The notes under the pieces are model-generated. The model searched no databases. It was given only the letters and a program-made list of their open reading frames with translations, and was not told the origin of the DNA. 64,000 bases of DNA from Pontibacter sp. G13 (GTDB taxonomy: Bacteria; Bacteroidota; Bacteroidia; J057): assembly GCF_031851795.1 (NCBI RefSeq), contig NZ_CP134696.1, positions 1,054,001 through 1,118,000 on the forward strand. The letters are read 5' to 3'. Position numbers and translations under genes: made by a program. This document shows, piece after piece, positions 1 to 64,000 of the stretch; the first letter of the stretch is position 1, and every line of letters begins with the position of its first letter.

Positions 1-27
1 TGACAGAAAGGTGTTTCACCACCATCA

Positions 28-462
28 TCACAACACGAACCCTACGTTCATTTTTGCCTCCAAGTATGGCAAATTGGCCCACCTTGGTATATATTTCAAT
101 ATTTGTTCTTCACCAAACTGGTGTAATCCGCCCAAATCTATAAGTATTATGACTAAGACACCCTCAAGGTAAGTATTGTCATTGTTAAAATCTTGAACGT
201 AAAACCCAATATTCTTCGAGTTGGGATATGGGGTTATTTTAATTTCATACCCAGAGTCCGGATGTGAAATATAATATGAAGATGCTGGAGGCGAGTAGAC
301 TCCGGTATCAAATCCTGTCCTTTCAAGTATTGACTTGCGAGGGTTTTCATCAACCTCTCTCCTAATAATCAAAGACAGTCCAGAGTGATTCTCCATTTCC
401 GCATGAACTTGCTCAATAGTAGGAGCCTTCTTGTTAAAGGAGAACTTTCTAAATGATTTCAT
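28..462 (-). CDS. Small protein downstream of Rhs tip, candidate immunity protein
   Basis: This 144-residue protein has no signal peptide and no recognised domain. It is acidic to neutral, with a hydrophobic patch near residues 103-110 (VLVIILID) and a C-terminal aromatic stretch, so it is probably a small soluble cytoplasmic protein. It lies 13 bp downstream of the frame-shifted Rhs tip on the same strand, which is the position polymorphic toxin loci reserve for the cognate immunity gene. The immunity role is inferred from position only. The ATG at 462 is the natural start because the toxin reading frame stops just before it. The 3' end is complete within the window. Confidence 0.55.
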   Translation of the reverse strand: MKSFRKFSFNKKAPTIEQVHAEMENHSGLSLIIRREVDENPRKSILERTGFDTGVYSPPASSYYISHPDSGYEIKITPYPNSKNIGFYVQDFNNDNTYLEGVLVIILIDLGGLHQFGEEQILKYIPRWANLPYLEAKMNVGFVL

Positions 463-475
463 ATGAGAACTACTT

Positions 476-886
476 TTACAGTTTTTTAAACCAATGAAAC
501 AAAAGGCTAGGGACTTTTGATGGCCAATGTGGTGGATTTAAGCTAGCCCCTTTGAGTACGTCGGCACAGTTCGTAGAACAGTTATTGTACTGTTTGCTAT
601 AAGGCTTTCCAGGTTCAAATGTTTTGTCAATAGCAGTATTCAACGAGCTTTGCACCTGAAAGTAATCTACCTCCTTAATAGCAATATCCGTGTTCCCGGA
701 TAAGAATTCTTGAGCTTCGAATGGATCCATTTCTACAAATGAGCTTATATCTCCTTCTATGCCGTTCGAAGCTTGATGAAACCAAATAGTTGGGGCATTG
801 GGTTTAGAGGATAGGGATAGTCCAACAATTATATGTCCTGCGGGACCGACGGAAGAATTATGAGCAAGAAGAATCCTTCCAGTTTG
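476..886 (-). pseudogene. Frame-shifted Rhs C-terminal tip, papain-like toxin remnant
   Basis: Reading the minus strand from 886 to 476 gives 136 open codons that continue the Rhs protein in a different frame. The segment contains AGHIIVGLS and, about 90 residues later, YNNCSTNCADVL. A His followed by a Cys in this order is the arrangement of permuted papain-fold (LRAT/DUF4105-like) hydrolases, which occur as Rhs tips. The Rhs frame overlaps it between 829 and 886, so the two parts could be joined by one +1 or -1 shift near 870-885. The first internal ATG, at 730, would leave out the His motif and is unlikely to be a real start. Either the gene is inactive, the sequence has an indel error, or the shift is programmed. 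The enzyme class is inferred from motif order and is not certain. Confidence 0.5.
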
Positions 887-1734
887 CTAGAAAAGTCAGG
901 CCTCCCAGTCTGATACGGCTTTGCCACCAAAGCTAAGGCTAATATTACGGGATTTGGAGCTGTTAGGGATATTTTGGGAATTTCTTTTATGGGAGATGGA
1001 CCATTTTGATATGAAATATTTGTATTGAATTTCGCAGCCTCCGTAGATTTCGGTACAGCAGATGGAAAATGGGAAATATTAGGAGCATTTCGTTGAATGG
1101 AAGGACTATAGTTTTCGAATTCAATTGATTTATTCTTTTCGTCGATATATTCTGGAGTAAAAGGACCATGTATTTCAGACTCATCATTCAGCACATGCAC
1201 TTCTAATCCCTCCAACTCAACCCCATCAATCACCCGATTCTCCGAAAACGCATATGGCGAGTTATGCGGATAATCAGGCGCCAGCGGATCGATCGACAAG
1301 AACCGCCCTATCCGCGCATCATGCACCCGATACTTGTAGCTCACGGCACTTCCTTTTCCATACACCTCATCGTCCGTCTCCTGCCCTTGGAACCCATACC
1401 GATACTCATCCCTTTGCCCATTCCTACCCGGCATCAGCATTCCGAAGGGGAAATAGTCATTATACGCATAGATCTCCGCGGTGTAGCCATCGACGTTTTC
1501 GAGTACGGCATCGGGGATCTGGAGCTTACGGTCGGAGAAGACGGAGAGCACATTGCCGAGGTGGTTGGTGCCCTCGTAGCGCTTGCGTCCGAGTACCAGA
1601 CGGTATCTCGTGACCGGATCGGGCGCCTGCCCGGACTCGGGGTCTTCCTGATCGCCTAGCTGCAGGTCATAGTCCTCCGGGAAGTCGAAGTAGCCATAGC
1701 TAGAATTTCTCCCCGAGCTCGGCATGATCCTCAT
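829..1734 (-). CDS. Rhs repeat-associated core fragment (orphan, 5' truncated)
   Basis: The frame encodes the conserved C-terminal part of an Rhs/YD-repeat protein. It begins in RLVLGRKRYEGTNHLGNVLSVFSD and includes the hallmark Rhs core sequence YGFQGQETDDEVYG, RVHDARIGRFLSIDPLAPDYPHNSPYAFSENRVIDGVELEG, after which the tip normally diverges. Here about 130 further residues follow before a stop at 829. Full-length Rhs proteins exceed 1000 residues, so the shell-forming repeats are missing. The frame starts at 1734, and within about 10 bp an unrelated plus-strand gene fragment begins, which marks a recombination breakpoint. It is best read as a silent Rhs core/tip cassette, not a working toxin. 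The downstream small gene at 28-462 would be its immunity partner. Confidence 0.7.
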   Translation of the reverse strand: MRIMPSSGRNSSYGYFDFPEDYDLQLGDQEDPESGQAPDPVTRYRLVLGRKRYEGTNHLGNVLSVFSDRKLQIPDAVLENVDGYTAEIYAYNDYFPFGMLMPGRNGQRDEYRYGFQGQETDDEVYGKGSAVSYKYRVHDARIGRFLSIDPLAPDYPHNSPYAFSENRVIDGVELEGLEVHVLNDESEIHGPFTPEYIDEKNKSIEFENYSPSIQRNAPNISHFPSAVPKSTEAAKFNTNISYQNGPSPIKEIPKISLTAPNPVILALALVAKPYQTGRPDFSSKLEGFFLLIILPSVPQDI

Positions 1735-1870
1735 GCGGCTCGACCGTCACACCGAAGCCCGCGAGTCATTCGTCGCCTATCGCAAGGCGCTCTTGCAACT
1801 CAATGACGACCCCATGGCCCTACAGCACGCCAATCTGATGATCCGGGTATGTGACCGGAAAATGGAGTAG
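1724..1870 (+). pseudogene. 3' remnant of a TPR-like protein gene
   Basis: A plus-strand frame of 48 codons ends at TAG 1868-1870. Its translation has the look of the last TPR helices of a larger protein: HTEARESFVAYRKAL, then an N-D-D-P turn, then ALQHANLMIR. Codon use is GC-rich and unlike the AT-rich genes around it. Upstream it runs directly into the antiparallel Rhs fragment, so the rest of the gene has been lost at about 1724-1734. A hairpin that would suit a terminator follows 10 bp after the stop, which supports this being a true gene 3' end. The TPR assignment rests on helix pattern only. Confidence 0.4.
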
Positions 1871-1880
1871 AAACGATGAG

Positions 1881-1904
1881 GGCCAGCCTGGGAGGAGGCT
1901 GGCC
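1881..1904 (+). terminator. Hairpin after the TPR-like gene remnant
   Basis: A perfect 9-bp stem, GGCCAGCCT (1881-1889) with AGGCTGGCC (1896-1904), encloses a 6-nt loop. It lies 10 bp after the stop of the TPR-like remnant. No T-run follows; instead there is a run of G. Confidence 0.5.
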
Positions 1905-1908
1905 CTGT

Positions 1909-1921
1909 GGGGGGGGGGGGG
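1909..1921. repeat. 13-nt poly-G tract
   Basis: Thirteen consecutive G residues directly precede a copy of the R2 repeat (from 1932). A second, shorter run of 7 G at 4440-4446 precedes another R2 copy, so the G-run seems to belong to that repeat. Such a tract is prone to slippage and also to assembly error. Confidence 0.8.
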
Positions 1922-1996
1922 AGGGTTGGCACACTTTTTTGAACATTCTCGACCAATAGAATTAAACCTTTGTTAGAAGCTTCACTCTTTTTCTGA

Positions 1997-2431
1997 TCAC
2001 TCCTCCCTTACTGAAGAGGCTGAGTTCTCTACCCATTTTGGAATCTCATCCCAAGGCTCAAACGGAATAGATGTGCTATCTGGTAATCGTATCTTATAAT
2101 GCAGCATTGGATCTCGCTTGGCTATTACGGGGTACTCAAGCATATACTTATCCGAATAACTGAAGTACCTTGAGTCAATATTGATCCCGTCTGATAATAG
2201 ATATCCACATGAAAAAGTTGAAGAATACTCTTCCCCTGAAATCATATATTTGTACTTGAAAAAACTGCCTTTGGAAGAGGGTATGTACTTAAAATCATAA
2301 GCTACAGTGTACTTCGAAGGAAATTTGCTGTAAACAATATCGTACCTATATGAAATAGCAACCATCAGAGTAATGAAGAAAGTCATTAGTAAAATGAGAT
2401 CCCGCAGGTTTCTTTTCTGTCTTAGGTTCAT
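1997..2431 (-). CDS. Small membrane-anchored protein of unknown function
   Basis: This 144-residue protein has one N-terminal membrane segment (about residues 11-28, DLILLMTFFITLMVAIS) preceded by basic residues. The remaining ~115 residues form a hydrophilic, tyrosine-rich and probably beta-rich domain that would face the periplasm, with one Cys in TFSCGYL. I do not recognise the family. It is a lone minus-strand gene in the repeat-rich island downstream of the Roco locus. An R2 repeat starts about 45 bp beyond its 3' end, as for its neighbours. It could be an immunity or surface protein of the Rhs island, but nothing in the sequence proves a function. The base composition is AT-rich, suggesting acquired DNA. 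Confidence 0.6.
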   Translation of the reverse strand: MNLRQKRNLRDLILLMTFFITLMVAISYRYDIVYSKFPSKYTVAYDFKYIPSSKGSFFKYKYMISGEEYSSTFSCGYLLSDGINIDSRYFSYSDKYMLEYPVIAKRDPMLHYKIRLPDSTSIPFEPWDEIPKWVENSASSVREE

Positions 2432-3012
2432 ATTTTGAAAGGTTATTCCACTTCTTCAATAGTCGGATACCACTTAGACTATGTTTGAATGATTCTTCTG
2501 AAATTTTTGATCATATATGAATCGATGATAAATCTAATATTCTTTAAATCTCAAGTATTCATATAATCTAAATTTTACCGATTCCCAGTGGGAAATTATA
2601 GAAAATTTTCTAGAAGGGTGAAATACTCCCCATCCATAGGACCACCATTTCGCCTACTTAAACTACAGGCTTTGCCGTTGTATCAAATCCTCCAAACATA
2701 TCGTTTTTTCGGTGGAGTGATGCATGACTTTTCAAATCACAAGCCACAACCAACCGCGCCATCCCATTAAATCCTCAAGCGATGGCACCTTGATACCAGC
2801 GAAATTTATTTGACCCTCTAGGCTGAGCCGGATTTCGGTCATTAAGCCGCCCCGTGGGTAATCCGATACAACAGATGATTGATACACACTTTTCTGAACA
2901 TTCCCCCAGAGGCCTATTTCAAGCTGCTGACACAGTTAATCTAACACTCCCCGCAGTTCACCTCCCCCTACCACGTAACACTCCCGGGTCTGACTCACTT
3001 TTTCTCTCCCTA
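2432..3012. repeat. Non-coding gap with one full R3-R2 composite repeat
   Basis: No credible gene lies here. The part from 2432 to about 2830 shows no structure I can interpret. At 2833-2906 there is one full copy of a composite repeat: the R3 core TTTCGGTCATTAAGCCGCC, a spacer, then the R2 core CACTTTTCTGAACATTCCC. Other full copies begin near 6763 and 7930. The stretch just after R2 (to about 2955) also resembles the sequence at 6838-6880. Confidence 0.65.
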
Positions 3013-3792
3013 CTAAAAAGGCCAAATCACAGACAATTGCTGGAAGTTTTTAATCTGATCAAAATATATTGATTGAGAAATAGAATCTCTTTCCCCTGCA
3101 ATAAAATCCACTGCGTACCTGATGCGATACGTATATGGAGCAATGAGACTGTCTTCACTGATCATGCTTCTGGGAATTTCCCGCTGTTTATCGGTAATCC
3201 TTTCACCAGGCAGCAGGATATAGTCAATGTTAACCTTTGGAGGCTCAAAATACCGTGAATCAAGCATGCACCTGACATGGGTCGGGGAGATGGTATCCTT
3301 CGCTATGATGTAGGTGTAGAGAAACATGCCTTCCATCTTCATTCCATCCCCCTTTTCGTCATAGAGTACTGTGGATTGAGTTATTCCGGAGCTATCACAG
3401 ATAGAAAAAATACTGTCTTGATTAGGATGGGTGGTTGAATACAATCGTTGCCCACCAACTTTAGTTCCTCGATAGTATAACTCACAAGATTGGATAATAC
3501 CATTTTCATTATATTGTTTACAAACCCCATTCAAAGAGTGTCTGAAGAATCCACATTCTTTCCTCAAGATCCCGTTAGGATAATAACCTTTGAATCTTCC
3601 ATCTGGTAGGCAATCTTGACAGTTTTCGACATCCCTACATTTATGTTCATATTGCTCCTGTAATTGTGAATTAGGGAAAAAGTACTCTTCGTAGCAATAA
3701 TTGTATTCCCCTGAATCACAGGAGTTCACAATTACTCCTAACAAAACAATTGGGATGAAAATCTTTAAGAGATTTGCCTTCAAAAAAATCAT
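3013..3792 (-). CDS. Lipoprotein with YwqK/MORN-like repeats
   Basis: This 259-residue protein starts with a hydrophobic signal segment ending in VIVNSC, a plausible lipobox with Cys at about residue 25. Residues 65-115 carry repeats of the YwqK antitoxin/MORN-variant type, for example GRFKGYYPNGILRKECGF and GVCKQYNENGIIQSCELYY, where G-x-x-x-x-Y/F-x-x-N-G units recur. The C-terminal half is unlike any family I know. Proteins with these repeats are often annotated as YwqK-family antitoxins and occur beside polymorphic toxins, which fits the Rhs island. As a lipoprotein it would act at the membrane surface. Seven or more Cys between residues 25 and 107 could form disulfides. An R2 repeat follows its 3' end. 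Confidence 0.65.
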   Translation of the reverse strand: MIFLKANLLKIFIPIVLLGVIVNSCDSGEYNYCYEEYFFPNSQLQEQYEHKCRDVENCQDCLPDGRFKGYYPNGILRKECGFFRHSLNGVCKQYNENGIIQSCELYYRGTKVGGQRLYSTTHPNQDSIFSICDSSGITQSTVLYDEKGDGMKMEGMFLYTYIIAKDTISPTHVRCMLDSRYFEPPKVNIDYILLPGERITDKQREIPRSMISEDSLIAPYTYRIRYAVDFIAGERDSISQSIYFDQIKNFQQLSVIWPF

Positions 3793-3892
3793 AGAGAAAA
3801 ATCTTGTTTCAGCCCCCTAATCTCTGGACGAATATTCCGCAAAAGGCCAATTGAACAATATGCGAGGCCAAAATTTCCATACCTCAAAATTC

Positions 3893-4129
3893 TTATGCAA
3901 AAGTATGTGTTTCCTCCGAAGGTGTCAAGGGTATATAAATGGCTCCTTCGTCATTAACGCCTAGGCTGTACCAAGCATCTCTAGTGACACTGAATGAACC
4001 TTGCTGAGTTACTGTTCCATCCTCTGAAATATCAAGTATGATAGCTTTGTATGTAGGGACAACTATCGCCGGGTCGGAGAATGTATTATCCGTTCCCTTC
4101 GAACATTCCCATCTAACACTCCCGGTCAC
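3893..4129 (-). pseudogene. Gene remnant cut by an R2 repeat
   Basis: The frame runs 78 codons from a GTG at 4129. Its first dozen codons fall in a sequence shared with R2-type repeats (about 4093-4120, containing the complement of GAACATTCCC and ATCTAACACTCCC). The remainder, from about NTFSDPAIVVPTYKAI to the stop, reads like the C-terminus of a beta-rich protein. No start or signal is present. It is most simply a 3' gene fragment whose 5' part was replaced when the repeat arrived. Confidence 0.4.
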
Positions 4130-4141
4130 CCTTATTCGCCC

Positions 4142-4420
4142 TCATACATATATATCGATGATCGTAATAATGATGACAAAAAGTATTTCTGTCAGCACCA
4201 GCATAAATGGTAATATTCTAATCCTGCCAAAATTAGCAACTAAGACAAAGAGGCAGATAAAATCATAGGCCATATATAGATTATATATTCCATTGGCTGA
4301 TGCATTTCCACCAAAAATAACTAGATACAGAAGCATTAGAATTAGTATGCGAATCCCCCAGCGAACAGGAATTCCTATCAAAACTACGCTCCAGTTCAAT
4401 TTACGCTTGTTCGTCATCAC
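4142..4420 (-). CDS. Small integral membrane protein
   Basis: This 92-residue protein is almost wholly hydrophobic. There appear to be three membrane spans: about residues 10-37, 45-62 and 70-90, the last being FMLVLTEILFVIIITIIDIYV. The N-terminus is basic (MMTNKRK). I do not recognise a family. It is a lone AT-rich gene whose 3' end lies about 22 bp from the R2-like sequence near 4120. Small multi-span proteins are common among immunity proteins to membrane-acting toxins, but here that is only a possibility from context. Confidence 0.5.
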   Translation of the reverse strand: MMTNKRKLNWSVVLIGIPVRWGIRILILMLLYLVIFGGNASANGIYNLYMAYDFICLFVLVANFGRIRILPFMLVLTEILFVIIITIIDIYV

Positions 4421-4437
4421 TAGGCAACTTTATGTGT

Positions 4438-4466
4438 GTGGGGGGGATACACTTTTCTGAACATTC
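4438..4466. repeat. R2 repeat copy with G-run
   Basis: Seven G followed by ATACACTTTTCTGAACATTC matches the R2 element seen at 1932, 2887 and, more diverged, 6826 and 7988. It lies 38 bp past the 3' end of the gene at 4504-5022. Confidence 0.65.
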
Positions 4467-4503
4467 CCTTCTCAACATTCCGTGGGTAAATCTACCGCCA
4501 CCA

Positions 4504-5022
4504 TTACAACCTCCTTTTTACGCTTGTAATCACAAGCAGAAAGTTTTCCATTGGCTTTTTAAATTTGTAGAAATGAGAGAAGCCGATCTCCAACCCCCTG
4601 CCTTTGATAATTCCCAAGGCAAACAATCCATGCACCTTTGCTTTATATTTCAAGTGTCCATGATTCCGATATTTTTCACTTTCGGATACTTTGGCTGAAA
4701 AACGCCAAGAGAGCTCATATTTCGATTTGAATTTAGAACTCCTAAATATCATACCAGAATACAGAGAAGGGAAGAAATATAGGAACCCTCCAGACGACAG
4801 CAATTCCTCTGGTTCTTTGGGTAACTTTTCCCCCTCCGTATATTCAGAGGTAAATACTTCAATTAAATTGCCATTTCGGTCAATGAAACCAAAAATGTGG
4901 CCAGAAAGCTGGATCGTATCCACTAGATATATTTCAGATCGAGGAAACTCGAAATGATCTTGAGCAAATATTCCTGTAGACAAAAACAGCAATCCAGCAA
5001 AAAATAGACTCTTCATAATCAT
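4504..5022 (-). CDS. Secreted protein of unknown function
   Basis: The 172-residue product starts with a Sec signal peptide (MIMKSLFFAGLLFLSTGIFAQ) with likely cleavage after the AQ around residue 21. The mature part is basic and aromatic, with F-F-P-S and W-R-F-S motifs, and shows no known domain. It may be a periplasmic or surface protein. It is another single minus-strand gene of the island, with an R2 repeat just beyond its 3' end and REP-like tandem repeats directly upstream of its 5' end (from 5047). The start could be either of two adjacent Met (residues 1 and 3), which makes no difference to the mature protein. Confidence 0.6.
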   Translation of the reverse strand: MIMKSLFFAGLLFLSTGIFAQDHFEFPRSEIYLVDTIQLSGHIFGFIDRNGNLIEVFTSEYTEGEKLPKEPEELLSSGGFLYFFPSLYSGMIFRSSKFKSKYELSWRFSAKVSESEKYRNHGHLKYKAKVHGLFALGIIKGRGLEIGFSHFYKFKKPMENFLLVITSVKRRL

Positions 5023-5046
5023 TTGAAATCAAACTATTTTGGTTTG

Positions 5047-5250
5047 TCGGGCTTTGAAAAACCCGCCTGTGGGATGCCGTCCCTACAGGACTTGAATTTT
5101 TCTGAGGCTGGGCAGTTGCTCCGAAGTCGGGCTTTGAAAAACCCGCCTGTGAGATGTCGTCCTTACAGGACTTGAATTTTTCTGAGGCTGGGCATTGGTT
5201 CCGAAGCTTTGAAAAACCCGCACCCGAGATGTCGTTCCTTTAGGACTTGT
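5047..5250. repeat. REP-like tandem repeat, 2.5 units of 80 bp
   Basis: Two 80-bp units (5047-5126 and 5127-5206) and a partial third (5207-5250) begin with TCGGGCTTTGAAAAACCCG, or its remnant in the third. Each holds an imperfect palindrome, CCTGTGGGAT-N-CGTCCCTACAGG, able to fold into a hairpin (CCTGT/ACAGG and GGGA/TCCC with a bulge). The same unit occurs inside the long repeats at 6378 and 7545. It looks like a REP/BIME-type intergenic element. Confidence 0.75.
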
Positions 5251-5265
5251 TTGGGCAATTTTGAA

Positions 5266-5760
5266 TTATAGAAAATCGTCAACATTCAACCTTGGAGAAT
5301 TTTCTGAATTCGTAGCATCAGAGTTTTCTAGCGCTCGGATTAATCCATCAAATGTATCATTATCCCACTCTCGCTTGTCGTACACCAATAACCCCAATGG
5401 CTTTTTAAACAGATCGAGCGAGTGTTTAATCAAAAGGAAGGAAACTCTCAACCCATCATCTGCATATCCATAGGCAACCTTACTGTATTCAACTTGATAT
5501 TTCGGTGCCTTAAGGCTTTTGCGTGAATAAAGATTCAACGTGGTCGGCCCAAACTCAAAACATACGATTTCGTTTCGATTCGTTTTCCATAATCGTATCC
5601 CTGAAAATAATAAGCCTACCGCAGCTAGGCTGTAAACCCAACTAGGAAACCCCAGAATCCCGGCGGCAATCACCCCCCCGAACATCACATAGGCTACTCG
5701 TTTCCAGAATTGCACCTTTCTACCCGGTATGGCTTTGTTTTTTTCGTATCTGTTCATCAA
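5266..5760 (-). CDS. Two-span membrane protein, PH-like cytoplasmic domain possible
   Basis: The 164-residue product has two closely spaced membrane spans at about residues 22-36 and 42-57 (GVIAAGILGFPSWVYSLAAVGLLFSGI), followed by a ~100-residue cytoplasmic domain. That layout (short N-terminus, hairpin of two helices, then a beta domain with NEIVCFEFGPTTLNLYSRKS) resembles small bacterial PH-domain membrane proteins, but I cannot confirm the family. It is preceded 28 bp upstream by the gene at 5789-6364 on the same strand, so the two could be co-transcribed. The 3' end abuts the REP-like repeats. Function unknown. Confidence 0.6.
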   Translation of the reverse strand: MMNRYEKNKAIPGRKVQFWKRVAYVMFGGVIAAGILGFPSWVYSLAAVGLLFSGIRLWKTNRNEIVCFEFGPTTLNLYSRKSLKAPKYQVEYSKVAYGYADDGLRVSFLLIKHSLDLFKKPLGLLVYDKREWDNDTFDGLIRALENSDATNSENSPRLNVDDFL

Positions 5761-5788
5761 TGCGTATTGGTTAGTCTCTTCCTCTCGA

Positions 5789-6364
5789 TCAATCTAAAAA
5801 ATGCTTGAAGCAACCCTCGATGCAATGGTATAGCAGGCCTTCGCAGGGGAAATCTCCGATCTCGTATGCCTTTCTAGGGGAGGAAGGGCTGGTGCGTACC
5901 ACGATTTCTGAAATACGTATATCCTCGCACCTGTACATTCCAACCAACTTTCCATGTTCAAACTGTCGAATCTCAACCAGCGCATCCCGCTGAAAAAGCC
6001 ACGTTTCCGTAACGCTTGATCCTACATAGAACTTCATTGTTCCATGCAATTGATCGTTATCATACATAGCTTCAGCAAACAGCTCCTTTTCAGCAAAATA
6101 GCGCCAAATCCCCGTTCTCTTTCCTGCGAGGTATTTTCCTCGATAGTGATTTCGATACCTTCTTTTCATTGAATGACAAATCGGGTAGTCGCAAATGAGC
6201 ATCCATTCTCCGGTCCTTAAACCATCCTCCTGCGTATGGTTTAGGTCCTCTTTGACGATCTGTCTGTTGATGCGCCGATGCCATTTGGAATGTTGCCCAG
6301 TGGCGCGAGTCCCAGAACCGAGGAGCAGCAAGAGGGCGCATACAATGGGGAGGAAATTTTTCAT
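5789..6364 (-). CDS. Secreted YwqK/MORN-like repeat protein
   Basis: This 191-residue protein has a signal peptide (MKNFLPIVCALLLLLGSGTRATGQ). Residues 48-115 contain MORN/YwqK-like units: GLRTGEWMLICD, GKYLAGKRTGIWRYF and DNDQLHGTMKFYVG, each a G-x-x-x-G-x-W/M-x-x-Y/F strand pair. It therefore belongs to the same broad class as the lipoprotein at 3013-3792, and is commonly annotated as a YwqK-type antitoxin, although no toxin partner is evident here. Four Cys in the mature domain may form disulfides. A copy of the 420-bp repeat begins 13 bp upstream of the start codon, so any promoter must lie in the repeat or very close to the gene. Confidence 0.65.
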   Translation of the reverse strand: MKNFLPIVCALLLLLGSGTRATGQHSKWHRRINRQIVKEDLNHTQEDGLRTGEWMLICDYPICHSMKRRYRNHYRGKYLAGKRTGIWRYFAEKELFAEAMYDNDQLHGTMKFYVGSSVTETWLFQRDALVEIRQFEHGKLVGMYRCEDIRISEIVVRTSPSSPRKAYEIGDFPCEGLLYHCIEGCFKHFLD

Positions 6365-6377
6365 ACTTCGAATATAA

Positions 6378-6797
6378 GTCGGGCTTTGAAAAACCCGCCT
6401 GTGGGATGTCGTCCCTACAGGACTTGAATTTTTCTGGCCATCACGTCATTCCAGCCTGCCATCGGCCGTGGATTGTGTGTTGGGGGCAGAGGTGGAATCT
6501 CCCGAGCGCGGAGCCTTATGCCATGCGAAAAAAATCTGCCTCATCCCGGAAAATTTCGAAGGGATGGGATCCGTGGGCCGGGAAATTTATCCGGGATCTC
6601 ACGTCTCAATAAGGCGGGATTCGCAGGCTGGGCATTGGTTCCGAAGTCGGGCTTTGAAAAACCCGCCTGTGGGATGTCGTCCCTACAGGACTTGATTTAT
6701 TTCTTTGGCTGGGCATTGGTTCCGAAGCCGGGCTTTGAAAAACATTTCCATGGATGAACTAGATTTCGGTCATTAAGCCGCCCCGTGGTCAATCCAG
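6378..6797. repeat. Long direct repeat, copy 1 (about 420 bp)
   Basis: This segment matches 7545-7964 at a constant offset of 1167 bp with no gap and about ten mismatches by eye. It contains REP-like units at its start (TCGGGCTTTG, 6379) and again at 6647 and 6727, a unique middle part (about 6436-6620), and ends with an R3 element. Short open frames inside it are duplicated with it and look non-coding. Confidence 0.85.
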
Positions 6798-6899
6798 CAA
6801 CATAAAGGCAGGAAGGAATGACATACTTACTTGAACATTTTCCTATAGGAATATTTCAAAACCATTAATCCAACTCTTCTCAAACTGTTGGCATAGCCT
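6798..6899. repeat. R2-like sequence at 3' end of lipoprotein gene
   Basis: ACTTACTTGAACATTTTCC (from about 6824) and the next 50 bases resemble the R2 region at 2887-2955. With the R3 copy at 6763 it forms one R3-R2 composite just past the stop of the gene at 6900-7475. Confidence 0.5.
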
Positions 6900-7475
6900 T
6901 TATTTCGAATTACCCCAGATTACGTGATCTGATTCAGTTTGGGCTGGGTAAATGGATTGGACTATTTCGCGATATTTCCAAAGGGTATCCTTCGGAACAA
7001 AGCAGTCCACAGTTCTCAAGTCCAGCCCTATTTTCTCAACTAAATCAGAATTATTTGAATGAATAACCGGTGCCTTAAACTTGAGAGAGTCACTTGGTGC
7101 TAAACAGCTAATAACCAGCGACGAAGCAAAACAAAGATGAGGCAATATTTTATATGAATCTGGCTTAATCAACAGATAATCCATCAGTCCCGGACAACTC
7201 TGATGTAAATAGAAAACCTCATGATCAGTTTTATTGATGATAAGACATTCAAGATCAAATATCTGACTCTCCAAATCCCGGTCTTTTCCACTCAAAACAT
7301 ACTCAAACACAATCCCATCATTATCAACAGCCTTAAACTCCTCAAAGGCTGAATTTGAGTCAACAGGTTGAATGTTTGAGGGCTCTAAGATCACCTTGGG
7401 TTCGGGAACATTACAAGCGGTCGTGCTTACGGCGAAGAGTATAAGCAGAACGTATCTGGGGAAGGAAATTCTCAT
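6900..7475 (-). CDS. Lipoprotein of unknown function inside a direct-repeat pair
   Basis: The 191-residue product has a type II signal peptide: MRISFPRYVLLILFAVSTTAC, with lipobox STTAC and Cys at residue 21. The mature protein has four later Cys and a C-terminal part with a predicted mixed fold. I do not recognise it. It is bracketed by two near-identical 420-bp direct repeats (6378-6797 and 7545-7964), so homologous recombination could delete or amplify the gene as a 1.17-kb unit. Like its neighbours it is AT-rich, single, and followed by an R2-like element. Confidence 0.65.
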   Translation of the reverse strand: MRISFPRYVLLILFAVSTTACNVPEPKVILEPSNIQPVDSNSAFEEFKAVDNDGIVFEYVLSGKDRDLESQIFDLECLIINKTDHEVFYLHQSCPGLMDYLLIKPDSYKILPHLCFASSLVISCLAPSDSLKFKAPVIHSNNSDLVEKIGLDLRTVDCFVPKDTLWKYREIVQSIYPAQTESDHVIWGNSK

Positions 7476-7544
7476 GGCTACTTTATTAGAATTGTACTGA
7501 ATGTTCTCAATATAATTCTATTCCGTGACATGATGTACATAATC

Positions 7545-7964
7545 GTCGGGCTTTGAAAAACCCGCCTGTGGAATGTCGTCCCTACAGGACTTGAATTTTT
7601 CTGGCCATCACATCATTCCAGCCTGCCATCGGCCGTGGATTGTGTGTTGGGGGCAGAGGTGGAATCTCCCGAGCGCGGAGCCTTATGCCATGCGAAAAAA
7701 ATCTGCCTCATCCCGGAAAATTTCGAAGGGATGGGATCCGTGGGCCGGGAAATTTATCCGGGATCTCACGTCTCAATAAGGCGGGATTCGCAGGCTGGGC
7801 ATTGGTTCCGAAGTCGGGCTTTGAAAAACCCGCCTGTGGGATGTCGTCCCTACAGGACTTGAATTATTTATGAGGCTGGGCATTGGTTCCGAAGCCGGGC
7901 TTTGAAAAACATTTCCATGGATGAACTGGATTTCGGTCATTAAGCCGCCCTGTGGTCAATCCGG
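7545..7964. repeat. Long direct repeat, copy 2 (about 420 bp)
   Basis: This is the partner of 6378-6797: same order of REP-like unit, unique middle, two more REP-like units (from about 7814 and 7894) and the R3 core TTTCGGTCATTAAGCCGCC near 7931. The only blocks of difference are a few bases near 7860-7875 and scattered single changes. Confidence 0.85.
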
Positions 7965-8375
7965 CGCAGCCCAATCTAGGAGTGGTTGATACACTTTTCT
8001 GAATACTCCCTCAAATTCCTCCCAAATCCCCTTCTAATGACCAAGCGGGCCGAGAGAGTCTGTTGCATCAGTACTTTTGATCTCAAAATATTTCATTTTA
8101 CGGAGATGCGCTTGCCTGAAGAATTTTCCCACTCACCAAAAAATTATATCAAAAACCGTTATTTTGCTATTCCTAATCCAAAAACATGATCCATGCCACT
8201 ATCCATTACAACAACCGAAATATTCAACATACTGTCCCAGATTGATCCGTCCATGCATCTGTAAATGGGAACAATCGAGGCGTTGCATCCATACAGTCAC
8301 GCTTGTGGCTGCTGATTCCGCATGGAAACAGTACCATATTTTGAATCCCTCACCCGCTCCTAGTCATTATTCGTC
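7965..8375. other. Non-coding stretch upstream of the Roco gene
   Basis: An R2 copy (TACACTTTTCTGAATACTCC, from 7990) completes the R3-R2 composite that starts in the long repeat. No gene precedes this copy, suggesting that one was lost. From about 8040 to 8375 I see no gene. Any Roco promoter must be here, but no convincing TTTG/TAnnTTTG pair was found. Confidence 0.5.
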
Positions 8376-11330
8376 ATGTCAAAACCTGCCATCGTCCAGC
8401 AAATAGAGGCCATTATCGGCCGAGCACTTGAGGTACAACCTGATATCCAAGGCTTTTTCAAAAATACCTACCCTCCGTCCTACCATGAGGTCATGACCCT
8501 GCCCTGGGAAATGAGTAGGTCCTATCACCAGCATACTGCATTTACCCGCGGAGATGAACTGATCGGGCTCAATCTCTTCCAAAGTGAAGTAACACAAGCG
8601 CAATTGGCAGAGCTGCTGAAACTTGAGTTGCCATATCTACAGACGCTCAATTTGGCGAGGAATAAGATTAAAGAGCTGCAAATCCCAAAGTCATGGAACA
8701 ACCTACAGGTATTGATTGCCTATCACAACAAATCCCTCCACACACTGAGATTTCGTCATCCAGCACCCAACATGTGGCGATTGGAGGCTGCCTACTGTGA
8801 TTTGAAGAAATTGGAATTGCCAAAAGCAACACCGGATCAGGATAGTCAACTGGTGTATGCTGATTTGGATGGAAATGTACAGCTAGAAAAAGTAGCTATT
8901 GAGTGCTCGTATGCCCATTTGATTGCCTTGCATATTCGCGGTACCGGTCTCAAGAAACTCGCCATCAAATTCCCGATGCCCAAGGTGGAGTCCTTAATGC
9001 TCAATGACAACAAGCAACTGAAATTCCTCGATTTTTCCTTGGCAACCCCTGAGCCAGCCAATGAGCCGAATCCCCATCTGGGCAACCTCCACACCCTGAA
9101 TCTCAAAAACAACCAGCTTTCACAAGTCCCAATCGACTTGATATTCTATGACGATGAAGGGAAGCCGATCATCGGGCCAAACCATGATGGTGCGGGCATT
9201 CACCTTCCCAATCTGTTGGGGCTGTTTTTGGGAAACAATCCCTTTTCCGAAGAGCTCCGCCTGAAAGTCGCAGCCATCGACTCGGACCAAAACCATCTGG
9301 AAATTTATCGGGCATACTTGAAGCAACGACTGGCGGGAGTTGGGGAAAACTTGGAATGCAAGGTGCTCTTCATCGGTGATGGAAAGGCGGGCAAAAGCTC
9401 CATGGTCGAGCGCTTGAAAGGTAATACGCCCAATGAAGAGTGGGATTCCACCCATGGGATTATCCTGCATCCGATGGACTTGCCCGATCCCAATTCGAAT
9501 AGCGAAGCAGAAAAAGGTCCAGTCTACAAACTGAATCTCTGGGATTTTGGTGGACAGGATGTGTACCACAGCACGCATCGCCTGTTTATGCAATCCAACT
9601 CGGTGTACATGTTGGTGTGGAGCACCGAGACCGAGGAGTCGGATTGTATTTCCCACGAAATTCAAGATGATCAAGGACGAACGATCATTCGGGAATACAC
9701 CAACCGAAAACTCCTCTACTGGCTGAGCTACGCGAAGGAACTGGGCCAGAAAAGTCCCATGCTCATTGCCAAAACCTACCGAGAAAATGACCCGCCCTTT
9801 CAACAAGGCACCCTAACGGAGTTGCTCGACAAATTTCAAGGTGCATTTGAGCCTGAGGCTACCCTCCTGGAAGTAGATTCCTTGGATGAAAACCCAAATC
9901 AGAACGGATTCCCTGAATTGACGCAAGCACTCTATCAACGCGTTCATCATCTTAAATCCGAAAAAGGTGGTTCGATAGCACTCCCAGTGCTCGCCATTCG
10001 TGATCACCTCAGAGGTCTTCAAAAGAACAAGATCAAATGGATAGAATATGAGGCGTATGAGCAGGAAGCTACAAAGCTTGGCGTAGATGATCCGCAGTGG
10101 GAACTCCAGACTTGGCTTACCCAGACGGGTGTAGTGTTTTATCGCAAAGGTTTGATGAATGACCGGATCATCCTCGATCAGGCGTGGGCCATCGATGCGA
10201 TCTACACATTTCTCCGAAGAGACAACTGGATGCTGGATAACCTCCGACGAACGGGAGGATTTTTCACCGGAAAAATGGCCTCGGTAGCCTGGAGTCAAAA
10301 ATACCCCCACCTAGAAATCCATGAGTTATTCATCGATTTCATGACAGGGTGCTATCTCTGCTTTGAACTGGAAGACGAAGCGCAACCGGATGGCTTCGAG
10401 CATCGAATGTTCTTGGCCCCTCAACACGCCAGTGATATCAGGCCTGAGGGATTTGATGATGTATTTGCCCAAGAATGTGGTGAATACCACATTTCCCTAA
10501 CCTTCCTTCCGGATGGAGTCATGCAAGCGCTCATTTGCAAGGCAGCGTATCTCCGGGACCGAAAGAGTGCCATGTATCGCCACGGAATCCGGCTGAAGGA
10601 AATTTCGGAAAACGGCTCCGTCCAATTCGTATCTATCGAGGCCTTGACCACTCAACACACGCTCCGAATTCAATTCACCGCAGCATCTTTCCCACTGCTC
10701 AAGCGGGTTCGAAATGAGTTGATGGGACTACTGGATGAGCTGGAGGCAGAATCATTCGTTGTTGGAGATCAGGCATTTGACTCTTGGGAAGATTTTGAAG
10801 CCTCCACGGGAGTAACAGAACTGGGTCAAGAGCTTCGGGCTGCTGACCAAACGCTAGACAGAGATATCAAGACGCCTTTGTCCGAAGCAGAGCGGACAAT
10901 CCACAACCAGCTGGATAATCCTGATTCACCGATCCAGATTGACCTGCCAGCGAAACCCACAGACATTTCCAAAGCGGAACAGGAAATTTTAGAATTGATT
11001 GATCAAAAGATCCATCATCTCAGAAAGGAGCGAGTCAAAAAATCAGATCCCAGCCAGAAATCTTCCATTCTTGAAGAGATTTCAAGGCTCAAATCTGACA
11101 AGCACAATATCAATCAAGGCACTCCCCCTTACTTCGAATTGGAGAAAATCACAATCAGCCTGCCAGAGGACGAATTGGAAATTTGGGAAATGATCATCGG
11201 GAAGGCCTTCAACCTGAGAAAGGACCAGATCAAATCCTCTGACTCAGGGCAACTGTTCTCCATTGACCAAGAATTGAAAGACCTGAAGGCTCAACGGCAA
11301 GAAATCCTCGATGAATTTGACCAATTATGA
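8376..11330 (+). CDS. Roco protein: leucine-rich repeats, Roc GTPase, COR
   Basis: This 984-residue cytoplasmic protein has leucine-rich repeats from about 60 to 300 (for example LPYLQTLNLARNKIKEL, LHTLNLKNNQLSQVP). A Roc GTPase follows: P-loop GDGKAGKSS at 334-342, switch/G3 LWDFGGQDVYHSTHR at 389-403, and a G4-like IAKTYREND near 466. A COR dimerisation domain spans about 540-800. The C-terminus (830-984) is charged and helical and contains two related helical hairpins, ILELIDQKIHHLRKERVKKS and IWEMIIGKAFNLRKDQIKSS, each followed by a second helix. No kinase domain is present. Prokaryotic Roco GTPases are switch proteins, and several occur in predicted conflict systems. The gene is 18 bp upstream of the FGE array and very likely co-transcribed with it; the helical repeats could be adaptor modules for those partners. 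Confidence 0.9.
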   Translation: MSKPAIVQQIEAIIGRALEVQPDIQGFFKNTYPPSYHEVMTLPWEMSRSYHQHTAFTRGDELIGLNLFQSEVTQAQLAELLKLELPYLQTLNLARNKIKELQIPKSWNNLQVLIAYHNKSLHTLRFRHPAPNMWRLEAAYCDLKKLELPKATPDQDSQLVYADLDGNVQLEKVAIECSYAHLIALHIRGTGLKKLAIKFPMPKVESLMLNDNKQLKFLDFSLATPEPANEPNPHLGNLHTLNLKNNQLSQVPIDLIFYDDEGKPIIGPNHDGAGIHLPNLLGLFLGNNPFSEELRLKVAAIDSDQNHLEIYRAYLKQRLAGVGENLECKVLFIGDGKAGKSSMVERLKGNTPNEEWDSTHGIILHPMDLPDPNSNSEAEKGPVYKLNLWDFGGQDVYHSTHRLFMQSNSVYMLVWSTETEESDCISHEIQDDQGRTIIREYTNRKLLYWLSYAKELGQKSPMLIAKTYRENDPPFQQGTLTELLDKFQGAFEPEATLLEVDSLDENPNQNGFPELTQALYQRVHHLKSEKGGSIALPVLAIRDHLRGLQKNKIKWIEYEAYEQEATKLGVDDPQWELQTWLTQTGVVFYRKGLMNDRIILDQAWAIDAIYTFLRRDNWMLDNLRRTGGFFTGKMASVAWSQKYPHLEIHELFIDFMTGCYLCFELEDEAQPDGFEHRMFLAPQHASDIRPEGFDDVFAQECGEYHISLTFLPDGVMQALICKAAYLRDRKSAMYRHGIRLKEISENGSVQFVSIEALTTQHTLRIQFTAASFPLLKRVRNELMGLLDELEAESFVVGDQAFDSWEDFEASTGVTELGQELRAADQTLDRDIKTPLSEAERTIHNQLDNPDSPIQIDLPAKPTDISKAEQEILELIDQKIHHLRKERVKKSDPSQKSSILEEISRLKSDKHNINQGTPPYFELEKITISLPEDELEIWEMIIGKAFNLRKDQIKSSDSGQLFSIDQELKDLKAQRQEILDEFDQL

Positions 11331-11348
11331 TCCTGCCATTTCGTTCTA

Positions 11349-12086
11349 ATGTCCATCCCAACTATTCACTCCATGATCTCCACCCATCCCCCAACCACCC
11401 TTCAAGCCCTAGACGCCGACATGATCCCCATCCAAGGCGGTACCTTCTGGATGGGGAGTGACCTCGACTTAAGTTGGGGTGAAGCTCCCAAGCACAAAGT
11501 CCAGGTATCAGACTTTGAATTATCCAGATTTCCGATATGCCAAGGTCTTTGGCATTCAGTTATGGGCTCTCACCCTGCTCGGTTCAAACATCCATTATTG
11601 CCCGTTGAAAGTGCAAGCTGGGAAAAGTGTCAAATGTTCATTCGCAGGTTAAATGATATTTCTGGCCAGTTCTTTCGGATGCCTACAGAAGCTGAGTGGG
11701 AGTACGCTGCCCTTGGAGGATTGAATAATAACCAAACATTTACATACGCTGGAAGTAATGATATGGCAGAAATTGGGTGGTCTGTTAAAAACGCATTCAA
11801 CACTACACACACGGGCAAAGAAAAGCTCCCAAATCGATTGGGAATAGTAGGAATGTCAGGAAATGTATACGAATGGTGTCAGGATTGGCATGATTTGGCA
11901 TTTTTCCAAAATTGCCTTGACAATGGTAAAGTTACAAATCCAGAAGGTCCCAAAACTGGTTCAAATCGGGTAATTCACGGAGGCAGTTGGTATGGTTCTG
12001 TTAGAGGTCTCCGCGTTTCTTACCGAAGTAGTGAACACCCTGAATATGGAATTCTTGATATAGGCTTTCGAATAGTAAGGGATTAA
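11349..12086 (+). CDS. FGE/SUMF1-fold protein 1, catalytic Cys absent
   Basis: The 245-residue product is a whole formylglycine-generating-enzyme (SUMF1) fold domain without signal peptide: MIPIQGGTFWMGSD near 25-38, FRMPTEAEWEYAA, LGIVGMSGNVYEWCQDW, then HGGSWYG from about 210 and the terminal GFRIVRD. True FGEs carry two Cys after GGS-Y/W (pattern GGSxxC....C). Here these positions are Gly and Leu, so oxidase activity is not expected. The fold is a C-type-lectin-like scaffold used for binding in many systems. It begins 18 bp after the Roco stop. An alternative start at ATG 11373 would match the N-termini of the next copy. Its first ~100 bp are nearly identical to those of copy 2 although the rest has diverged. 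Confidence 0.85.
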   Translation: MSIPTIHSMISTHPPTTLQALDADMIPIQGGTFWMGSDLDLSWGEAPKHKVQVSDFELSRFPICQGLWHSVMGSHPARFKHPLLPVESASWEKCQMFIRRLNDISGQFFRMPTEAEWEYAALGGLNNNQTFTYAGSNDMAEIGWSVKNAFNTTHTGKEKLPNRLGIVGMSGNVYEWCQDWHDLAFFQNCLDNGKVTNPEGPKTGSNRVIHGGSWYGSVRGLRVSYRSSEHPEYGILDIGFRIVRD

Positions 12087-12162
12087 TCGATCTTTTTCGA
12101 ATAGCCTTAAGAAATTCTTGTTCCTCATTAAGATTCCAGGAATTTCTTTAATAACAGACTTA

Positions 12163-12891
12163 ATGCTAGGCATCCATCCCCCAACCACCCTTCAAGCCCT
12201 TGACGCCGATATGATCCCCATCCAAGGCGGTACCTTTTGGATGGGGAGCGATCAAGACTCGTCCTGGGGCGAATCACCCAAACATCAAGTCAAGGTTTCC
12301 GATTTTGAACTGGGCAGATATCCGGTGACCCAAGGATTGTGGCAAGAAATCATGGGAACCCAACCTGCATACTTCTCCCATCCGCATTTACCCATGGAAC
12401 AGGTTAGCTGGAATGATTGTCAAGATTTCATCAAGAAATTGAAAAAACGCTCCGGAAAGTCTTATCGTCTTCCCTTCGAGGCAGAATGGGAGTATGCAGC
12501 GAGGGGCGGAAATCTCCACCTGAAACATGCCCAATGGCAGATGCTGGACTATGCGGGTAGTCTAGACATGGATGAGGTCGGCTGGTATGAGGACAATTCA
12601 TTTTTCGGTACACATTCAGGCATGGAAAAACTCCCCAATCCTCTAGGACTGGTGGGGATGTCGGGAAACCTCTGGGAATGGTGTCAGGATTGGCATAGCA
12701 GTTTTTACTATCAAGCTTGTATTAACAGGAAAATTGTTGAGAATCCGAAAGGGCCAGAAATGGGCTCCAGCCATGTGGTCCGTGGGGGGAGTTGGTATGA
12801 TTCTGACCGCAGTACGCGCGTAGCCCTTCGCGGCAGCGGTCGCCCTAATGGTTGCGATCACGGTATTGGCCTCCGCCTCGCCAGAAAATAG
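12163..12891 (+). CDS. FGE/SUMF1-fold protein 2, catalytic Cys absent
   Basis: From ATG 12163 the product has 242 residues and spans the complete fold: MIPIQGGTFWMGSDQD, YRLPFEAEWEYAARGG, PLGLVGMSGNLWEWCQDWH, VVRGGSWYDSDRSTRVALRGS and GIGLRLARK. The two catalytic Cys positions are Asp and Thr. A longer frame from a TTG at 12118 exists but adds unrelated residues, whereas 12163 gives the same LGIHPPTTLQALDADMIPI start as copy 1. It lies 76 bp after copy 1. Its stop codon is 5 bp from the left end of the IS element, so its 3' region and transcription into copies 3-4 are probably affected. Confidence 0.85.
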   Translation: MLGIHPPTTLQALDADMIPIQGGTFWMGSDQDSSWGESPKHQVKVSDFELGRYPVTQGLWQEIMGTQPAYFSHPHLPMEQVSWNDCQDFIKKLKKRSGKSYRLPFEAEWEYAARGGNLHLKHAQWQMLDYAGSLDMDEVGWYEDNSFFGTHSGMEKLPNPLGLVGMSGNLWEWCQDWHSSFYYQACINRKIVENPKGPEMGSSHVVRGGSWYDSDRSTRVALRGSGRPNGCDHGIGLRLARK

Positions 12892-12896
12892 ACGCT

Positions 12897-13828
12897 GAAT
12901 CTGTTTAATGTTTTTTGACCGAAAATAAAAAAGGTCATAGGTTTGGTATATTTCTAATCGGCAAAAAAGAAACACCACCTATGACCATTCAAAGTATCGG
13001 CAAATCTACGATAAATCGTCAAATAGTCAGGCATCTTAGTCGAAGGAAACGTGGCCCCAAACCCAAGGTCGAATATTGGCGAATTGTCAAGGCAATCTTG
13101 TTCAAGTTGAAAACCGGGGTTCAATGGCGGGAGTTGCCGATGTCTGCATTCAGTCCCAAAGTTAAAATTAGCTGGAATACAGCGCTTTACCATTTCAATA
13201 AATGGTCGAAGGACGGCAGTTGGGAGCGGTTGTGGCTGGCTATCCTCAAAGCAGAAAAAAAGCATCTGGACATGTCCTCTGTCCAATTTGATGGAAGTCA
13301 TACCTTGGCCAAGAATGGAGGCAGTGCTGTCTCGTACCAAGGTCGGAAGAAGGCCCGGACCACAAACATGCTGATATTGGCCGATTCACAAGGCATTCCT
13401 TTGGCCTGCTCCGACCCGATCAAGGGCAACCACAATGACCTTTTTGAGGTAGAAAAATGGCTGTCGAAAATCTTGGCAACTTTGAAGGCGGCAGGCATCG
13501 AAACCGAAGGCCTTTTCTTGAATGCGGATGCTGGATTTGATGGGGAGAATTTCAGGTCATTCTGTGAGGCACAGGGAGTAATCATGAATGCTCCACCAAA
13601 CAAGCGCAATTCAAAGGGCTTCGATGAAAATGAGTATCTATTTGATGATGAGCTTTATAGATGTCGGTTCGTCATAGAACGCACCAACGCTTGGATAGAC
13701 GGGTTCAAAAATCTGATCATCCGATACTCAGTAAATCCAATGAATTGGAAATCTTGGCACCTCATTGCCTTTTCAATTATCTTCCTGCGGAATGTGCCGG
13801 GAGGATGGGTAAAACCTTAAACAGCTTC
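12897..13828 (+). mobile_element. IS5-family insertion sequence (932 bp)
   Basis: Terminal inverted repeats are GAATCTGTTTAATGTTTT (12897-12914) and, at the other end, the complement of GAAGCTGTTTAAGGTTTT (13811-13828), 16 of 18 matching. GCT flanks both ends (12894-12896 and 13829-13831) and fits a 3-bp target duplication. One transposase gene fills the element. Removing it leaves about 58 bp between FGE copies 2 and 3, the same as the other gaps of the array (76 and 63 bp). Confidence 0.8.
12981..13820 (+). CDS. IS5-family DDE transposase
   Basis: From ATG 12981 the product has 279 residues. The N-terminal part RRKRGPKPKVEYWRIVKAIL resembles the helix-turn-helix of IS5/IS1031 transposases, with GVQWRELP as the family signature. 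The DDE triad can be read as D in QFDGSHT, D in NADAGFDG and E in RFVIERTNAWID. The protein is full length and unbroken and ends inside the right inverted repeat, as is common for compact IS. A longer frame from 12915 would begin inside the left terminal repeat and is unlikely. The element is probably functional and recently inserted. Confidence 0.9.
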   Translation: MTIQSIGKSTINRQIVRHLSRRKRGPKPKVEYWRIVKAILFKLKTGVQWRELPMSAFSPKVKISWNTALYHFNKWSKDGSWERLWLAILKAEKKHLDMSSVQFDGSHTLAKNGGSAVSYQGRKKARTTNMLILADSQGIPLACSDPIKGNHNDLFEVEKWLSKILATLKAAGIETEGLFLNADAGFDGENFRSFCEAQGVIMNAPPNKRNSKGFDENEYLFDDELYRCRFVIERTNAWIDGFKNLIIRYSVNPMNWKSWHLIAFSIIFLRNVPGGWVKP

Positions 13829-13884
13829 GCTAAAAAAAGTAGCAAAAAACAAATATCCATAGATCCCTCAACTTTTGACACCCC

Positions 13885-14547
13885 ATGATCCTTCCCCAAA
13901 AAAACCACCCCCACCCCATCCACGATCCTATCGGCCACTTGCTTGCCAATATGGTCCTGATAGAGGGAGGGACGTTTCGCTCCAAAAAACGGAAAATCCC
14001 CTCTTTTCAATTGGCTAGATACCCGGTCAGCTTGGCTCTTTGGGAAAAGGTTATGGGAAGACATCAGCAAGGTTATTTTCAACACCCATTATTGCCTGTT
14101 GAGAGTGTTTCGTGGAATGATTGCAAAACGTTCATTGTGAAACTGAATGATGAACTAGAGGCCTCCTTTCGCCTACCAACCATGAATGAATGGATGTATG
14201 CTGCCCAAGCGAGAGCGACCATTGACAAAAAAATGAAATATGCCGGAAGCAATGATGCATCCGAAGTAAGTTGGGAGAAAAAAAATGATTTCAGCCATTT
14301 ACACAATGGGAGAACCAAACTTCCCAATCCTAACGGACTGATCGGAATGTCTGGAGGTATTTCGGAGTGGTGTAGTGATATCCAAACTGATTCACATGAG
14401 GAATATGGACCGAACGGTCTCGAATGGAAAGCATTTGGCCCGTATTATTCGGCAATTGGAAAAGGAAGAATTGGCACTCACATCGGGACAAGTCCATCAA
14501 ACCCTTCCAAAAGAATTGGGTTACGCCTCGTCAGAAATAAAAATTGA
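13885..14547 (+). CDS. FGE/SUMF1-fold protein 3, degenerate
   Basis: The 220-residue product is a shortened, diverged FGE-fold protein. MVLIEGGTF, ARYPVSLALWEKVMG, FRLPTMNEWMYAAQA and PNGLIGMSGGISEWCSD are recognisable. The MGS-D box after GGTF is replaced by RSKKRK, the R-G-G-S-W block is missing (region KGRIGTHIGTSPSN), and only the final IGLRLVRN is kept. It is therefore neither a formylglycine-generating enzyme nor a standard member, and may be on the way to inactivation. It lies 56 bp beyond the IS element. Its start shares NHPHPIHDPIGHLL with copy 4 and not with copies 1-2, so the array consists of two pairs. Confidence 0.75.
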   Translation: MILPQKNHPHPIHDPIGHLLANMVLIEGGTFRSKKRKIPSFQLARYPVSLALWEKVMGRHQQGYFQHPLLPVESVSWNDCKTFIVKLNDELEASFRLPTMNEWMYAAQARATIDKKMKYAGSNDASEVSWEKKNDFSHLHNGRTKLPNPNGLIGMSGGISEWCSDIQTDSHEEYGPNGLEWKAFGPYYSAIGKGRIGTHIGTSPSNPSKRIGLRLVRNKN

Positions 14548-14610
14548 AATAAGTACCGCTGAAGATTTATTGGTTTCTAACATCTCAACCATTTTTCCAA
14601 CTTCACTCCC

Positions 14611-15327
14611 ATGATCACCCCCAACAACCACCCCCACCCCATCCACGATCCTATCGGCCACCTACTCACCAATATGATCCCGATCGAGGGAGGGACCTTC
14701 CTCATGGGCAGTGAAAATGGGAGTGCTGATGAAAAACCAGTTCATCCTGTAACTATCCCCTCCTTTGAGCTGGCCAGATACCCCGTCAGTCTTGCGCTCT
14801 GGAAGCAGGTGATGGGCACAAAACATGAACGGAGTTTCCTGCAGGGGTTATTCCCTGTAGAGCGGGTTTCATGGAGTGATTGCCAAAAGTTCATCCAACG
14901 CTTGAATAACAGGTTGGGCGACACATTTCGTCTTCCTTCAGAAGCGGAATGGGAGTATGCTGCCCGAGGCGGTGAAGTTGCCTCCTTGCGTCAGTTGGAA
15001 TATGCGGGAAGCGATGATTTGCATGAGGTAGCCTGGTTTTGGGACAATTCATTTCGCCAGACTCAATTAGGTTCCGCATTGCTGCCCAATCCCCTTGGGC
15101 TGGTAGGGATGTCTGGGAATGTTTGGGAATGGTGTCAGGATACATGGAATAGTTCTTATGAGGGAGCGCCTGATGATGGTTCGGCTTGGGAGGAAGTAGA
15201 CTCCAGCCGTGTGGTTCGTGGAGGGAGTTGGGACAATTCTGACCTCTTCACTCGTGTGGCCTATCGCTTCGACCTTCTCCCCGAGGATCGCAATCGCATT
15301 ATCGGTTTTCGCCTCGCCAGGAAATAG
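14611..15327 (+). CDS. FGE/SUMF1-fold protein 4, catalytic Cys absent
   Basis: The 238-residue product has all fold landmarks: NMIPIEGGTFLMGSENG, FRLPSEAEWEYAARGG, PLGLVGMSGNVWEWCQD, RVVRGGSWDNSDLFTRVAYR and IGFRLARK. Residues at the two catalytic Cys positions are Asn and Thr, so a binding role is more likely than catalysis. It begins 63 bp after copy 3, and the N-terminal ~25 residues match that copy almost exactly. It is the last gene of the Roco-FGE locus; a strong inverted repeat follows from 15345. Confidence 0.85.
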   Translation: MITPNNHPHPIHDPIGHLLTNMIPIEGGTFLMGSENGSADEKPVHPVTIPSFELARYPVSLALWKQVMGTKHERSFLQGLFPVERVSWSDCQKFIQRLNNRLGDTFRLPSEAEWEYAARGGEVASLRQLEYAGSDDLHEVAWFWDNSFRQTQLGSALLPNPLGLVGMSGNVWEWCQDTWNSSYEGAPDDGSAWEEVDSSRVVRGGSWDNSDLFTRVAYRFDLLPEDRNRIIGFRLARK

Positions 15328-15344
15328 GAGTCCATATATGTGCG

Positions 15345-15426
15345 GCCAAGGCTATATATGGATGCATGCATTTTGCATATATGCTTGGAGATAATTGAGA
15401 GTAATCCGGCTCAATATAGCCTTGGC
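15345..15426 (+). promoter_or_regulatory. Alternative hairpins after the FGE array
   Basis: GCCAAGGCTATAT (15345-15357) is perfectly complementary to ATATAGCCTTGGC (15414-15426). The same left arm (CCAAGGCTATATATG, 15346-15360) can instead pair with CATATATGCTTGG (15376-15388) with two bulges. The two structures exclude each other. It may be a terminator for the FGE operon, or a switch-like element. No gene lies between 15328 and 15533. Confidence 0.5.
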
Positions 15427-15533
15427 ATGCAAATTCGAATGCTCAACGCTCCGACCACATCATCATGGCGATCTAAACTCAGGTCAATGAAATGGATGCA
15501 TGGGGGCAATGTCGTGATCACGGTGTAGGTAAG

Positions 15534-16124
15534 TTATCCTTCTTTGGAGGCTATCCGCTTGCGAATGCGGCTCAAGGACTCTGGTTTGACGCCGATATAG
15601 CTGGCCAAGTGATATTGGGGGACGCGCTGAATGAGGCCGGGACGCTGTTGCAAAACCTTCAGGTAGCGCTCCTCGGGCGTGTCGGTGTAGTAGGAAGTCA
15701 GGGCTGCTTTTTGCTCCGAAAAGGCGGCTTCCATGATGGTGCGCGAAATCGTCTCGAACCTCGGGAACTGCTGGAAGAGTTGCTGCGCTTGTTGTTCATC
15801 GCCCACCACTACCGTCGTCTTTTCGACGCACACCCAATTGTGGGTGGCGGCCTGATCCGTCCCAAAGCTATTCAACGATATCGCCCATTGCCCCTCGGTG
15901 AAGAAATGGGTGGTCTGCTCCTCGATATCCTTGACGGTATACTCCCGGACACACCCTTCGAGGATGAAAAAGGTACTGCCCGACACCTGTCCTTGCCTGA
16001 GCAGATACTCGCCTTTCTGGAAGGTTTTGGTCTGCATGCTTTGGGCAATTCCCTCGGCTTCTTCCACCGTGAGCGGGGAAATCTGGGAGAAATATCGGAT
16101 GAAGGTCTCTTGATGCGGGGTCAT
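15534..16124 (-). CDS. Crp/Fnr-family transcription regulator
   Basis: The 196-residue product has an N-terminal cyclic-nucleotide-binding-type beta barrel (about 20-115; KGEYLLRQGQVSGSTFFILEGCVREY) and a C-terminal helix-turn-helix (about 150-192; YHLASYIGVKPESLSRIRKRI). No Fnr-type cluster cysteines are seen, only Cys in EGCVREY and WVCVEK. Bacteroidota have many such proteins that sense unknown ligands. It is convergent with the FGE operon and has no close partner on its strand, so its target genes cannot be deduced. Length fits the family. Confidence 0.88.
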   Translation of the reverse strand: MTPHQETFIRYFSQISPLTVEEAEGIAQSMQTKTFQKGEYLLRQGQVSGSTFFILEGCVREYTVKDIEEQTTHFFTEGQWAISLNSFGTDQAATHNWVCVEKTTVVVGDEQQAQQLFQQFPRFETISRTIMEAAFSEQKAALTSYYTDTPEERYLKVLQQRPGLIQRVPQYHLASYIGVKPESLSRIRKRIASKEG

Positions 16125-16703
16125 GGGCGTGGTGAGATTGGGGTGTTAACCCTCCTATGGATTCTATGCTTTATCGACACTTAAAGATATCAAAGTCATC
16201 GCACAAAATGCCCGAATAGCCTTTTTTTGCAAATCCCATGGATGATTGGGTATCCTGATAGCTTTGGGATCAGGGTGCTTGGGAAGATTTGCAGCATCAT
16301 CAGGGCGATCCCCGCGTGCTCGGATGGGTGAGTTCCGCTTGGCACAATCAGTCGCGGGGCGGGCTGATCCGGGGGTACGCTGGCGCTCCCGTCCTCCGCT
16401 GAAGGCTCCGGACCTCGCTGGCGCTCGCCCCTCCCATCCCTATCGCCGCCACTAGCCAACCGCACCTGAGCATACCTCCAATCCTTCGTCATCCGGCGAA
16501 ATCTCCTGCTTTTGGCAGGGCTGATCCGACCTTGTGTCTTGACCGTCAAATTGACGGAGTTGCTCAGATTCAGTCAAGAGCCATAAGGGCTTCCAGAATT
16601 AAATCTGAGCATCCAAGTGCCTGGCAACCACCTAAGTATTCGTGCCTACTAAGTTGGCTGATTCAAGGCGAGAGAAGGGGAATTCTCACGCTCGGGCCGG
16701 GGA
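16125..16703. other. Non-coding gap with GC-rich interspersed repeat
   Basis: No gene was accepted. About 16290-16460 is GC-rich and carries recurring modules such as GCTGGCGCTC and TGATCCGGGGGTACGC, related on the opposite strand to modules at 17580-17640. It looks like a genome-wide intergenic repeat. The rest has no visible structure. Confidence 0.4.
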
Positions 16704-17381
16704 CTAGCGGGTAAATCTATAGCCAAGTCCAACCAAGAGGTAACTGGATAGCGTCTTGATGCTTTTGTCATCTATCACTGGGACTGAACTGATATTGAGG
16801 AGTCCGAGATGGTTTCTCAACTCTGTGCTGATCATCAGGTTTGTGCCTATCGGAATTTGCATGCCTATACCAGTCGCCCAACCAAGGTCCAGTCGATTAA
16901 ACTGGTCAGTAAATTGGAAGTTGAATTCTGCTTGACCAGTGACTTTTGTTATTTGCTCATACTTGAGCAGAGCGCCCAAATAAGGACCCGTGTTGAAGAA
17001 GAATTGTACGGATTCCCCAAACGTGAAGCGGCCCATGATTGGCAGGGTCAAATAATCGAGATTTTGGAAGTCCTGAACCTCTCCGATGAGCACTCCAAGT
17101 GGGTCCACAATCTTTCCCTTCTGGGAAAATCCCTTTCTTTCAAAGGAGACACTCGTTCGCAAGGCAAATCGATCCGAGAGGGAAAATTGCCCAAAAACCC
17201 CTACAGTATGTCCGAGGCCGAGCTTTCCAGTTTCGGCCAAATATCGGTTTCCGTACAAGGATCTAATGCCTCCCCCACCTTCCAGACCGATCTGGATTTC
17301 GGAGATTTGGGCGGTCAGCAATGAAGGGATCAGTAAGAAGAGGCCCAAACATAGCTTGTTGAAAAGGTTCATGGTTTTCAT
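16704..17381 (-). CDS. Outer-membrane beta-barrel protein (PorT-like)
   Basis: The 225-residue product has a Sec signal peptide (LCLGLFLLIPSLLTAQ) and the alternating-strand pattern of an eight- to ten-strand barrel: GLEGGGGIRSLYG, VGVFGQFSLSDRFALRTSVSFERKGF, YLTLPIMGRFTFG, FFFNTGPYLGALLKY and the final SYLLVGLGYRFTR. This is the common Bacteroidota outer-membrane beta-barrel (PorT/OMP_b-brl_2) family, whose ligands are usually unknown. The terminal aromatic is followed by Thr-Arg, so it does not end in Phe. It is a single gene, divergent from the TetR operon. Confidence 0.85.
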   Translation of the reverse strand: MKTMNLFNKLCLGLFLLIPSLLTAQISEIQIGLEGGGGIRSLYGNRYLAETGKLGLGHTVGVFGQFSLSDRFALRTSVSFERKGFSQKGKIVDPLGVLIGEVQDFQNLDYLTLPIMGRFTFGESVQFFFNTGPYLGALLKYEQITKVTGQAEFNFQFTDQFNRLDLGWATGIGMQIPIGTNLMISTELRNHLGLLNISSVPVIDDKSIKTLSSYLLVGLGYRFTR

Positions 17382-17785
17382 GGTTCATGATATTGACAAG
17401 GGAAAAATTTCCCGAGGCAAATATATCAATTATCTAAACAAAACCTCCTTCGTCATGCGGCGAGGAAAAAGCGTGAAGCATCCTTACGTGCGGATGGCCT
17501 GCGGCGGCGTAAAGTGCCTGAAGTGGCCGACCTTGGGGAGGAGTCTGGGATCTGGAGGGGGCGACATATCGCCTCCAGATCCCAGACCGAGCGCAGCGAG
17601 CACGCAAGGCACCCCCGGATCAGGTCCGGGGCAAGTGGCCGGCGATCCCCCTCCCAAGCAGCCTTCCTCCTTGCCAAGCACGCCGGGATACGCCCAAATC
17701 TCCTTCCCAAATCTCCTTCCCAAATCTGTGGATAAATTTCTTTAACGACCGTTTAATCAAGATTGGAAATTCGGTATATTTGTTC
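17382..17785. other. Divergent intergenic region with long hairpin
   Basis: TCTGGGATCTGGAGG (17544-17558) is perfectly complementary to CCTCCAGATCCCAGA (17572-17586), with a 13-nt loop that itself contains GGCGA/TCGCC. Downstream are GC-rich repeat modules and a 13-bp tandem duplication, AATCTCCTTCCCA, at about 17696-17724. TATATTTG at 17775-17782 matches the Bacteroidota -7 element but sits too close to the TetR start for certainty. Confidence 0.55.
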
Positions 17786-18349
17786 ATGCCCGTAAAGAAG
17801 ACCTCGAAGGAGACCCTGATTGTCCAAGCGATGAAAGTCTTTCGCCGCCAAGGATATCACAACACCAGTATCCGCGACCTATCCAAGGCCTGCGGCATCC
17901 AGAAAGCCCATTTTTACTATTACTTCCCCGAAGGGAAGACCCAGCTCATGGCCGAGATCCTCGAAGCCGTCAAGACCTTCTTCTCGGACCGGATCGCGGC
18001 TGTCGCCTATGACGAATCCATCGCCCCGGAGGAACGCCTATCCCAGATGGCCACCAAATTGGGCCGGATATTCCTCGGCGAGCAAGGGGGCTGCATCATG
18101 GGCAATACCGCTCTGGAAACCATCCACCTCGCACCCGAACCCGCGTTCATGGAAGTGGTTCGCAACTACTTTGCCGAACTCATCGAGGCCCTCAAATTTG
18201 TCTATGAGACGCAGTTCGATCCCGAGACGAGTCAGGAGTTTGCCGAACGTGCGATCCAGGACATCGAGGGGGGAATCATGCTCATGCAGTTGTACAAGGA
18301 CAAAAAATACCTGCTCAACGCCCTCCAGCGGATGGTGCAGGTCATCTAG
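17786..18349 (+). CDS. TetR/AcrR-family regulator
   Basis: The 187-residue product begins at ATG 17786. A TTG two codons earlier is not needed. The N-terminal helix-turn-helix is TLIVQAMKVFRRQGYHNTSIRDLSKACG, closed by the signature KAHFYYYFPEGK. The C-terminal ligand-binding part (about 75-187), with GGCIMGNTALE, matches the TetR_C group of YcdC/AcrR-like proteins. It heads an operon with a hydrolase (22 bp later), a DUF1569 protein and a Nudix hydrolase, and probably represses it in the absence of an unknown small molecule. Confidence 0.9.
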   Translation: MPVKKTSKETLIVQAMKVFRRQGYHNTSIRDLSKACGIQKAHFYYYFPEGKTQLMAEILEAVKTFFSDRIAAVAYDESIAPEERLSQMATKLGRIFLGEQGGCIMGNTALETIHLAPEPAFMEVVRNYFAELIEALKFVYETQFDPETSQEFAERAIQDIEGGIMLMQLYKDKKYLLNALQRMVQVI

Positions 18350-18370
18350 CACCCTACTCAATCCGCTGAT

Positions 18371-19243
18371 ATGGCCCCGATCAAATCCCATATCCTACAG
18401 ACCTTGGACGGGTATCAATTGACCCTCCACTACCCTGCCCTAGATCACCCCAGGGCGGTTTGCGTCATCGCCAATGCGATGGCGGTCAAGCAGACCTATT
18501 ACCGGAATTTCCAGATGTGGCTGGCGGAACGCAACGTCGCATGTGTCACCTTCGACTATCGCGGCATCGGCGCCTCCCGCCCTGACTCACTCAAGAATTT
18601 TCCGGCCAGGCTGGAGGATTGGGGGCATCAGGATCTTGATGCGGTATTGCGATTTGCGATGTCCACCTATCCCGATGTACAGATTTGCCAGATGGGTCAT
18701 AGCATCGGAGCGCAGTTGGCGGCCTATTGTCCAGCATCCAAGCGGGTGGATCGATTCCTCTTTATCGCGGGGCAGGTGGGCGATATCACGCATTGGCCAC
18801 GGGGCCTGCGTCCGGGATTCAGGTTTGTGATGTCCACGGTATTGCCGCTGGCATGTCGGATTTCGGGCTATTTTCCGGGCAAGCGATTGGGAATCTTTGG
18901 GGATATTCCGAAAGGGGTCGCCTTGGACTGGGCCAAATGGTGTCGCACGAAAGGATATTTTTTGGGGACCAAGGCCGGAGAAGCCCTCGGCAAGCTTCAG
19001 GCGCCCGTCCTGTCTATCAGTTTTTCGGACGATCGGTACGCACCATATTCGGCCGTACAGACCTTGCTGGACGCATTTGGAAGTCCCAGCAAAATCCATC
19101 GGCACATTGATCCGAAAAGTTTGGGCCAAAAAGCTGTGGGACATTTCGGATTTTTCCGATCTTCCCACTCAGAAACCCTTTGGCCGCAGGCACTTGAGTG
19201 GATCTGCCAATCCCAGCAAGATCCGGTCACGGCCCCGAGATAG
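18371..19243 (+). CDS. Alpha/beta hydrolase (serine aminopeptidase/lipase type)
   Basis: This 290-residue cytoplasmic enzyme has the nucleophile elbow GHSIG with Ser111, a likely acid in FSDDRYAP (near 218) and His in VGHFGFF (near 256). FDYRGIGAS near 61-69 forms the usual oxyanion-side loop. The family hydrolyses esters, amides or lactones, and the substrate is not evident. It directly follows the TetR gene and precedes a DUF1569 protein, a layout of small inducible detoxification operons. Length and catalytic order are normal. Confidence 0.85.
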   Translation: MAPIKSHILQTLDGYQLTLHYPALDHPRAVCVIANAMAVKQTYYRNFQMWLAERNVACVTFDYRGIGASRPDSLKNFPARLEDWGHQDLDAVLRFAMSTYPDVQICQMGHSIGAQLAAYCPASKRVDRFLFIAGQVGDITHWPRGLRPGFRFVMSTVLPLACRISGYFPGKRLGIFGDIPKGVALDWAKWCRTKGYFLGTKAGEALGKLQAPVLSISFSDDRYAPYSAVQTLLDAFGSPSKIHRHIDPKSLGQKAVGHFGFFRSSHSETLWPQALEWICQSQQDPVTAPR

Positions 19244-19264
19244 GACCCTATCAGATCATTGCTT

Positions 19265-19774
19265 ATGTCGTACTCGCAGTTTATCCAACAGGAATCCCTT
19301 GCCTTGCTCAACTCGCTGACCGACGACGCCATCCCTCGCTGGGGCCTCATGCAGGCACAGCACATGGTGGAACACCTCGGCATGTTCTTTCGCCTTTCCC
19401 AAAAGCCAATGCCCCTCTCCTCCCGTCCCCCCGAATACCTCGAAAAATCCCGGGCATTCCTCTTCAGCAACCAACCCTTTCCGCTCAACGTAAAAATCCC
19501 CCATCTGATGGAACCCGAGGTTCTTCCCCCTTTCCGGTACACCTCGCTCAATATCGCCAAGAACAAACTCAGAGGGCAGATCGAGGCTTTTTACCGCAAA
19601 TTCGAGGACGAGCCGAATTTCAAGAATTCGCATCCCATCTTTGGCGAATTGGATTTTGAGGGCTGGCAGGTCTTCCACTACAAGCATGTCCGCCATCATC
19701 TCGCCCAATTCGACCTGATCGATGCACCGGAATATGCCCCGCTGATCGAGGCACACACCCAAAAGATTTCATGA
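19265..19774 (+). CDS. DUF1569/DinB-like protein
   Basis: From ATG 19265 the product has 169 residues. QAQHMVEHLGMF (near 31-42) and HYKHVRHHLAQF (near 139-150) place His residues as in the DinB/DUF1569 four-helix metal-binding fold. Activity of this family is not established, though some DinB relatives are metal-dependent thiol transferases. It begins 22 bp after the hydrolase gene and its stop overlaps the Nudix start by 4 bp (ATGA), showing translational coupling. The earlier TTG at 19259 adds two residues and is less likely. Confidence 0.75.
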   Translation: MSYSQFIQQESLALLNSLTDDAIPRWGLMQAQHMVEHLGMFFRLSQKPMPLSSRPPEYLEKSRAFLFSNQPFPLNVKIPHLMEPEVLPPFRYTSLNIAKNKLRGQIEAFYRKFEDEPNFKNSHPIFGELDFEGWQVFHYKHVRHHLAQFDLIDAPEYAPLIEAHTQKIS

Positions 19775-20313
19775 CCAACACCTTCAACTTCTGCCCCAAA
19801 TGCGCCACGCCGCTGACCATTCAGCCGCATGGAGGGCGTGATCGCCAAGCTTGCCCCAACACCGAATGTGGGTGGGTGCATTGGGACAATCCCACGCCTG
19901 TCGTAGCCGCCGTGGTGGAACGAAATGGCAACATCCTCCTCGTGCAGAGCATTGGCTGGCCCAAGGAAGCTTACGCGCTTGTGACAGGATTTCTCGAAGC
20001 TGGGGAAGAGCCCTCAGAAGCCGTTCTCCGAGAAGTCAAGGAGGAGACGGGACTGGATGCCGAGCTAGGCGATTTTCTCGGACTCTGGACCTTCGAGCGC
20101 AACAATCAGCTCCTCATCTGCTACCATGTCATCGCACATGAAGGCGAGGTCGTGCTCGAAACCGCCGAGCTTTCAGACTACAAGGAAGTTCCCATGGAAC
20201 AGGTTCGCCCCTGGCGTGCAGGTACGGGCCATGCACTCAACAAATTTCTCAACAGCCGCGGACATTTCCCCGAATATTTTGATTGGCCGAGGAAGAAAGC
20301 CGAACAAGAGTAG
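19771..20313 (+). CDS. Zinc-ribbon Nudix hydrolase
   Basis: The 180-residue product has a zinc ribbon with Cys8, Cys11, Cys28 and Cys33, then a Nudix domain with the box GFLEAGEEPSEAVLREVKEE (from Gly73). NudC-type NADH pyrophosphatases share this ribbon-Nudix order but are longer. This is the compact form and could act on a dinucleotide or another NDP-X. The box has all metal-binding Glu residues. It is the last gene of the TetR operon, overlapping its upstream neighbour by 4 bp, and a strong terminator follows. Confidence 0.88.
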   Translation: MTNTFNFCPKCATPLTIQPHGGRDRQACPNTECGWVHWDNPTPVVAAVVERNGNILLVQSIGWPKEAYALVTGFLEAGEEPSEAVLREVKEETGLDAELGDFLGLWTFERNNQLLICYHVIAHEGEVVLETAELSDYKEVPMEQVRPWRAGTGHALNKFLNSRGHFPEYFDWPRKKAEQE

Positions 20314-20338
20314 GAATTTCTCTCGCCCAAATATCCCT

Positions 20339-20381
20339 AGGCGATCCCAGTCTGACCATCAGCTGGGATCGCCTTCTTTTT
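20339..20381 (+). terminator. Intrinsic terminator of the TetR-Nudix operon
   Basis: AGGCGATCCCAG (20339-20350) pairs perfectly with CTGGGATCGCCT (20363-20374) and is followed by TTCTTTTT. Confidence 0.9.
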
Positions 20382-20570
20382 GGGCTGCTTGTATTTGATC
20401 TTTCTCCATTGGGTGAAGGGTCAGCGAGAATTCCCAAAATCCATGAGACTATAATTTCCTAGTATTTAACCCAATATCCTACGCCTATACATTTGAGCGA
20501 TCGGACCAATTGTCGCAACTGAAATGTATGTCTATATTCACTCCAAATTCCGCCGTAGACCCCTTACCTC

Positions 20571-22580
20571 ATGAAATTGACATATAGACCGGAAATCGAT
20601 GGACTCAGGGCCATTGCAGTCGTTTCCGTAATTCTCTTCCACGCTGGCTTTGAAACCCTTTCGGGTGGATTTACTGGGGTGGATGTATTTTTCGTTATTA
20701 GTGGTTTTCTGATTACCTCGATCATCCTCAGAGAAATCAGCAAGGATTCCTTTTCACTAATATCCTTTTATGAACGACGTGCCAGGCGGATTATGCCCAT
20801 GCTTTTTTTGATCATGGCCATTACGTTTCCTTTTGTCTGGTTCACGTATCTACCCAATGAAGCCAAGCAGTTCTCAGATAGCATGATGGCTGTCACGACG
20901 TTCTGCTCCAACCTCCTATTTTGGCAAGAAACCGGGTATTGGGACCGAGCCAGTGAACTCAAACCTCTCCTACACACGTGGAGTTTGGCAGTGGAAGAAC
21001 AATACTACCTGTTTTTTCCACTCATCTTGATGTGGCTAAAGAATTGGAACCCCAGAAGGCTCTTCCTTCTTATCTCAATCTTGGCAATCGGTAGCCTCGC
21101 CCTTTCCCAATTGGCCACCACTTTCAATCCAACAGGTAATTTCTTCCTACTTCCTACCCGCTTTTGGGAACTCGCCATAGGCGCATTAATCGGGATGATG
21201 TTTTCTTTTTTTCCAAGCTTAGTGGAACAATTACGCTCGAAACAATCCATCAAGGAATGGATGAGCGTAATCGGGTTGACGATGATCCTTGCGGCAGTAT
21301 TTGCATTTGACCAAGACACGCCTTTTCCAAGCGTATATGGACTTCTTCCCACGATTGGTTGCGGACTCATCATCTTGTTTTGTGACTTGAGTACCTGGAC
21401 GGGAAAGCTCCTGGGTTCCAAAGGATTCGTCCAGATCGGGCTGATCAGTTACTCTGCCTACCTGTGGCACCAGCCCATTTTGGCAATTGCCCAATATAAC
21501 GCCTTTCCGCATCTCACCCTGTGGGTCAAAACAGGATTGTGTCTCCTTGTACTCCCACTTTCCTACCTCTCTTGGAAGTTTGTAGAGACCCCTTTCCGGA
21601 GCAAGCAGGCGTACAGTCGCCAAGCTATTTTTTCCTTGACCTTGATGGGATCACTGGTGGCGATATTCGTGGGAGCATATGGGCATTTCACGGATGGTTT
21701 TGCCAATCGTCCCAATATCGAATCTCTACGGGTAGCCAATTACGAGCCAGACAATCCGAAACTACGCAAAGTAGCTTGGGCAGATCTAGAAGCACTTGCC
21801 CATAATCCATTGTATACAGTGGAAGAAAATCCATTCGACCAGACCTTGTGGTTTGACAGCAGTGATTCTCGGCTAAAGATGCTCGTGGTTGGGAACTCCC
21901 ATGGGAAGGATATGTATAGCATTCTTCAAATGAGTCAAACGGTCTCGGAGGATTTTCAAATAGCTCGATTCGGCGTTCAAATAAGGGCGCTCAAACACAA
22001 GAGTCACCCATTTTTCGAATCGCCCAACTATCAATTGGCAGACGTGGTGTTCATATCCTCCGCATACTCAAAAGCGGATATCACTGCATTTCAAAAATGC
22101 GTGAAACATATCCTCAATGACGGAAAGCAGGTGGTCATTGCTCGGAAGATTTTCAAATATCCGGATACGGGAGTTCAAACTTTGGCAGATCACAAAATCC
22201 GGCAGGCGATCAAAGCTGCGAATGATCCAAAAGCCCTTGACTTTGCCAAAGTGGCCCGTGAAACTGGAGAGGAGTATTATCAGATTTACTCAAATCAAAT
22301 AACTCGTTTTCGGCCATCAGATGCTAAAATCGATTCCATTCATCAAATGCACCCATCTGTCATCGTGGTGGATCGTATGAAATTGCTAGTCGATCCAGAG
22401 GAGAAAATCCTCCATGTTATGAGCGATCGTCTCGACAAATACCTTTCCGATCACAGTCATTTCACCAAAGCTGGATATCAATTTCAGGGACAAAGAATCG
22501 ATGAATTGGATTGGTTATCGGCACTTACTTCGTCATCCGTAAAGGATACTTTGGAATCCGTCATTTCCACCGAACCGTAA
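20571..22580 (+). CDS. OafA/YrhL-type acyltransferase with SGNH domain
   Basis: The 669-residue product has an N-terminal acyltransferase-3 domain with about ten membrane spans. It starts YRPEIDGLRAIAVVSVILFHAGF, which includes the family Arg and catalytic His, followed by GVDVFFVISGFLIT. The C-terminal periplasmic SGNH domain (from about 430) has GNSHG (441-445) and DHSH (627-630), the expected Ser and Asp/His of an O-acyl transfer or esterase site. Such proteins O-acetylate lipopolysaccharide, capsule or other surface glycans. The gene is alone between two terminators and no glycan locus adjoins, so the acceptor is unknown. Confidence 0.92.
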   Translation: MKLTYRPEIDGLRAIAVVSVILFHAGFETLSGGFTGVDVFFVISGFLITSIILREISKDSFSLISFYERRARRIMPMLFLIMAITFPFVWFTYLPNEAKQFSDSMMAVTTFCSNLLFWQETGYWDRASELKPLLHTWSLAVEEQYYLFFPLILMWLKNWNPRRLFLLISILAIGSLALSQLATTFNPTGNFFLLPTRFWELAIGALIGMMFSFFPSLVEQLRSKQSIKEWMSVIGLTMILAAVFAFDQDTPFPSVYGLLPTIGCGLIILFCDLSTWTGKLLGSKGFVQIGLISYSAYLWHQPILAIAQYNAFPHLTLWVKTGLCLLVLPLSYLSWKFVETPFRSKQAYSRQAIFSLTLMGSLVAIFVGAYGHFTDGFANRPNIESLRVANYEPDNPKLRKVAWADLEALAHNPLYTVEENPFDQTLWFDSSDSRLKMLVVGNSHGKDMYSILQMSQTVSEDFQIARFGVQIRALKHKSHPFFESPNYQLADVVFISSAYSKADITAFQKCVKHILNDGKQVVIARKIFKYPDTGVQTLADHKIRQAIKAANDPKALDFAKVARETGEEYYQIYSNQITRFRPSDAKIDSIHQMHPSVIVVDRMKLLVDPEEKILHVMSDRLDKYLSDHSHFTKAGYQFQGQRIDELDWLSALTSSSVKDTLESVISTEP

Positions 22581-22595
22581 TCCCCTTCTACGAAA

Positions 22596-22631
22596 AAACA
22601 GGCGCTCACTCGTAAGAATGGGCGCCTGTTT
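22596..22631. terminator. Bidirectional terminator
   Basis: AAACAGGCGC (22596-22605) pairs with GCGCCTGTTT (22622-22631). It lies between the converging acyltransferase and cytochrome c genes, with A-rich and T-rich flanks. Confidence 0.85.
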
Positions 22632-22649
22632 CAGTTTTACAGCCTGAAT

Positions 22650-24590
22650 CTATTTCAACGAATTGATCCAGCGGGCAATCTGCATGGCTTCGGCCTTCGC
22701 TACATGCGGCATCGGCGCCATCGGGGTAGCGTATTCCGGCCAGTTCTGCGGCTCAGGATTGTAGATCAATTCCACGATCCGCTCAGCACTGTACTTGCGC
22801 TTGGCTATCGCCCGAAAAGATGGCCCGACTACCTGACGATCCTTGTTGTGACATGCCGTACAAGTGTTCTTGTTCAACAAGGGTTCCACCTGCGCGTAGG
22901 TCAGCACCTTGGGCTTGGCATTGCCTCGCACACGGGTAGTGGCTGCTGGTCTTGCCTTACGAGGCTTGGGAGGCGCTACAGCACTCGCCCGAAAGGTGGA
23001 GTAATCGCCCTTGGCCAGCTTGGTCCCTGCCGGAATGTTGTTCAGCGTGTAGTACGCTTTTCCATGCAGAAGATTCCAGCCAGTATCACGCGCCTTCAGG
23101 CCGGAGAGATCCAACTCATGGACATGATATTGGGTGAGATTGTCCACCACCAATCGAACGGACATCCCGTCTTCGGCTACCTTCACCCCTTTGATCTTGA
23201 GGTCTGTGGTGTAAATCGGCGGACTTCCGTATACCGCGTGGTATTTGTAGATGTAGCTTTTGCCGGTGTAGCTATCCAGATCTTTGGCGGAATTGGCATC
23301 AACAGGTTGGGTAAAGAACACCTCAAAGCCATCGGGCGTAGCTTTTACAGTCTTCATCTCGAACGGCATTTTGCCATTCCAGGTGATGTATTCCACGCCG
23401 TGATGGGTCGTCCCTTGAGCGCCCCATCCCCGGCTGGTTTCCGCCACGAACAGCGACCCCTGCGGTCCAAACGTCAGACGCATCGCTCCTGACTGGAAGC
23501 CCTTCCGAAACTCAAAGGCCACCCCTTGGATAGCGCCATTCACTTCCTCGAAATCTACGCGCATGACCTTGGATTGCCCCTGATCACCGATGAGCGCTTG
23601 TCCCTCGAACAAGTCAAATCCACTACCTGCATCAATCTTGATGATCTCCGTATTGGAAACCCCCATGATTCCATGTGGCAACCAAACGGCCGGAAGCTGA
23701 ATCTCCGGGAAGAATTCCTTGGCCTTGTATAGCGTCATGGGATCCTTCTCGTTGGGAATATTCACCGGCTTGATGTATCGGCCATCTTCCAGCACTTGAC
23801 GCTTGTCGATTTTGGCATAAAAGGCCTCCTCGGTCAAGGAAATGGGAGATCCCGTCATCCCAGACCACTTCAGGCCCGCAGGATTCACCGTGAATACGCC
23901 ACGCTCGACATGCCAGATCGCACCGGAACCTACCCAATCGCCTTGATTGTCGGAATAGAACAATTCTCCATCGATCATTCCAAGTCCTGCCGGAGAACGC
24001 ATTCCTGTCGCCCAAGGCTCCATCGTTCCGTCAGGAAATATCTTGATGATCCACCCCCGTAGAGGGACATTGGAACTTCCCCGCCACCATCCGTCACCGC
24101 CAAAGGCCACGTTACAGGAAACGAACATGCCTCCATCTGGGGCAAACTTGGGTCCGAAGGAATACTCGTGGTAGTGCGTCGACAAAGGCCATGAATAAAT
24201 GGTCTCATACTGGTCGCATACTCGGTCGCCATCATGATCGTGCAGTTTGGTCAGTTCCCCTCGTTGGGCACAGAAGAGGGCCCCTTCATGGTAGGTCAAC
24301 CCCAGCGGCTCGTGCAGTCCTGTGGCAAATCGCTTGTAGATCGGAGGCTGTCCCTGAGTCATGAGGGGGTTCTCGATGATCCAGACATCGCCTTTTCGGG
24401 TACAGACGGCAATGGTACCATCTGGCATGTGCGTGATTCCACCTCCTTCAATTTCCACTCCGATGGGAATCGGCAGAGTAAATTTCGGGTAAAAGTCGGA
24501 TTCGGAGGGAGCGGCGATCTGGGCCATTCCCATCTGGGCAAACAGGAAGCATCCCAGCCATGCCCAGCATCTGATATATCTGTTTTTCAT
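22650..24590 (-). CDS. Secreted PQQ-dehydrogenase-like beta-propeller with C-terminal cytochrome c
   Basis: The 646-residue product has a signal peptide (CFLFAQMGMAQ). Residues 30-400 resemble the glucose/sorbosone-dehydrogenase propeller found in many secreted Bacteroidota and Planctomycetes proteins (THMPDGTIAVCTRKGDVWI, GLHEPLGLTYHEGALFCAQRGEL). A linker with a basic, proline-rich part (PPKPRKARPAATTRV) leads to a cytochrome c domain: CTACH near 577 and a distal Met candidate in APMPH. It would pass electrons from a periplasmic substrate oxidation. It lies 25 bp downstream of the DUF1080 gene on the same strand, in one operon, and likely works with it on a sugar derivative. Confidence 0.8.
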   Translation of the reverse strand: MKNRYIRCWAWLGCFLFAQMGMAQIAAPSESDFYPKFTLPIPIGVEIEGGGITHMPDGTIAVCTRKGDVWIIENPLMTQGQPPIYKRFATGLHEPLGLTYHEGALFCAQRGELTKLHDHDGDRVCDQYETIYSWPLSTHYHEYSFGPKFAPDGGMFVSCNVAFGGDGWWRGSSNVPLRGWIIKIFPDGTMEPWATGMRSPAGLGMIDGELFYSDNQGDWVGSGAIWHVERGVFTVNPAGLKWSGMTGSPISLTEEAFYAKIDKRQVLEDGRYIKPVNIPNEKDPMTLYKAKEFFPEIQLPAVWLPHGIMGVSNTEIIKIDAGSGFDLFEGQALIGDQGQSKVMRVDFEEVNGAIQGVAFEFRKGFQSGAMRLTFGPQGSLFVAETSRGWGAQGTTHHGVEYITWNGKMPFEMKTVKATPDGFEVFFTQPVDANSAKDLDSYTGKSYIYKYHAVYGSPPIYTTDLKIKGVKVAEDGMSVRLVVDNLTQYHVHELDLSGLKARDTGWNLLHGKAYYTLNNIPAGTKLAKGDYSTFRASAVAPPKPRKARPAATTRVRGNAKPKVLTYAQVEPLLNKNTCTACHNKDRQVVGPSFRAIAKRKYSAERIVELIYNPEPQNWPEYATPMAPMPHVAKAEAMQIARWINSLK

Positions 24591-24615
24591 TGAAAATTCG
24601 ATTTGAGAGTTCCCG

Positions 24616-26544
24616 TTACCACATCATTTCGTAGGCTACTGGCGACTGATCCATGCGCACCACGAGTTCCATTCCGCGATCAGTAGACCGAATGAATGGG
24701 ACATGTGCGGACTTCATTTGCAGGAAATAGCGCTGTCCGTCGATGGCGTAGGCACCAGACGGATTTAGGGAGATCGCGCTTCCCTCCGCCAATTTGTAGT
24801 AATAGCCTTCCGCATTCGAAGCCTCCTCGATGGCCTTGATCTCGTGAACCAGCGCATGACCATCTTCCGAAGGCTGGATATCGCTTTGGAACATGGTGCC
24901 ATTGACTGCATACTGGAAGCTTGGACGACCAGATTCACGGTCGATGGTATAGCCCTTGGACAGGAGTCCATCCACTTCCGATGGGAAAGCCTGTAGCGAA
25001 TCCGAAAGCTTGGCAATCGGCTGCTGTAAAAACGTGTACTCGATTGCCCCACGCGGCTTGAACGACCCATTGCCGCGGCTATTCCACATGGGGGTTGCAT
25101 TGGCGAAGTCTCCGCGCCAGGCGCCCGCCAACAGCCCACGCTGCAGATCGAAGACATAGTGAACTCCCTCTGGATTGCTGACACCGATGGAGTGAGAAAG
25201 ACGTGTATTTCCACCCTCGGCGTTCTTCACATCCACAAATCCACGCAAAGTGCTGGCTCGGGATTCTGCTTCGACATAGATGGGTTTGGGGAGGTCGCGG
25301 CTCACTGGGTAGGAATCAGCATCGTGATAGGTGGCATCATCAGTCCCCGGTTTCCGGATGAACAACCCCAATCGAGGCGCTCTCCAAGGTGCAAACTTGT
25401 AGTTCCAGATTTCCAGCTCATGCTTTCCGGCAGTCAGGTTCAAGGTAAACTTCCGTTCCCCTCGGGCGGCACCTTTGTCCTCCTTGGCATATTCCTCGCC
25501 ATCGACCAGCATTTGGATGCCGCCAGCATAGCCAATTCTGAAGGTGTATTCCCCCGCTTCGACAATTTCGACCTGCGTGGTGAAATGGAGGCCGTATTTA
25601 TTCTCAGCTTCCATCACGCGGCAGTTCAAGGCAGGGGTGGTTCCGGTTGCAGTTGCCGTTGCGGCTTTGACTTGATCCAAGGCCCTGAATTCTCCTTCAT
25701 ATACCTCGTACTGCCATTCCCCTATTTCCAGATCCATCGGTGCCATGTGACGGACCTTGAGATTGCGGATCGCAACTGGGCCATGATCGCCTTGAAACAG
25801 GAGCGGTCCCATCTCGACTTCTTGTGGGGAGATAGCCCCACCAGTTGGATGCGGCACCTCCACTTGAGCATGGATTATCTGGCCATTGAGTTTGACCATA
25901 TCAAAGCGTGCATGCTGAATCTTGTTGCCTGCCTCATCGAATCTCGGCGCCCGAAATTGGATGGTCATCTGCTGCCAAGTACCGGGAGCTTTGGCTACAT
26001 TGACAGTTGGGGCCTTGCCGATCCATTGACGCGCGGGGGTTGATTCCCAATTGCGGTAGATTCCGCCGATATCCGAGAATCCCGGCTGACGAACCCCATA
26101 GCTATCAAATAGCTGGACTTCATAGCGCCCTTGAAAATAGACGCCAGAATTGGAGCCCTTGGGAATCATCACATCGAAACTCACACTCACATCTCCGTGT
26201 TCCCAAGAAGTCACGAGCGCATCATTCAGGGAATCATTGTTCATGTTGAGGAGGATGCCTGTGCCCTGCTCAAAAGAGACCGCTTGGGGCTTGGGCGGCG
26301 GAGGAGGAGGGATCGCTCCCCGCTTTTTGCGTTTCTTTTTGCCAGTAGTTGCCTCCATCGTTGCAGGAGGGGTGGAAGGTTGTTCGTGGACGTCCACTGT
26401 AGGATTCATGGTGACAGCACCGACAATCTGCCAGTTTCCGGCTTGCGGTTGGAAACCTTCCATGGACTTGAGTTGGGTGGTCGTCTGTCCCGATACCGAG
26501 ACATGCGCCACAGCCAGCAAGCCGACGAGTAGCCAATGTTTCAT
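24616..26544 (-). CDS. Secreted DUF1080 (3-keto-glycoside hydrolase-like) protein
   Basis: From ATG 26544 the product has 642 residues with signal peptide MKHWLLVGLLAVAHVSVSGQ. After a basic, proline-rich linker (KKKRKKRGAIPPPPPPKP, near 70-87) comes a DUF1080 concanavalin-like domain (about 90-285): SNSGVYFQGRYEVQLFDSYG and GPLLFQGDHGPVAIRNLKVR are typical. A second beta domain with PA14-like features (about 310-440; FRIGYAGGIQMLVDGEE) and a C-terminal region follow. DUF1080 members hydrolyse 3-keto-glycosides. Translation from the longer frame at 26700 would put 52 unrelated residues before the signal peptide, so the inner ATG was chosen. Confidence 0.82.
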   Translation of the reverse strand: MKHWLLVGLLAVAHVSVSGQTTTQLKSMEGFQPQAGNWQIVGAVTMNPTVDVHEQPSTPPATMEATTGKKKRKKRGAIPPPPPPKPQAVSFEQGTGILLNMNNDSLNDALVTSWEHGDVSVSFDVMIPKGSNSGVYFQGRYEVQLFDSYGVRQPGFSDIGGIYRNWESTPARQWIGKAPTVNVAKAPGTWQQMTIQFRAPRFDEAGNKIQHARFDMVKLNGQIIHAQVEVPHPTGGAISPQEVEMGPLLFQGDHGPVAIRNLKVRHMAPMDLEIGEWQYEVYEGEFRALDQVKAATATATGTTPALNCRVMEAENKYGLHFTTQVEIVEAGEYTFRIGYAGGIQMLVDGEEYAKEDKGAARGERKFTLNLTAGKHELEIWNYKFAPWRAPRLGLFIRKPGTDDATYHDADSYPVSRDLPKPIYVEAESRASTLRGFVDVKNAEGGNTRLSHSIGVSNPEGVHYVFDLQRGLLAGAWRGDFANATPMWNSRGNGSFKPRGAIEYTFLQQPIAKLSDSLQAFPSEVDGLLSKGYTIDRESGRPSFQYAVNGTMFQSDIQPSEDGHALVHEIKAIEEASNAEGYYYKLAEGSAISLNPSGAYAIDGQRYFLQMKSAHVPFIRSTDRGMELVVRMDQSPVAYEMMW

Positions 26545-27210
26545 AGACAAGTAGGTTTCATCCTTCGAAAAGAAAGGATGGCTAGGTTTGTTTAGTAGCG
26601 TAATTGAGGAGGGGCCGTACCAATGGGAGCCCTCCGAAGATTCGGCCAATGTCCGATTTGGGATTTTGCTGGACAACCGATATCCGGGGAATCTGGCCAA
26701 TTACTTGATAGAAAAGAACCCCCAAACCATTTGTCCTATAGATGCAATCATACCATTTGTCCTAACCATTCGTGTTAGCCCGCGGCCTTAGATGAATCGG
26801 GGAAATTGGGGGACGAATCTGACGTCCTTTTATTATATGGCCGATTTTTAACAGATCCAGCCTATGCCCACATTCATCCCCCTTATAGCCCGATTCCCTG
26901 ATTGCACAGGACATGCAATTTTTCCTATTTCCTATTTTCAGGTGGTTTTGGTATATTCATTTAAGTGACACGACTGAATGGATACCCGCTTTTCAATAGG
27001 AAATGCAGGATCGAATCACGGAGGAGCAGCAGGAAAATAAACGACTTTCGTAGCATTTTTCTTCGTAATTTCGTCTCACATTTCCCTACCAAAAGTGGAT
27101 GATTATTCGCGATCGTCACTTGCTCGGCTTACGGTTTCTGCTCCCTCCATAAACCGAATGGCATACCAACCTCGAACCGCTGTTTTTTTTAACACTTTGG
27201 ACTACGCCTT
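26545..27210. promoter_or_regulatory. Divergent control region with direct repeats
   Basis: ACCATTTGTCCTA occurs at 26726-26738 and again at 26752-26764, 26 bp apart, with a partial third copy (ACCATTCG) directly after. It lies about 180 bp upstream of the DUF1080 start and may be an operator for the divergent AraC-type regulator. The rest of this 666-bp gap shows no gene. Confidence 0.4.
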
Positions 27211-28014
27211 ATGATTCGGACACTTCTTGCCCGGTTTATATGCCTATCCACAACGTGGAGGGTGCCGGATACCGACCTGACGCAAACAGACGTCTCTGCA
27301 TATTCAGTCATTCCTTCCCTCGAGACCTTTGCTTCCCCGATGCTGATAGATTTCGGACGGGGGATTTCACTAGACCCTTCCACTATGATGCTGCTCCCGA
27401 TTTCCACCCTCCCTTGGCAAAGTCTGACCATCTTGCTTGGGGTCATTATGCTCTCGGTCATTGGATTGCTCCTCTACAAAATTTACCATCTCACCGACAA
27501 GACTCATCATCTTGAGCAAGCTCTTGCCGAGCGAAATCAGGAGATCCATGAGTCCCAGCAAGACCTCGCTATCGCCAACCTTTCGATCCCCGCAGGTCCC
27601 ATCGCCCAGCAGGCAGCCTATTCCTTTGACATTCCTCCACGTGAAGAAATGCCTCAACCTATGGCTGATCTGCATCCCCAGTCCGAGTTTCTGGACCGGA
27701 TGATCGAGGTGATCGAGGAAAATATGGGTGAAGAATCCCTCAAGATTGAACTGTTCACCCGAGAGTTGGGCGTAAGCCGCACGATCCTCTATGAGCGTGT
27801 CAAGGCCATCACTGGTGAGTCCGTGAGCGCATTCGTCAAAGACTATCGACTGAAGTTTGCCGCACAACTGCTCAAGCAGGGCAACTTCATGACCTCTGAG
27901 GTCGCCTACCAAGTAGGATTCAACGACCCCAAATATTTCAGCAAGTGCTTCAAAAAGAAGTATGGCCAAACTCCCCGCGAATACATCAAAGGGATAACGG
28001 CACATGCCAACTGA
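27211..28014 (+). CDS. Membrane-anchored AraC-type regulator
   Basis: The 267-residue product has one membrane span at about 71-90 (LTILLGVIMLSVIGLLLYKI), a coiled-coil-like stretch (HHLEQALAERNQEIHESQQDL) and a C-terminal AraC/XylS double helix-turn-helix (about 165-262): LSRTILYERVKAITG-like first helix pair and FNDPKYFSKCFKKKYGQTPREY, the family signature. It resembles the C-terminal end of hybrid two-component regulators of Bacteroidota, without the sensor propeller, kinase and receiver. It is divergent from the DUF1080/cytochrome c operon and is the natural candidate for its control. A T-rich tract lies just upstream of the start. Confidence 0.85.
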   Translation: MIRTLLARFICLSTTWRVPDTDLTQTDVSAYSVIPSLETFASPMLIDFGRGISLDPSTMMLLPISTLPWQSLTILLGVIMLSVIGLLLYKIYHLTDKTHHLEQALAERNQEIHESQQDLAIANLSIPAGPIAQQAAYSFDIPPREEMPQPMADLHPQSEFLDRMIEVIEENMGEESLKIELFTRELGVSRTILYERVKAITGESVSAFVKDYRLKFAAQLLKQGNFMTSEVAYQVGFNDPKYFSKCFKKKYGQTPREYIKGITAHAN

Positions 28015-28092
28015 GTACCGCGGCCAGATTCATCGGCACCTCGTGAATGACACCGCGTACTCAACCGGAATTAGGTAATGAGAAACAGGAAA

Positions 28093-28121
28093 GGGATCTC
28101 CAGCGATGGAGGTCCCTTTTT
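28093..28121 (+). terminator. Intrinsic terminator of the AraC-type gene
   Basis: GGGATCTCC (28093-28101) pairs with GGAGGTCCC (28108-28116), one wobble, 6-nt loop, then TTTTT. Confidence 0.92.
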
Positions 28122-28142
28122 GGTAGACAAACCTTGATCCAT

Positions 28143-28263
28143 GAACCCACAAGGGGATTCCCCTGCATAGAATTCCCCAAAATGAAAGGCACAACAACCA
28201 GATTACCAGTCTTTTATCGGGGAACCCACAAGGGGATTCCTCTGCAGGAAATTCCCCAAAATG
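28143..28263. repeat. Two copies of a 42-bp intergenic repeat
   Basis: Copies at 28143-28184 and 28222-28263 share 38 of 42 bases, starting GAACCCACAAGGGGATTCC and ending AATTCCCCAAAATG. Each contains an imperfect dyad GGGGATT ... AATTCCCC. They fill the gap between the two terminators. Confidence 0.75.
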
Positions 28264-28278
28264 GAAGACAAGAAGGCC

Positions 28279-28311
28279 AAAGGCCCATCCAAGGAGATTG
28301 GATAGGCCTTT
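28279..28311 (-). terminator. Terminator of bioB
   Basis: AAAGGCCCATCCAA (28279-28292) pairs with TTGGATAGGCCTTT (28298-28311) with one mismatch and a 5-nt loop, about 28 bp past the bioB stop. Confidence 0.88.
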
Positions 28312-28338
28312 GGTAGATCGGTCAGAAATACGGACAGG

Positions 28339-29361
28339 TTAGATGCCCATTTCTTTGGCGGCCTCGGGGGTCACCTGGAATTCGACTCCGGGTTTGTCGC
28401 CATCCTTGAAGGCCGCTCTTGGACGGATATTCAAGGTCTGGAACAATTGTTTGTCCTGATCTTCCTCGGGATTCGGAGTGGTCAACAATTTGTCCCCCGC
28501 AAAGATCGAATTCGCACCCGCCATAAAGCAAAGTGCCTGCTCCTCGAAACTCATCCGGACACGCCCAGCAGATAAGCGTACCATCGCCGTAGGCATTGTG
28601 ATCCGGGCAGTCGCGATCATGCGGATCATATCCCAAACCGGAACCAGCGGCTGATCCTCCAAGGGAGTGCCTTCCACCGGAACCAGCGCGTTCACAGGAA
28701 CGGATTCTGGATGCTCTGGCAAAGTCGCCAAGGTATGGATCATATCCACCCGGTCCTGCACGGTCTCGCCCAATCCGATGATTCCTCCCGAACAGACACG
28801 CAATTTGTTGTTGCGGACATGTTCGAGGGTATCGAGGCGATCGTCATAGGTCCGTGTAGAAATAATCTCCTCGTAGTGTTCCTCACTGGTGTCGAGGTTG
28901 TGATTGTAGGCATAAAGGCCTGCTTCCTTGAGTTTCTGGGCTTGCTCGTCGGACAGCATTCCCAAGGTGCAGCAGACCTCCATATCAAGGGCATTCACGC
29001 CTTTGACCATTTGAAGTACCTTGTCGAAATCGCGATTGTCCCGCACTTCGCGCCATGCAGCTCCCATGCAGAATCGTGTACTTCCAGCCTCCTTGGCGTT
29101 TTGGGCAGCTTGGATGACCTCATCCACCGACAGCAATTTGTGCACCTTGACATCGGTGTGATAGCGAGCGGCTTGTGGGCAGTAGGCACAATCTTCCGGA
29201 CACCCTCCTGTCTTGACGGACAGCAGCGTGCAGACTTGCACTTCTTGAGGATCGTGATGGGCCCTGTGGACGGTAGCAGCTCGATAGATGAGGTCCAGCA
29301 TGGGCTGATGGTAGATTTCGTGGATCTCCTCGCGGGTCCAGTCGAATTTAATGTAAGCCAT
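28339..29361 (-). CDS. bioB: Biotin synthase
   Basis: The 340-residue radical SAM enzyme inserts sulfur into dethiobiotin, the last step of biotin synthesis, in the cytoplasm. The SAM [4Fe-4S] motif is [10 protein letters not shown] with Cys54, Cys58 and Cys61. The auxiliary cluster residues are seen in [20 protein letters not shown] and [13 protein letters not shown], and SAGRVRMS supplies the Arg ligand. YNHNLDTS and [15 protein letters not shown] are further BioB signatures. Length is normal. No other biotin gene adjoins. It is monocistronic, with a terminator at 28279, and divergent from the aminotransferase gene. Confidence 0.97.
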
Positions 29362-29662
29362 GATGTGATCGATATCGCCTCCGGAATGATCGCAACCACC
29401 ATTTGCTGTGTGTCCAAATGGAAGTCCATTCCTTCAGCTAATAGGAAAATGAGGAACGAAAATAGCGTCCAGCGACCAAGAATCCTCAGATATCTCGGAC
29501 AATCCTCCTCCCCGAACCTCGAATGGTGGAAGGCGATCCGGTTCAATTCGGACAAATTTCGTAGATTCGAATTTGACTCCTACTCCTGATCTTCGGAATT
29601 CGCCATCTCCATAGGCCCTGATTCCGAGCGCGAAGCCTCATCAACCCTTAACCCAAACTACA
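29362..29662. other. Divergent gap between bioB and the aminotransferase gene
   Basis: About 300 bp hold the promoters of both genes, but I see no convincing promoter pair, operator or RNA structure. Confidence 0.4.
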
Positions 29663-30832
29663 ATGTCGAAACGCATCAATCGACGTGATTGGCTGAGATC
29701 TTCTGCTTTGCTGGCTGCCGGAGCTGCCATTGCCCCCAGTGCCCTGCAAGCTGATCCGATTCGTTCAGCTTCCACGACTTCCCAGTTTCAATTTCTCGAT
29801 GACCGGGCCATCTTCCCCCATCATCAACCCGCCCTGAGAGCGAGACTGCTCGCCAACGAAAATCCATACGGCCCCTCTGCCGCTGCCAAGGAAGCTCTGA
29901 TGAATGCCATTTCACAAGGCAATCGCTATCCCATGCGGTCAGGGAGATATCTGGGGTCCATGATCGCAGAGATGGAGGGAGTCTCCCAAGAGCAGATCAT
30001 GATGTCGCCGGGATCTACAGCACTATTGGATCGGACCGCCATCGTCCTGTGTTCGGAGGGAGGACAGGTTCTGACCGCTGATCCCAGCTATATGTCCCTG
30101 GTGGAGACCGCCAAGAACTTGGGCGCCACTTGGAAGAAAGTGAAACTGACCAAGGATTGGGAGCACGACTTGGACGCTATGAAAGCCGCCATCACGGATG
30201 AGGTCAAACTGGTGTACATCTGCAACCCCAACAACCCGACCGCGACGATCACCAATCCCGAGAAGCTCAAGGCATTCTGTGCGGAGGTTTCCGAGCAAGT
30301 CCCAGTGTTTGTAGACGAAGCCTATCTGGAGTTTCTAGACGAGCCAGAAAAGCACAGCATGGTCAGCTTGGTACAAGCAGGCAAAAACGTGATCATTTCG
30401 CGTACCTTCTCCAAAATCCACGGGATGGCAGGCCTGAGAGCGGGGTACGTATTGGCCCAGCCGGAAATGATCGAAAAAATGCAGACGTTGGGATGGGTGC
30501 AATGGGGCATTTCGGCCACCACCATCGAGGCAGCTACGGCGAGCCTGAAGGACACCGCCTTTTTGGACGAATGTCGCCAAAAGAACAAGGAAGCCCGCGA
30601 GTTCACCTACGAAACCCTCCAAGCGCTTGAGCTGGACTATCTTCCCTCCTCTGCCAACTTCATCCTGTTTCCTCTACGGATGCGCACAGAAGCCTTCCAA
30701 CAGGCCATGTTTGCCAAGCAGGTCGGCATCCGGGTATTCGAGATCGGCAAGCGACCTTACTGCCGAGTGAGCCTTGGCACGATGGAGGAAATGACCCTTT
30801 TCACAGACGCACTTAAAGAAATTGTCGGGTAA
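29663..30832 (+). CDS. Exported PLP aminotransferase, HisC-like fold
   Basis: The 389-residue product carries a Tat-type leader: NRRDWLRSSALLAAGAA, with the twin Arg in the R-R-x-W-L context, and likely processing near residue 30. The mature part is a fold-type I class I/II aminotransferase of the histidinol-phosphate aminotransferase group: LLANENPYGPS, ICNPNNPTATI, VDEAYLEF and the PLP Lys251 in SRTFSKIHGMAGLRAGY, plus the C-terminal Arg in YCRVSLGT. An exported PLP enzyme is unusual, and cofactor loading before export explains Tat use. It precedes an amine oxidase that also has an export leader, so both may act on an extracytoplasmic amino acid or amine. True HisC function is unlikely. Confidence 0.85.
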   Translation: MSKRINRRDWLRSSALLAAGAAIAPSALQADPIRSASTTSQFQFLDDRAIFPHHQPALRARLLANENPYGPSAAAKEALMNAISQGNRYPMRSGRYLGSMIAEMEGVSQEQIMMSPGSTALLDRTAIVLCSEGGQVLTADPSYMSLVETAKNLGATWKKVKLTKDWEHDLDAMKAAITDEVKLVYICNPNNPTATITNPEKLKAFCAEVSEQVPVFVDEAYLEFLDEPEKHSMVSLVQAGKNVIISRTFSKIHGMAGLRAGYVLAQPEMIEKMQTLGWVQWGISATTIEAATASLKDTAFLDECRQKNKEAREFTYETLQALELDYLPSSANFILFPLRMRTEAFQQAMFAKQVGIRVFEIGKRPYCRVSLGTMEEMTLFTDALKEIVG

Positions 30833-30850
30833 AACCGATGGTAGGACCTA

Positions 30851-30878
30851 GACGCACCCGGGCATACTCGGGTGCGTC
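30851..30878 (+). terminator. Hairpin between aminotransferase and amine oxidase genes
   Basis: GACGCACCCG (30851-30860) pairs perfectly with CGGGTGCGTC (30869-30878) around an 8-nt loop. The downstream gene starts 15 bp later, so it may end the first transcript or only reduce read-through. Confidence 0.75.
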
Positions 30879-30892
30879 ATTGGCTTTATACT

Positions 30893-32440
30893 ATGGACAG
30901 AAAAACCTTTATTCAGAAAGCCGCCTTGTTGAGCGGCTCAGCTTATGGCGCCATGATGGGGTTGGGCATGCTCCCCAAAGCACCCGCAACCCCGATTCGT
31001 GCAACCGCTGTTTCCCAAGGTCCCAACGTATTGATCCTGGGTGGAGGCCTCGCGGGATTGTCCGCCGCCTACGAACTCAAGAAGCTCGGCTATCAACCCA
31101 CCATTCTCGAAGCCCGAAACCGCCCCGGAGGGAGATGCTACTCCATTCGTCAGGGAGACATTCTACAGGAAACGGAGTTGCCGGAGGAGACATGCCAATT
31201 CGATCCCGGACAATACTTCAATGCTGGCCCGGCACGGATTCCCCATCACCACGAGATCAGCCTCGAATATTGCCGAGAACTCGGACTGGAGCTGGAAGTC
31301 TTTGTCAACCACAATGAGGCAGGATTCTTCTACAGTCAGGGAAAAGGCCCGCTCGCCAACAAACCCCTGAGAATGCGGGAAGTCAAGGCAGACATGCGTG
31401 GCTATACCTCCGAATTGCTCGTCAAGGCTATTGACCAGAAATCCCTCCGCCTTCCCATGAGTCCCAATGATGTGGATCAACTCCGCACCTACCTCATCGA
31501 AGAAGGCGGCCTCAACCCAGATCTGACCTACACGGGGTCTGAGCGCAGGGGATATGACAAGATTCCGGGCGTGAATGCCGGAACCGTTGCGGATGCACAC
31601 GAATTGCGTTCCCTGCTTTTCTCGGGATTTGCACATCCTGCCATGAGCAATGTCGGAGAATACACCTATCACCAGCAGCCCGTCATGCTTCAAGTCAGAG
31701 GCGGGATGGACAAAATCGCCTATGCACTGGCCGAACGGGTGTACTCGGATTTGAAACTGGGGGTGAAGGTCCAGGAAATCACGCAGACGGACAAGCAAGT
31801 ACAGGTTTCCTATCTCGACCGCAAAGGCAAGGTCAAGAAGATTTCTGCACCGTATTGTATCTGTACGCTTCCGTTGACGGTTTTGAGGAATCTCAAGCAC
31901 CCATTCGAAGGCAAGACCAAGGAAGCTGTCCACAACATTCCCTACATGATCACCTCCAAAGTCGCCATGCAATTCAATGAACGATTCTGGGAACGGCAAT
32001 TGGGGATCTACGGAGGCATCTCCAAGACCAACATGGATATCAACCAGATTTTCTACCCTTCCTATGACTTTTTGGGAAAAAAGGGAGTGCTGGTGGGAGC
32101 CTACAATTTCCACAACCGAGCCAAGCGTGTCGGGAATCTGGATCGTCAAGGTCGCCTTTCGCTCGCCTTGCAACAGGGAGAACGCATTCACCCGCAATAC
32201 ACCGGACACTACGAAAACGGGATTTCGATCGCTTGGCACAAAGTTCCCTACACCATGGGAGGCTGGGCCGAATGGACTCCGGATCTTCGCAGCAAGTACC
32301 ACGAAGTTTTTCAAAAGCCAGATGGCAGGATCTTATTTGCAGGGGAACATACCACTCACCTCCATGCATGGATGGCGGGCGCATTCACCTCCGCACGTCA
32401 ATCCGTCCAGCAGATTCACGACATGGAACAATCGAGATAA
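30893..32440 (+). CDS. Exported flavin amine oxidase
   Basis: From ATG 30893 the product has 515 residues. The leader MDRKTFIQKAALLSGSAYGA resembles Tat-type leaders but has R-K in place of twin Arg. The FAD dinucleotide fold is LILGGGLAGLSAAYEL, followed by LEARNRPGGRCYSIR, and the C-terminal FAD-binding motif is RILFAGEHTTHLHAWMAGAF. These define the monoamine/L-amino-acid oxidase family, which oxidises amines to imines and makes peroxide. The Lys in TSKVAMQF fits the conserved active-site Lys. A GTG at 30872 lies within the preceding hairpin and was rejected as start. The gene is 3 bp from the downstream Hint gene start. Confidence 0.88.
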   Translation: MDRKTFIQKAALLSGSAYGAMMGLGMLPKAPATPIRATAVSQGPNVLILGGGLAGLSAAYELKKLGYQPTILEARNRPGGRCYSIRQGDILQETELPEETCQFDPGQYFNAGPARIPHHHEISLEYCRELGLELEVFVNHNEAGFFYSQGKGPLANKPLRMREVKADMRGYTSELLVKAIDQKSLRLPMSPNDVDQLRTYLIEEGGLNPDLTYTGSERRGYDKIPGVNAGTVADAHELRSLLFSGFAHPAMSNVGEYTYHQQPVMLQVRGGMDKIAYALAERVYSDLKLGVKVQEITQTDKQVQVSYLDRKGKVKKISAPYCICTLPLTVLRNLKHPFEGKTKEAVHNIPYMITSKVAMQFNERFWERQLGIYGGISKTNMDINQIFYPSYDFLGKKGVLVGAYNFHNRAKRVGNLDRQGRLSLALQQGERIHPQYTGHYENGISIAWHKVPYTMGGWAEWTPDLRSKYHEVFQKPDGRILFAGEHTTHLHAWMAGAFTSARQSVQQIHDMEQSR

Positions 32441-32443
32441 TTT

Positions 32444-33424
32444 ATGACCACACACAACTCAACCTACCGAATTATTTGCCTCATCGCTTGTTGGCTAGGC
32501 GTCATGCTGATTGCCACTGCGCAGGATCGCAAGATGACCGCCGACGATATCAAGACGATCAAGGGACTCTCCATCGGCAATTTGGAGAAGGACACCTACC
32601 TCGTCTTCGATGAAGGATATGTCCTCGACCGATGGGAACTCAAGCCCGCCTATGTGTTCAATTTCAGCGACGAAATCGAGCGAAAGGTGTATGTATACGC
32701 CATTTCCGATCTAGAGGAAGGCGATACACTGGGGTTGGCGCTGTACTACCAAGTGGAATCCCAATCGCTGACGATTCCTATCATCATGCCCGGTGTCAAT
32801 GGAGAACGTGCTGCTTGGGATCAATACATGGACGATCTCAAATACACGGGCGAAGATCATGCAGGATTTCTGGCGTGCATTTCCTTTGTGATTTCAAGAG
32901 AATTTGCAGGCTTGATGAATAGCCAATCCAGTGCTCCTCAGTCCGATGAGGGCGAATTTGAATATTGCTTCCCGGGAGATGCACAAGTCGCTATGGCGGA
33001 TGGTTCCTTCAAGCGAATCGACGAAATTCAAGCGGGGGACCATATTCGGACCTTGGGATCGGAAGAAATGTCGCAGGAAACCATCGTAACCGGCGTAGTT
33101 ACCCTGGAGGAAATGACCTCGATCAATCGGATCGGCGTACTGCCTTGGGAAGGAATCTTGATGGCTGCTGACGAATGGACCCAATTGCCTTGGATCTATC
33201 TCGAGGCGACCGCTGGACATCCTATCCTGACTTCCAAAGGGTCGGTAAAAATGGCAGATTTGGAAGCCAATGACCAGCTATTTGGCGTCGATGATCAAGG
33301 CGAAATTTCGGAACTTAGAGTACACTTCATTTGGGAAGCATCTCGAAAAGTTCCGAAAGTGTACCATCTGTTGACCGAAGGAAAACCCTATCTCGTATCG
33401 GGGATCTGGGTCATGGAAAAGTAG
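32444..33424 (+). CDS. Secreted protein with C-terminal Hint domain
   Basis: The 326-residue product has a signal peptide (IICLIACWLGVMLIATAQ), a beta-rich domain of unknown type (30-170) and a C-terminal Hint (hedgehog/intein) domain. The Hint starts at Cys175 in EYCFPGDAQVAMADGSFKRI, with the usual TAGHPIL block at 256-262. Its end, VYHLLTEGKPYLVSGIWVMEK, has the penultimate strands but not the terminal His-Asn. N-terminal acyl shift at Cys175 is therefore possible but C-terminal cleavage is not, as in hedgehog-type processing. No toxin follows. The start is 3 bp after the amine oxidase stop, so the two are co-transcribed. A very strong terminator ends the unit. Confidence 0.8.
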   Translation: MTTHNSTYRIICLIACWLGVMLIATAQDRKMTADDIKTIKGLSIGNLEKDTYLVFDEGYVLDRWELKPAYVFNFSDEIERKVYVYAISDLEEGDTLGLALYYQVESQSLTIPIIMPGVNGERAAWDQYMDDLKYTGEDHAGFLACISFVISREFAGLMNSQSSAPQSDEGEFEYCFPGDAQVAMADGSFKRIDEIQAGDHIRTLGSEEMSQETIVTGVVTLEEMTSINRIGVLPWEGILMAADEWTQLPWIYLEATAGHPILTSKGSVKMADLEANDQLFGVDDQGEISELRVHFIWEASRKVPKVYHLLTEGKPYLVSGIWVMEK

Positions 33425-33448
33425 CGTTTGAGCCTACTTCTAGACATT

Positions 33449-33490
33449 CGCAAAAAGCCAATGAGTTTCGCCGCTCATTGGCTTTTTGCG
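33449..33490 (+). terminator. Strong terminator after the Hint gene
   Basis: CGCAAAAAGCCAATGAG (33449-33465) is perfectly complementary to CTCATTGGCTTTTTGCG (33474-33490), with an 8-nt loop and built-in T-run. Confidence 0.92.
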
Positions 33491-33696
33491 CATTCGGGTA
33501 AAACTACGGTGTGAATGGTCAAAAAGCACGTATGAATTCCCGCGTAACATTCGCCTGATTGCCAATACTTTTTGGAAAAGCACAAACTTTTGAGGGATCG
33601 AATATGGGAAAAACGGAAGGAAGACCGTACCTTCATACCGATGGATCAGCACGATCTGTCAGCTTTTGGCGTCCAGGCAAGCAAATACGATCTCTC

Positions 33697-34482
33697 ATGA
33701 GCAACCTATCTGATATTGGGTTTCCGGTGGAATCGCATGAAGAATTCCTCGAACTCATCAATCAGGCATACGAGCGCGGAAAGTCCATCGAGGCGGAAAT
33801 GGGGCAGTATATTCAATATGAAGATGCTTCCGGTGCCGAACTATGGTTGCAAATCAATCAAGCTGAGGAATTGATCGGGATGAACCCTCACTTCAATGGC
33901 AAGAGCAGAAGATGGGTATGCATCACAGGGCCCGTCAATCGTCCCGAAAGCGAATTGGATGGAGCTTTCCACGGATGGGCCGCGCCTGAATTTCCCAATC
34001 GCCCTGAGACAGGCATGTATCCCTTCGTATTTGATGTGCCGAACTTCTACACGATGGGAGAATTTGATTTCCCCAAAAGCCATCTCGTACAGCTCACCGC
34101 ATTTGCCCAAGAAATCACGCTCTACGATAAAGAATCAGACTTCTTGGACAGTCAGCCCGAAGATTTTCCCATGTCCGCCCAATCTTTCATTCCCAGTGGG
34201 CTATTCGATTTAGGGGAGCAAGGTCCCAAGGAACCTCAGGCATTGGGAATCCTTTCAGGAGTGATCAAGCAACACGAAAAACTCACTTCCACCCTCAAGA
34301 AAGGGGCTTTCCATTGGATGTTAGTCGAAACTTTGGGAGGGGAAGTCGATGTCGTCACCGATGCGAGTCTCTGCAATAAGGCTCCCAAGGAAGGCGGAAT
34401 TGTCCACGGAAACTTCTGGTTATCAGGCAAAATCATCGGTGCCCCCAAATACCGAAAAGTAGTCTGGACCAATTGGCTCTAA
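33697..34482 (+). CDS. Cytoplasmic protein of unknown function
   Basis: From ATG 33697 the product has 261 residues with no signal peptide or membrane segment. MSNLSDIGFPVESHEEFLELINQAYERG looks like a natural N-terminus, whereas the frame upstream (from a TTG at 33559 or ATG 33604) gives a composition unlike the rest, so it was left out. The middle has G-x-W-A-A-P-E-F-P and F-V-F-D-V-P-N-F-Y motifs; the end (FHWMLVETLGGEVDVVTDASL) may be an OB-like or sandwich domain. I do not recognise the family. It is a single gene between two intergenic gaps, just upstream of the P1-P8 cluster but not clearly linked with it. Confidence 0.65.
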   Translation: MSNLSDIGFPVESHEEFLELINQAYERGKSIEAEMGQYIQYEDASGAELWLQINQAEELIGMNPHFNGKSRRWVCITGPVNRPESELDGAFHGWAAPEFPNRPETGMYPFVFDVPNFYTMGEFDFPKSHLVQLTAFAQEITLYDKESDFLDSQPEDFPMSAQSFIPSGLFDLGEQGPKEPQALGILSGVIKQHEKLTSTLKKGAFHWMLVETLGGEVDVVTDASLCNKAPKEGGIVHGNFWLSGKIIGAPKYRKVVWTNWL

Positions 34483-34881
34483 CCCCCCTTTCCGGCTGGT
34501 CGGAACATACCCCCATTTCATCCCCTACTTTTTCTTGCTCATCTGTACAATAGAACTACGCTCCCCTCCGTTTGCAGGACAGAACTCACCACCACCCGAG
34601 ACATTTCATTCCCAAGTCGGATTGTGCAGTCCGAACGTTCGGGTCCAACCTTTTTTAGCCTTCTGACGAATTCCGTCGGCCATCGCTTCGTATGCCGACT
34701 CCTATTTCCATGAAGGGCCCTTCTCGTTCAAGAACTTCCCTTTTTGATGATTCTCTGTTTCCCTTTTGTCCGCGAATGACACGGATGAATAGGCATTACG
34801 ATACATTTCCAGATTTGGCATTTTCTAGCGTACCATGAATCACGCGATTGGAATTTCCATCCAACGTTATTCAATTTTATC
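34483..34881. promoter_or_regulatory. Gap upstream of the P1-P8 cluster with a palindrome
   Basis: CCGAACGTTCGG (34631-34642) is a perfect 12-bp palindrome about 240 bp upstream of P1 and could be an operator. Otherwise about 400 bp hold no gene. The cluster promoter must lie here, but no clear -33/-7 pair was found. Confidence 0.4.
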
Positions 34882-36681
34882 ATGAAACAGCCATTGCCGA
34901 TCCTGGTGGTACTCTGGATGTGGATTTCCATATCCGCTGGGGTAGCCCAAGTCAAGTACCAAACCGGGATGAGAGTCATCGACGGAGTTCAATTGCTTCA
35001 AGACAGCAACAACGACAATTTTTACCGGTACATCCCGCAGTTTCCGCGATTCTCCATGCGCCCAGACAGCACGTTTGAATTGTTGTGCATGAAGTATGTA
35101 GGGACTTCGGGAGCGTCTTCCAATGGGGGTATTTTCCATGCGTTGGTGGAATTCAGTCTACCTCCGGCCTATGTAAAACAGTTGGAAGTCGAACTTCAGC
35201 GCGAGGTTCCCGAAGCCCAAATCGTAGGGCCCGTCCAATTGATGCAGGCAGATGAGGATGATTCCCACGGCACCGCCTCCTTTGAAGTGGTCTCCGCCAT
35301 CCTGACAAATACCGAGGGAGACAATCCATTCACCCGAAATGTGATCACCTCTGGTTTTGCACCGCTGCTCCCGGGATCAAAAGCAGCCATTGCAGCCAAT
35401 CTCAATCAAACCGGTGCTTCCCTCCTCTGGGAATCCCTCCAAAGCCCGACCTCTGATGTCTCTGTCTCCATCAGCGGCTATTACGAGGCAGTTGTGGAAG
35501 GATATAACGCCGTGGTATCCGGTGAGGTGGAAACCATCTATGAGCATTTCAGCCAGATCCGCAACAAGTCAGAAGGATACAAGAAGCGCCAACTTCGCAA
35601 TATCGCCGACGAGTTGGTCCAGGAACAGCTATTGAATGTGGAGGTATTCGATCGCTCCGAAGGGTTGGGAATTTCCACCAAGGCCATGGCAGACATTGTG
35701 GAATTGGTTACGGATAAATTGATCGAACTGATGTTTGATGCGGAGACAGGTTGGTCTCAGGTTCCAGATCGTGAGGTCGCCGTCGAGCCCGGGCAATTGC
35801 TCAATCGCCAAGAGCGGAGCTGGTTGTCCAAGACCTTTTCTCTCAAGACGGACAATACGCCCTATTACACAGACAATCAATTTGTCCTGAAAAAACGCGA
35901 AGACATTCGTGCGCACCGATTCTACATGAATCTCAGCCAGAAAACCACGATCAAGGTACCCATTCATACTGCTGGAAACTTGGGCGGAATTTACGGAGAC
36001 TGGGCTGATGAGGAACTGTATTTCAAAATCGTAAACCTCGGCACAGATTTTCAGAGTCGCGATGTTCATTTCCAAGTGGATGGTCGATTTGCGGGTTCCT
36101 TTGATGAGCTCATCAATTCGGTTTCGGTAGAATTTCGCCAAGAGCCGCAGGGCGATCAAGCCATGATCACTGAATCGTTGATGTTTCGTGCAGCCGATCT
36201 GGAAAATCAATTCTTCAAAACCATCCAATATCCAAGGCTGGAAGATGAAGGCGACGATTGGCTCAATTATGACTATCGCATCAGCTGGAACATCAAAGGG
36301 ATGGATGAACCCGTCAACATTCCGAGCTTTGGATGGGCATCTTCCCAAGCCAACAGCATTGCCCTCATTCCCCCGATTGATCGCAAGGAAATCGAAATCG
36401 ACGCAGATCGAGCTTCCTTCGAAGAAGCAGGCATCCACTCCGCATCGATCAAATTCATGGTCATGCTCGGCGGCAAACCACAGGTACAGGAAACGATGGT
36501 TTTAAGAGCCAAGGATGCTGAAAACACCAACGCCATTACGCTTTATGGAGATCCTGATCAAGCCATGGCCTATCAGGTGACTTGGCATACCAAGGAGCAT
36601 GGATCGGTGGATATGCCTGTTCAACTGCTGGAAGACGAATACATGTTCATTCTACCGCCTGCCGACTTGGCTCAAGACTGA
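34882..36681 (+). CDS. P1: secreted protein of the P1-P8 family
   Basis: The 599-residue product has a signal peptide (ILVVLWMWISISAGVAQ). I cannot name the family. It shares with P2-P6 an N-terminal block (FYRYIP...F-E-L-L-C-M-K-Y; GGIFHALVEFSLPPAYVKQL; GPV near 115; GFAPLLPGSKAAIAANLNQTGASLLWESL near 165), a middle anchor near 388 (DFQSRDVHFQVDG, then NSVSVEF) and a terminal beta block (YRISWNIKG, ALIPPIDRKEIEIDADRASFEE). The domains look like beta-sandwiches separated by a helical stretch (about 225-320). No Cys pairs, sortase or type IX C-terminal signal were noted. It opens the cluster, and P2 begins 4 bp after its stop, so the two are tightly coupled. Confidence 0.8.
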   Translation: MKQPLPILVVLWMWISISAGVAQVKYQTGMRVIDGVQLLQDSNNDNFYRYIPQFPRFSMRPDSTFELLCMKYVGTSGASSNGGIFHALVEFSLPPAYVKQLEVELQREVPEAQIVGPVQLMQADEDDSHGTASFEVVSAILTNTEGDNPFTRNVITSGFAPLLPGSKAAIAANLNQTGASLLWESLQSPTSDVSVSISGYYEAVVEGYNAVVSGEVETIYEHFSQIRNKSEGYKKRQLRNIADELVQEQLLNVEVFDRSEGLGISTKAMADIVELVTDKLIELMFDAETGWSQVPDREVAVEPGQLLNRQERSWLSKTFSLKTDNTPYYTDNQFVLKKREDIRAHRFYMNLSQKTTIKVPIHTAGNLGGIYGDWADEELYFKIVNLGTDFQSRDVHFQVDGRFAGSFDELINSVSVEFRQEPQGDQAMITESLMFRAADLENQFFKTIQYPRLEDEGDDWLNYDYRISWNIKGMDEPVNIPSFGWASSQANSIALIPPIDRKEIEIDADRASFEEAGIHSASIKFMVMLGGKPQVQETMVLRAKDAENTNAITLYGDPDQAMAYQVTWHTKEHGSVDMPVQLLEDEYMFILPPADLAQD

Positions 36682-36685
36682 TCCC

Positions 36686-38452
36686 ATGAAACGAATCAGC
36701 ATTTTCGGGATGTTGGGGTTGATATTCGCCCTGACCTCCCAACACGTGGCGGCCCAACAGATTTTGATGGACCGTGGCACACGCGTAGCGGAACTCTGGT
36801 GTTTTCCATTGCTGGATGATCCCGATACCTATGTATATCTGCCATCCGAATCTCGGCTCACTTGGGACCCTGAGCATGAATTGCCGCAATTCAGCTTGCT
36901 GCGCTATGTCATCAATCGACCCGATGAATCCGCGGGAGTAGGTTCTGCCATCACCTCTGCGGACGGAGGCGCCTTGCTCAATTTTCTCATCGAGTACTAC
37001 ACCCCCGAGGAGCAAGTAGACGCCGCGCAATCAGCCCTGCAGGAGCGTATGGACAATGACGATATCGTGCTGAGAGGACCGATTGTCTTCGATCAGGGCC
37101 GATATGCACTTGTTTCCTCCATTCTGCGGGATCAAGCTTCCGAACAAAAAGTGGAAGTACTCACAACAGGTTCCGCTCCTGTACTGGAAGGTTCTCGGAT
37201 CGCCTTCAGCTTCGAGTTGGACCCAGAGAAATCCAAACTTCTGATGGAGAGCTTGACTACAGCAACTTCCGATTTGTCTGTGGTCTTCGACCTGTCCTTT
37301 TCAGGGTTGACGGATAATTACGAGGCGACCATGGAGGTAGATTGGAATCAAGTCTACCAGAGCCAAGATTTCTCTGCTGGAGGAAGTGTCTATTTCGTCG
37401 GTGCAGATGTCGAGCTAGGCTTTGAGAAGCTCTACCGTCAGCAGGCCATCAAACTAGATGTCAAAGGAGAAAGCCCCAATATGGATGGTCTGTTGCAAAC
37501 TGTCTATAACAAATTGCTGGATCTGCTATTTGCACCTGTTCGTCCAGAAGCCATACCCGCGGACCAGCGAGGAGGATTGATGGATGCTTTGGGTGCGGCT
37601 CTTTCGCCGAATGGAGCACTGGGAAGCCGAAACACCACAGGATTTGGGTTGAATGTAGCCTACCGAATGAAGGACTACCGTTCCGAAGGCACATCTAGGC
37701 TTCAGTTTTCTGGAGCGCAGACTGTCGAGCGCCACCACTTCATTTCCTTCAATGCGGGGGACTTGTTCAACCAATATGGCGAAGATGAACGCATGTTCAA
37801 GACCGTACCGCTTTGGGACCCAGACTTTCAGCAGCGGGAGGTGATCGTGACGATGGATGGAACGCTGGAAAACGCATTCGAAGACATGCTCAACAGTGTC
37901 ACGTTGGTACTTCACAAAGAGCATCAAAATGGTCAGGAGTCCTCCCATCAGATCGTGGTCATGCCCCAGCACTTCGAATCAGGCGCTGCTCCACTCAACT
38001 GGGTTTATGGGTCCCACCAAGATACCAATCGCCTCGAATGGCTGAATTACCGCTTTCACACGATTTGGCAATTTCAAGGAGGTGGACAGTATGAAACGCT
38101 TTGGGATACCATCTCTACCGCCGTTGTGAACCTTTACACGCCGTTTTCCACTCGATCCATTGATTTGGAAGGAGATCTGGAATATCTGGTTGAATCAGGC
38201 GTACGCGCAGTTTTGGTGGAGCTCACCTACGACTTTTTCGGAATGCCCCAGCGAGTCAAACAGACCATCCGGATGTCGGACAACCTGGCTGACAAGGGAT
38301 TTCGGATTACGCTTCCGAATGATTCCCCCGAAGTCTCCTACAAATTGACCTACATCATGCGTGAAGGAAGGCCCCTCAGCGCAAAGGGCATCGACGAATT
38401 TGGCTTGATCTTCATCGACGAACTCCCAGAACCTTCGACCGATATGGAATAA
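36686..38452 (+). CDS. P2: secreted protein of the P1-P8 family
   Basis: From ATG 36686 the product has 588 residues with signal peptide ISIFGMLGLIFALTSQHVAAQ. Family blocks: DTYVYLPSESRL, PQFSLLRYVIN, GGALLNFLIEYYTPEEQVDAA, GPIVFDQGRYALVSSIL, TGSAPVLEGSRIAFSFEL, TATSDLSVVFDLSFSG, middle anchor WDPDFQQREVIVTMDG near 377 with NSVTLVLHKE, and the final YRFHTIWQFQGG ... FGLIFIDELPE. The start of the longer frame (36599) lies inside P1 and is not credible. The helical part NLLDLLF-like (TVYNKLLDLLFAPV) at about 273-286 precedes a loop that links the N and C halves. A 126-bp gap follows before P3. Confidence 0.8.
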   Translation: MKRISIFGMLGLIFALTSQHVAAQQILMDRGTRVAELWCFPLLDDPDTYVYLPSESRLTWDPEHELPQFSLLRYVINRPDESAGVGSAITSADGGALLNFLIEYYTPEEQVDAAQSALQERMDNDDIVLRGPIVFDQGRYALVSSILRDQASEQKVEVLTTGSAPVLEGSRIAFSFELDPEKSKLLMESLTTATSDLSVVFDLSFSGLTDNYEATMEVDWNQVYQSQDFSAGGSVYFVGADVELGFEKLYRQQAIKLDVKGESPNMDGLLQTVYNKLLDLLFAPVRPEAIPADQRGGLMDALGAALSPNGALGSRNTTGFGLNVAYRMKDYRSEGTSRLQFSGAQTVERHHFISFNAGDLFNQYGEDERMFKTVPLWDPDFQQREVIVTMDGTLENAFEDMLNSVTLVLHKEHQNGQESSHQIVVMPQHFESGAAPLNWVYGSHQDTNRLEWLNYRFHTIWQFQGGGQYETLWDTISTAVVNLYTPFSTRSIDLEGDLEYLVESGVRAVLVELTYDFFGMPQRVKQTIRMSDNLADKGFRITLPNDSPEVSYKLTYIMREGRPLSAKGIDEFGLIFIDELPEPSTDME

Positions 38453-38578
38453 TCGCATACTCGCTGCAACGCGCAGTGAATAATTGACACTCAACTGTGC
38501 CTGTGATCAGGCGCCCGGAATTCCCATGTACCTGGGGGCACGCCCCTATGGCCCATTTATGCTGAAACCTAGACGAAT
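38453..38578 (+). other. Spacer between P2 and P3
   Basis: The spacer has small inverted repeats (GCCTGTGATCAGGC near 38500; GGGGGCACGCCCC near 38535) without T-runs. It may hold an internal promoter. Confidence 0.35.
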
Positions 38579-40552
38579 ATGAACAGAATCATGCTACTCG
38601 GCCTGATGATCCTCCTGCTTGGCCCAAACTGGGGTTGGAGTCAGGTGGTCGATGGCCAAAACAAGATTACCGTGACCCTCCGAGATGGAACGGTGGTCAC
38701 CTGCTATGGCAAGGCGCAGGCTTTGTCTGACGAGCCTTCCACAGAATTCGAATACATGCCCACCAATTTCCGGTTGGCAGTGAAGGAAGACGGCACGCCC
38801 CAATTCCTGTTTCTCAAATACACCGACGAATCCGCCAATGAAGAAGCTTCCGGCGCGATCCTCCACATGCTCATGGAATTTGGATTGACTCCCGAACAGG
38901 AGCGAGAGGTAGAACGCAAGCTTCGATCAGAGGTTGAGGGGGCTACCCTTCGCGGGATGGTGGATGTCACACCCGAAGAGGAACAATCCATCCGGATCAT
39001 TTCCGCGACCCTCGACGATGGGGAGAGTGTTCCAACGTTGATTCATTCTGGCCGTGCGCCTGTATTTCCTGGGAACAAAATTGCAGTAGCCGCCCGCATG
39101 GATAAGGAGGCTGCGCAATTACTGGATGCGAGCTTCACTCGTACCCGATCTATCACAGACCTATCGGTGACCCTCTCCTACAAATACGCCATGCGCGTTC
39201 CGGCTGCACGAGGATTGCTGGTCGAGGATTGGAGCAAGTTGGATTCCCTGAACCTGGTAGATTCTGCCTTCTATTCGATGGATGAAATCAAGAACAAAGA
39301 CTACGGTGAAAAGGCAGTGAATGCCGCTGTAGGAGCCATTTTTGGGGGAGGAATCGGTGGATTGATCGGTTGGTTCGCCACTGGAAATGACAAGGAAAAA
39401 CATTTCACCTACGAAGACATGCACAACCTCTACCGTGCTTTGGAAGAGGAAGAGGTCATCACCTTGCGATTTGAAGAGAATGTCTCTGATGAGCGGGTGA
39501 CAGAGATTCGAGAGGCATTTTTCCAGCATTTCCTCAACAGCTTCACCGATGCGGTTCCTGAGGAAATTGAACCGATCACGGACGAACAGCGTATGGCCAT
39601 GCCCGACATCAAGAAGGGCAACAGCTACAAATTCAAGCGAGAGTTTGTCGAGACGGTCTATCAAAAACGCCGTCGGGTCTTCAACCTCAACTACGCCTTG
39701 GCGATTGAGCGACCTTTCCAGATCACCGAAAATCTCGCGTCTTGGTACGACCAGGTATCAGACAATCCTGCCTGCGTAGGAACAGTCGTCCTGAATGATC
39801 CATTCTTCCAGCATCGCGATGTACATGTACTGTTGGATTTGGATGCGGAGGACATGATCGGCAAGGAGATGAACTACGTGACTGTCAGTCTTCGCAAACA
39901 GCGGGACGTCCAGGGAGCCAATGATTTCTCCCACCAGTTGACCTTCGACCGTGCATACTTCGAGGAATCCGGCAACCGCAGAACCGTGACTTACTCCAAG
40001 GCACAGGACGGCGATCCCAATGAATACGAATACAAAGTTCAGTGGTCGCTCAGAGGTGGGCACTTGTTCCCGGAAAATGACACAACGTGGACCAAGGGTT
40101 CTTGGCAAGGAATCACTCTGGCACCGCCTGTGCAGCCCAAGCGCGTGCGTTTTGAAGCCGATTTGGATGAATTGAAAGAGCTGGACATCCGCAATGTCAC
40201 GCTACAGCTTCGGTACATGAAGTTTGGCAAGGAGGTCGAAACCAACATGAATATCAGCCTCTATAGCAAACAGCCTTACCTAGAAGAGACCATCTACCTC
40301 GACAAAGACACCCGAGGCTATGCATACCGATTGATTTTCACCCACAAGCGCAAGGGAATCTTGGCTATGCCCTGGGATGCATCCATCAACACCTATTACC
40401 TATTCGCAGTGGTACCGGACGAACTCTACGAAGGCGACGAGACCTTCATCGAGGAAGCCATTGCACGTGGCCAGCAAGCCATGGTAGGCGGTGATGTGGA
40501 CGGCAGTCAAGCCATCCTCAATCAGTTTGAAAGCATTATCTCCAATCAATAG
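38579..40552 (+). CDS. P3: secreted protein of the P1-P8 family
   Basis: The 657-residue product has a signal peptide (IMLLGLMILLLGPNWGWSQ). Blocks: FEYMPTNFRL, PQFLFLKYTD, GAILHMLMEFGLTPEQEREVE, IRIISATLDD, SGRAPVFPGNKIAVAARMDKEAAQLLDASF and the middle anchor LNDPFFQHRDVHVLLDLD near 406 with NYVTVSLRKQ. The end block is EYKVQWSLRGGH, ITLAPPVQPKRVRFEADLDEL, then GYAYRLIFTHKRKG. Unlike the others it has a glycine-zipper-like hydrophobic stretch at about 247-266 (AVGAIFGGGIGGLIGWFATG), which could insert into or contact a membrane. P3 and P4 form a closer pair by sequence. P4 starts 15 bp later. Confidence 0.8.
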   Translation: MNRIMLLGLMILLLGPNWGWSQVVDGQNKITVTLRDGTVVTCYGKAQALSDEPSTEFEYMPTNFRLAVKEDGTPQFLFLKYTDESANEEASGAILHMLMEFGLTPEQEREVERKLRSEVEGATLRGMVDVTPEEEQSIRIISATLDDGESVPTLIHSGRAPVFPGNKIAVAARMDKEAAQLLDASFTRTRSITDLSVTLSYKYAMRVPAARGLLVEDWSKLDSLNLVDSAFYSMDEIKNKDYGEKAVNAAVGAIFGGGIGGLIGWFATGNDKEKHFTYEDMHNLYRALEEEEVITLRFEENVSDERVTEIREAFFQHFLNSFTDAVPEEIEPITDEQRMAMPDIKKGNSYKFKREFVETVYQKRRRVFNLNYALAIERPFQITENLASWYDQVSDNPACVGTVVLNDPFFQHRDVHVLLDLDAEDMIGKEMNYVTVSLRKQRDVQGANDFSHQLTFDRAYFEESGNRRTVTYSKAQDGDPNEYEYKVQWSLRGGHLFPENDTTWTKGSWQGITLAPPVQPKRVRFEADLDELKELDIRNVTLQLRYMKFGKEVETNMNISLYSKQPYLEETIYLDKDTRGYAYRLIFTHKRKGILAMPWDASINTYYLFAVVPDELYEGDETFIEEAIARGQQAMVGGDVDGSQAILNQFESIISNQ

Positions 40553-40567
40553 CGAAACTCCTTCAAC

Positions 40568-42661
40568 ATGAATACCTACCGAACACTTTCACTGGCAGGC
40601 CTGAAAATGGTTTTGGTCCTGCTCTTTGGGTTGACCACTCAATTGGCACAGGCACAGCGCCTATCGCTGGAAAGCAAAATCGAGCTTGTACTGAGCGACA
40701 ACTTGAATATCACGCTGTTCAAGACCATGACCGGCCAGACGTACTACTATCTCCCAGATCCTCAACTGATCAAGTTGGGCCTCAAGGAGTCCGGTGTCCC
40801 TGAATTCCTCTTCCTGAAATTTACCACTGACGAGCGCGAATCCGATGGTGGAGTACAGGGCGCATTGCTTCACTTCCTCATCGAGTGGGGAATGACACCA
40901 GCCCAATTCGCGGAACTCGAGGCCAAGCTCAAAGCGGCCAAAGGACAGGGAGCCAAACTAGCGGGACCCGTCGACCTCAAGCCCGTGGATGGTTCCTCCT
41001 TCCACATCGTCTCGGCAGTTTTGGGAGATGACGATTTCACCTCCAATCTGGTTACCTCTGGATATGCTCCTCCGATGCCGGGTGGAAAAGCCGCAGTAGC
41101 TGCAAGATTGGATGCCGCGGGTGCTCAATTGCTGGATGCAACCTTCAAGGAAACGACCTCCATCACGGACCTTTCCTTGGTGTTGGACTACGAATACACC
41201 ACGTTGGTGAAAGCAGCTCGTGGAGTCCTGAGATACAACCTTAGCATCACACAGACCCAAGGAGACGCCATGGCCTATGATTTCCTGAAAAAGGAGTTGG
41301 ACAACGAGCCTGAGCGCTTTCAAGCTGCATTGGATACCTACAATGCCAACAAAGCTAGCATGAGCAATGACTGCGGACTGGCGGGCGGAATGGGCAATAT
41401 GATCCTTGCCATGCAGGCTATGGATCAGGCGATTGGCAACACCTCCGGAAGCGGCGATACGGGTAGCAATTGGGAGTATGGGGTTTCAGAATCCATGCTG
41501 CGTCGTGTCTACGATTACTTTGTCCAGACGGAACGAATCGTTCTGAAGTGGGAAGAAACGTTGGACGATGAGCGGTTGGCTGTGATGAGAGAGGCATTCT
41601 TTGACTTCTTCCTCAACTCCTTCACGGAGCCAGACATGCCCGATTTCTCCAATGTGGCCGATCTGGGAACTGATTTCGATCCAGAAGCCGCCAACATGAA
41701 GTCCCAAGCTGAAGCCAGTTATTCCTTCAAGTCCTGCACCGAGTTGGAATCCAATCGCACCGTCAACAAGGTCGTTCGTCTGGACAAGATCATCCTGCCA
41801 GTCACCCGTCGTTTTCAGATGGTCTCCAACTTGGCCAGCACCTATGATCAAGCCAAAGATTACGACGAATGTGTCACAGAGCAACGCCTCGACGATCCAT
41901 TCTTCCAACACCGCGACATCAACTTCATTGTCGATTTGGAAGCTCGCGAGTTGTTTGATACCGAAGTCAACTATGTGACGGTGGATGTTTTGAAGAAGCG
42001 GAGCACAGGTCGTGATTTCAACAAGGATTTCACCATTGACGGAGATGATCTCCGCAGATCTGGTGCCTTGAAAATGGTGACCTATTCTCGGGATGATGAC
42101 CGCAATACCGATTCCTATCAGTACAAGGTCCAGTGGAGTTTCAAAGGCGGGTATGTGTATCCTGAGCGTCCACGATTCGTCAAGGGAGACTGGCAGGGAG
42201 TTACGCTTTTTGCGCCCCTATCTCCACGAAAAATCGAGTTCGAGGCCGACTTGGAGGAAATGCGTGAATTGGGCGTCGTGAGAGCAACCCTGCAAGTGCG
42301 ATACTCCAAATTCGGCAAGGAGCACGAAGAGAATATTCCCATCACGGTTTCCAAAAATGAACCCCTGGTAGAGAAAACGATCTTCGTGGATCGCGAGACC
42401 AATGGCTATGCCTACCGGCTGATTCTCACCCACAAGGTACATGGAAAACTCGCGCTTGACTGGCAGACCAAGCTGAATGACGACTATGTGTATGCGATCA
42501 TTCCGAGCGAATTGCTGGAGGAGGACCCCAATTACATCGAGCAATTGATCGAAATCGGGCGTCAGATCATCTCCCCCAACTCCGATGGGACTGTCGATCC
42601 AGATGATGCAATCTTGCAGACATTTGGAGACATCCTCGATCTGGTGATCGACAATCAGTAG
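40568..42661 (+). CDS. P4: secreted protein of the P1-P8 family
   Basis: The 697-residue product has a signal peptide (MVLVLLFGLTTQLAQAQ). Blocks: TYYYLPDPQLI, PEFLFLKFTTD, GALLHFLIEWGMTPAQFAELE, AGPVDLKPVDGSSFHIVSAVL, TSGYAPPMPGGKAAVAARLDAAGAQLLDATF, SITDLSLVLDYEY, middle anchor LDDPFFQHRDINFIVDLE near 441 with NYVTVDVLKK, then YKVQWSFKGGY, FAPLSPRKIEFEADLEEMRELG and GYAYRLILTHKVHGKL. It is the closest relative of P3, particularly over the last 300 residues, and likely arose by tandem duplication. The central region (245-300) is a distinct Asn/Met-rich insertion. A hairpin separates it from P5. Confidence 0.8.
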   Translation: MNTYRTLSLAGLKMVLVLLFGLTTQLAQAQRLSLESKIELVLSDNLNITLFKTMTGQTYYYLPDPQLIKLGLKESGVPEFLFLKFTTDERESDGGVQGALLHFLIEWGMTPAQFAELEAKLKAAKGQGAKLAGPVDLKPVDGSSFHIVSAVLGDDDFTSNLVTSGYAPPMPGGKAAVAARLDAAGAQLLDATFKETTSITDLSLVLDYEYTTLVKAARGVLRYNLSITQTQGDAMAYDFLKKELDNEPERFQAALDTYNANKASMSNDCGLAGGMGNMILAMQAMDQAIGNTSGSGDTGSNWEYGVSESMLRRVYDYFVQTERIVLKWEETLDDERLAVMREAFFDFFLNSFTEPDMPDFSNVADLGTDFDPEAANMKSQAEASYSFKSCTELESNRTVNKVVRLDKIILPVTRRFQMVSNLASTYDQAKDYDECVTEQRLDDPFFQHRDINFIVDLEARELFDTEVNYVTVDVLKKRSTGRDFNKDFTIDGDDLRRSGALKMVTYSRDDDRNTDSYQYKVQWSFKGGYVYPERPRFVKGDWQGVTLFAPLSPRKIEFEADLEEMRELGVVRATLQVRYSKFGKEHEENIPITVSKNEPLVEKTIFVDRETNGYAYRLILTHKVHGKLALDWQTKLNDDYVYAIIPSELLEEDPNYIEQLIEIGRQIISPNSDGTVDPDDAILQTFGDILDLVIDNQ

Positions 42662-42677
42662 CCCCCTTTGTTCATTT

Positions 42678-42702
42678 GGGAAGGGGAGCGACTCCCCTTC
42701 CC
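42678..42702 (+). terminator. Intra-cluster hairpin between P4 and P5
   Basis: GGGAAGGGGA (42678-42687) pairs perfectly with TCCCCTTCCC (42693-42702) around a 5-nt loop, followed by TCAATTTT. It may be a partial terminator that sets lower expression for P5 onward. Confidence 0.65.
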
Positions 42703-42717
42703 TCAATTTTACCTGTC

Positions 42718-44739
42718 ATGAAAAAAATCATCAGCTTGATTGGGGGATTGGTACTGGCAGTCACGGGACTCCAAGCCCAACAGATCATCATCGACCGCCC
42801 AGTCCGTGCAGAGGAATTGACGGTATTTCCTTCGGTTTCGCAAGATCACACCTATTACTACATCTTGGATCAGGCCAGTCTGGCCTATGAAAATGGCAAA
42901 CCTCAGTTTTCCTTTTTGCGATATGTCTCCAACTCCACGGGGACGGACGACAGTCGAGAGGGAGAAGGCGGAGGAATCGTCCATGCATTGGTGAGCCTAG
43001 AAGTGACCCAAGAGCAGATTCAGGATGCAGAACGAGCCTTGCGTAGGGTGGACCCAGAAGGCAAGATTGTGGGCCCGGTTATTTACAGCCGTGGACGATT
43101 TGCCTTGATTTCTTCCTTTGCCCAGCCTGACGGTACCCTTTCGACCCAAGTATTGGGATTGGGCTCTGCCCCTATTCTAGATGGACAGAAGGCCGCCATT
43201 TCCATTCACTTGACCAAGCAAGGGGCCAAACTCCTGTGGGAATCCTTCAAAACGCCTACACCGGATATCTCCTTTTCCTTCGAAATGGAACTACCCGGGT
43301 ACCGCAGTCCCAAGAATGCTGTCATCGAAGCCAATTTCGATCAGATTTATAAGCATGCCACTTTTCAGGCGGGAATTGCCACGCCCTACATTGGTGCAGA
43401 AATCGAGGCCGCATTCGAAGAACTTCGGAGAAATGGCGCCATTACCATCACTCAGGTGGGCGAGGACGAACAATTCAACGAATTGATTGCGACGGCCTAC
43501 AACAAGGTCGCCGAGATGATGTTCGAGCCCATCAATGGATCTGGGAGTCCGTCACTTTCCGATATTACTGCGATGGCTGGATCAGGTTCTAGTCCGCTCG
43601 ATCGGGCAACCGCATTATTGGCACAAAATCGCAACAACCACTTCCAGCAAGTGCGCGAGGAACAAGCTGCCAATCGGAATTCGGGGGAGCATAATTCTGG
43701 TGCTTCCAGCAATTCAGGTGGCAATACTTCGGATGATAGTGCCTCCTCTACAACGACTGAGCCCGAAGAAGCAGAATCTCCCGAAAGTGGCGAGACAACA
43801 TCTTCTGAAGGGGAAGGGGAGACAGCTTCCAGCGAAGACGCTGATTCGGAGGAATCGACAGAAACCCCTGAGGAAGCATCAGAAGGAGATTCAAATGAAT
43901 CCGAAACGCGCCGGTCCTCTGCGCCTCAATTCGCAGCGATCGTCACCTTCAAGATGCGTCGGCAGAAGAAAAGCGGCACCTTCAAGGTCAATCTGAATAA
44001 GTACACCATAGACCAATTGCCCATTCGGTTTGATGAGAACATCGGAGATCTGCGCCGATTCGTAGACGATTCCGATCACTTCCATCAAGTCAATTTGGAC
44101 GACGATTTCTATCGTCAGCGCGTGATTACGGCCTTTCTGGATGGCTACAATGCCACCGATTTCGGGACCTACATCAATTTTGTGAACATCCATCTCACCA
44201 AGCGACATGCGGAAGGAGCCATGACCGAAGCCGATATCCGGATTGACCGGAACAACTTCAATCAGCAAGGCAACAACTTCCAGATGGTCTATGGCTGGAA
44301 GGAAGATCGCGATCGCACCAAGTGGATGGAGTACCAATACGAGGTGAATTGGAGCTTTTTCGGAGGGCATGAAATTGTCCAGCCGATCCAGACCAATACG
44401 TTCTCTGCCATCAACCTTAAACCCCCACTGGAACGCCGCACGTTGACCTTCGAATCCGATCCTGATTACCTGAAAGATCAGGGCGTGCGCGCCATCCAGG
44501 TGACCATCTACTATACGGTTGGCGAGACTGAGCAGATCAAGCAAGTATCGCTCAACACCTTCCGCAACGAGTATTCCAAGACCTTGGATATTCTCTTGCC
44601 CGAGGGGGTGTATGACTATGACTATGAGATTGTCTGGCGAAAACGAGGCAACGGAAGCATTTCTTCCGGCCGCCTGACCTCCAATGAATCGATCCTGTTT
44701 GTAGACGAAGTTCCAGACGAATCCGCCCGCAATGAATAG
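42718..44739 (+). CDS. P5: secreted family protein with acidic Ser/Glu linker
   Basis: From ATG 42718 the product has 673 residues with signal peptide KKIISLIGGLVLAVTGLQAQ. Blocks: TYYYILDQASLAYENGKPQFSFLRYVSN, GGIVHALVSLEVTQEQIQDAE, GPVIYSRGRFALISSF, LGSAPILDGQKAAISIHLTKQGAKLLWESF, TPDISFSFEME, middle anchor LDDDFYRQRVITAFLDG near 460 with NFVNIHLTK, YEVNWSFFGGH and INLKPPLERRTLTFESDPDYL, ending in SILFVDEVPDE. Residues about 319-400 are an acidic low-complexity Ser/Glu/Thr linker between the two halves, which would act as a flexible or negatively charged spacer. P6 is the nearest relative. The gap to P6 is 37 bp. Confidence 0.8.
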   Translation: MKKIISLIGGLVLAVTGLQAQQIIIDRPVRAEELTVFPSVSQDHTYYYILDQASLAYENGKPQFSFLRYVSNSTGTDDSREGEGGGIVHALVSLEVTQEQIQDAERALRRVDPEGKIVGPVIYSRGRFALISSFAQPDGTLSTQVLGLGSAPILDGQKAAISIHLTKQGAKLLWESFKTPTPDISFSFEMELPGYRSPKNAVIEANFDQIYKHATFQAGIATPYIGAEIEAAFEELRRNGAITITQVGEDEQFNELIATAYNKVAEMMFEPINGSGSPSLSDITAMAGSGSSPLDRATALLAQNRNNHFQQVREEQAANRNSGEHNSGASSNSGGNTSDDSASSTTTEPEEAESPESGETTSSEGEGETASSEDADSEESTETPEEASEGDSNESETRRSSAPQFAAIVTFKMRRQKKSGTFKVNLNKYTIDQLPIRFDENIGDLRRFVDDSDHFHQVNLDDDFYRQRVITAFLDGYNATDFGTYINFVNIHLTKRHAEGAMTEADIRIDRNNFNQQGNNFQMVYGWKEDRDRTKWMEYQYEVNWSFFGGHEIVQPIQTNTFSAINLKPPLERRTLTFESDPDYLKDQGVRAIQVTIYYTVGETEQIKQVSLNTFRNEYSKTLDILLPEGVYDYDYEIVWRKRGNGSISSGRLTSNESILFVDEVPDESARNE

Positions 44740-44776
44740 GGCAACCATTACCTTTCAACGCTTTAGCAAAATTGTC

Positions 44777-46702
44777 ATGAATCGCTATTCACATACCCTG
44801 ATCATGGGATGTTGGATGTGTCTGGCAGCGTGGATCTCTCCGCTTCAGGCCCAACAGATCTTGTTCGACAAAGGGGTAGCAGCTGGGGAGCTCAACGTAT
44901 TCCCCGTCCTCAATTCCGATACCGACTTCCGGTATCTCTCCGATAAGGTCCAAGTGGCCAAACATCCCGATGGGAGCCCCATGTTCTCCTTCATCAAATA
45001 CGTTCGGAACACCGACACCGAGGGAGGTTCTTCTTCGATCACCGAATCCAACGAGGCTGGCGGTGTGGTCCACGCGGTCGTCACCCTGGAGGTTCCAGAA
45101 GACATGCGCCGCAATGCGGAGCGCGAACTGCAGCGAATCCGCCCCGGTGCCAAATTGGTGGGCCCCATCATCTATAAATCTGGGACGATTGCCCTGATCT
45201 CTTCAGTTGCTGCCGAGGATGGTCAGTTGGCTGAAAAAGTTGTGGGCATCGGCAGTGCTCCCATTCTGGAAGGTCAGAAAGCGGCTGTGTCGGTCATGCT
45301 CACCAAGGAGGGCGCCGACATTCTCTGGGCAACTTTCCAGACAGGAACCCCGGATTTGAGCTTCCAGTTTGAAATGGATGTCGCTGGTTACCTCTCTCCC
45401 AAGAATGTCACCATCGAGGCCAACTTTGATCAGATTTATCGCCACCGCTCATTTGAAGCTGCGGCTGTCACGCCTGTTTTCGCAGCAGAGATCAAAACAG
45501 CTTTTGATGAACTTGCCAATTCCGGCGCGATCAAGGTCACACAGATCGGGGAAGATGCGGCCTTGGATGCTATGCGTGAAACAGCCTACAATCAGCTTGT
45601 CAACTTGATGTTCGACAAGGTGGGAGGCCAAGGGTTGGAGACATTCGCTCAATTGGCCAATAGTCAAAACCAGACCAGCATGGTGGATCGAGCCACCAAT
45701 ATGCTCACTGCCGCGCGTACCGAAGCCCGTGCTGAAAACAAGCGACTCAGAGATGAAGCCGCTGCGAAGGCTGAAAGAGAAAGACAACACCGGCAACAAG
45801 CGGCGAGATTGATGGACTCTCTGTACCGCGCTCGTGGGCTTCAATACTCCGAACTTAGTCCCGACAGCCAGGACTCCGAAGAGGATGAAGTGGAGCAGGT
45901 TCCGATCCCCGGTATCGCCATTGCAGCTTCATTTGTCATGAAAACCGTGAAGCGCTCTGGCTCCTACAAGATCGATCTGAACAAGTACACCGAGGACACC
46001 CGGACCTTTCCATTCGCAGACAATGTCGGTACGACCTTGAACAGCTGCGAAAGCTGTTTTGCACGCGTCAACCTTGACGATGATCTCTACAAGCAACGCG
46101 AATTGAGCGCTAGTCTTCAGGACATCAACAGCGACGACTTCGGGAGCTATGTGAGCAATGTGGAGGTAGTTCTACGGAAACAGCATCAGGGAGGAGATGT
46201 AACCCTCGCGGATTTGGTCATCAATCAAAGCCGCTTCAATGACTTCGGCAACTCCTTTGAACTTTCCTATGGCTGGAAGCAGGATGTCAATCGCTCCGAA
46301 TGGCTTACCTACGATTACAAAACTCGCTGGAATTTCAGTGGCGGGGTATCTGTGGAAACCGATTGGCAGACCGGAGACTTCGGTAGTATTCCCTTGTATC
46401 CCCCGCTCAAGAAACAGACGGTGTTCGTAGACGTGGATCCATTCCTCGTTTCCGATCAAAACGTCCGTGCAGTGGAAGTGAAACTCTATTACAAACACGG
46501 TGAGCGGGAATTGAGCAAAACCGTCCAGATCCGCACAGCAGGGAATATCCTGTCCCAAAGCGTGGATCTGATCCAACCAGACGGCACCGAATCCTTTGAT
46601 TATCAGATCACATGGTTTGTTTCCGGATCAGCACCGATCCGAGAGTCCCGCAAGACCTATGATGCCAGCACCTTGTACCTCTTTGAAATCGACCGCGGAT
46701 AA
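44777..46702 (+). CDS. P6: secreted family protein with charged helical linker
   Basis: From ATG 44777 the product has 641 residues with a signal peptide (LIMGCWMCLAAWISPLQAQ). Blocks: FRYLSDKVQVAKHPDGSPMFSFIKYVRN, GGVVHAVVTLEVPEDMRRNAE, GPIIYKSGTIALISSV, IGSAPILEGQKAAVSVMLTKEGADILWATF, TPDLSFQFEMDVAGY, middle anchor LDDDLYKQRELSASLQD near 433 with SNVEVVLRKQ, YKTRWNFSGG and IPLYPPLKKQTVFVDVDPFL. Where P5 has an acidic linker, P6 has a charged coiled-coil-like stretch at about 315-371 (RAENKRLRDEAAAKAERERQ and on). The two linkers replace each other at the same hinge. The metalloprotease gene starts 25 bp later. Confidence 0.8.
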   Translation: MNRYSHTLIMGCWMCLAAWISPLQAQQILFDKGVAAGELNVFPVLNSDTDFRYLSDKVQVAKHPDGSPMFSFIKYVRNTDTEGGSSSITESNEAGGVVHAVVTLEVPEDMRRNAERELQRIRPGAKLVGPIIYKSGTIALISSVAAEDGQLAEKVVGIGSAPILEGQKAAVSVMLTKEGADILWATFQTGTPDLSFQFEMDVAGYLSPKNVTIEANFDQIYRHRSFEAAAVTPVFAAEIKTAFDELANSGAIKVTQIGEDAALDAMRETAYNQLVNLMFDKVGGQGLETFAQLANSQNQTSMVDRATNMLTAARTEARAENKRLRDEAAAKAERERQHRQQAARLMDSLYRARGLQYSELSPDSQDSEEDEVEQVPIPGIAIAASFVMKTVKRSGSYKIDLNKYTEDTRTFPFADNVGTTLNSCESCFARVNLDDDLYKQRELSASLQDINSDDFGSYVSNVEVVLRKQHQGGDVTLADLVINQSRFNDFGNSFELSYGWKQDVNRSEWLTYDYKTRWNFSGGVSVETDWQTGDFGSIPLYPPLKKQTVFVDVDPFLVSDQNVRAVEVKLYYKHGERELSKTVQIRTAGNILSQSVDLIQPDGTESFDYQITWFVSGSAPIRESRKTYDASTLYLFEIDRG

Positions 46703-46727
46703 TCCATTCGCCCAAACCAGAAATCTC

Positions 46728-48281
46728 ATGAAATATTGGATCATATTGATCGCGGGTCTCTTGATGATCAGCCCGCTACAGGCTCAGGAAGAATGTGGTT
46801 TCGACACCTACCTTGAGCAATTGCAGGAATCTTCAGAAGGACAATCCATCCTGGATGAAATCCGCGAATGGGTGCTGAATTTCCAGCGCAACTATCCCGT
46901 CAATCCTGACCTTCACCAAAGTCCGGTGACGATTCCAGTGGTCATCCACGTCTTGGAATCTCCGGGTGCACCGACCTTGACAGATGCGAATATCGCCCGT
47001 CAAATGGAAGTGTTGAACCAGAGTTTCAGACTCCAGAACACCTCTGAAGTGGCGACGATTCCCAACGAATTCAAGGTCCACGCCGCGGATCAATTGGTAC
47101 AATTCCAATTGGCCAGACGTAAACCTGACGGCACTGCCACCACTGGCATCAACCGCCATACCACTTCGACGTCTACCTTCTTCTTCCTGACGGATGCCAA
47201 CGCGCCCTCTGAGACTGCCAAGAAAACCAGTGCAGGGGGCCAAGACCCTTGGGATCCCACCCGCTACCTCAACATCTGGGTCTGCAACCTCAAGATGAAT
47301 CCTTCTGCCAGCAACATCCTGTTTGGCTATGGGATTTTCCCGGGTTGGGAGGACCGTTACATGCCGGGGGTAGTGATGAACTTCAATGCATTTGGAGTGG
47401 ATTTGGCACACTTGCATAGCAACAAATCCAAAGGCAGGACCTTGGCCCATGAGGTGGGGCATTACCTAAATCTTCTCCACATCTTCCAAGATGGATGCTC
47501 AAACACCAATGATGAGGTCGCGGATACGCCCAAACAGTCCCCTTCCTATGGCGGCCAATCTCCTACGCACCCTGTAGCCTCCTGCGGCAGCAACGACATG
47601 TTCATGAACTACATGAGCTACGCAATCAACGAAAATCGCAGGATGTTTACGGCTGGTCAGCGAGATCGGATCTTGGCGAATTTCGTGCCCGGTGGCCCAC
47701 GTGCAAGTTTGGCTACCTCCAATGCACTATTTCCTCCGAATGCGCTGACGGTCTCCCACGGTGTATATCTCGAAGCAGCATGGCGTCAATTCCCTGCTTG
47801 GAAGGCTTCAATGGCCATGATTGCCAACTGGGCTTGGAATATGTCCTTGGACGTGGACAAGGTCGTTCAGGATAATCAGCGCCATTGCAGTGCCAATCGT
47901 TTTGATGGAATCCCTGCGACTTTGAGCGATGTGATCTGCGCCTTGCTTTTGACCCCACAGCAGGTAAATGTCTGCTATGACATCGGAAGTTTCTACGAAT
48001 TGATCGAATCGAGACCTCTGACCATCCTGACGGTGAAAAACAACGAATACTACGGCTTGGTGGTGGACGGCATGGTCATGGACAACAGCCGCCAGACAGC
48101 TTTGCTTTCCATCAAGGACCCATTCCAAATCGGCCCGAGAATCGGATTGAATCATCGCGGGGCAGAATACACCGTGGACTACGCGGAATTCATGACCAAC
48201 ATTCTCGAAGGTTTCGCCAATACCCAGACCAAGGTCTACTTCCTCTTCCCGCCGACACAAGAAAGTGTAGCGGGAAATTAA
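46728..48281 (+). CDS. Secreted M43-type zinc protease with inactive-looking papain-like domain
   Basis: From ATG 46728 the product has 517 residues with signal peptide WIILIAGLLMISPLQAQ. Residues 60-325 form a pappalysin-like (M43) metalloprotease: zinc site HEVGHYLNLLH (241-251) and Met-turn MNYMSY (293-298). Residues about 340-510 resemble papain-like C70/C39-type domains: QFPAWKASMAMIANWAW aligns with the usual Q...CWxAxxAM motif but has Ala357 where Cys is expected, and NNEYYGLVVDGM aligns with GHxVVVxG but has Tyr for His. A K-D-P-F-x-I-G segment matches the DPW loop. The second domain is probably a non-catalytic binding module. Sitting in the middle of the P cluster, the protease may process the P proteins. 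Confidence 0.75.
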   Translation: MKYWIILIAGLLMISPLQAQEECGFDTYLEQLQESSEGQSILDEIREWVLNFQRNYPVNPDLHQSPVTIPVVIHVLESPGAPTLTDANIARQMEVLNQSFRLQNTSEVATIPNEFKVHAADQLVQFQLARRKPDGTATTGINRHTTSTSTFFFLTDANAPSETAKKTSAGGQDPWDPTRYLNIWVCNLKMNPSASNILFGYGIFPGWEDRYMPGVVMNFNAFGVDLAHLHSNKSKGRTLAHEVGHYLNLLHIFQDGCSNTNDEVADTPKQSPSYGGQSPTHPVASCGSNDMFMNYMSYAINENRRMFTAGQRDRILANFVPGGPRASLATSNALFPPNALTVSHGVYLEAAWRQFPAWKASMAMIANWAWNMSLDVDKVVQDNQRHCSANRFDGIPATLSDVICALLLTPQQVNVCYDIGSFYELIESRPLTILTVKNNEYYGLVVDGMVMDNSRQTALLSIKDPFQIGPRIGLNHRGAEYTVDYAEFMTNILEGFANTQTKVYFLFPPTQESVAGN

Positions 48282-48332
48282 GACCCTGATCCTCCAAGTC
48301 CTCTTGGCAAAAGGACTCCAATTAATCTTCGT

Positions 48333-48359
48333 GGCATCCGGCTCAAGTAGCTGGATGCC
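48333..48359 (+). terminator. Hairpin before P7
   Basis: GGCATCC (48333-48339) pairs with GGATGCC (48353-48359), with GCT/AGC extending the stem inward, followed by CATTTT. It is weak and may only modulate read-through. Confidence 0.45.
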
Positions 48360-48384
48360 CATTTTCACTCTCAAGCTTAGCGCA

Positions 48385-50691
48385 ATGAAACGAATCTTAT
48401 TGATCAGTCTGTGGATGATACTCGGAGGCTTGATGGGCTCATTGACTGCCCAGACTGCTTTCCAGCATACGACTACCTCTACGAATACCTCCGGCCATAT
48501 CACCACCTTGGATCACTCAACCACCAACGGTAAAGCGGGGATGATAGTGATCGTAGAGCAGGTCTATGGTAAATACAATGACCATGCAATCGGTGTCTGG
48601 TACAACTCTGGAAAATGGAAGATCTTCAACCAAGATCGGCAGCCTATTCCCGCAGGTACCAAGTTCAATATCTTGGTCGTCGATCCAGCGAAATCCAAAC
48701 GCGCATTTGTCCATACGACCGGATCTGCCAATATCAAGAACAACTATACCATCCTCAATCACTCGCTGACCAATGTCAAGCCTAGCGCCACGGTATTGGT
48801 CACACAAGTCTATGGTCGCTACAACACCAGCCCCGTGGGAGTTTGGTATTCTCAAGGCAAATGGACCATTTACAACGAAAAGCGCACCGCCATGCCAGCT
48901 CATACCAAATTCCATGTGCTGGTCTTGAATGCTGGGAACACCAAATCTCAGATTGGCCTGAATGGAAACGCATTTTCCCACTCGGTCACCCAAGCCAGCA
49001 AGGGAACCTACCGGACTGGGCACATCAGTTTTGCCAACCACGTAGGCACCAACAGCAAGAAAGATCGAATCGTATTTGCGACGCCCAACTACAAGAGCAC
49101 CTACAACCCACACATAAAGGGCGTCTGGTATGCCAACAACAAATGGTCCGTATTCAATCACAACCGAAAGGCCATCCCCAATGGCGTGCGATTCAATATG
49201 CTGGCTGTAGATCCTTCTCCCGTGAGAATCATCACCACCCGACCGGAAATTGGGACTGTAATTGTGGACGGCAACACCCGCCCCACCACAGGCACCGTCA
49301 TCCGTCCCAAGCCTACCTTTGAGCCCACTCGGGGCTGGGTGATCGTCGATCGCCCCAAACCCGGCACGACCGAAACTCCCGAGCCTGAATCTGAGGAGGA
49401 AATCTCCCTCGCACCATTGGGTCCTAATCTAGCCGGAGAGGAAATGAAAGAACTGCTGGAAGGGCAATCCTTGGCGGATCTTGCCGACAACTGGAATTTC
49501 TTCCCAAAGGTCTATCCCGATCAAAATGAGCACTCGGGGATCATCTACTATCTTCCCAAAAACTACTCCGTCCAATGGGATGCTAGCACACAGGACTACT
49601 CCCTGTCTATGTACTACCTGAGCTCAACAGGAGACGGGAGGGGCGAAGTGATTGTCACTGCTGAACTTACGCCCAAATTGACCGAGCAGGAAATCGAGGA
49701 AGCGGAAGAATTGCTCTCCAAGCAGTTGCGCAAAGACATCAAGTTGTATCCTATGCCGATCATGAGCACCCCTCAAGTATCGCTCGGGCAGAGTCTGGAG
49801 AATTTCGGGGTTGATCCCAGCAGCCTCCACATCAATGTGCACTCTGACTTTTTGGAGCCCATTGTCCTCAGTTGGAAAATGGATCAACGGGTGGATGACT
49901 TGATCGGCTTTATGATGTCCAATGCTCAATTGGCTGGAAAGCTCCAATTTGAGCCCTACGCCGAGGAGGAACAATTCATCGATGTGCCCATCCGGATGAA
50001 ACTCAACGAGCCTGAGACCTATGGGAAATTGACCTATGAAAATGCCGCTTCCGTTCTCAACGGCACGACCAACCCATTGGACTATCCGATCATTCTTGAA
50101 GAACTGTCCGTGATGCGAAGAAAGGGGAATCGACATACCCTAGAGACGATCACCCTCGGAAACTATCGGGTGGAGCCGGGCATGATGTTCTCCGATTACT
50201 CCGACACCGAGCGGACGCGATTGATCGAGGGAGATATCATTGAGCAAATCTGGCTGAAATACTCGATGGATGCCGACTGCGAAACGTGCAAGGAAACCAT
50301 TTTGGACAAAATCCTCAGCGGTACCTCCCGTGCGCGTGTTCAGGATATCGAATTGGAAGTCCTCAATCCCATCGCGTTCTCAGGAGCTGCCTTGATCAAA
50401 TTGCAGGTTCGTTCCATTCAGGCCGACCCCAATGGCGAAAGCATGGCATACCTCGAAATGCTCACCATCCGCCAAGACTTCACGCCGCTCAAGCCCGGGC
50501 AATTGATGATTCCAGAAGGGGAAAATGCTCAATTTGAGTATCAAGTGAGTCTAGTCATGCCGACGGGAGAAGTCAAGGTAAGCGAATGGGTGGCTCACGA
50601 CAATTTGACCTTGGTGTTGGGAGAGTTCCAACTCAACGAGCTATTTCCGCCTGAGATGGCGACAGAAGAACCCGAATCTCCAGAAGAATGA
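48385..50691 (+). CDS. P7: three DUF7452-like repeats fused to a P-family domain
   Basis: From ATG 48385 the product has 768 residues with signal peptide ILLISLWMILGGLMGSLTAQ. Residues about 25-275 hold three repeats of about 80 residues with the pattern FxHTT...N...ITxLxHSxTN ... QVYGxYN...GVWYxxGKWxIxNxxRxxxPxxTKFxxLV, which I recall as DUF7452 (name from memory). A Pro/Thr-rich linker (276-345) follows. From about 370 the P-family N block returns: IIYYLPKNYSVQWD, SLSMYYLSSTGDG, VTAELTPKLTEQEIEEAEELL. The last 300 residues are beta-rich and more diverged. The repeats may bind a partner or surface glycan. Its stop overlaps the P8 start by 4 bp (ATGA). Confidence 0.75.
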   Translation: MKRILLISLWMILGGLMGSLTAQTAFQHTTTSTNTSGHITTLDHSTTNGKAGMIVIVEQVYGKYNDHAIGVWYNSGKWKIFNQDRQPIPAGTKFNILVVDPAKSKRAFVHTTGSANIKNNYTILNHSLTNVKPSATVLVTQVYGRYNTSPVGVWYSQGKWTIYNEKRTAMPAHTKFHVLVLNAGNTKSQIGLNGNAFSHSVTQASKGTYRTGHISFANHVGTNSKKDRIVFATPNYKSTYNPHIKGVWYANNKWSVFNHNRKAIPNGVRFNMLAVDPSPVRIITTRPEIGTVIVDGNTRPTTGTVIRPKPTFEPTRGWVIVDRPKPGTTETPEPESEEEISLAPLGPNLAGEEMKELLEGQSLADLADNWNFFPKVYPDQNEHSGIIYYLPKNYSVQWDASTQDYSLSMYYLSSTGDGRGEVIVTAELTPKLTEQEIEEAEELLSKQLRKDIKLYPMPIMSTPQVSLGQSLENFGVDPSSLHINVHSDFLEPIVLSWKMDQRVDDLIGFMMSNAQLAGKLQFEPYAEEEQFIDVPIRMKLNEPETYGKLTYENAASVLNGTTNPLDYPIILEELSVMRRKGNRHTLETITLGNYRVEPGMMFSDYSDTERTRLIEGDIIEQIWLKYSMDADCETCKETILDKILSGTSRARVQDIELEVLNPIAFSGAALIKLQVRSIQADPNGESMAYLEMLTIRQDFTPLKPGQLMIPEGENAQFEYQVSLVMPTGEVKVSEWVAHDNLTLVLGEFQLNELFPPEMATEEPESPEE

Positions 50692-52115
50692 CCCTAACAC
50701 CCCGATCATTTGCACGAGCAGCAAGTCTTATTTGGGCTTGCCTGCTTGGTGCTTTCACGATGCTCCCCGCCCAGCCCGTACTTAGTTCGCGGATGTGGAT
50801 CGGGGAAACTGCAGTCTTTCGGGACGCAGGCCAAGTGGGGCTCTTTTGGTATGCACCCAAAGGAATTGCCCTCAAGCGCGATGGACAAGGAAAACCCCAA
50901 GTGCAAGTCATCCAGATGCGGTACCAGGGAGCAGAATGCACCGCGGATGAATCCGAAAGAAGGTTTACCAGCTTGGTACAGCTATCTGTTGTGGCTGACA
51001 ATTGGAGCCAAACAGAGCTGGAGGAGATCAAATCCTACCTTCAGCGGAGGTCGCGGACTCGGGTGTCTCTCAAGGAAATCCCCGCCCATCGGATGGATAC
51101 CCATCTAGTCATGGCCGCACCAGCTTTGGGGGGAAATCCCAAAGTTCTGGGACATGCACGCGAACCCATTCCTACGGCTTGGGAGGAGCGATCCTTTCTC
51201 GTGGGATTGTCGCCGGATGAGGCTCAATTGCTTTGGGCTCAGTTGGAAAAGGGACAAATGGCGATCACAGTGAGCTATGCGCTGATGGGGAAATTCTACC
51301 GCGGACCTTCGGCAGAGATTCACTTGAGCGGAAGTGCCGATATGGTAGAGGAATTGGCGGAAGAATTTGAAGAGATGTTCTTGGAAGAGGGAGAAGATTC
51401 CTTGTTGTTATCCATGCCGCTTAGGCAAGATGCCTTCAATGTGGAGTGGGATCTCGCCCAATGGCCTGACCTGATGCAACAGGTTGATCTGAACGATGGA
51501 TTCCCGCCCGCGTACCCGGCATTGACCATCCGATGCTATGATTTTGCGGATCAAATTCGCCCAGATCTGGCCATGAAGCGAATCGAAGTACAAGCCAAAG
51601 GGCTTCGGGACCAATGGCTCGATCCTCAACAGGCCACGTTCTATGCCAATCAATCGGGGGTAGAGGAGCAGCCGATTTCCTTTCCATTTGTGGTTTCCAT
51701 GGAGCATCCCTACCGATACCGGACCATCAGTTACACCTTCAAGGGCCAAAAGGAAGAATCGGAATGGCAGGAGATTCCCGCTTGTCGGTATCTGATCGAC
51801 ATCACCAGCAATCCCGAGGACAATCCCGTCGAGCATGTCGAATTCGAATGGGAGGCAGATGTCGCCGCGATGGATTCATTGGAAATCGAGACGTTCTTTT
51901 TGGAAATCCGATACGAGTTGGACGGCACTCCGCTGACGCTCAACTCCAAAATCTCGGTGAATGACCATTTGCCTTTGCAAATGCTTTCCTGGACGATGGA
52001 TCGTGGATTCATCCCTCAGCTCCGGTTGACTTGGAATCAGGCAGGAGACCTCTATTGGAAGGAACCAGACTGGCCATCAGATGGATATCTGTATGTTTCC
52101 CCAGCTCAAGAGTGA
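50688..52115 (+). CDS. P8: short divergent member of the P1-P8 family
   Basis: The 475-residue product has a signal peptide (SLIWACLLGAFTMLPAQ). Blocks can be followed: VGLFWYAPKGIALKRDGQGKPQVQVIQMRYQG, SLVQLSVVADNWSQTELEEIKSYL, HLVMAAPALGGNP, SFLVGLSPDEAQLLWAQLEKGQMAITVSYALMG, middle anchor QVDLNDGFPPAYPALTIR near 268, YRTISYTFKGQ, and FEWEADVAAMDSLEIETFFLEIRYELDG. It lacks the long helical middle region of P1-P6. It is translationally coupled with P7, so the two may act as a pair. It ends the cluster; a strong terminator follows. Confidence 0.75.
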   Translation: MTLTPRSFARAASLIWACLLGAFTMLPAQPVLSSRMWIGETAVFRDAGQVGLFWYAPKGIALKRDGQGKPQVQVIQMRYQGAECTADESERRFTSLVQLSVVADNWSQTELEEIKSYLQRRSRTRVSLKEIPAHRMDTHLVMAAPALGGNPKVLGHAREPIPTAWEERSFLVGLSPDEAQLLWAQLEKGQMAITVSYALMGKFYRGPSAEIHLSGSADMVEELAEEFEEMFLEEGEDSLLLSMPLRQDAFNVEWDLAQWPDLMQQVDLNDGFPPAYPALTIRCYDFADQIRPDLAMKRIEVQAKGLRDQWLDPQQATFYANQSGVEEQPISFPFVVSMEHPYRYRTISYTFKGQKEESEWQEIPACRYLIDITSNPEDNPVEHVEFEWEADVAAMDSLEIETFFLEIRYELDGTPLTLNSKISVNDHLPLQMLSWTMDRGFIPQLRLTWNQAGDLYWKEPDWPSDGYLYVSPAQE

Positions 52116-52142
52116 TCCGCATAAGTCTGTTGACCATCCCCA

Positions 52143-52178
52143 ATCCCAAGTCCATCCAAATTTGAGTGGGCTTGGGAT
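52143..52178. terminator. Bidirectional terminator at the cluster end
   Basis: ATCCCAAGTCCA (52143-52154) pairs with TGGGCTTGGGAT (52167-52178), with one wobble pair, between the converging P8 and methyltransferase genes. Confidence 0.85.
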
Positions 52179-53585
52179 CTAGTTTTCCAGACGCTTCCGA
52201 ATCCGCCAGTTCGAAGGGAAATAATTGTTCAATCTCCGACCAGCCACCTTCATCCAGCCCAAATTGATCCCTTCGTATCGGACGAGAAACCAGCCTTTAC
52301 TCACCGGCGCGTCAATGGCAATCTCCTGCTTTTGAAGGTATTGCTGCGCCTGTCTGAGGTCCAATTCCACCGCTGGGACATCAGTAGAAATGAACGTACT
52401 CAATGCCAGTTCATGGGAAGGAGCGATTTCCTTGCGGTGAATTTCCCCCAACAAGACGCCCTGCTTGATTACTTTGAGTCCTAGTCGTTTCAAATCTCTG
52501 GCGAGTGCAGGCCGGGCAAATAGATACTTGTCCAAAGCTTCCATCGAAAGACCGTGGTCAGGTTTGAGGTATTGGGTTTCAAAAGCCTTGAGGACCTTGG
52601 GATCGGCGGATTCCCCCGAACTTTGAGAAGACTGAGATTTCTGTTTTTTCTTTTTTTTCCGCGCCTTGGATGAGGTTCGGGCATCAGTGTCAAATACCCC
52701 TTGCTTCCGGAATCGAGCGAAGAAGAGGCCTTCTCCTTGAACTCGATGCGGGTAATTGAGCCAGCCAGCACCTTGAACCCCTCCTACCTCGATCGGCTCA
52801 GGCCCCCAGTCATTGGGCACCTCAACGGGGTCCAATTCCAGCTCATTTCGAAATTCATCCAGCACCCAATCCACAATTTCCTGATCTTCCTCAGGCGCCC
52901 ACGTGCAAGTTGAATACACCAAAGTTCCACCCGGCCGAAGACAGGGAAGGATATTGGCCAAAATTCGGCGTTGACGAGCCGAGCAAACTTCCACATGTTG
53001 GGGCGACCATTCTCCACGGCTGGCGGGATCTTTCCGGAACATTCCTTCGCCAGAACATGGGGCATCCACCACGATCAAGTCAAACATGCCTTCTGCATCC
53101 TGAAAATCCGCAGGGTCATTCTGCGTGACCACAACTTCCCCCCTCCCCCACCGAGTGAGGTTTTCGGCCAAGACCTTGGCACGACTGGAAATCACCTCAT
53201 TGGCCACCAAAACGGAATCTTTTGACATGGCTGCAGCGATCAAGGTACTTTTTCCGCCGGGTGCAGCACATAGGTCCAAAATCCGCATATCTCTGGACCA
53301 GTCCACACAGGCATGCAGCATCATGGAAGAAGCTTCCTGCACGTAATAGGCACCCGCATGAAATCTTGGATCTTCGACAAAAGGAGGTCTCGTCGCCAAA
53401 TATCTTCCCTCTGGATGCCAAAGCATGGGCATCCAAGTAGGATCTTCGGAAATGGGTTTGCCGGGATTTAGGCGAATGGAAGTATGGGCAGAGCCTTGAA
53501 TGGCTTCCCAAAAGGCATCGAAAGCATCCCCCAATTGACTGCGCATACGCGCCAAGAATGCTTCGGGAAAGGCGGTCTGGGACAT
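52179..53585 (-). CDS. rRNA m5C methyltransferase, RsmF/NOL1 type
   Basis: This 468-residue cytoplasmic enzyme has the SAM motif LDLCAAPGGKST (near 103-114), motif IV VDAPCSGEGMFRKD and motif VI VYSTCTWAPEED, giving the two Cys of the NOP2/Sun catalytic pair. After a Lys/Ser-rich linker (SKARKKKKKQKSQSS, near 309-323) the C-terminal part (about 340-468; GWFLVRYEGINLGWMKVAGRRLNNYFP) is the RsmF-type PUA-like RNA-binding domain. RsmF methylates C1407 of 16S rRNA in E. coli; the exact target here is an inference. The gene is housekeeping in nature and unrelated to the flanking surface loci. Confidence 0.92.
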   Translation of the reverse strand: MSQTAFPEAFLARMRSQLGDAFDAFWEAIQGSAHTSIRLNPGKPISEDPTWMPMLWHPEGRYLATRPPFVEDPRFHAGAYYVQEASSMMLHACVDWSRDMRILDLCAAPGGKSTLIAAAMSKDSVLVANEVISSRAKVLAENLTRWGRGEVVVTQNDPADFQDAEGMFDLIVVDAPCSGEGMFRKDPASRGEWSPQHVEVCSARQRRILANILPCLRPGGTLVYSTCTWAPEEDQEIVDWVLDEFRNELELDPVEVPNDWGPEPIEVGGVQGAGWLNYPHRVQGEGLFFARFRKQGVFDTDARTSSKARKKKKKQKSQSSQSSGESADPKVLKAFETQYLKPDHGLSMEALDKYLFARPALARDLKRLGLKVIKQGVLLGEIHRKEIAPSHELALSTFISTDVPAVELDLRQAQQYLQKQEIAIDAPVSKGWFLVRYEGINLGWMKVAGRRLNNYFPSNWRIRKRLEN

Positions 53586-53675
53586 GGGGCGAAATTAGCA
53601 AATTCCCTCAAAAACGACACATCCGGAACAGGAGAACCCATTCCGGATGTGTAGATCATATTTTGGAAACGTCGA

Positions 53676-55037
53676 TTAGCGGGAAGCAGTGGCAGTTTCC
53701 TCTTTGGTAACCAAATGGGTACGGATGAATGCACCCACCTTCTTTCCTTGGTCTACGCCGTTTTTGATCGCCGGCATGTAGTGAATTCCTCCATACAAAC
53801 GGCTGATCGCGGCTTCCTCTGCTGCATGTAAAAAGGAATTGTAGTTCCGGACGGGCAATCCAAACTCCAATTCGCTCGAATCGGCAAAGGCAAAATTGTC
53901 ACCAAAGAATGCCGTCAAGGTCGTAGCCGCAGCGCCAGAAACAACCGAGTGGCCTGAAGTATATTCTGGGAAAGGCGGTGTCTGGAGCAATGGACGCCAA
54001 TCTTCATCTACGAATTTGTTGATCACCGTCTCCGGACGAATCAGATTTGAGCGGTATTTTTCGTCCCAGCAGCTGATGAATGCATCGGCCAATGTGATCG
54101 AAGTTCGGGTGAATGCATCTACCGTTTCCATGAAATTGGTCTGGGCTTTTCTCGTGGTCAGATCCACAATTCCGATCCAGTGTCCCCCAGGAGTGATCTT
54201 CTTGGTGGCAAACATCACGTGGCCCTGATGGTGAGTTACGAAGGGGTTGCAATCCCAAAACTCTGCGATTTCCTTTTGGTCCTCATTCATGGAAACAGAC
54301 ACCTCATAGACCTCCATCATCTCCTCATAGAAGAGGCTGGACTTGTCCATGGAGTACTCGGTAGGACGAACGGGCACAAACTGAGTGGCAGAATCTATGA
54401 TGAACGGACGGATCTTGTTCCAATGCGGTTCGATGGCGTCCATATAATCCGGAGGAGTTGGCTGCCAGCGACCTTCTTCCTCTGTCACATTGAATCGCTC
54501 GTACGTACGGGTTTCGTTGTAATTATCGGTATTGGCCCAAGCGGTGACGTGGTTTCCGACGAGTTTTCCATAGGCTATGGAAGCTTCCATGACGCTGTTG
54601 GGAATGCCCATGTCGCGATAGGTCTGGTGGATCTCCTTGCGGTAATCCTCCAATTGATCCATGGAAAAGACCTTGGTTTCAGCTGCGGTGAGCATAGCTT
54701 CAATTGAAGCCAATGGGAAGCAAATTTCCTGATTAGAATCGGCTTGTGGTACAGCATCCAATCCCCCGACCTGTCCCGCTAGGGAGCGATATCCTGGTTG
54801 GGCTTGGCGCATCACCTCGTATCCAGCTGCATGTGTATAGGCGTAAATGCGGCTAGCTACTGGTGGGGAGAAGATATCGTAAACGATGATGTCCGTAATG
54901 GCTTTGGCTGATTTCCGATAGAGTTCAGAATTGTAGGCTTGATCGCGATATAAGGCTGGATCGTGCACCTCACAGCCTGCCATCAACAAGACGAGGACCC
55001 AGATCCCACATCCTTTGAGCCAGTTCCAATGATTCAT
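53676..55037 (-). CDS. Vanadium-haloperoxidase/PAP2-type lipoprotein
   Basis: The 453-residue product has a lipobox LLMAGC with Cys22. The vanadate/phosphate pocket motifs are complete: KYRSNLIRP (K-x6-R-P), TSGH in FPEYTSGHSVVSG, and SRLYGGIH (S-R-x5-H) followed by YMPAIKNG, the version common in Bacteroidota vanadium-dependent haloperoxidase-like proteins. It could be a haloperoxidase or an acid phosphatase; the motifs do not separate the two. It is the last gene of the SusC-SusD-VCBS-VCBS operon, 155 bp after the second VCBS gene, which suggests that it acts on the imported or bound substrate at the cell surface or in the periplasm. Confidence 0.88.
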   Translation of the reverse strand: MNHWNWLKGCGIWVLVLLMAGCEVHDPALYRDQAYNSELYRKSAKAITDIIVYDIFSPPVASRIYAYTHAAGYEVMRQAQPGYRSLAGQVGGLDAVPQADSNQEICFPLASIEAMLTAAETKVFSMDQLEDYRKEIHQTYRDMGIPNSVMEASIAYGKLVGNHVTAWANTDNYNETRTYERFNVTEEEGRWQPTPPDYMDAIEPHWNKIRPFIIDSATQFVPVRPTEYSMDKSSLFYEEMMEVYEVSVSMNEDQKEIAEFWDCNPFVTHHQGHVMFATKKITPGGHWIGIVDLTTRKAQTNFMETVDAFTRTSITLADAFISCWDEKYRSNLIRPETVINKFVDEDWRPLLQTPPFPEYTSGHSVVSGAAATTLTAFFGDNFAFADSSELEFGLPVRNYNSFLHAAEEAAISRLYGGIHYMPAIKNGVDQGKKVGAFIRTHLVTKEETATASR

Positions 55038-55192
55038 TTTTCAGGAGAGTTAAGCAGTAAAATAGTTCCGATATACGAATATGCATCGTTCCTACTTCCC
55101 AAACAAATGGCGCAAAACCCCCGATCAGAAAATCTTATTTGTAAAATTGAAGTGGAATATTAGAGAGTCAGTAGCTTTTTCCTTACCGTTAT

Positions 55193-58100
55193 TTACTCCC
55201 ACAGTACGGCGGTAGGCGGCATTCCAGAGCGAAATACCCAGCAAGCCTGACCAGCATCGTACTCCAATGAATGAATCACACGAATCTCCCCTTCCAAATG
55301 AGCAAAGGGCGGAACTTGACTGCATTCCCAGGACCCATCCGGCAGCCATTCCATCCGTGTCATTCGCAGAGCATCCCAAGGACCGATGGCTGGGGAAACG
55401 GCCCCGAAATTGCCTGCTGCCCAGATCTCCGGTGATCCATTTTGGTCGAAATCCATTTGTTCCCAAGCCAAAATAGGTGCTGTCTGAAGCGTTTTCGGAA
55501 GCGAATGACCTATAAATTTCCCCAGCTGGATCTGCTCAAACCACATACTGGAGGCCGTTTCTACCCATCCATAGGAATCTCCACCGAGTGCATGTTGAGG
55601 AAATAATTCTTTGAACGTACGTCCAGCAAAGGATTGGTAGGTAGGAAAATCACGCTTGATCTCCGGCCATTGGCTGGCCAAATCATCCAAATGAGCCACG
55701 GGATATCTTTGGCCTTTTCGGTATCGGGATAACACCGGCAATCGACCTCCTTGATTCATGGGCACACCGAAGAATTCCACCGGATTGAGCGAATCTGGTC
55801 GCAAATCTTGATTGAGCCCAATATTGCCCACCAACAAATCCTGATCGCCATCCCCATCCACATCCATAGATTTGACGGATTGCCACCATCCATGAAGGTT
55901 ACCCAATCCGCGCTCTTCCGACCGCTCCTCCCATTGTTTCCCATCCCAGCCGAATACCCGAACTCCCATCCATTCTCCTACAATGACCAAATCTGCCTGT
56001 TCCTGCCCGTCCATTTCGACCATATCCACCGCGCGAATCATTCCAATCTCTGATAGTCCCGGGAATAAATTGGACGACTGTTCGGTAAATCTTCCTTTTC
56101 CATCATTAATCCAAAGGTGTCCATTTCCCGGCATCCCATACTGACCAGCTACGCCATCCGGCAAAACCAGCATATCGGCAGCACCATCGCCATTGGCATC
56201 CCATGCAAGGCCGCAAGCACCGCTGATGGGCTTTTCGGCGATAAGCGACTGATCCGATGGAGCAAAACTCCCTTGGCCGTCATTGATCCAGAGCATACTG
56301 GGCATCGATCGATTCCCCCCCAAAACCCACCAAAGGTCCTGATCGCCATCTCCTTCCACATCCAACCATTGGGCATCCACGATCGGAAGCCCTTGTGCCA
56401 ATGGCCATTCGAAGGCTTTTTGCCAATCCCCATTCCTTCCTTCCCAAATAGCTGGAACTCCCCCGAAAGGCGCGTGAAAAAATCGATCCGCTCCCTCCCA
56501 TGCCACTGCCTCCCGAATCGAGGTACTCCCCCAAGGTCGAAGGGGCGCTCGCTGGAGATCATGAGGAGGTTCAACGACCGCACCGCCCAACGTCCTGATC
56601 TTCCAGAAAGGCTGGTCTTCTTGTGCCAATACTTCCATGCTGTTGACCGCACTGGATTCCTTTATCTCCACCACCTGATCTACCGCAATATCTTCCAGCA
56701 AGGAAATTCTGCCACCGGGCCAAGACACGATTAGGGATTTCACATTCGCATCCGATGGGAGTGCCATTTGGCAAACGGGATCGACCGAGGACAGAAAGCC
56801 ACGAACAGGCTGAATTTCCTCCACCCAGATCCGATTCCCTTGCTTGATCTCCACGGTTGCTCCAATTCCCCATGCATTCGCAGCGGTCCCTTTCAGCTTA
56901 ATTCGCAGAAAATGCCCATTTCCTCGATCTCTCGATAGATTCTCAAGCACACTCACAGGCTGTCCGATATGACTCACCACCAGATCCAAATCCCCATCGA
57001 GATCCAAATCCCCATAAGCTGCCCCTTGAGAAAATCCCTCTTGATGGAGTCCCCATGCGCTTTCAATAGGCTTGAAACTACCATCGGGGAGTTGTCGAAA
57101 GGCACGATTTGACTGAGGAATGGAGGGCATCTGATCCAGGAAGGACTGGACATCCGGTGAGGAACCCTGTAGATTTTGCTGAGCAATCGGATTGGACAGA
57201 TATTTGAGGAAATCCAGGTCATTGGGGCGGCGGTAGATGCCGTTGGTCACGAACATATCCCGCAGGCCGTCAGCATCGAAATCCGCCAGCAGAACTGCCC
57301 AACTCCAATCTGTCGCATCCAGCTGGAGCATTTGAGCAATCTCCGCGAACGTTCCATCCCCACGATTGAGTTGAAAAGCATTTCGGGGGGATTGAGCGTG
57401 ATACCCGAAGGAGCGCTTGAATGCATCTATCTCAAAGGGTAAGGGCGCCTCGGCTGTTTTGAGGATGGCTTCGTCATCGGGCTTCATATCGAGTGTGACG
57501 AGATCCAAATCCCCATCTCCATCCATGTCGGCCATGTCCGACCCCATAGAAAATTGACTGGTGTGCCCCATTCGTTCTCGCAATTCATGCCGAAAGGTCC
57601 CATCCCGCTGATTGAGGTAGAGATAATCTTCCTCGTGAAAATCATTGCAAACATACAGGTCGGTCCATCCATCTCCATCGAAATCACGCGCAGTCACGGA
57701 CAGACCATATCCCACCTTTCCCCCGAAAATTCCAGCGGCTAGACTGACATCCACAAATTGGCCCTCATCATTTCTGAGCAATTGATCCCCAGCAAGCGGG
57801 TCTCGACCGGTCCGTTGCGTACCCGGCCCCATCGTGCTTCCCGGCTTGATGGAATGCTTCAGTTGAAACAAGTCGAGATCACCGTCCTGATCGAAATCCA
57901 GAAACACGCCTTGCGTACAGAACCCCCGCAACGCCAGCCCCATTTCCTCCGCAGCCTCGACGAATGTACCGTCTTGCTGATTGAGATACAGTTCATTTGC
58001 TCCCTGAAGTCCAGCCCAGCCAGAAACCCTGCTGACATACAGATCCAGCCATCCATCGCCGTTTACATCCACCATCGTAATTCCTGTGGCCCAATCTCCC

Positions 58101-58432
58101 TTCCCTCCTACGCCCGCAGTTTCGGTGATATCCTCGAATTGCATATCGCCCAGATTTCGGAAGAGTCGATGCTGGCCCTGATTGGTCAAAACCATCACCT
58201 CGGGCAATTCATCCCCGGTTAAATCTCCAATAGCTACTCCAGCGCCATTGTAGAAATAGGGATAAGTAAGCAAGTTGAATTCCGGCGAAGGTTGGCAGAT
58301 CAATTCGGCTTCCAAGCCTGTTTCCCAAGGAGATAACTCCCGAAAAAGGGTATCGGATTTATCAGGCGAATCACACCCCATCACGAGGAACATTCCTCCA
58401 AAAAGCGCAATCATGAAGATCTTGGCATTCAT
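55193..58432 (-). CDS. VCBS/FG-GAP and ASPIC-UnbV lipoprotein 2
   Basis: From ATG 58432 the product has 1079 residues with lipobox LVMGC (Cys20). FG-GAP/VCBS calcium-binding repeats recur: MVDVNGDGWLDLYV, ARDFDGDGWTDLYV, MADMDGDGDLDLV, LADFDADGLRDMFV, YGDLDLDGDLDLVV. An ASPIC-UnbV domain near 530-620 (IQPVRGFLSSVDPVCQMAL, VSWPGG) precedes a second repeat set (WLDVEGDGDQDLWW, WDANGDGAADMLV, SMDVDGDGDQDLLVGN). These form beta-propellers and are thought to bind surface ligands beside SusCD pairs. The start codon overlaps the stop of the preceding paralogue by 4 bp. A longer frame to 58585 lies inside that gene and was rejected. Confidence 0.9.
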   Translation of the reverse strand: MNAKIFMIALFGGMFLVMGCDSPDKSDTLFRELSPWETGLEAELICQPSPEFNLLTYPYFYNGAGVAIGDLTGDELPEVMVLTNQGQHRLFRNLGDMQFEDITETAGVGGKGDWATGITMVDVNGDGWLDLYVSRVSGWAGLQGANELYLNQQDGTFVEAAEEMGLALRGFCTQGVFLDFDQDGDLDLFQLKHSIKPGSTMGPGTQRTGRDPLAGDQLLRNDEGQFVDVSLAAGIFGGKVGYGLSVTARDFDGDGWTDLYVCNDFHEEDYLYLNQRDGTFRHELRERMGHTSQFSMGSDMADMDGDGDLDLVTLDMKPDDEAILKTAEAPLPFEIDAFKRSFGYHAQSPRNAFQLNRGDGTFAEIAQMLQLDATDWSWAVLLADFDADGLRDMFVTNGIYRRPNDLDFLKYLSNPIAQQNLQGSSPDVQSFLDQMPSIPQSNRAFRQLPDGSFKPIESAWGLHQEGFSQGAAYGDLDLDGDLDLVVSHIGQPVSVLENLSRDRGNGHFLRIKLKGTAANAWGIGATVEIKQGNRIWVEEIQPVRGFLSSVDPVCQMALPSDANVKSLIVSWPGGRISLLEDIAVDQVVEIKESSAVNSMEVLAQEDQPFWKIRTLGGAVVEPPHDLQRAPLRPWGSTSIREAVAWEGADRFFHAPFGGVPAIWEGRNGDWQKAFEWPLAQGLPIVDAQWLDVEGDGDQDLWWVLGGNRSMPSMLWINDGQGSFAPSDQSLIAEKPISGACGLAWDANGDGAADMLVLPDGVAGQYGMPGNGHLWINDGKGRFTEQSSNLFPGLSEIGMIRAVDMVEMDGQEQADLVIVGEWMGVRVFGWDGKQWEERSEERGLGNLHGWWQSVKSMDVDGDGDQDLLVGNIGLNQDLRPDSLNPVEFFGVPMNQGGRLPVLSRYRKGQRYPVAHLDDLASQWPEIKRDFPTYQSFAGRTFKELFPQHALGGDSYGWVETASSMWFEQIQLGKFIGHSLPKTLQTAPILAWEQMDFDQNGSPEIWAAGNFGAVSPAIGPWDALRMTRMEWLPDGSWECSQVPPFAHLEGEIRVIHSLEYDAGQACWVFRSGMPPTAVLWE

Positions 58433-61400
58433 AGCGCTGATTTTGAAGGTAAACTCCACACAGAGACTGAATCGTTGTTTCTTCCCACCAGCAGGAGTGA
58501 GCGATCCTCGAGGTCCAATACTTGAAAATCTCGGATCTCCCCTTGGAGCTTCAGTCCCCAATCTGCGTTTCGCTGCGGAATCCAATCCCCCGATGGCGTA
58601 CCCAGGAGGAGCGTTCCATAACTTGCGTCATTCGGGCCAAATTGCGGCTTGATGGCGGTGAAATTCCCTCCTAGCAAAAGGTCTGGTATGCCATCACCAT
58701 TCAGGTCTTGGATATGAATCGCATGCACAGGGGCGATCTGGGCTTCTTGGGGAAGGGGCTTCATGGTGAATGATCCGTTTCCGTCGTTGATGAAAGCAGC
58801 AGTTTGGAGAGAGTGGGAGGTTCGGATTTCCAGCTCCGCCACCACATCAGGCGGCACGAAATCCGCGACCGCTTTTCCGGCGTAGTCTTGGGTCTTGAGC
58901 AGGACCCTCCTGAGCGGAACGATCTGTTTGGTCAGTTCAGACTTGGGATGAATGGGAATGGATCTCCCTGCGATTTTTCGGGTCAAAATACCTTCTATCG
59001 AGCCATTGTGATCATAATCGGTCACCAACAATTGGAGCGGTTCGTCGGGACTTGCTTCGAATGCAGTATTGGTTCCTTGATTCCCCGCCACAAAATCCCA
59101 ATCCCCATCGCCATCCAGATCGGCCATTTTCAGCGAATTCCACCAGCCCATAGCTGAATCATCCAGTGAGGGGCCTCGCTCAAATTTCTCTCCTTGATTC
59201 AGCCATATCTGCGGCGCCATCCATTCTCCCACCAGCACCAAATCCGGCCGCTGGTCTCCATTCACATCTTGGAATTGAGCATCGGTTACCATTCCAGCCG
59301 TGGCAAGTGCTTCATTCCAAGATTCCGTGGCAATTTGAAAATGTCCGGTCCCATCATTCAGCATCAGGTGGGAAACGGGAATCTGCCCATACGCTCCGAC
59401 CTTCCATCTGCTTCCGACGAACACATCCAAATCCCCATCAGCATCCACATCCGCAACGGAGATACAGCTCCCAGAAGCTCGTTTTTTGGGTGGAAAAGTC
59501 CCGTTTGTCCATACCTGATCCTGCCTGACCAATTGTCCAGAACCGTCGTTGAGATAAATTCGATCCTGATACACATCATCCGTTGAGCGGAATTCGCTTC
59601 CTCCACTGACTACATACAGATCCAGATCTCCATCTCCATCGACATCCATCCAAACGGCATCGGTATCTTCTGCTCCAAGATCATCCTCCAAAGCAGGCTG
59701 GGAAATCACCGTGAAATGTCCCCCTCGCTCCTGCCTGAGAATCTGTCCAGTTTGACCAGCAGCACCCGCCACAAAAGCATCTTGATCACCATCCCCATCC
59801 ATATCTCCCAAAGCGATTTTGGGGCCTTGTGTGGAGAGCATTTGATGAAGCAGACTCATACGGTTGAAATCGGAGAATTCATTCTCACGATGAATGGCAG
59901 GAAAAACGGGGGGCTCAATTTTGTTGAACGCTTGATCCAAATGACTGGGCGGAGCTACCGATGAGGCGGGCAGAGCCTCTGCTTGGGAGATAGCCAGACG
60001 TTGATTGGCAGGCATATTTTGGAACATGGATTGTCGCCCGTCGGGCCATTCCACTTGGATCCATTCGACCGAATCCACCTCATCCCCCAATCCAAAAGTC
60101 AGCACCGGGTCCATCGACGACTGGAATCCCCGGTTGGGAATTTGCTCCAGCATTTGTGTCTGACCCTCAGCGCGTACCATGACTTTGGCACCAACTCCGG
60201 AAGTGTTGGGCGTCTCTCCAAGAAGTTGAATTTGCAGAAAATGAGCGCCAAGCTTTTCCCTCGCTTGATTTCGGAAAATCGCCAAAGGCATATTGACTCG
60301 ATTCACCACCAAATCCAGGTCTCCATCTCCATCCAAATCCCCATAGGCTGCGCCATTGGAAAATCCCGGTTCGCCCAATCCCCAAGCATCTGAACGGTCG
60401 ATAAAACTCCCATCGATCTGTTGTTGAAATGCATGGTCCGGCAATTTGACCGACGGCATACTCGGCAGGAGGTCCACGAGATCAAAGCGTTTCTGGCCAG
60501 TGCGTTTCATTCGCTGGACTTCATTGGAGAGGAACTCCACGAAATCCTGATTGGTGAGATCCTTGAAGATGCCATTGGCCACAAAAAGGTCTTTGTTGCC
60601 GTCGAGATCCATGTCAAACATCAGGGCGCCCCAACTCCAGTCTGTCGCCTCCACGCCTGCCTGCTGCCCAATCTCGCTGAAGGAGCCATTCGCATTGTTG
60701 CGATGGAGCATATTGCGGGTGATTTGGCGGAAATATCCAAGGCGCTGCTTTCGCTGAAACACGTCCCAAGATTCAAAGGTGGTCGTCAATTTCTGGCGGG
60801 TATCGTCTCCCGGCAGCATGTCTGTCACAAAGATATCCGGCCAAAGATCGTTGTTGAGGTCCGCCATATCAGCCCCCATCGAAGAATAGCTGATATGCCG
60901 AAAGTACTCCTCCAACGCTTCCAGAAACGTGCCGTCGCATTGATTGATATAGAGATAATCCCGTTCGAAGAAATCATTGGAAACGTATAGATCCGGGCAT
61001 CCGTCACGATTGACATCCCCTACCGTAATCCCCAGACCAAACCCTATCTCGCTTCCCAGAATCCCTGCCTCCTCGCTGATATCCGTGAATATGCCTTGAT
61101 CATTTCGATAGAGCTTGTCCCCGCCATTGGGATCGCGGACTTCCCGATAGGATTCATTCAGGTCAAATGAGCTGATGTCCCGGAAGGAATTGTTGAGCAG
61201 ATAGACGTCGAGATCTCCATCCCCTTCCAAATCGAAAAAAGCTGCATGGGTGGAAATTCCCTCATCCGCCAATCCCAAGGAATCCGCCACCTCCCGGAAA
61301 GTCCCATCGCCTTGATTCAGGAATAATTCATTGGCTCGGGCGGCTCCATCCTCACGACCGGCATTACAGACGTATAGATCCAACCAGCCATCTCCATCGA

Positions 61401-61779
61401 CATCCACCATGGACACCCCCGTAGACCAGCCTTTGGTGCCCGAAAGCCATGCCTCATCTGTAGCATCCCGAAATTGCCAATTTCCTTGATTCAAGAAGAG
61501 TCGATTGGGTTGCATATTCGCAGAGAGAAACAAATCCGCCAGACCGTCGCCGTTCACATCACCGATGGCCACGCCTCCACCATTGTAGAAATTGCGGTAG
61601 CGGAAAATATTGAAATCGGGTTCGTTGACGACCTTGTTTTCAAAGTGAATATGGGAGGTCGAAGGGGGAATGGCCTCGAAAAGCACCACATCAGACGCGG
61701 TCGTCTCTTGGGGGGGAAGGGTACAGCGGTAGCAGAGCAGGCAGCAAAGGGCCGCCAAAGTAAAGGGCAAGCGATTCAT
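58429..61779 (-). CDS. VCBS/FG-GAP and ASPIC-UnbV lipoprotein 1
   Basis: From ATG 61779 the product has 1116 residues. The leader LPFTLAALCCLLCYRC has several Cys, but none sits in a clean lipobox, so lipidation is probable but not certain. The layout equals that of the next gene: FG-GAP/VCBS repeats (AIGDVNGDGLADLFL, MVDVDGDGWLDLYV, TVGDVNRDGCPDLYV, MADLNNDLWPDIFV, YGDLDGDGDLDLVV), an ASPIC-UnbV domain (QIPNRGFQSSMDPVLTFGLG, VEWPDGRQS) and a second repeat set (LGDMDGDGDQDAFV to IQDLNGDGIPDLLLGGN). The two paralogues are translationally coupled. It starts 137 bp after SusD. Confidence 0.9.
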   Translation of the reverse strand: MNRLPFTLAALCCLLCYRCTLPPQETTASDVVLFEAIPPSTSHIHFENKVVNEPDFNIFRYRNFYNGGGVAIGDVNGDGLADLFLSANMQPNRLFLNQGNWQFRDATDEAWLSGTKGWSTGVSMVDVDGDGWLDLYVCNAGREDGAARANELFLNQGDGTFREVADSLGLADEGISTHAAFFDLEGDGDLDVYLLNNSFRDISSFDLNESYREVRDPNGGDKLYRNDQGIFTDISEEAGILGSEIGFGLGITVGDVNRDGCPDLYVSNDFFERDYLYINQCDGTFLEALEEYFRHISYSSMGADMADLNNDLWPDIFVTDMLPGDDTRQKLTTTFESWDVFQRKQRLGYFRQITRNMLHRNNANGSFSEIGQQAGVEATDWSWGALMFDMDLDGNKDLFVANGIFKDLTNQDFVEFLSNEVQRMKRTGQKRFDLVDLLPSMPSVKLPDHAFQQQIDGSFIDRSDAWGLGEPGFSNGAAYGDLDGDGDLDLVVNRVNMPLAIFRNQAREKLGAHFLQIQLLGETPNTSGVGAKVMVRAEGQTQMLEQIPNRGFQSSMDPVLTFGLGDEVDSVEWIQVEWPDGRQSMFQNMPANQRLAISQAEALPASSVAPPSHLDQAFNKIEPPVFPAIHRENEFSDFNRMSLLHQMLSTQGPKIALGDMDGDGDQDAFVAGAAGQTGQILRQERGGHFTVISQPALEDDLGAEDTDAVWMDVDGDGDLDLYVVSGGSEFRSTDDVYQDRIYLNDGSGQLVRQDQVWTNGTFPPKKRASGSCISVADVDADGDLDVFVGSRWKVGAYGQIPVSHLMLNDGTGHFQIATESWNEALATAGMVTDAQFQDVNGDQRPDLVLVGEWMAPQIWLNQGEKFERGPSLDDSAMGWWNSLKMADLDGDGDWDFVAGNQGTNTAFEASPDEPLQLLVTDYDHNGSIEGILTRKIAGRSIPIHPKSELTKQIVPLRRVLLKTQDYAGKAVADFVPPDVVAELEIRTSHSLQTAAFINDGNGSFTMKPLPQEAQIAPVHAIHIQDLNGDGIPDLLLGGNFTAIKPQFGPNDASYGTLLLGTPSGDWIPQRNADWGLKLQGEIRDFQVLDLEDRSLLLVGRNNDSVSVWSLPSKSAL

Positions 61780-61916
61780 CGTACGAGGTTTTGGGGAGCT
61801 GCTGAACGACAATTCTTCGAATCAGCCAACAATAGATATTTTACAGAAGCGCCAAATACAATATACAGGAGACAGAACTAAATCTGCCTCCTGTTTTGGG
61901 ATCGGTCCTAACGGGA

Positions 61917-63464
61917 CTAATATCCGGGATTCTGGGTCAAGTTCGGGTTGGCATCGATCTCCACTTGTGGAATCGGGAAAAGTTTGCGCGTCTCGGCACT
62001 CACTTCCTTGAAGTCCCAGGTTCCTTGGGTGAATTGATCCATCCGGATCAGCAATCGACGTCTATGGCCTTCCCAAGCCATTTCCACGCCTCGTTCGTCG
62101 ATCAGGGCATCGCGGAATTCCTGTTGTCCTGCTGCTGTGAGCGGAGGAACGGTAGATCCGGGCCGAGCGCGAATCTCATTCACGAGGTTGACGGCTTCCC
62201 CGGTATTTCCCTGTTCGTTCAACGCTTCAGCTTTCATCAGAAGAATGTCCGCATAGCGCACCAAGATTAGGTCATTGTTCATGGATTCACCGATTCGTTC
62301 AGGATCGACTCTCCACTTCAGGACCCGCACACCTTCGTTCTCAGGAGCATTGGAGATACTGCTAATTTCAGGTGTGAATACCAGCGGATTGCCATCACGG
62401 TCATTCACCTGACCACCTGTTCCTACAGGGTCCACTGTATCGATCTGGTTTCCCACGAGCAAGATCCGAGACCGTGGGTCATTGTCGAGATCGAAGGAAT
62501 TGAAGTACTCAGCGGTGATACAGAACCCATTCCAAGGAGTTTGCGGGAGTTGGTTGTAGTGCAACGTCCGCATCTGGAGGTTCATGGCATTCTCATTGGT
62601 AGGACCGAGGTCCGTCGAAGCGCTATAGTCAATGGCGAAAATGTTCTCGGAAGAACCTGCATTATCTACCTCAAAATTGTCATAATAGCTATTCGCTAGG
62701 GTAAAGTAACCGGAATTGATCACCTCATCACATTGGGTAATGCAATTGGCCAGCTGCTCAGTTCCGACGAATACTTCTGCATTGAGATAGAGTTTGGCAA
62801 GCATACCATGGACAGCCTGCTTGGAAATCCGGCCGTACTCCACATCGGGATGGTCAGCCAAATCATCCAGCGCACTGGTCCACTCTGACTCGATAAAGTC
62901 ATAGATTTCCTGGGCTGAATTTCGGGGAGGCGGATTGTCATAATCGGCTTGAGATTCAAGGATCAGCGGTACTCCTCCAAAGAAATCCAGCAATTGGAAG
63001 TAGTAGAAAGCGCGGAGAGATCGAGCTTCAGCCAAGTATTGCTCGCGAGGGGCATTGGTGAAGATCACGTCCGTGTTCTCAATATTCTCAATAAACAGAT
63101 TGGAACGAGCCACCCCTTGAAAGGCATCAGAGTATGCCCCGGCGATATCGCTGTGTGTGGTGTTCCACTCATGAGTGTGGAGCTGACGCCATCTCAGTCC
63201 ATCCAACCAGTCAGTTCCGCGTGTAGGAATGATCAAGGCATCGGTGGACACCATGGAGCAATTGAAGTAGTTCCAGAGATAGGGACGAAGTTGTGCATAC
63301 ACCGCAGCAATACCCGCCACAAAGTCTCCCTCGGATTGAAACGCTCCGTCTGGTGGCAGTTCGGTAAATGGTTCCTCATCGAGATCAAAACAAGATGGGA
63401 AGGTGAAAAGCACCATTCCTAGGATGAGGATGCATACGGTTTTGGAAATCCGTTTCAACATCAT
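61917..63464 (-). CDS. SusD/RagB family nutrient-binding lipoprotein
   Basis: The product has 515 residues from the Met pair at 63464/63461 with a type II signal peptide ending LFTFPSC (Cys25), so it is lipidated and exported to the cell surface. SusD features: early PFTELPPDGAF, the TPR-like helical core (YLAEARSLRAFYYFQLLDFFGGVPLI is the family signature), ILVRYADILLMKAEALNEQGN, and the ending LFPIPQVEIDANPNLTQNPGY. It captures a ligand for the SusC porin directly upstream (46 bp). The neighbours (two VCBS proteins and a haloperoxidase-type enzyme) do not include glycoside hydrolases, so the ligand is not evident. Confidence 0.95.
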   Translation of the reverse strand: MMLKRISKTVCILILGMVLFTFPSCFDLDEEPFTELPPDGAFQSEGDFVAGIAAVYAQLRPYLWNYFNCSMVSTDALIIPTRGTDWLDGLRWRQLHTHEWNTTHSDIAGAYSDAFQGVARSNLFIENIENTDVIFTNAPREQYLAEARSLRAFYYFQLLDFFGGVPLILESQADYDNPPPRNSAQEIYDFIESEWTSALDDLADHPDVEYGRISKQAVHGMLAKLYLNAEVFVGTEQLANCITQCDEVINSGYFTLANSYYDNFEVDNAGSSENIFAIDYSASTDLGPTNENAMNLQMRTLHYNQLPQTPWNGFCITAEYFNSFDLDNDPRSRILLVGNQIDTVDPVGTGGQVNDRDGNPLVFTPEISSISNAPENEGVRVLKWRVDPERIGESMNNDLILVRYADILLMKAEALNEQGNTGEAVNLVNEIRARPGSTVPPLTAAGQQEFRDALIDERGVEMAWEGHRRRLLIRMDQFTQGTWDFKEVSAETRKLFPIPQVEIDANPNLTQNPGY

Positions 63465-63510
63465 GATATGTCGTGTTTTTGTTTTAGCAAAACAGATTGA
63501 TCCAACCACC

Positions 63511-64000
63511 CTAGAAAGTTAAACCAGCTCCGAACAAAAACGTTCTGGCTCGGGGGTAATTGGTGTAGTCGATGCCCAGACCGGGAATGTCGTTGGGGTT
63601 GGTCTGGTTCACGTTGTCGGTGTTCACTTCAGGATCATATCCTGTATAATCGGTGATCAGGAACAGATTCTGTCCGCCTACATACAATCTGAGGCGAGAA
63701 ATCCACGAGATGTTGTTCACATCGAAGTTGTAGCCAATGGATGCGTTGTCCATGCGCAGGAAGGAAGCATCTTCTACCCAAAAGCTAGAATAGGTGGGCG
63801 CTTCACTCGGCTTCAGTCCATCATTGAGGGCCTCCTTGATGATGTTCTGCGAAGGCAAACGGCTGAGAGAACGAGCTTCCAAGGCGGTGTTGTTGAACAC
63901 ATCCGCGCCCAAAACTCCCCGGAAGAAAGCACTGACATCGAAGTTCCAGAAGTTGAATTGCAGATTCAATCCGTACGTCCAGTCTGGTTGCGCAGATCCA
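63511..64000 (-). CDS. SusC/RagA TonB-dependent transporter, C-terminal part (cut by window end)
   Basis: The frame is open to the window edge and encodes the last ~163 residues of a SusC-type outer-membrane transporter. DWTYGLNLQFNFWNFDVSAFFRG, then GADVFN, WVEDASFLRMDNASIGYNFD, LRLYVGGQNLFLITDYTGYDPEVN and the terminal ARTFLFGAGLTF are the usual end motifs, the last strand finishing with Phe. There is no start in the window; a TTG at 63969 is internal. SusC works with SusD as a lidded import channel powered by TonB. It is the first gene seen of the operon that continues to 53676. Confidence 0.93.
   Translation of the reverse strand, partial: GSAQPDWTYGLNLQFNFWNFDVSAFFRGVLGADVFNNTALEARSLSRLPSQNIIKEALNDGLKPSEAPTYSSFWVEDASFLRMDNASIGYNFDVNNISWISRLRLYVGGQNLFLITDYTGYDPEVNTDNVNQTNPNDIPGLGIDYTNYPRARTFLFGAGLTF

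Follow-up and report, generated by a model that had tools for sequence, protein, structure and literature searches.

The described systems with which the present operon can best be compared are the EAD-linked peptidase conflict systems (Kaur et al. 2020, PMC7159879), proteins built from FN3 domains, the peptidase families M43, M12A (astacin) and C70 (AvrRpt2-like), and the alpha-2-macroglobulin/complement proteins. The accessible part of the account of the EAD systems does not mention the family of secreted proteins considered here, P1 to P6. Among the open-licence literature, no paper was found on this operon or on DUF7452, the one named domain in P7. Searches of P1 to P6 and P8 against Pfam, NCBIfam, PHROG and PADLOC gave nothing above chance (curated cut-off or E <= 0.001), and their sequences matched no solved structure in the PDB. 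The earlier note on this DNA had spoken of an unnamed family, which is true for P1 to P6 and P8, and by sequence no unrelated known family lays claim to P1 to P6. As far as the open-licence papers go, these proteins fit into no system described so far.

The operon lies at positions 34882-52115 of the window (the whole 64,000-nucleotide stretch of Pontibacter sp. G13 DNA that was analysed) and consists of nine ORFs, head to tail on the plus strand, with no internal stops. A check of the ORFs reproduced exactly the coordinates given before, as well as the gaps of 4, 126, 15, 56, 37, 25, 103 and -4 bp. By ORF, alignment and tree, five of the genes encode secreted subunits as follows: P1 (34882-36681, 599 aa), P3 (38579-40552, 657 aa) and P4 (40568-42661, 697 aa), the last two being of the P3/P4 type with P4 a later duplication, and P5 (42718-44739, 673 aa) and P6 (44777-46702, 641 aa), both of the P5/P6 type, the former with an acidic, Ser/Glu-rich linker and the latter with a charged one. 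P2 (36686-38452, 588 aa) is a further secreted subunit, assigned by ORF, tree and AlphaFold model. Then follow PR (46728-48281), a secreted M43 metallopeptidase with a C-terminal C70-like domain, recognised by profile and motif, which sits in what we call the peptidase slot; P7 (48385-50691, 768 aa), secreted, with three DUF7452 domains and then a conserved part, as defined by Pfam and profile; and P8 (50688-52115, 475 aa), which overlaps P7 by 4 bp and is, by ORF and profile, a secreted, distant full-length member of the family.

On inspection by eye, all nine ORFs begin with a hydrophobic leader, after which comes [AS]-Q, and none of the leaders shows a lipobox. The [AS]-Q agrees with what the Bacteroidetes Q-rule (PMC5837995) describes for Sec/SPI cleavage, and so with the Sec signal peptides that had been proposed for all the proteins. 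The C-terminal sorting domain of type IX secretion (Por_Secre_tail etc.) is absent from P1 to P8 and from PR. A Bacteroidota-type promoter motif was looked for in the 399 bp before P1 and not found. Two genes upstream of P1 there is a secreted-looking protein with a Hint/Vint domain (32444-33424, plus strand; Pfam E 5e-8), for which no link with the operon was seen in the relatives.

All pairs among P1 to P6 match by BLAST, with best HSPs from 5e-8 (P4-P6) to 4e-92 (P5-P6), and in their alignment the anchor motifs noticed earlier do recur in the same order. P8 is only weakly matched to P1 to P6 by BLAST (best 4e-4); by profile-profile comparison it matches the P1 to P6 family nearly end to end (probability 99.8, E 5e-30, 441 columns). 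P7 has no BLAST match to the other members. Its first 300 residues are the three DUF7452 domains (window 48385-49300), which are distinct from the family and occur nowhere else in this genome, and a region of about 75 residues with the 'YYLP' N-terminal motif (residues 375-451) matches the family profile with E 1.7e-4 and probability 49.5. Judged by these matches, P7 would be at best a partial relative, possibly through one common domain. The long P7 copies of L077 and L086 align with it over the full length, and most others align only from about residue 371. The description of eight related proteins therefore stands for the six clear paralogues P1 to P6 and, as a distant member, for P8, and it does not stand as such for P7; since P7 is without a BLAST match and P8 is distant, six paralogues, one distant member and one protein that may share a domain would be the better wording. 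No other paralogues are scattered in the same genome.

For P2, AlphaFold (74 sequences, pLDDT 85.5, pTM 0.67) predicts an N-terminal beta-sandwich with a large alpha/beta insertion, followed by a linker and a pair of FN3-like domains. In these proteins the linker, 29-197 residues long, is the variable and fast-evolving part: the mean identity between P5/P6 proteins is 22% in the linker versus about 50% in the N-terminal domain. Residues 383-576 of P2 match FN3 chains weakly (Foldseek 2ha1, E 6.5e-4), and the VIA score of the FN3-like part against FN3 modules (Z 6.5, 75 residues, rmsd 2.9) is in the range of common arrangements; no FN3 sequence signature was found by Pfam at E <= 1. The N-terminal domain folded alone has a pLDDT of 82.8, and Foldseek returned nothing for it under E 0.1 (best 0.13). 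A Kir channel domain, the best VIA match of this domain (Z 7.9, 115 residues), was rejected and is read as the common sandwich, although Foldseek may have missed a known fold. The matches to viral structures are mostly FN3-like.

The source genome (7.67 Mb) carries a single cluster. In the same family as the source, 4 of 12 other genomes have the cluster, while it was found in 0 of 9 genomes from the rest of the order. In the remainder of the phylum it is rare, as a broad profile picks up 6 of 394 sampled genomes, in each case through distant forms. A scan of 84,980 species yielded 37 operon loci. Those relatives in the collection that bear a name belong to Bacteroidota, and the carriers include Saprospiraceae, Lewinella, Emticicia, Lacihabitans, Chitinophagaceae and others. 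Loci are also present in metagenome bins of Eisenbacteria, Armatimonadota, Planctomycetota, Kiritimatiellae, Gallionellaceae and Myxococcota, where single-contig bin assignments can be wrong. In the tree, the P1 proteins of four non-Bacteroidota bins (L099, L100, L102 and L110) cluster together, apart from Bacteroidota P1. In the Kiritimatiellae bin (L106), the operon is in many fragments and is apparently decaying. A phage origin was considered and rejected (no PHROG match, and none in phage records or viral contigs), as was a plasmid origin, given that just three plasmid records match, and distantly.

The recurring gene order is P7-P8-P1-P2-(P3')-(X)-P3/P4-P5/P6-slot, in which P3' corresponds to the N-terminal half alone (about 225 aa) and P7-P8 are sometimes at the opposite end, as in the window. 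This order is kept in many genomes, from Bacteroidota to the bins of Planctomycetota and Armatimonadota and in part in Myxococcota. A tree built from 126 proteins places P1 (25 rows, SH-aLRT 99) and P2 (28 rows, SH-aLRT 100) each in a single cross-phylum clade, with P3 and P4 together in one group and P5 and P6 in another. The labels change 12 times on this tree versus 78.8 times when shuffled, although they were taken from the best BLAST match and so are not fully independent of it. Because each of the four groups spans the phyla, the four subunit types must be ancient, and they appear to be distinct subunits, none of which takes the place of another. The ancestral set would comprise P1, P2, P3/4, P5/6, P8 and P7. 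Repeated duplication had been noted for the cluster, but recent duplication is not the main story: the four types predate the phylum split (or transfer), and only the P3/P4 and P5/P6 duplications are later. The orthologue distances of P1, P2 and P3 are correlated with one another (Mantel r 0.89, 0.65 and 0.68; 0 of 2000 permutations reach these values). Such change in step is what would be expected for jointly inherited genes, and in itself it does not prove contact.

These observations bear on the multi-subunit assembly that had been suggested for the cluster. The clades across phyla and the co-inheritance (Mantel r 0.65-0.89) fit it, and we consider it partly supported by these comparisons of sequences. 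Of the outcomes named beforehand as refuting it, neither was observed: by sequence P1 to P6 fall in no known family, and many genomes keep the gene order. A secreted hetero-oligomer, with the enzyme either as its cargo or as its processing protease, would fit subunit types that stay together in order and change in step beside a replaceable peptidase. The explanation that we favor, with a probability of roughly 0.45, is a secreted hetero-oligomer of fixed composition that carries an exchangeable, co-secreted peptidase. The distinct secreted subunits would come together, either in the periplasm or extracellularly, as a single hetero-oligomer built through their beta-sandwich and FN3-like domains. 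The complex would carry and place the peptidase, and the occupant of the slot could be replaced by an unrelated enzyme with the remainder unchanged. Attack on other cells or on their polymers, or turnover of surface proteins, may be its role. Against such a complex, it can be said that adjacency and joint history need not make one complex, and that the flavobacterial relatives have a single family gene and one partner.

The protease in the cluster is real. PR is assigned to M43 by the family profile (E 1.3e-18) and by the zinc motif HExxHxxxxxH, here HEVGHYLNLLH; in its C70-like part, as in those of L075 and L076, the catalytic Cys and His are both replaced. Of the 33 loci that can be read downstream of the last P5/P6 gene, 27 have a peptidase-type gene in the slot there, a count that includes the window and G004 and omits contig ends and the broken Kiritimatiellae copy. 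Four types of occupant can be distinguished: M43 with a C70 part lacking Cys and His (the window, L075 and L076); astacin with an intact C70 (L077 and L080; Pfam E 6e-40 and 1e-37); a lone C70 with the catalytic residues kept (L078, L079, L081 and L082; E 1.8e-20); and family Y, secreted proteins of about 460-510 aa with HExxHTQ and without a Pfam match. Of the 19 ORFs grouped as Y, 16 contain the motif HExxH, versus 4 of 144 unrelated neighbouring ORFs, and family Y may be regarded as an undescribed candidate zinc peptidase family. Its members include L100:8238-9641, L102:11997-13424 and others (alignment A4), with an EG[IL]A motif downstream of HExxHTQ. An ORF of L101 that clustered with Y was discarded as an overlap artefact. 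The proposal of a dedicated protease has therefore to be replaced, as no single fixed enzyme but an exchangeable slot with unrelated peptidases is found. In six loci (L084, L097, L101, L108, L109 and L110) the adjacent peptidase is missing, and the Y copy of G004 (L050:6656-8089) has lost HExxH; this speaks against the favored reading, in that proteolysis may not be essential.

A second candidate enzyme, X, is a secreted protein of about 235-270 aa encoded between P3' and P3 in 17 loci (for example, L081:7173-7946; alignment A10) and is not present in the window. In 12 of 12 aligned rows, X retains one His and one Cys, with the invariant His preceding an invariant NC, and the two members that were scanned have no Pfam match. 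The conserved arrangement of His before Cys is like that of permuted papain-like enzymes, so X is a candidate papain-like protein of the His...Cys kind.

Alternatively, the peptidase might be a maturation or trigger enzyme that cuts each subunit at the linker joining the N-terminal domain to the two FN3-like domains and thereby activates or releases it. It would agree with this that the linker alone evolves fast, and that many kinds of peptidase are tied to the secreted and the leaderless arrays alike. However, uncut linkers are often variable too, peptidases of unrelated specificities would all have to recognise the same linkers, and five or six loci have no adjacent peptidase. We therefore consider a maturation enzyme unlikely.

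The relatives outside the secreted operons bear on two other explanations. By tblastn, P6 matches one Pararhizobium plasmid and two Paracoccus plasmids, which carry rows of at least 4 long family proteins without leaders and with a longer C-terminal part. The neighbour of the Pararhizobium array is a C39/C70-like protein (GTCVPTS...GGHAVL, by eye; no Pfam match). Neighbours of the Paracoccus array are trypsin-EAD1, EAD1-AAA, an annotated ATP-binding protein, PLD, tyrosinase and a second trypsin; these genes can be seen in L048 and L113 (plasmid pNSM5TCa, about 119000-145000). EAD1 adjoins the Paracoccus array only, and no EAD or STAND component was found in the window or in the secreted relatives tested. 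In G163 (L068/L114), from another class of the same phylum as the source, a leaderless row is followed by two caspase (C14) genes (E 3e-19 and 9e-24). The P7-like proteins P0005 and P0006 of the leaderless arrays are weakly similar to P7 (E 0.003-0.006), and their supposed P8 counterpart has no match to P8. Flavobacteriaceae have a two-gene form, with one family gene and one partner (L069, L070 and L073). In L073:6561-14068 this form adjoins a papain-family protease and an N-acetylmuramidase with a peptidoglycan-binding domain.

The flavobacterial forms with one family gene only would suit separate, co-regulated secreted binding proteins or adhesins, spread by duplication without forming a single complex, next to a peptidase with its own substrates. 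FN3-like domains are common in adhesins, and the DUF7452 repeats of P7 resemble an added binding part. This also seems improbable to us, because the strict order, the cross-phylum P1 and P2 clades and the co-inheritance exceed what co-regulated adhesins need, and P1 and P2 cannot vary freely in copy number. A weapon for antagonism or predation, whose subunits would dock on other cells with the peptidase as effector, is quite improbable. In its favor, swappable enzymes in one slot would be typical of effector systems, and caspases, EAD1 proteins, PLD and N-acetylmuramidase are encoded near relatives; against it, the window operon has no immunity gene, translocation part or toxin domain, the enzymes of the slot are ordinary secreted peptidases, and the leaderless relatives may have another job.

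Taken further, the hetero-oligomer with an exchangeable peptidase could be a new extracellular proteolytic machine, with a fixed shell of paralogues, an interchangeable peptidase cargo and an ancestry shared with the leaderless caspase and trypsin-EAD arrays, which is possible although rather doubtful. A multi-gene secreted system without a family name that is kept in order across several phyla is rare in one window. Unrelated peptidases in one slot offer a clear test of a scaffold design with an exchangeable enzyme, and the HExxH family Y and the papain-like candidate X are by-products of the analysis.

In comparison with the known systems, P2 would be like FN3 proteins in its two C-terminal domains, which are FN3-like in the model; unlike them, it has no Pfam FN3 match, its scores lie below the level of kinship and no counterpart was found for its N-terminal domain. 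The sandwich domains, the variable linker and the link with peptidases recall alpha-2-macroglobulin and complement, but there is no sequence match to the macroglobulin and thioester domains, and the weak structural matches probably reflect the common sandwich fold. Members of M43, M12A and C70 fill the slot after P5/P6; they are partners of the array and not the array itself, and the M43-fused C70 lacks Cys and His. As far as the accessible part of their description goes, the EAD-linked systems (PMC7159879) differ from the window operon, which is secreted and without EAD, STAND and vWA, and resemble the family in that some leaderless relatives adjoin trypsin-EAD1 and EAD1-AAA. Through such relatives, placed beside caspases and EAD proteins, this extracellular system could be tied to bacterial cell-death and defence networks.
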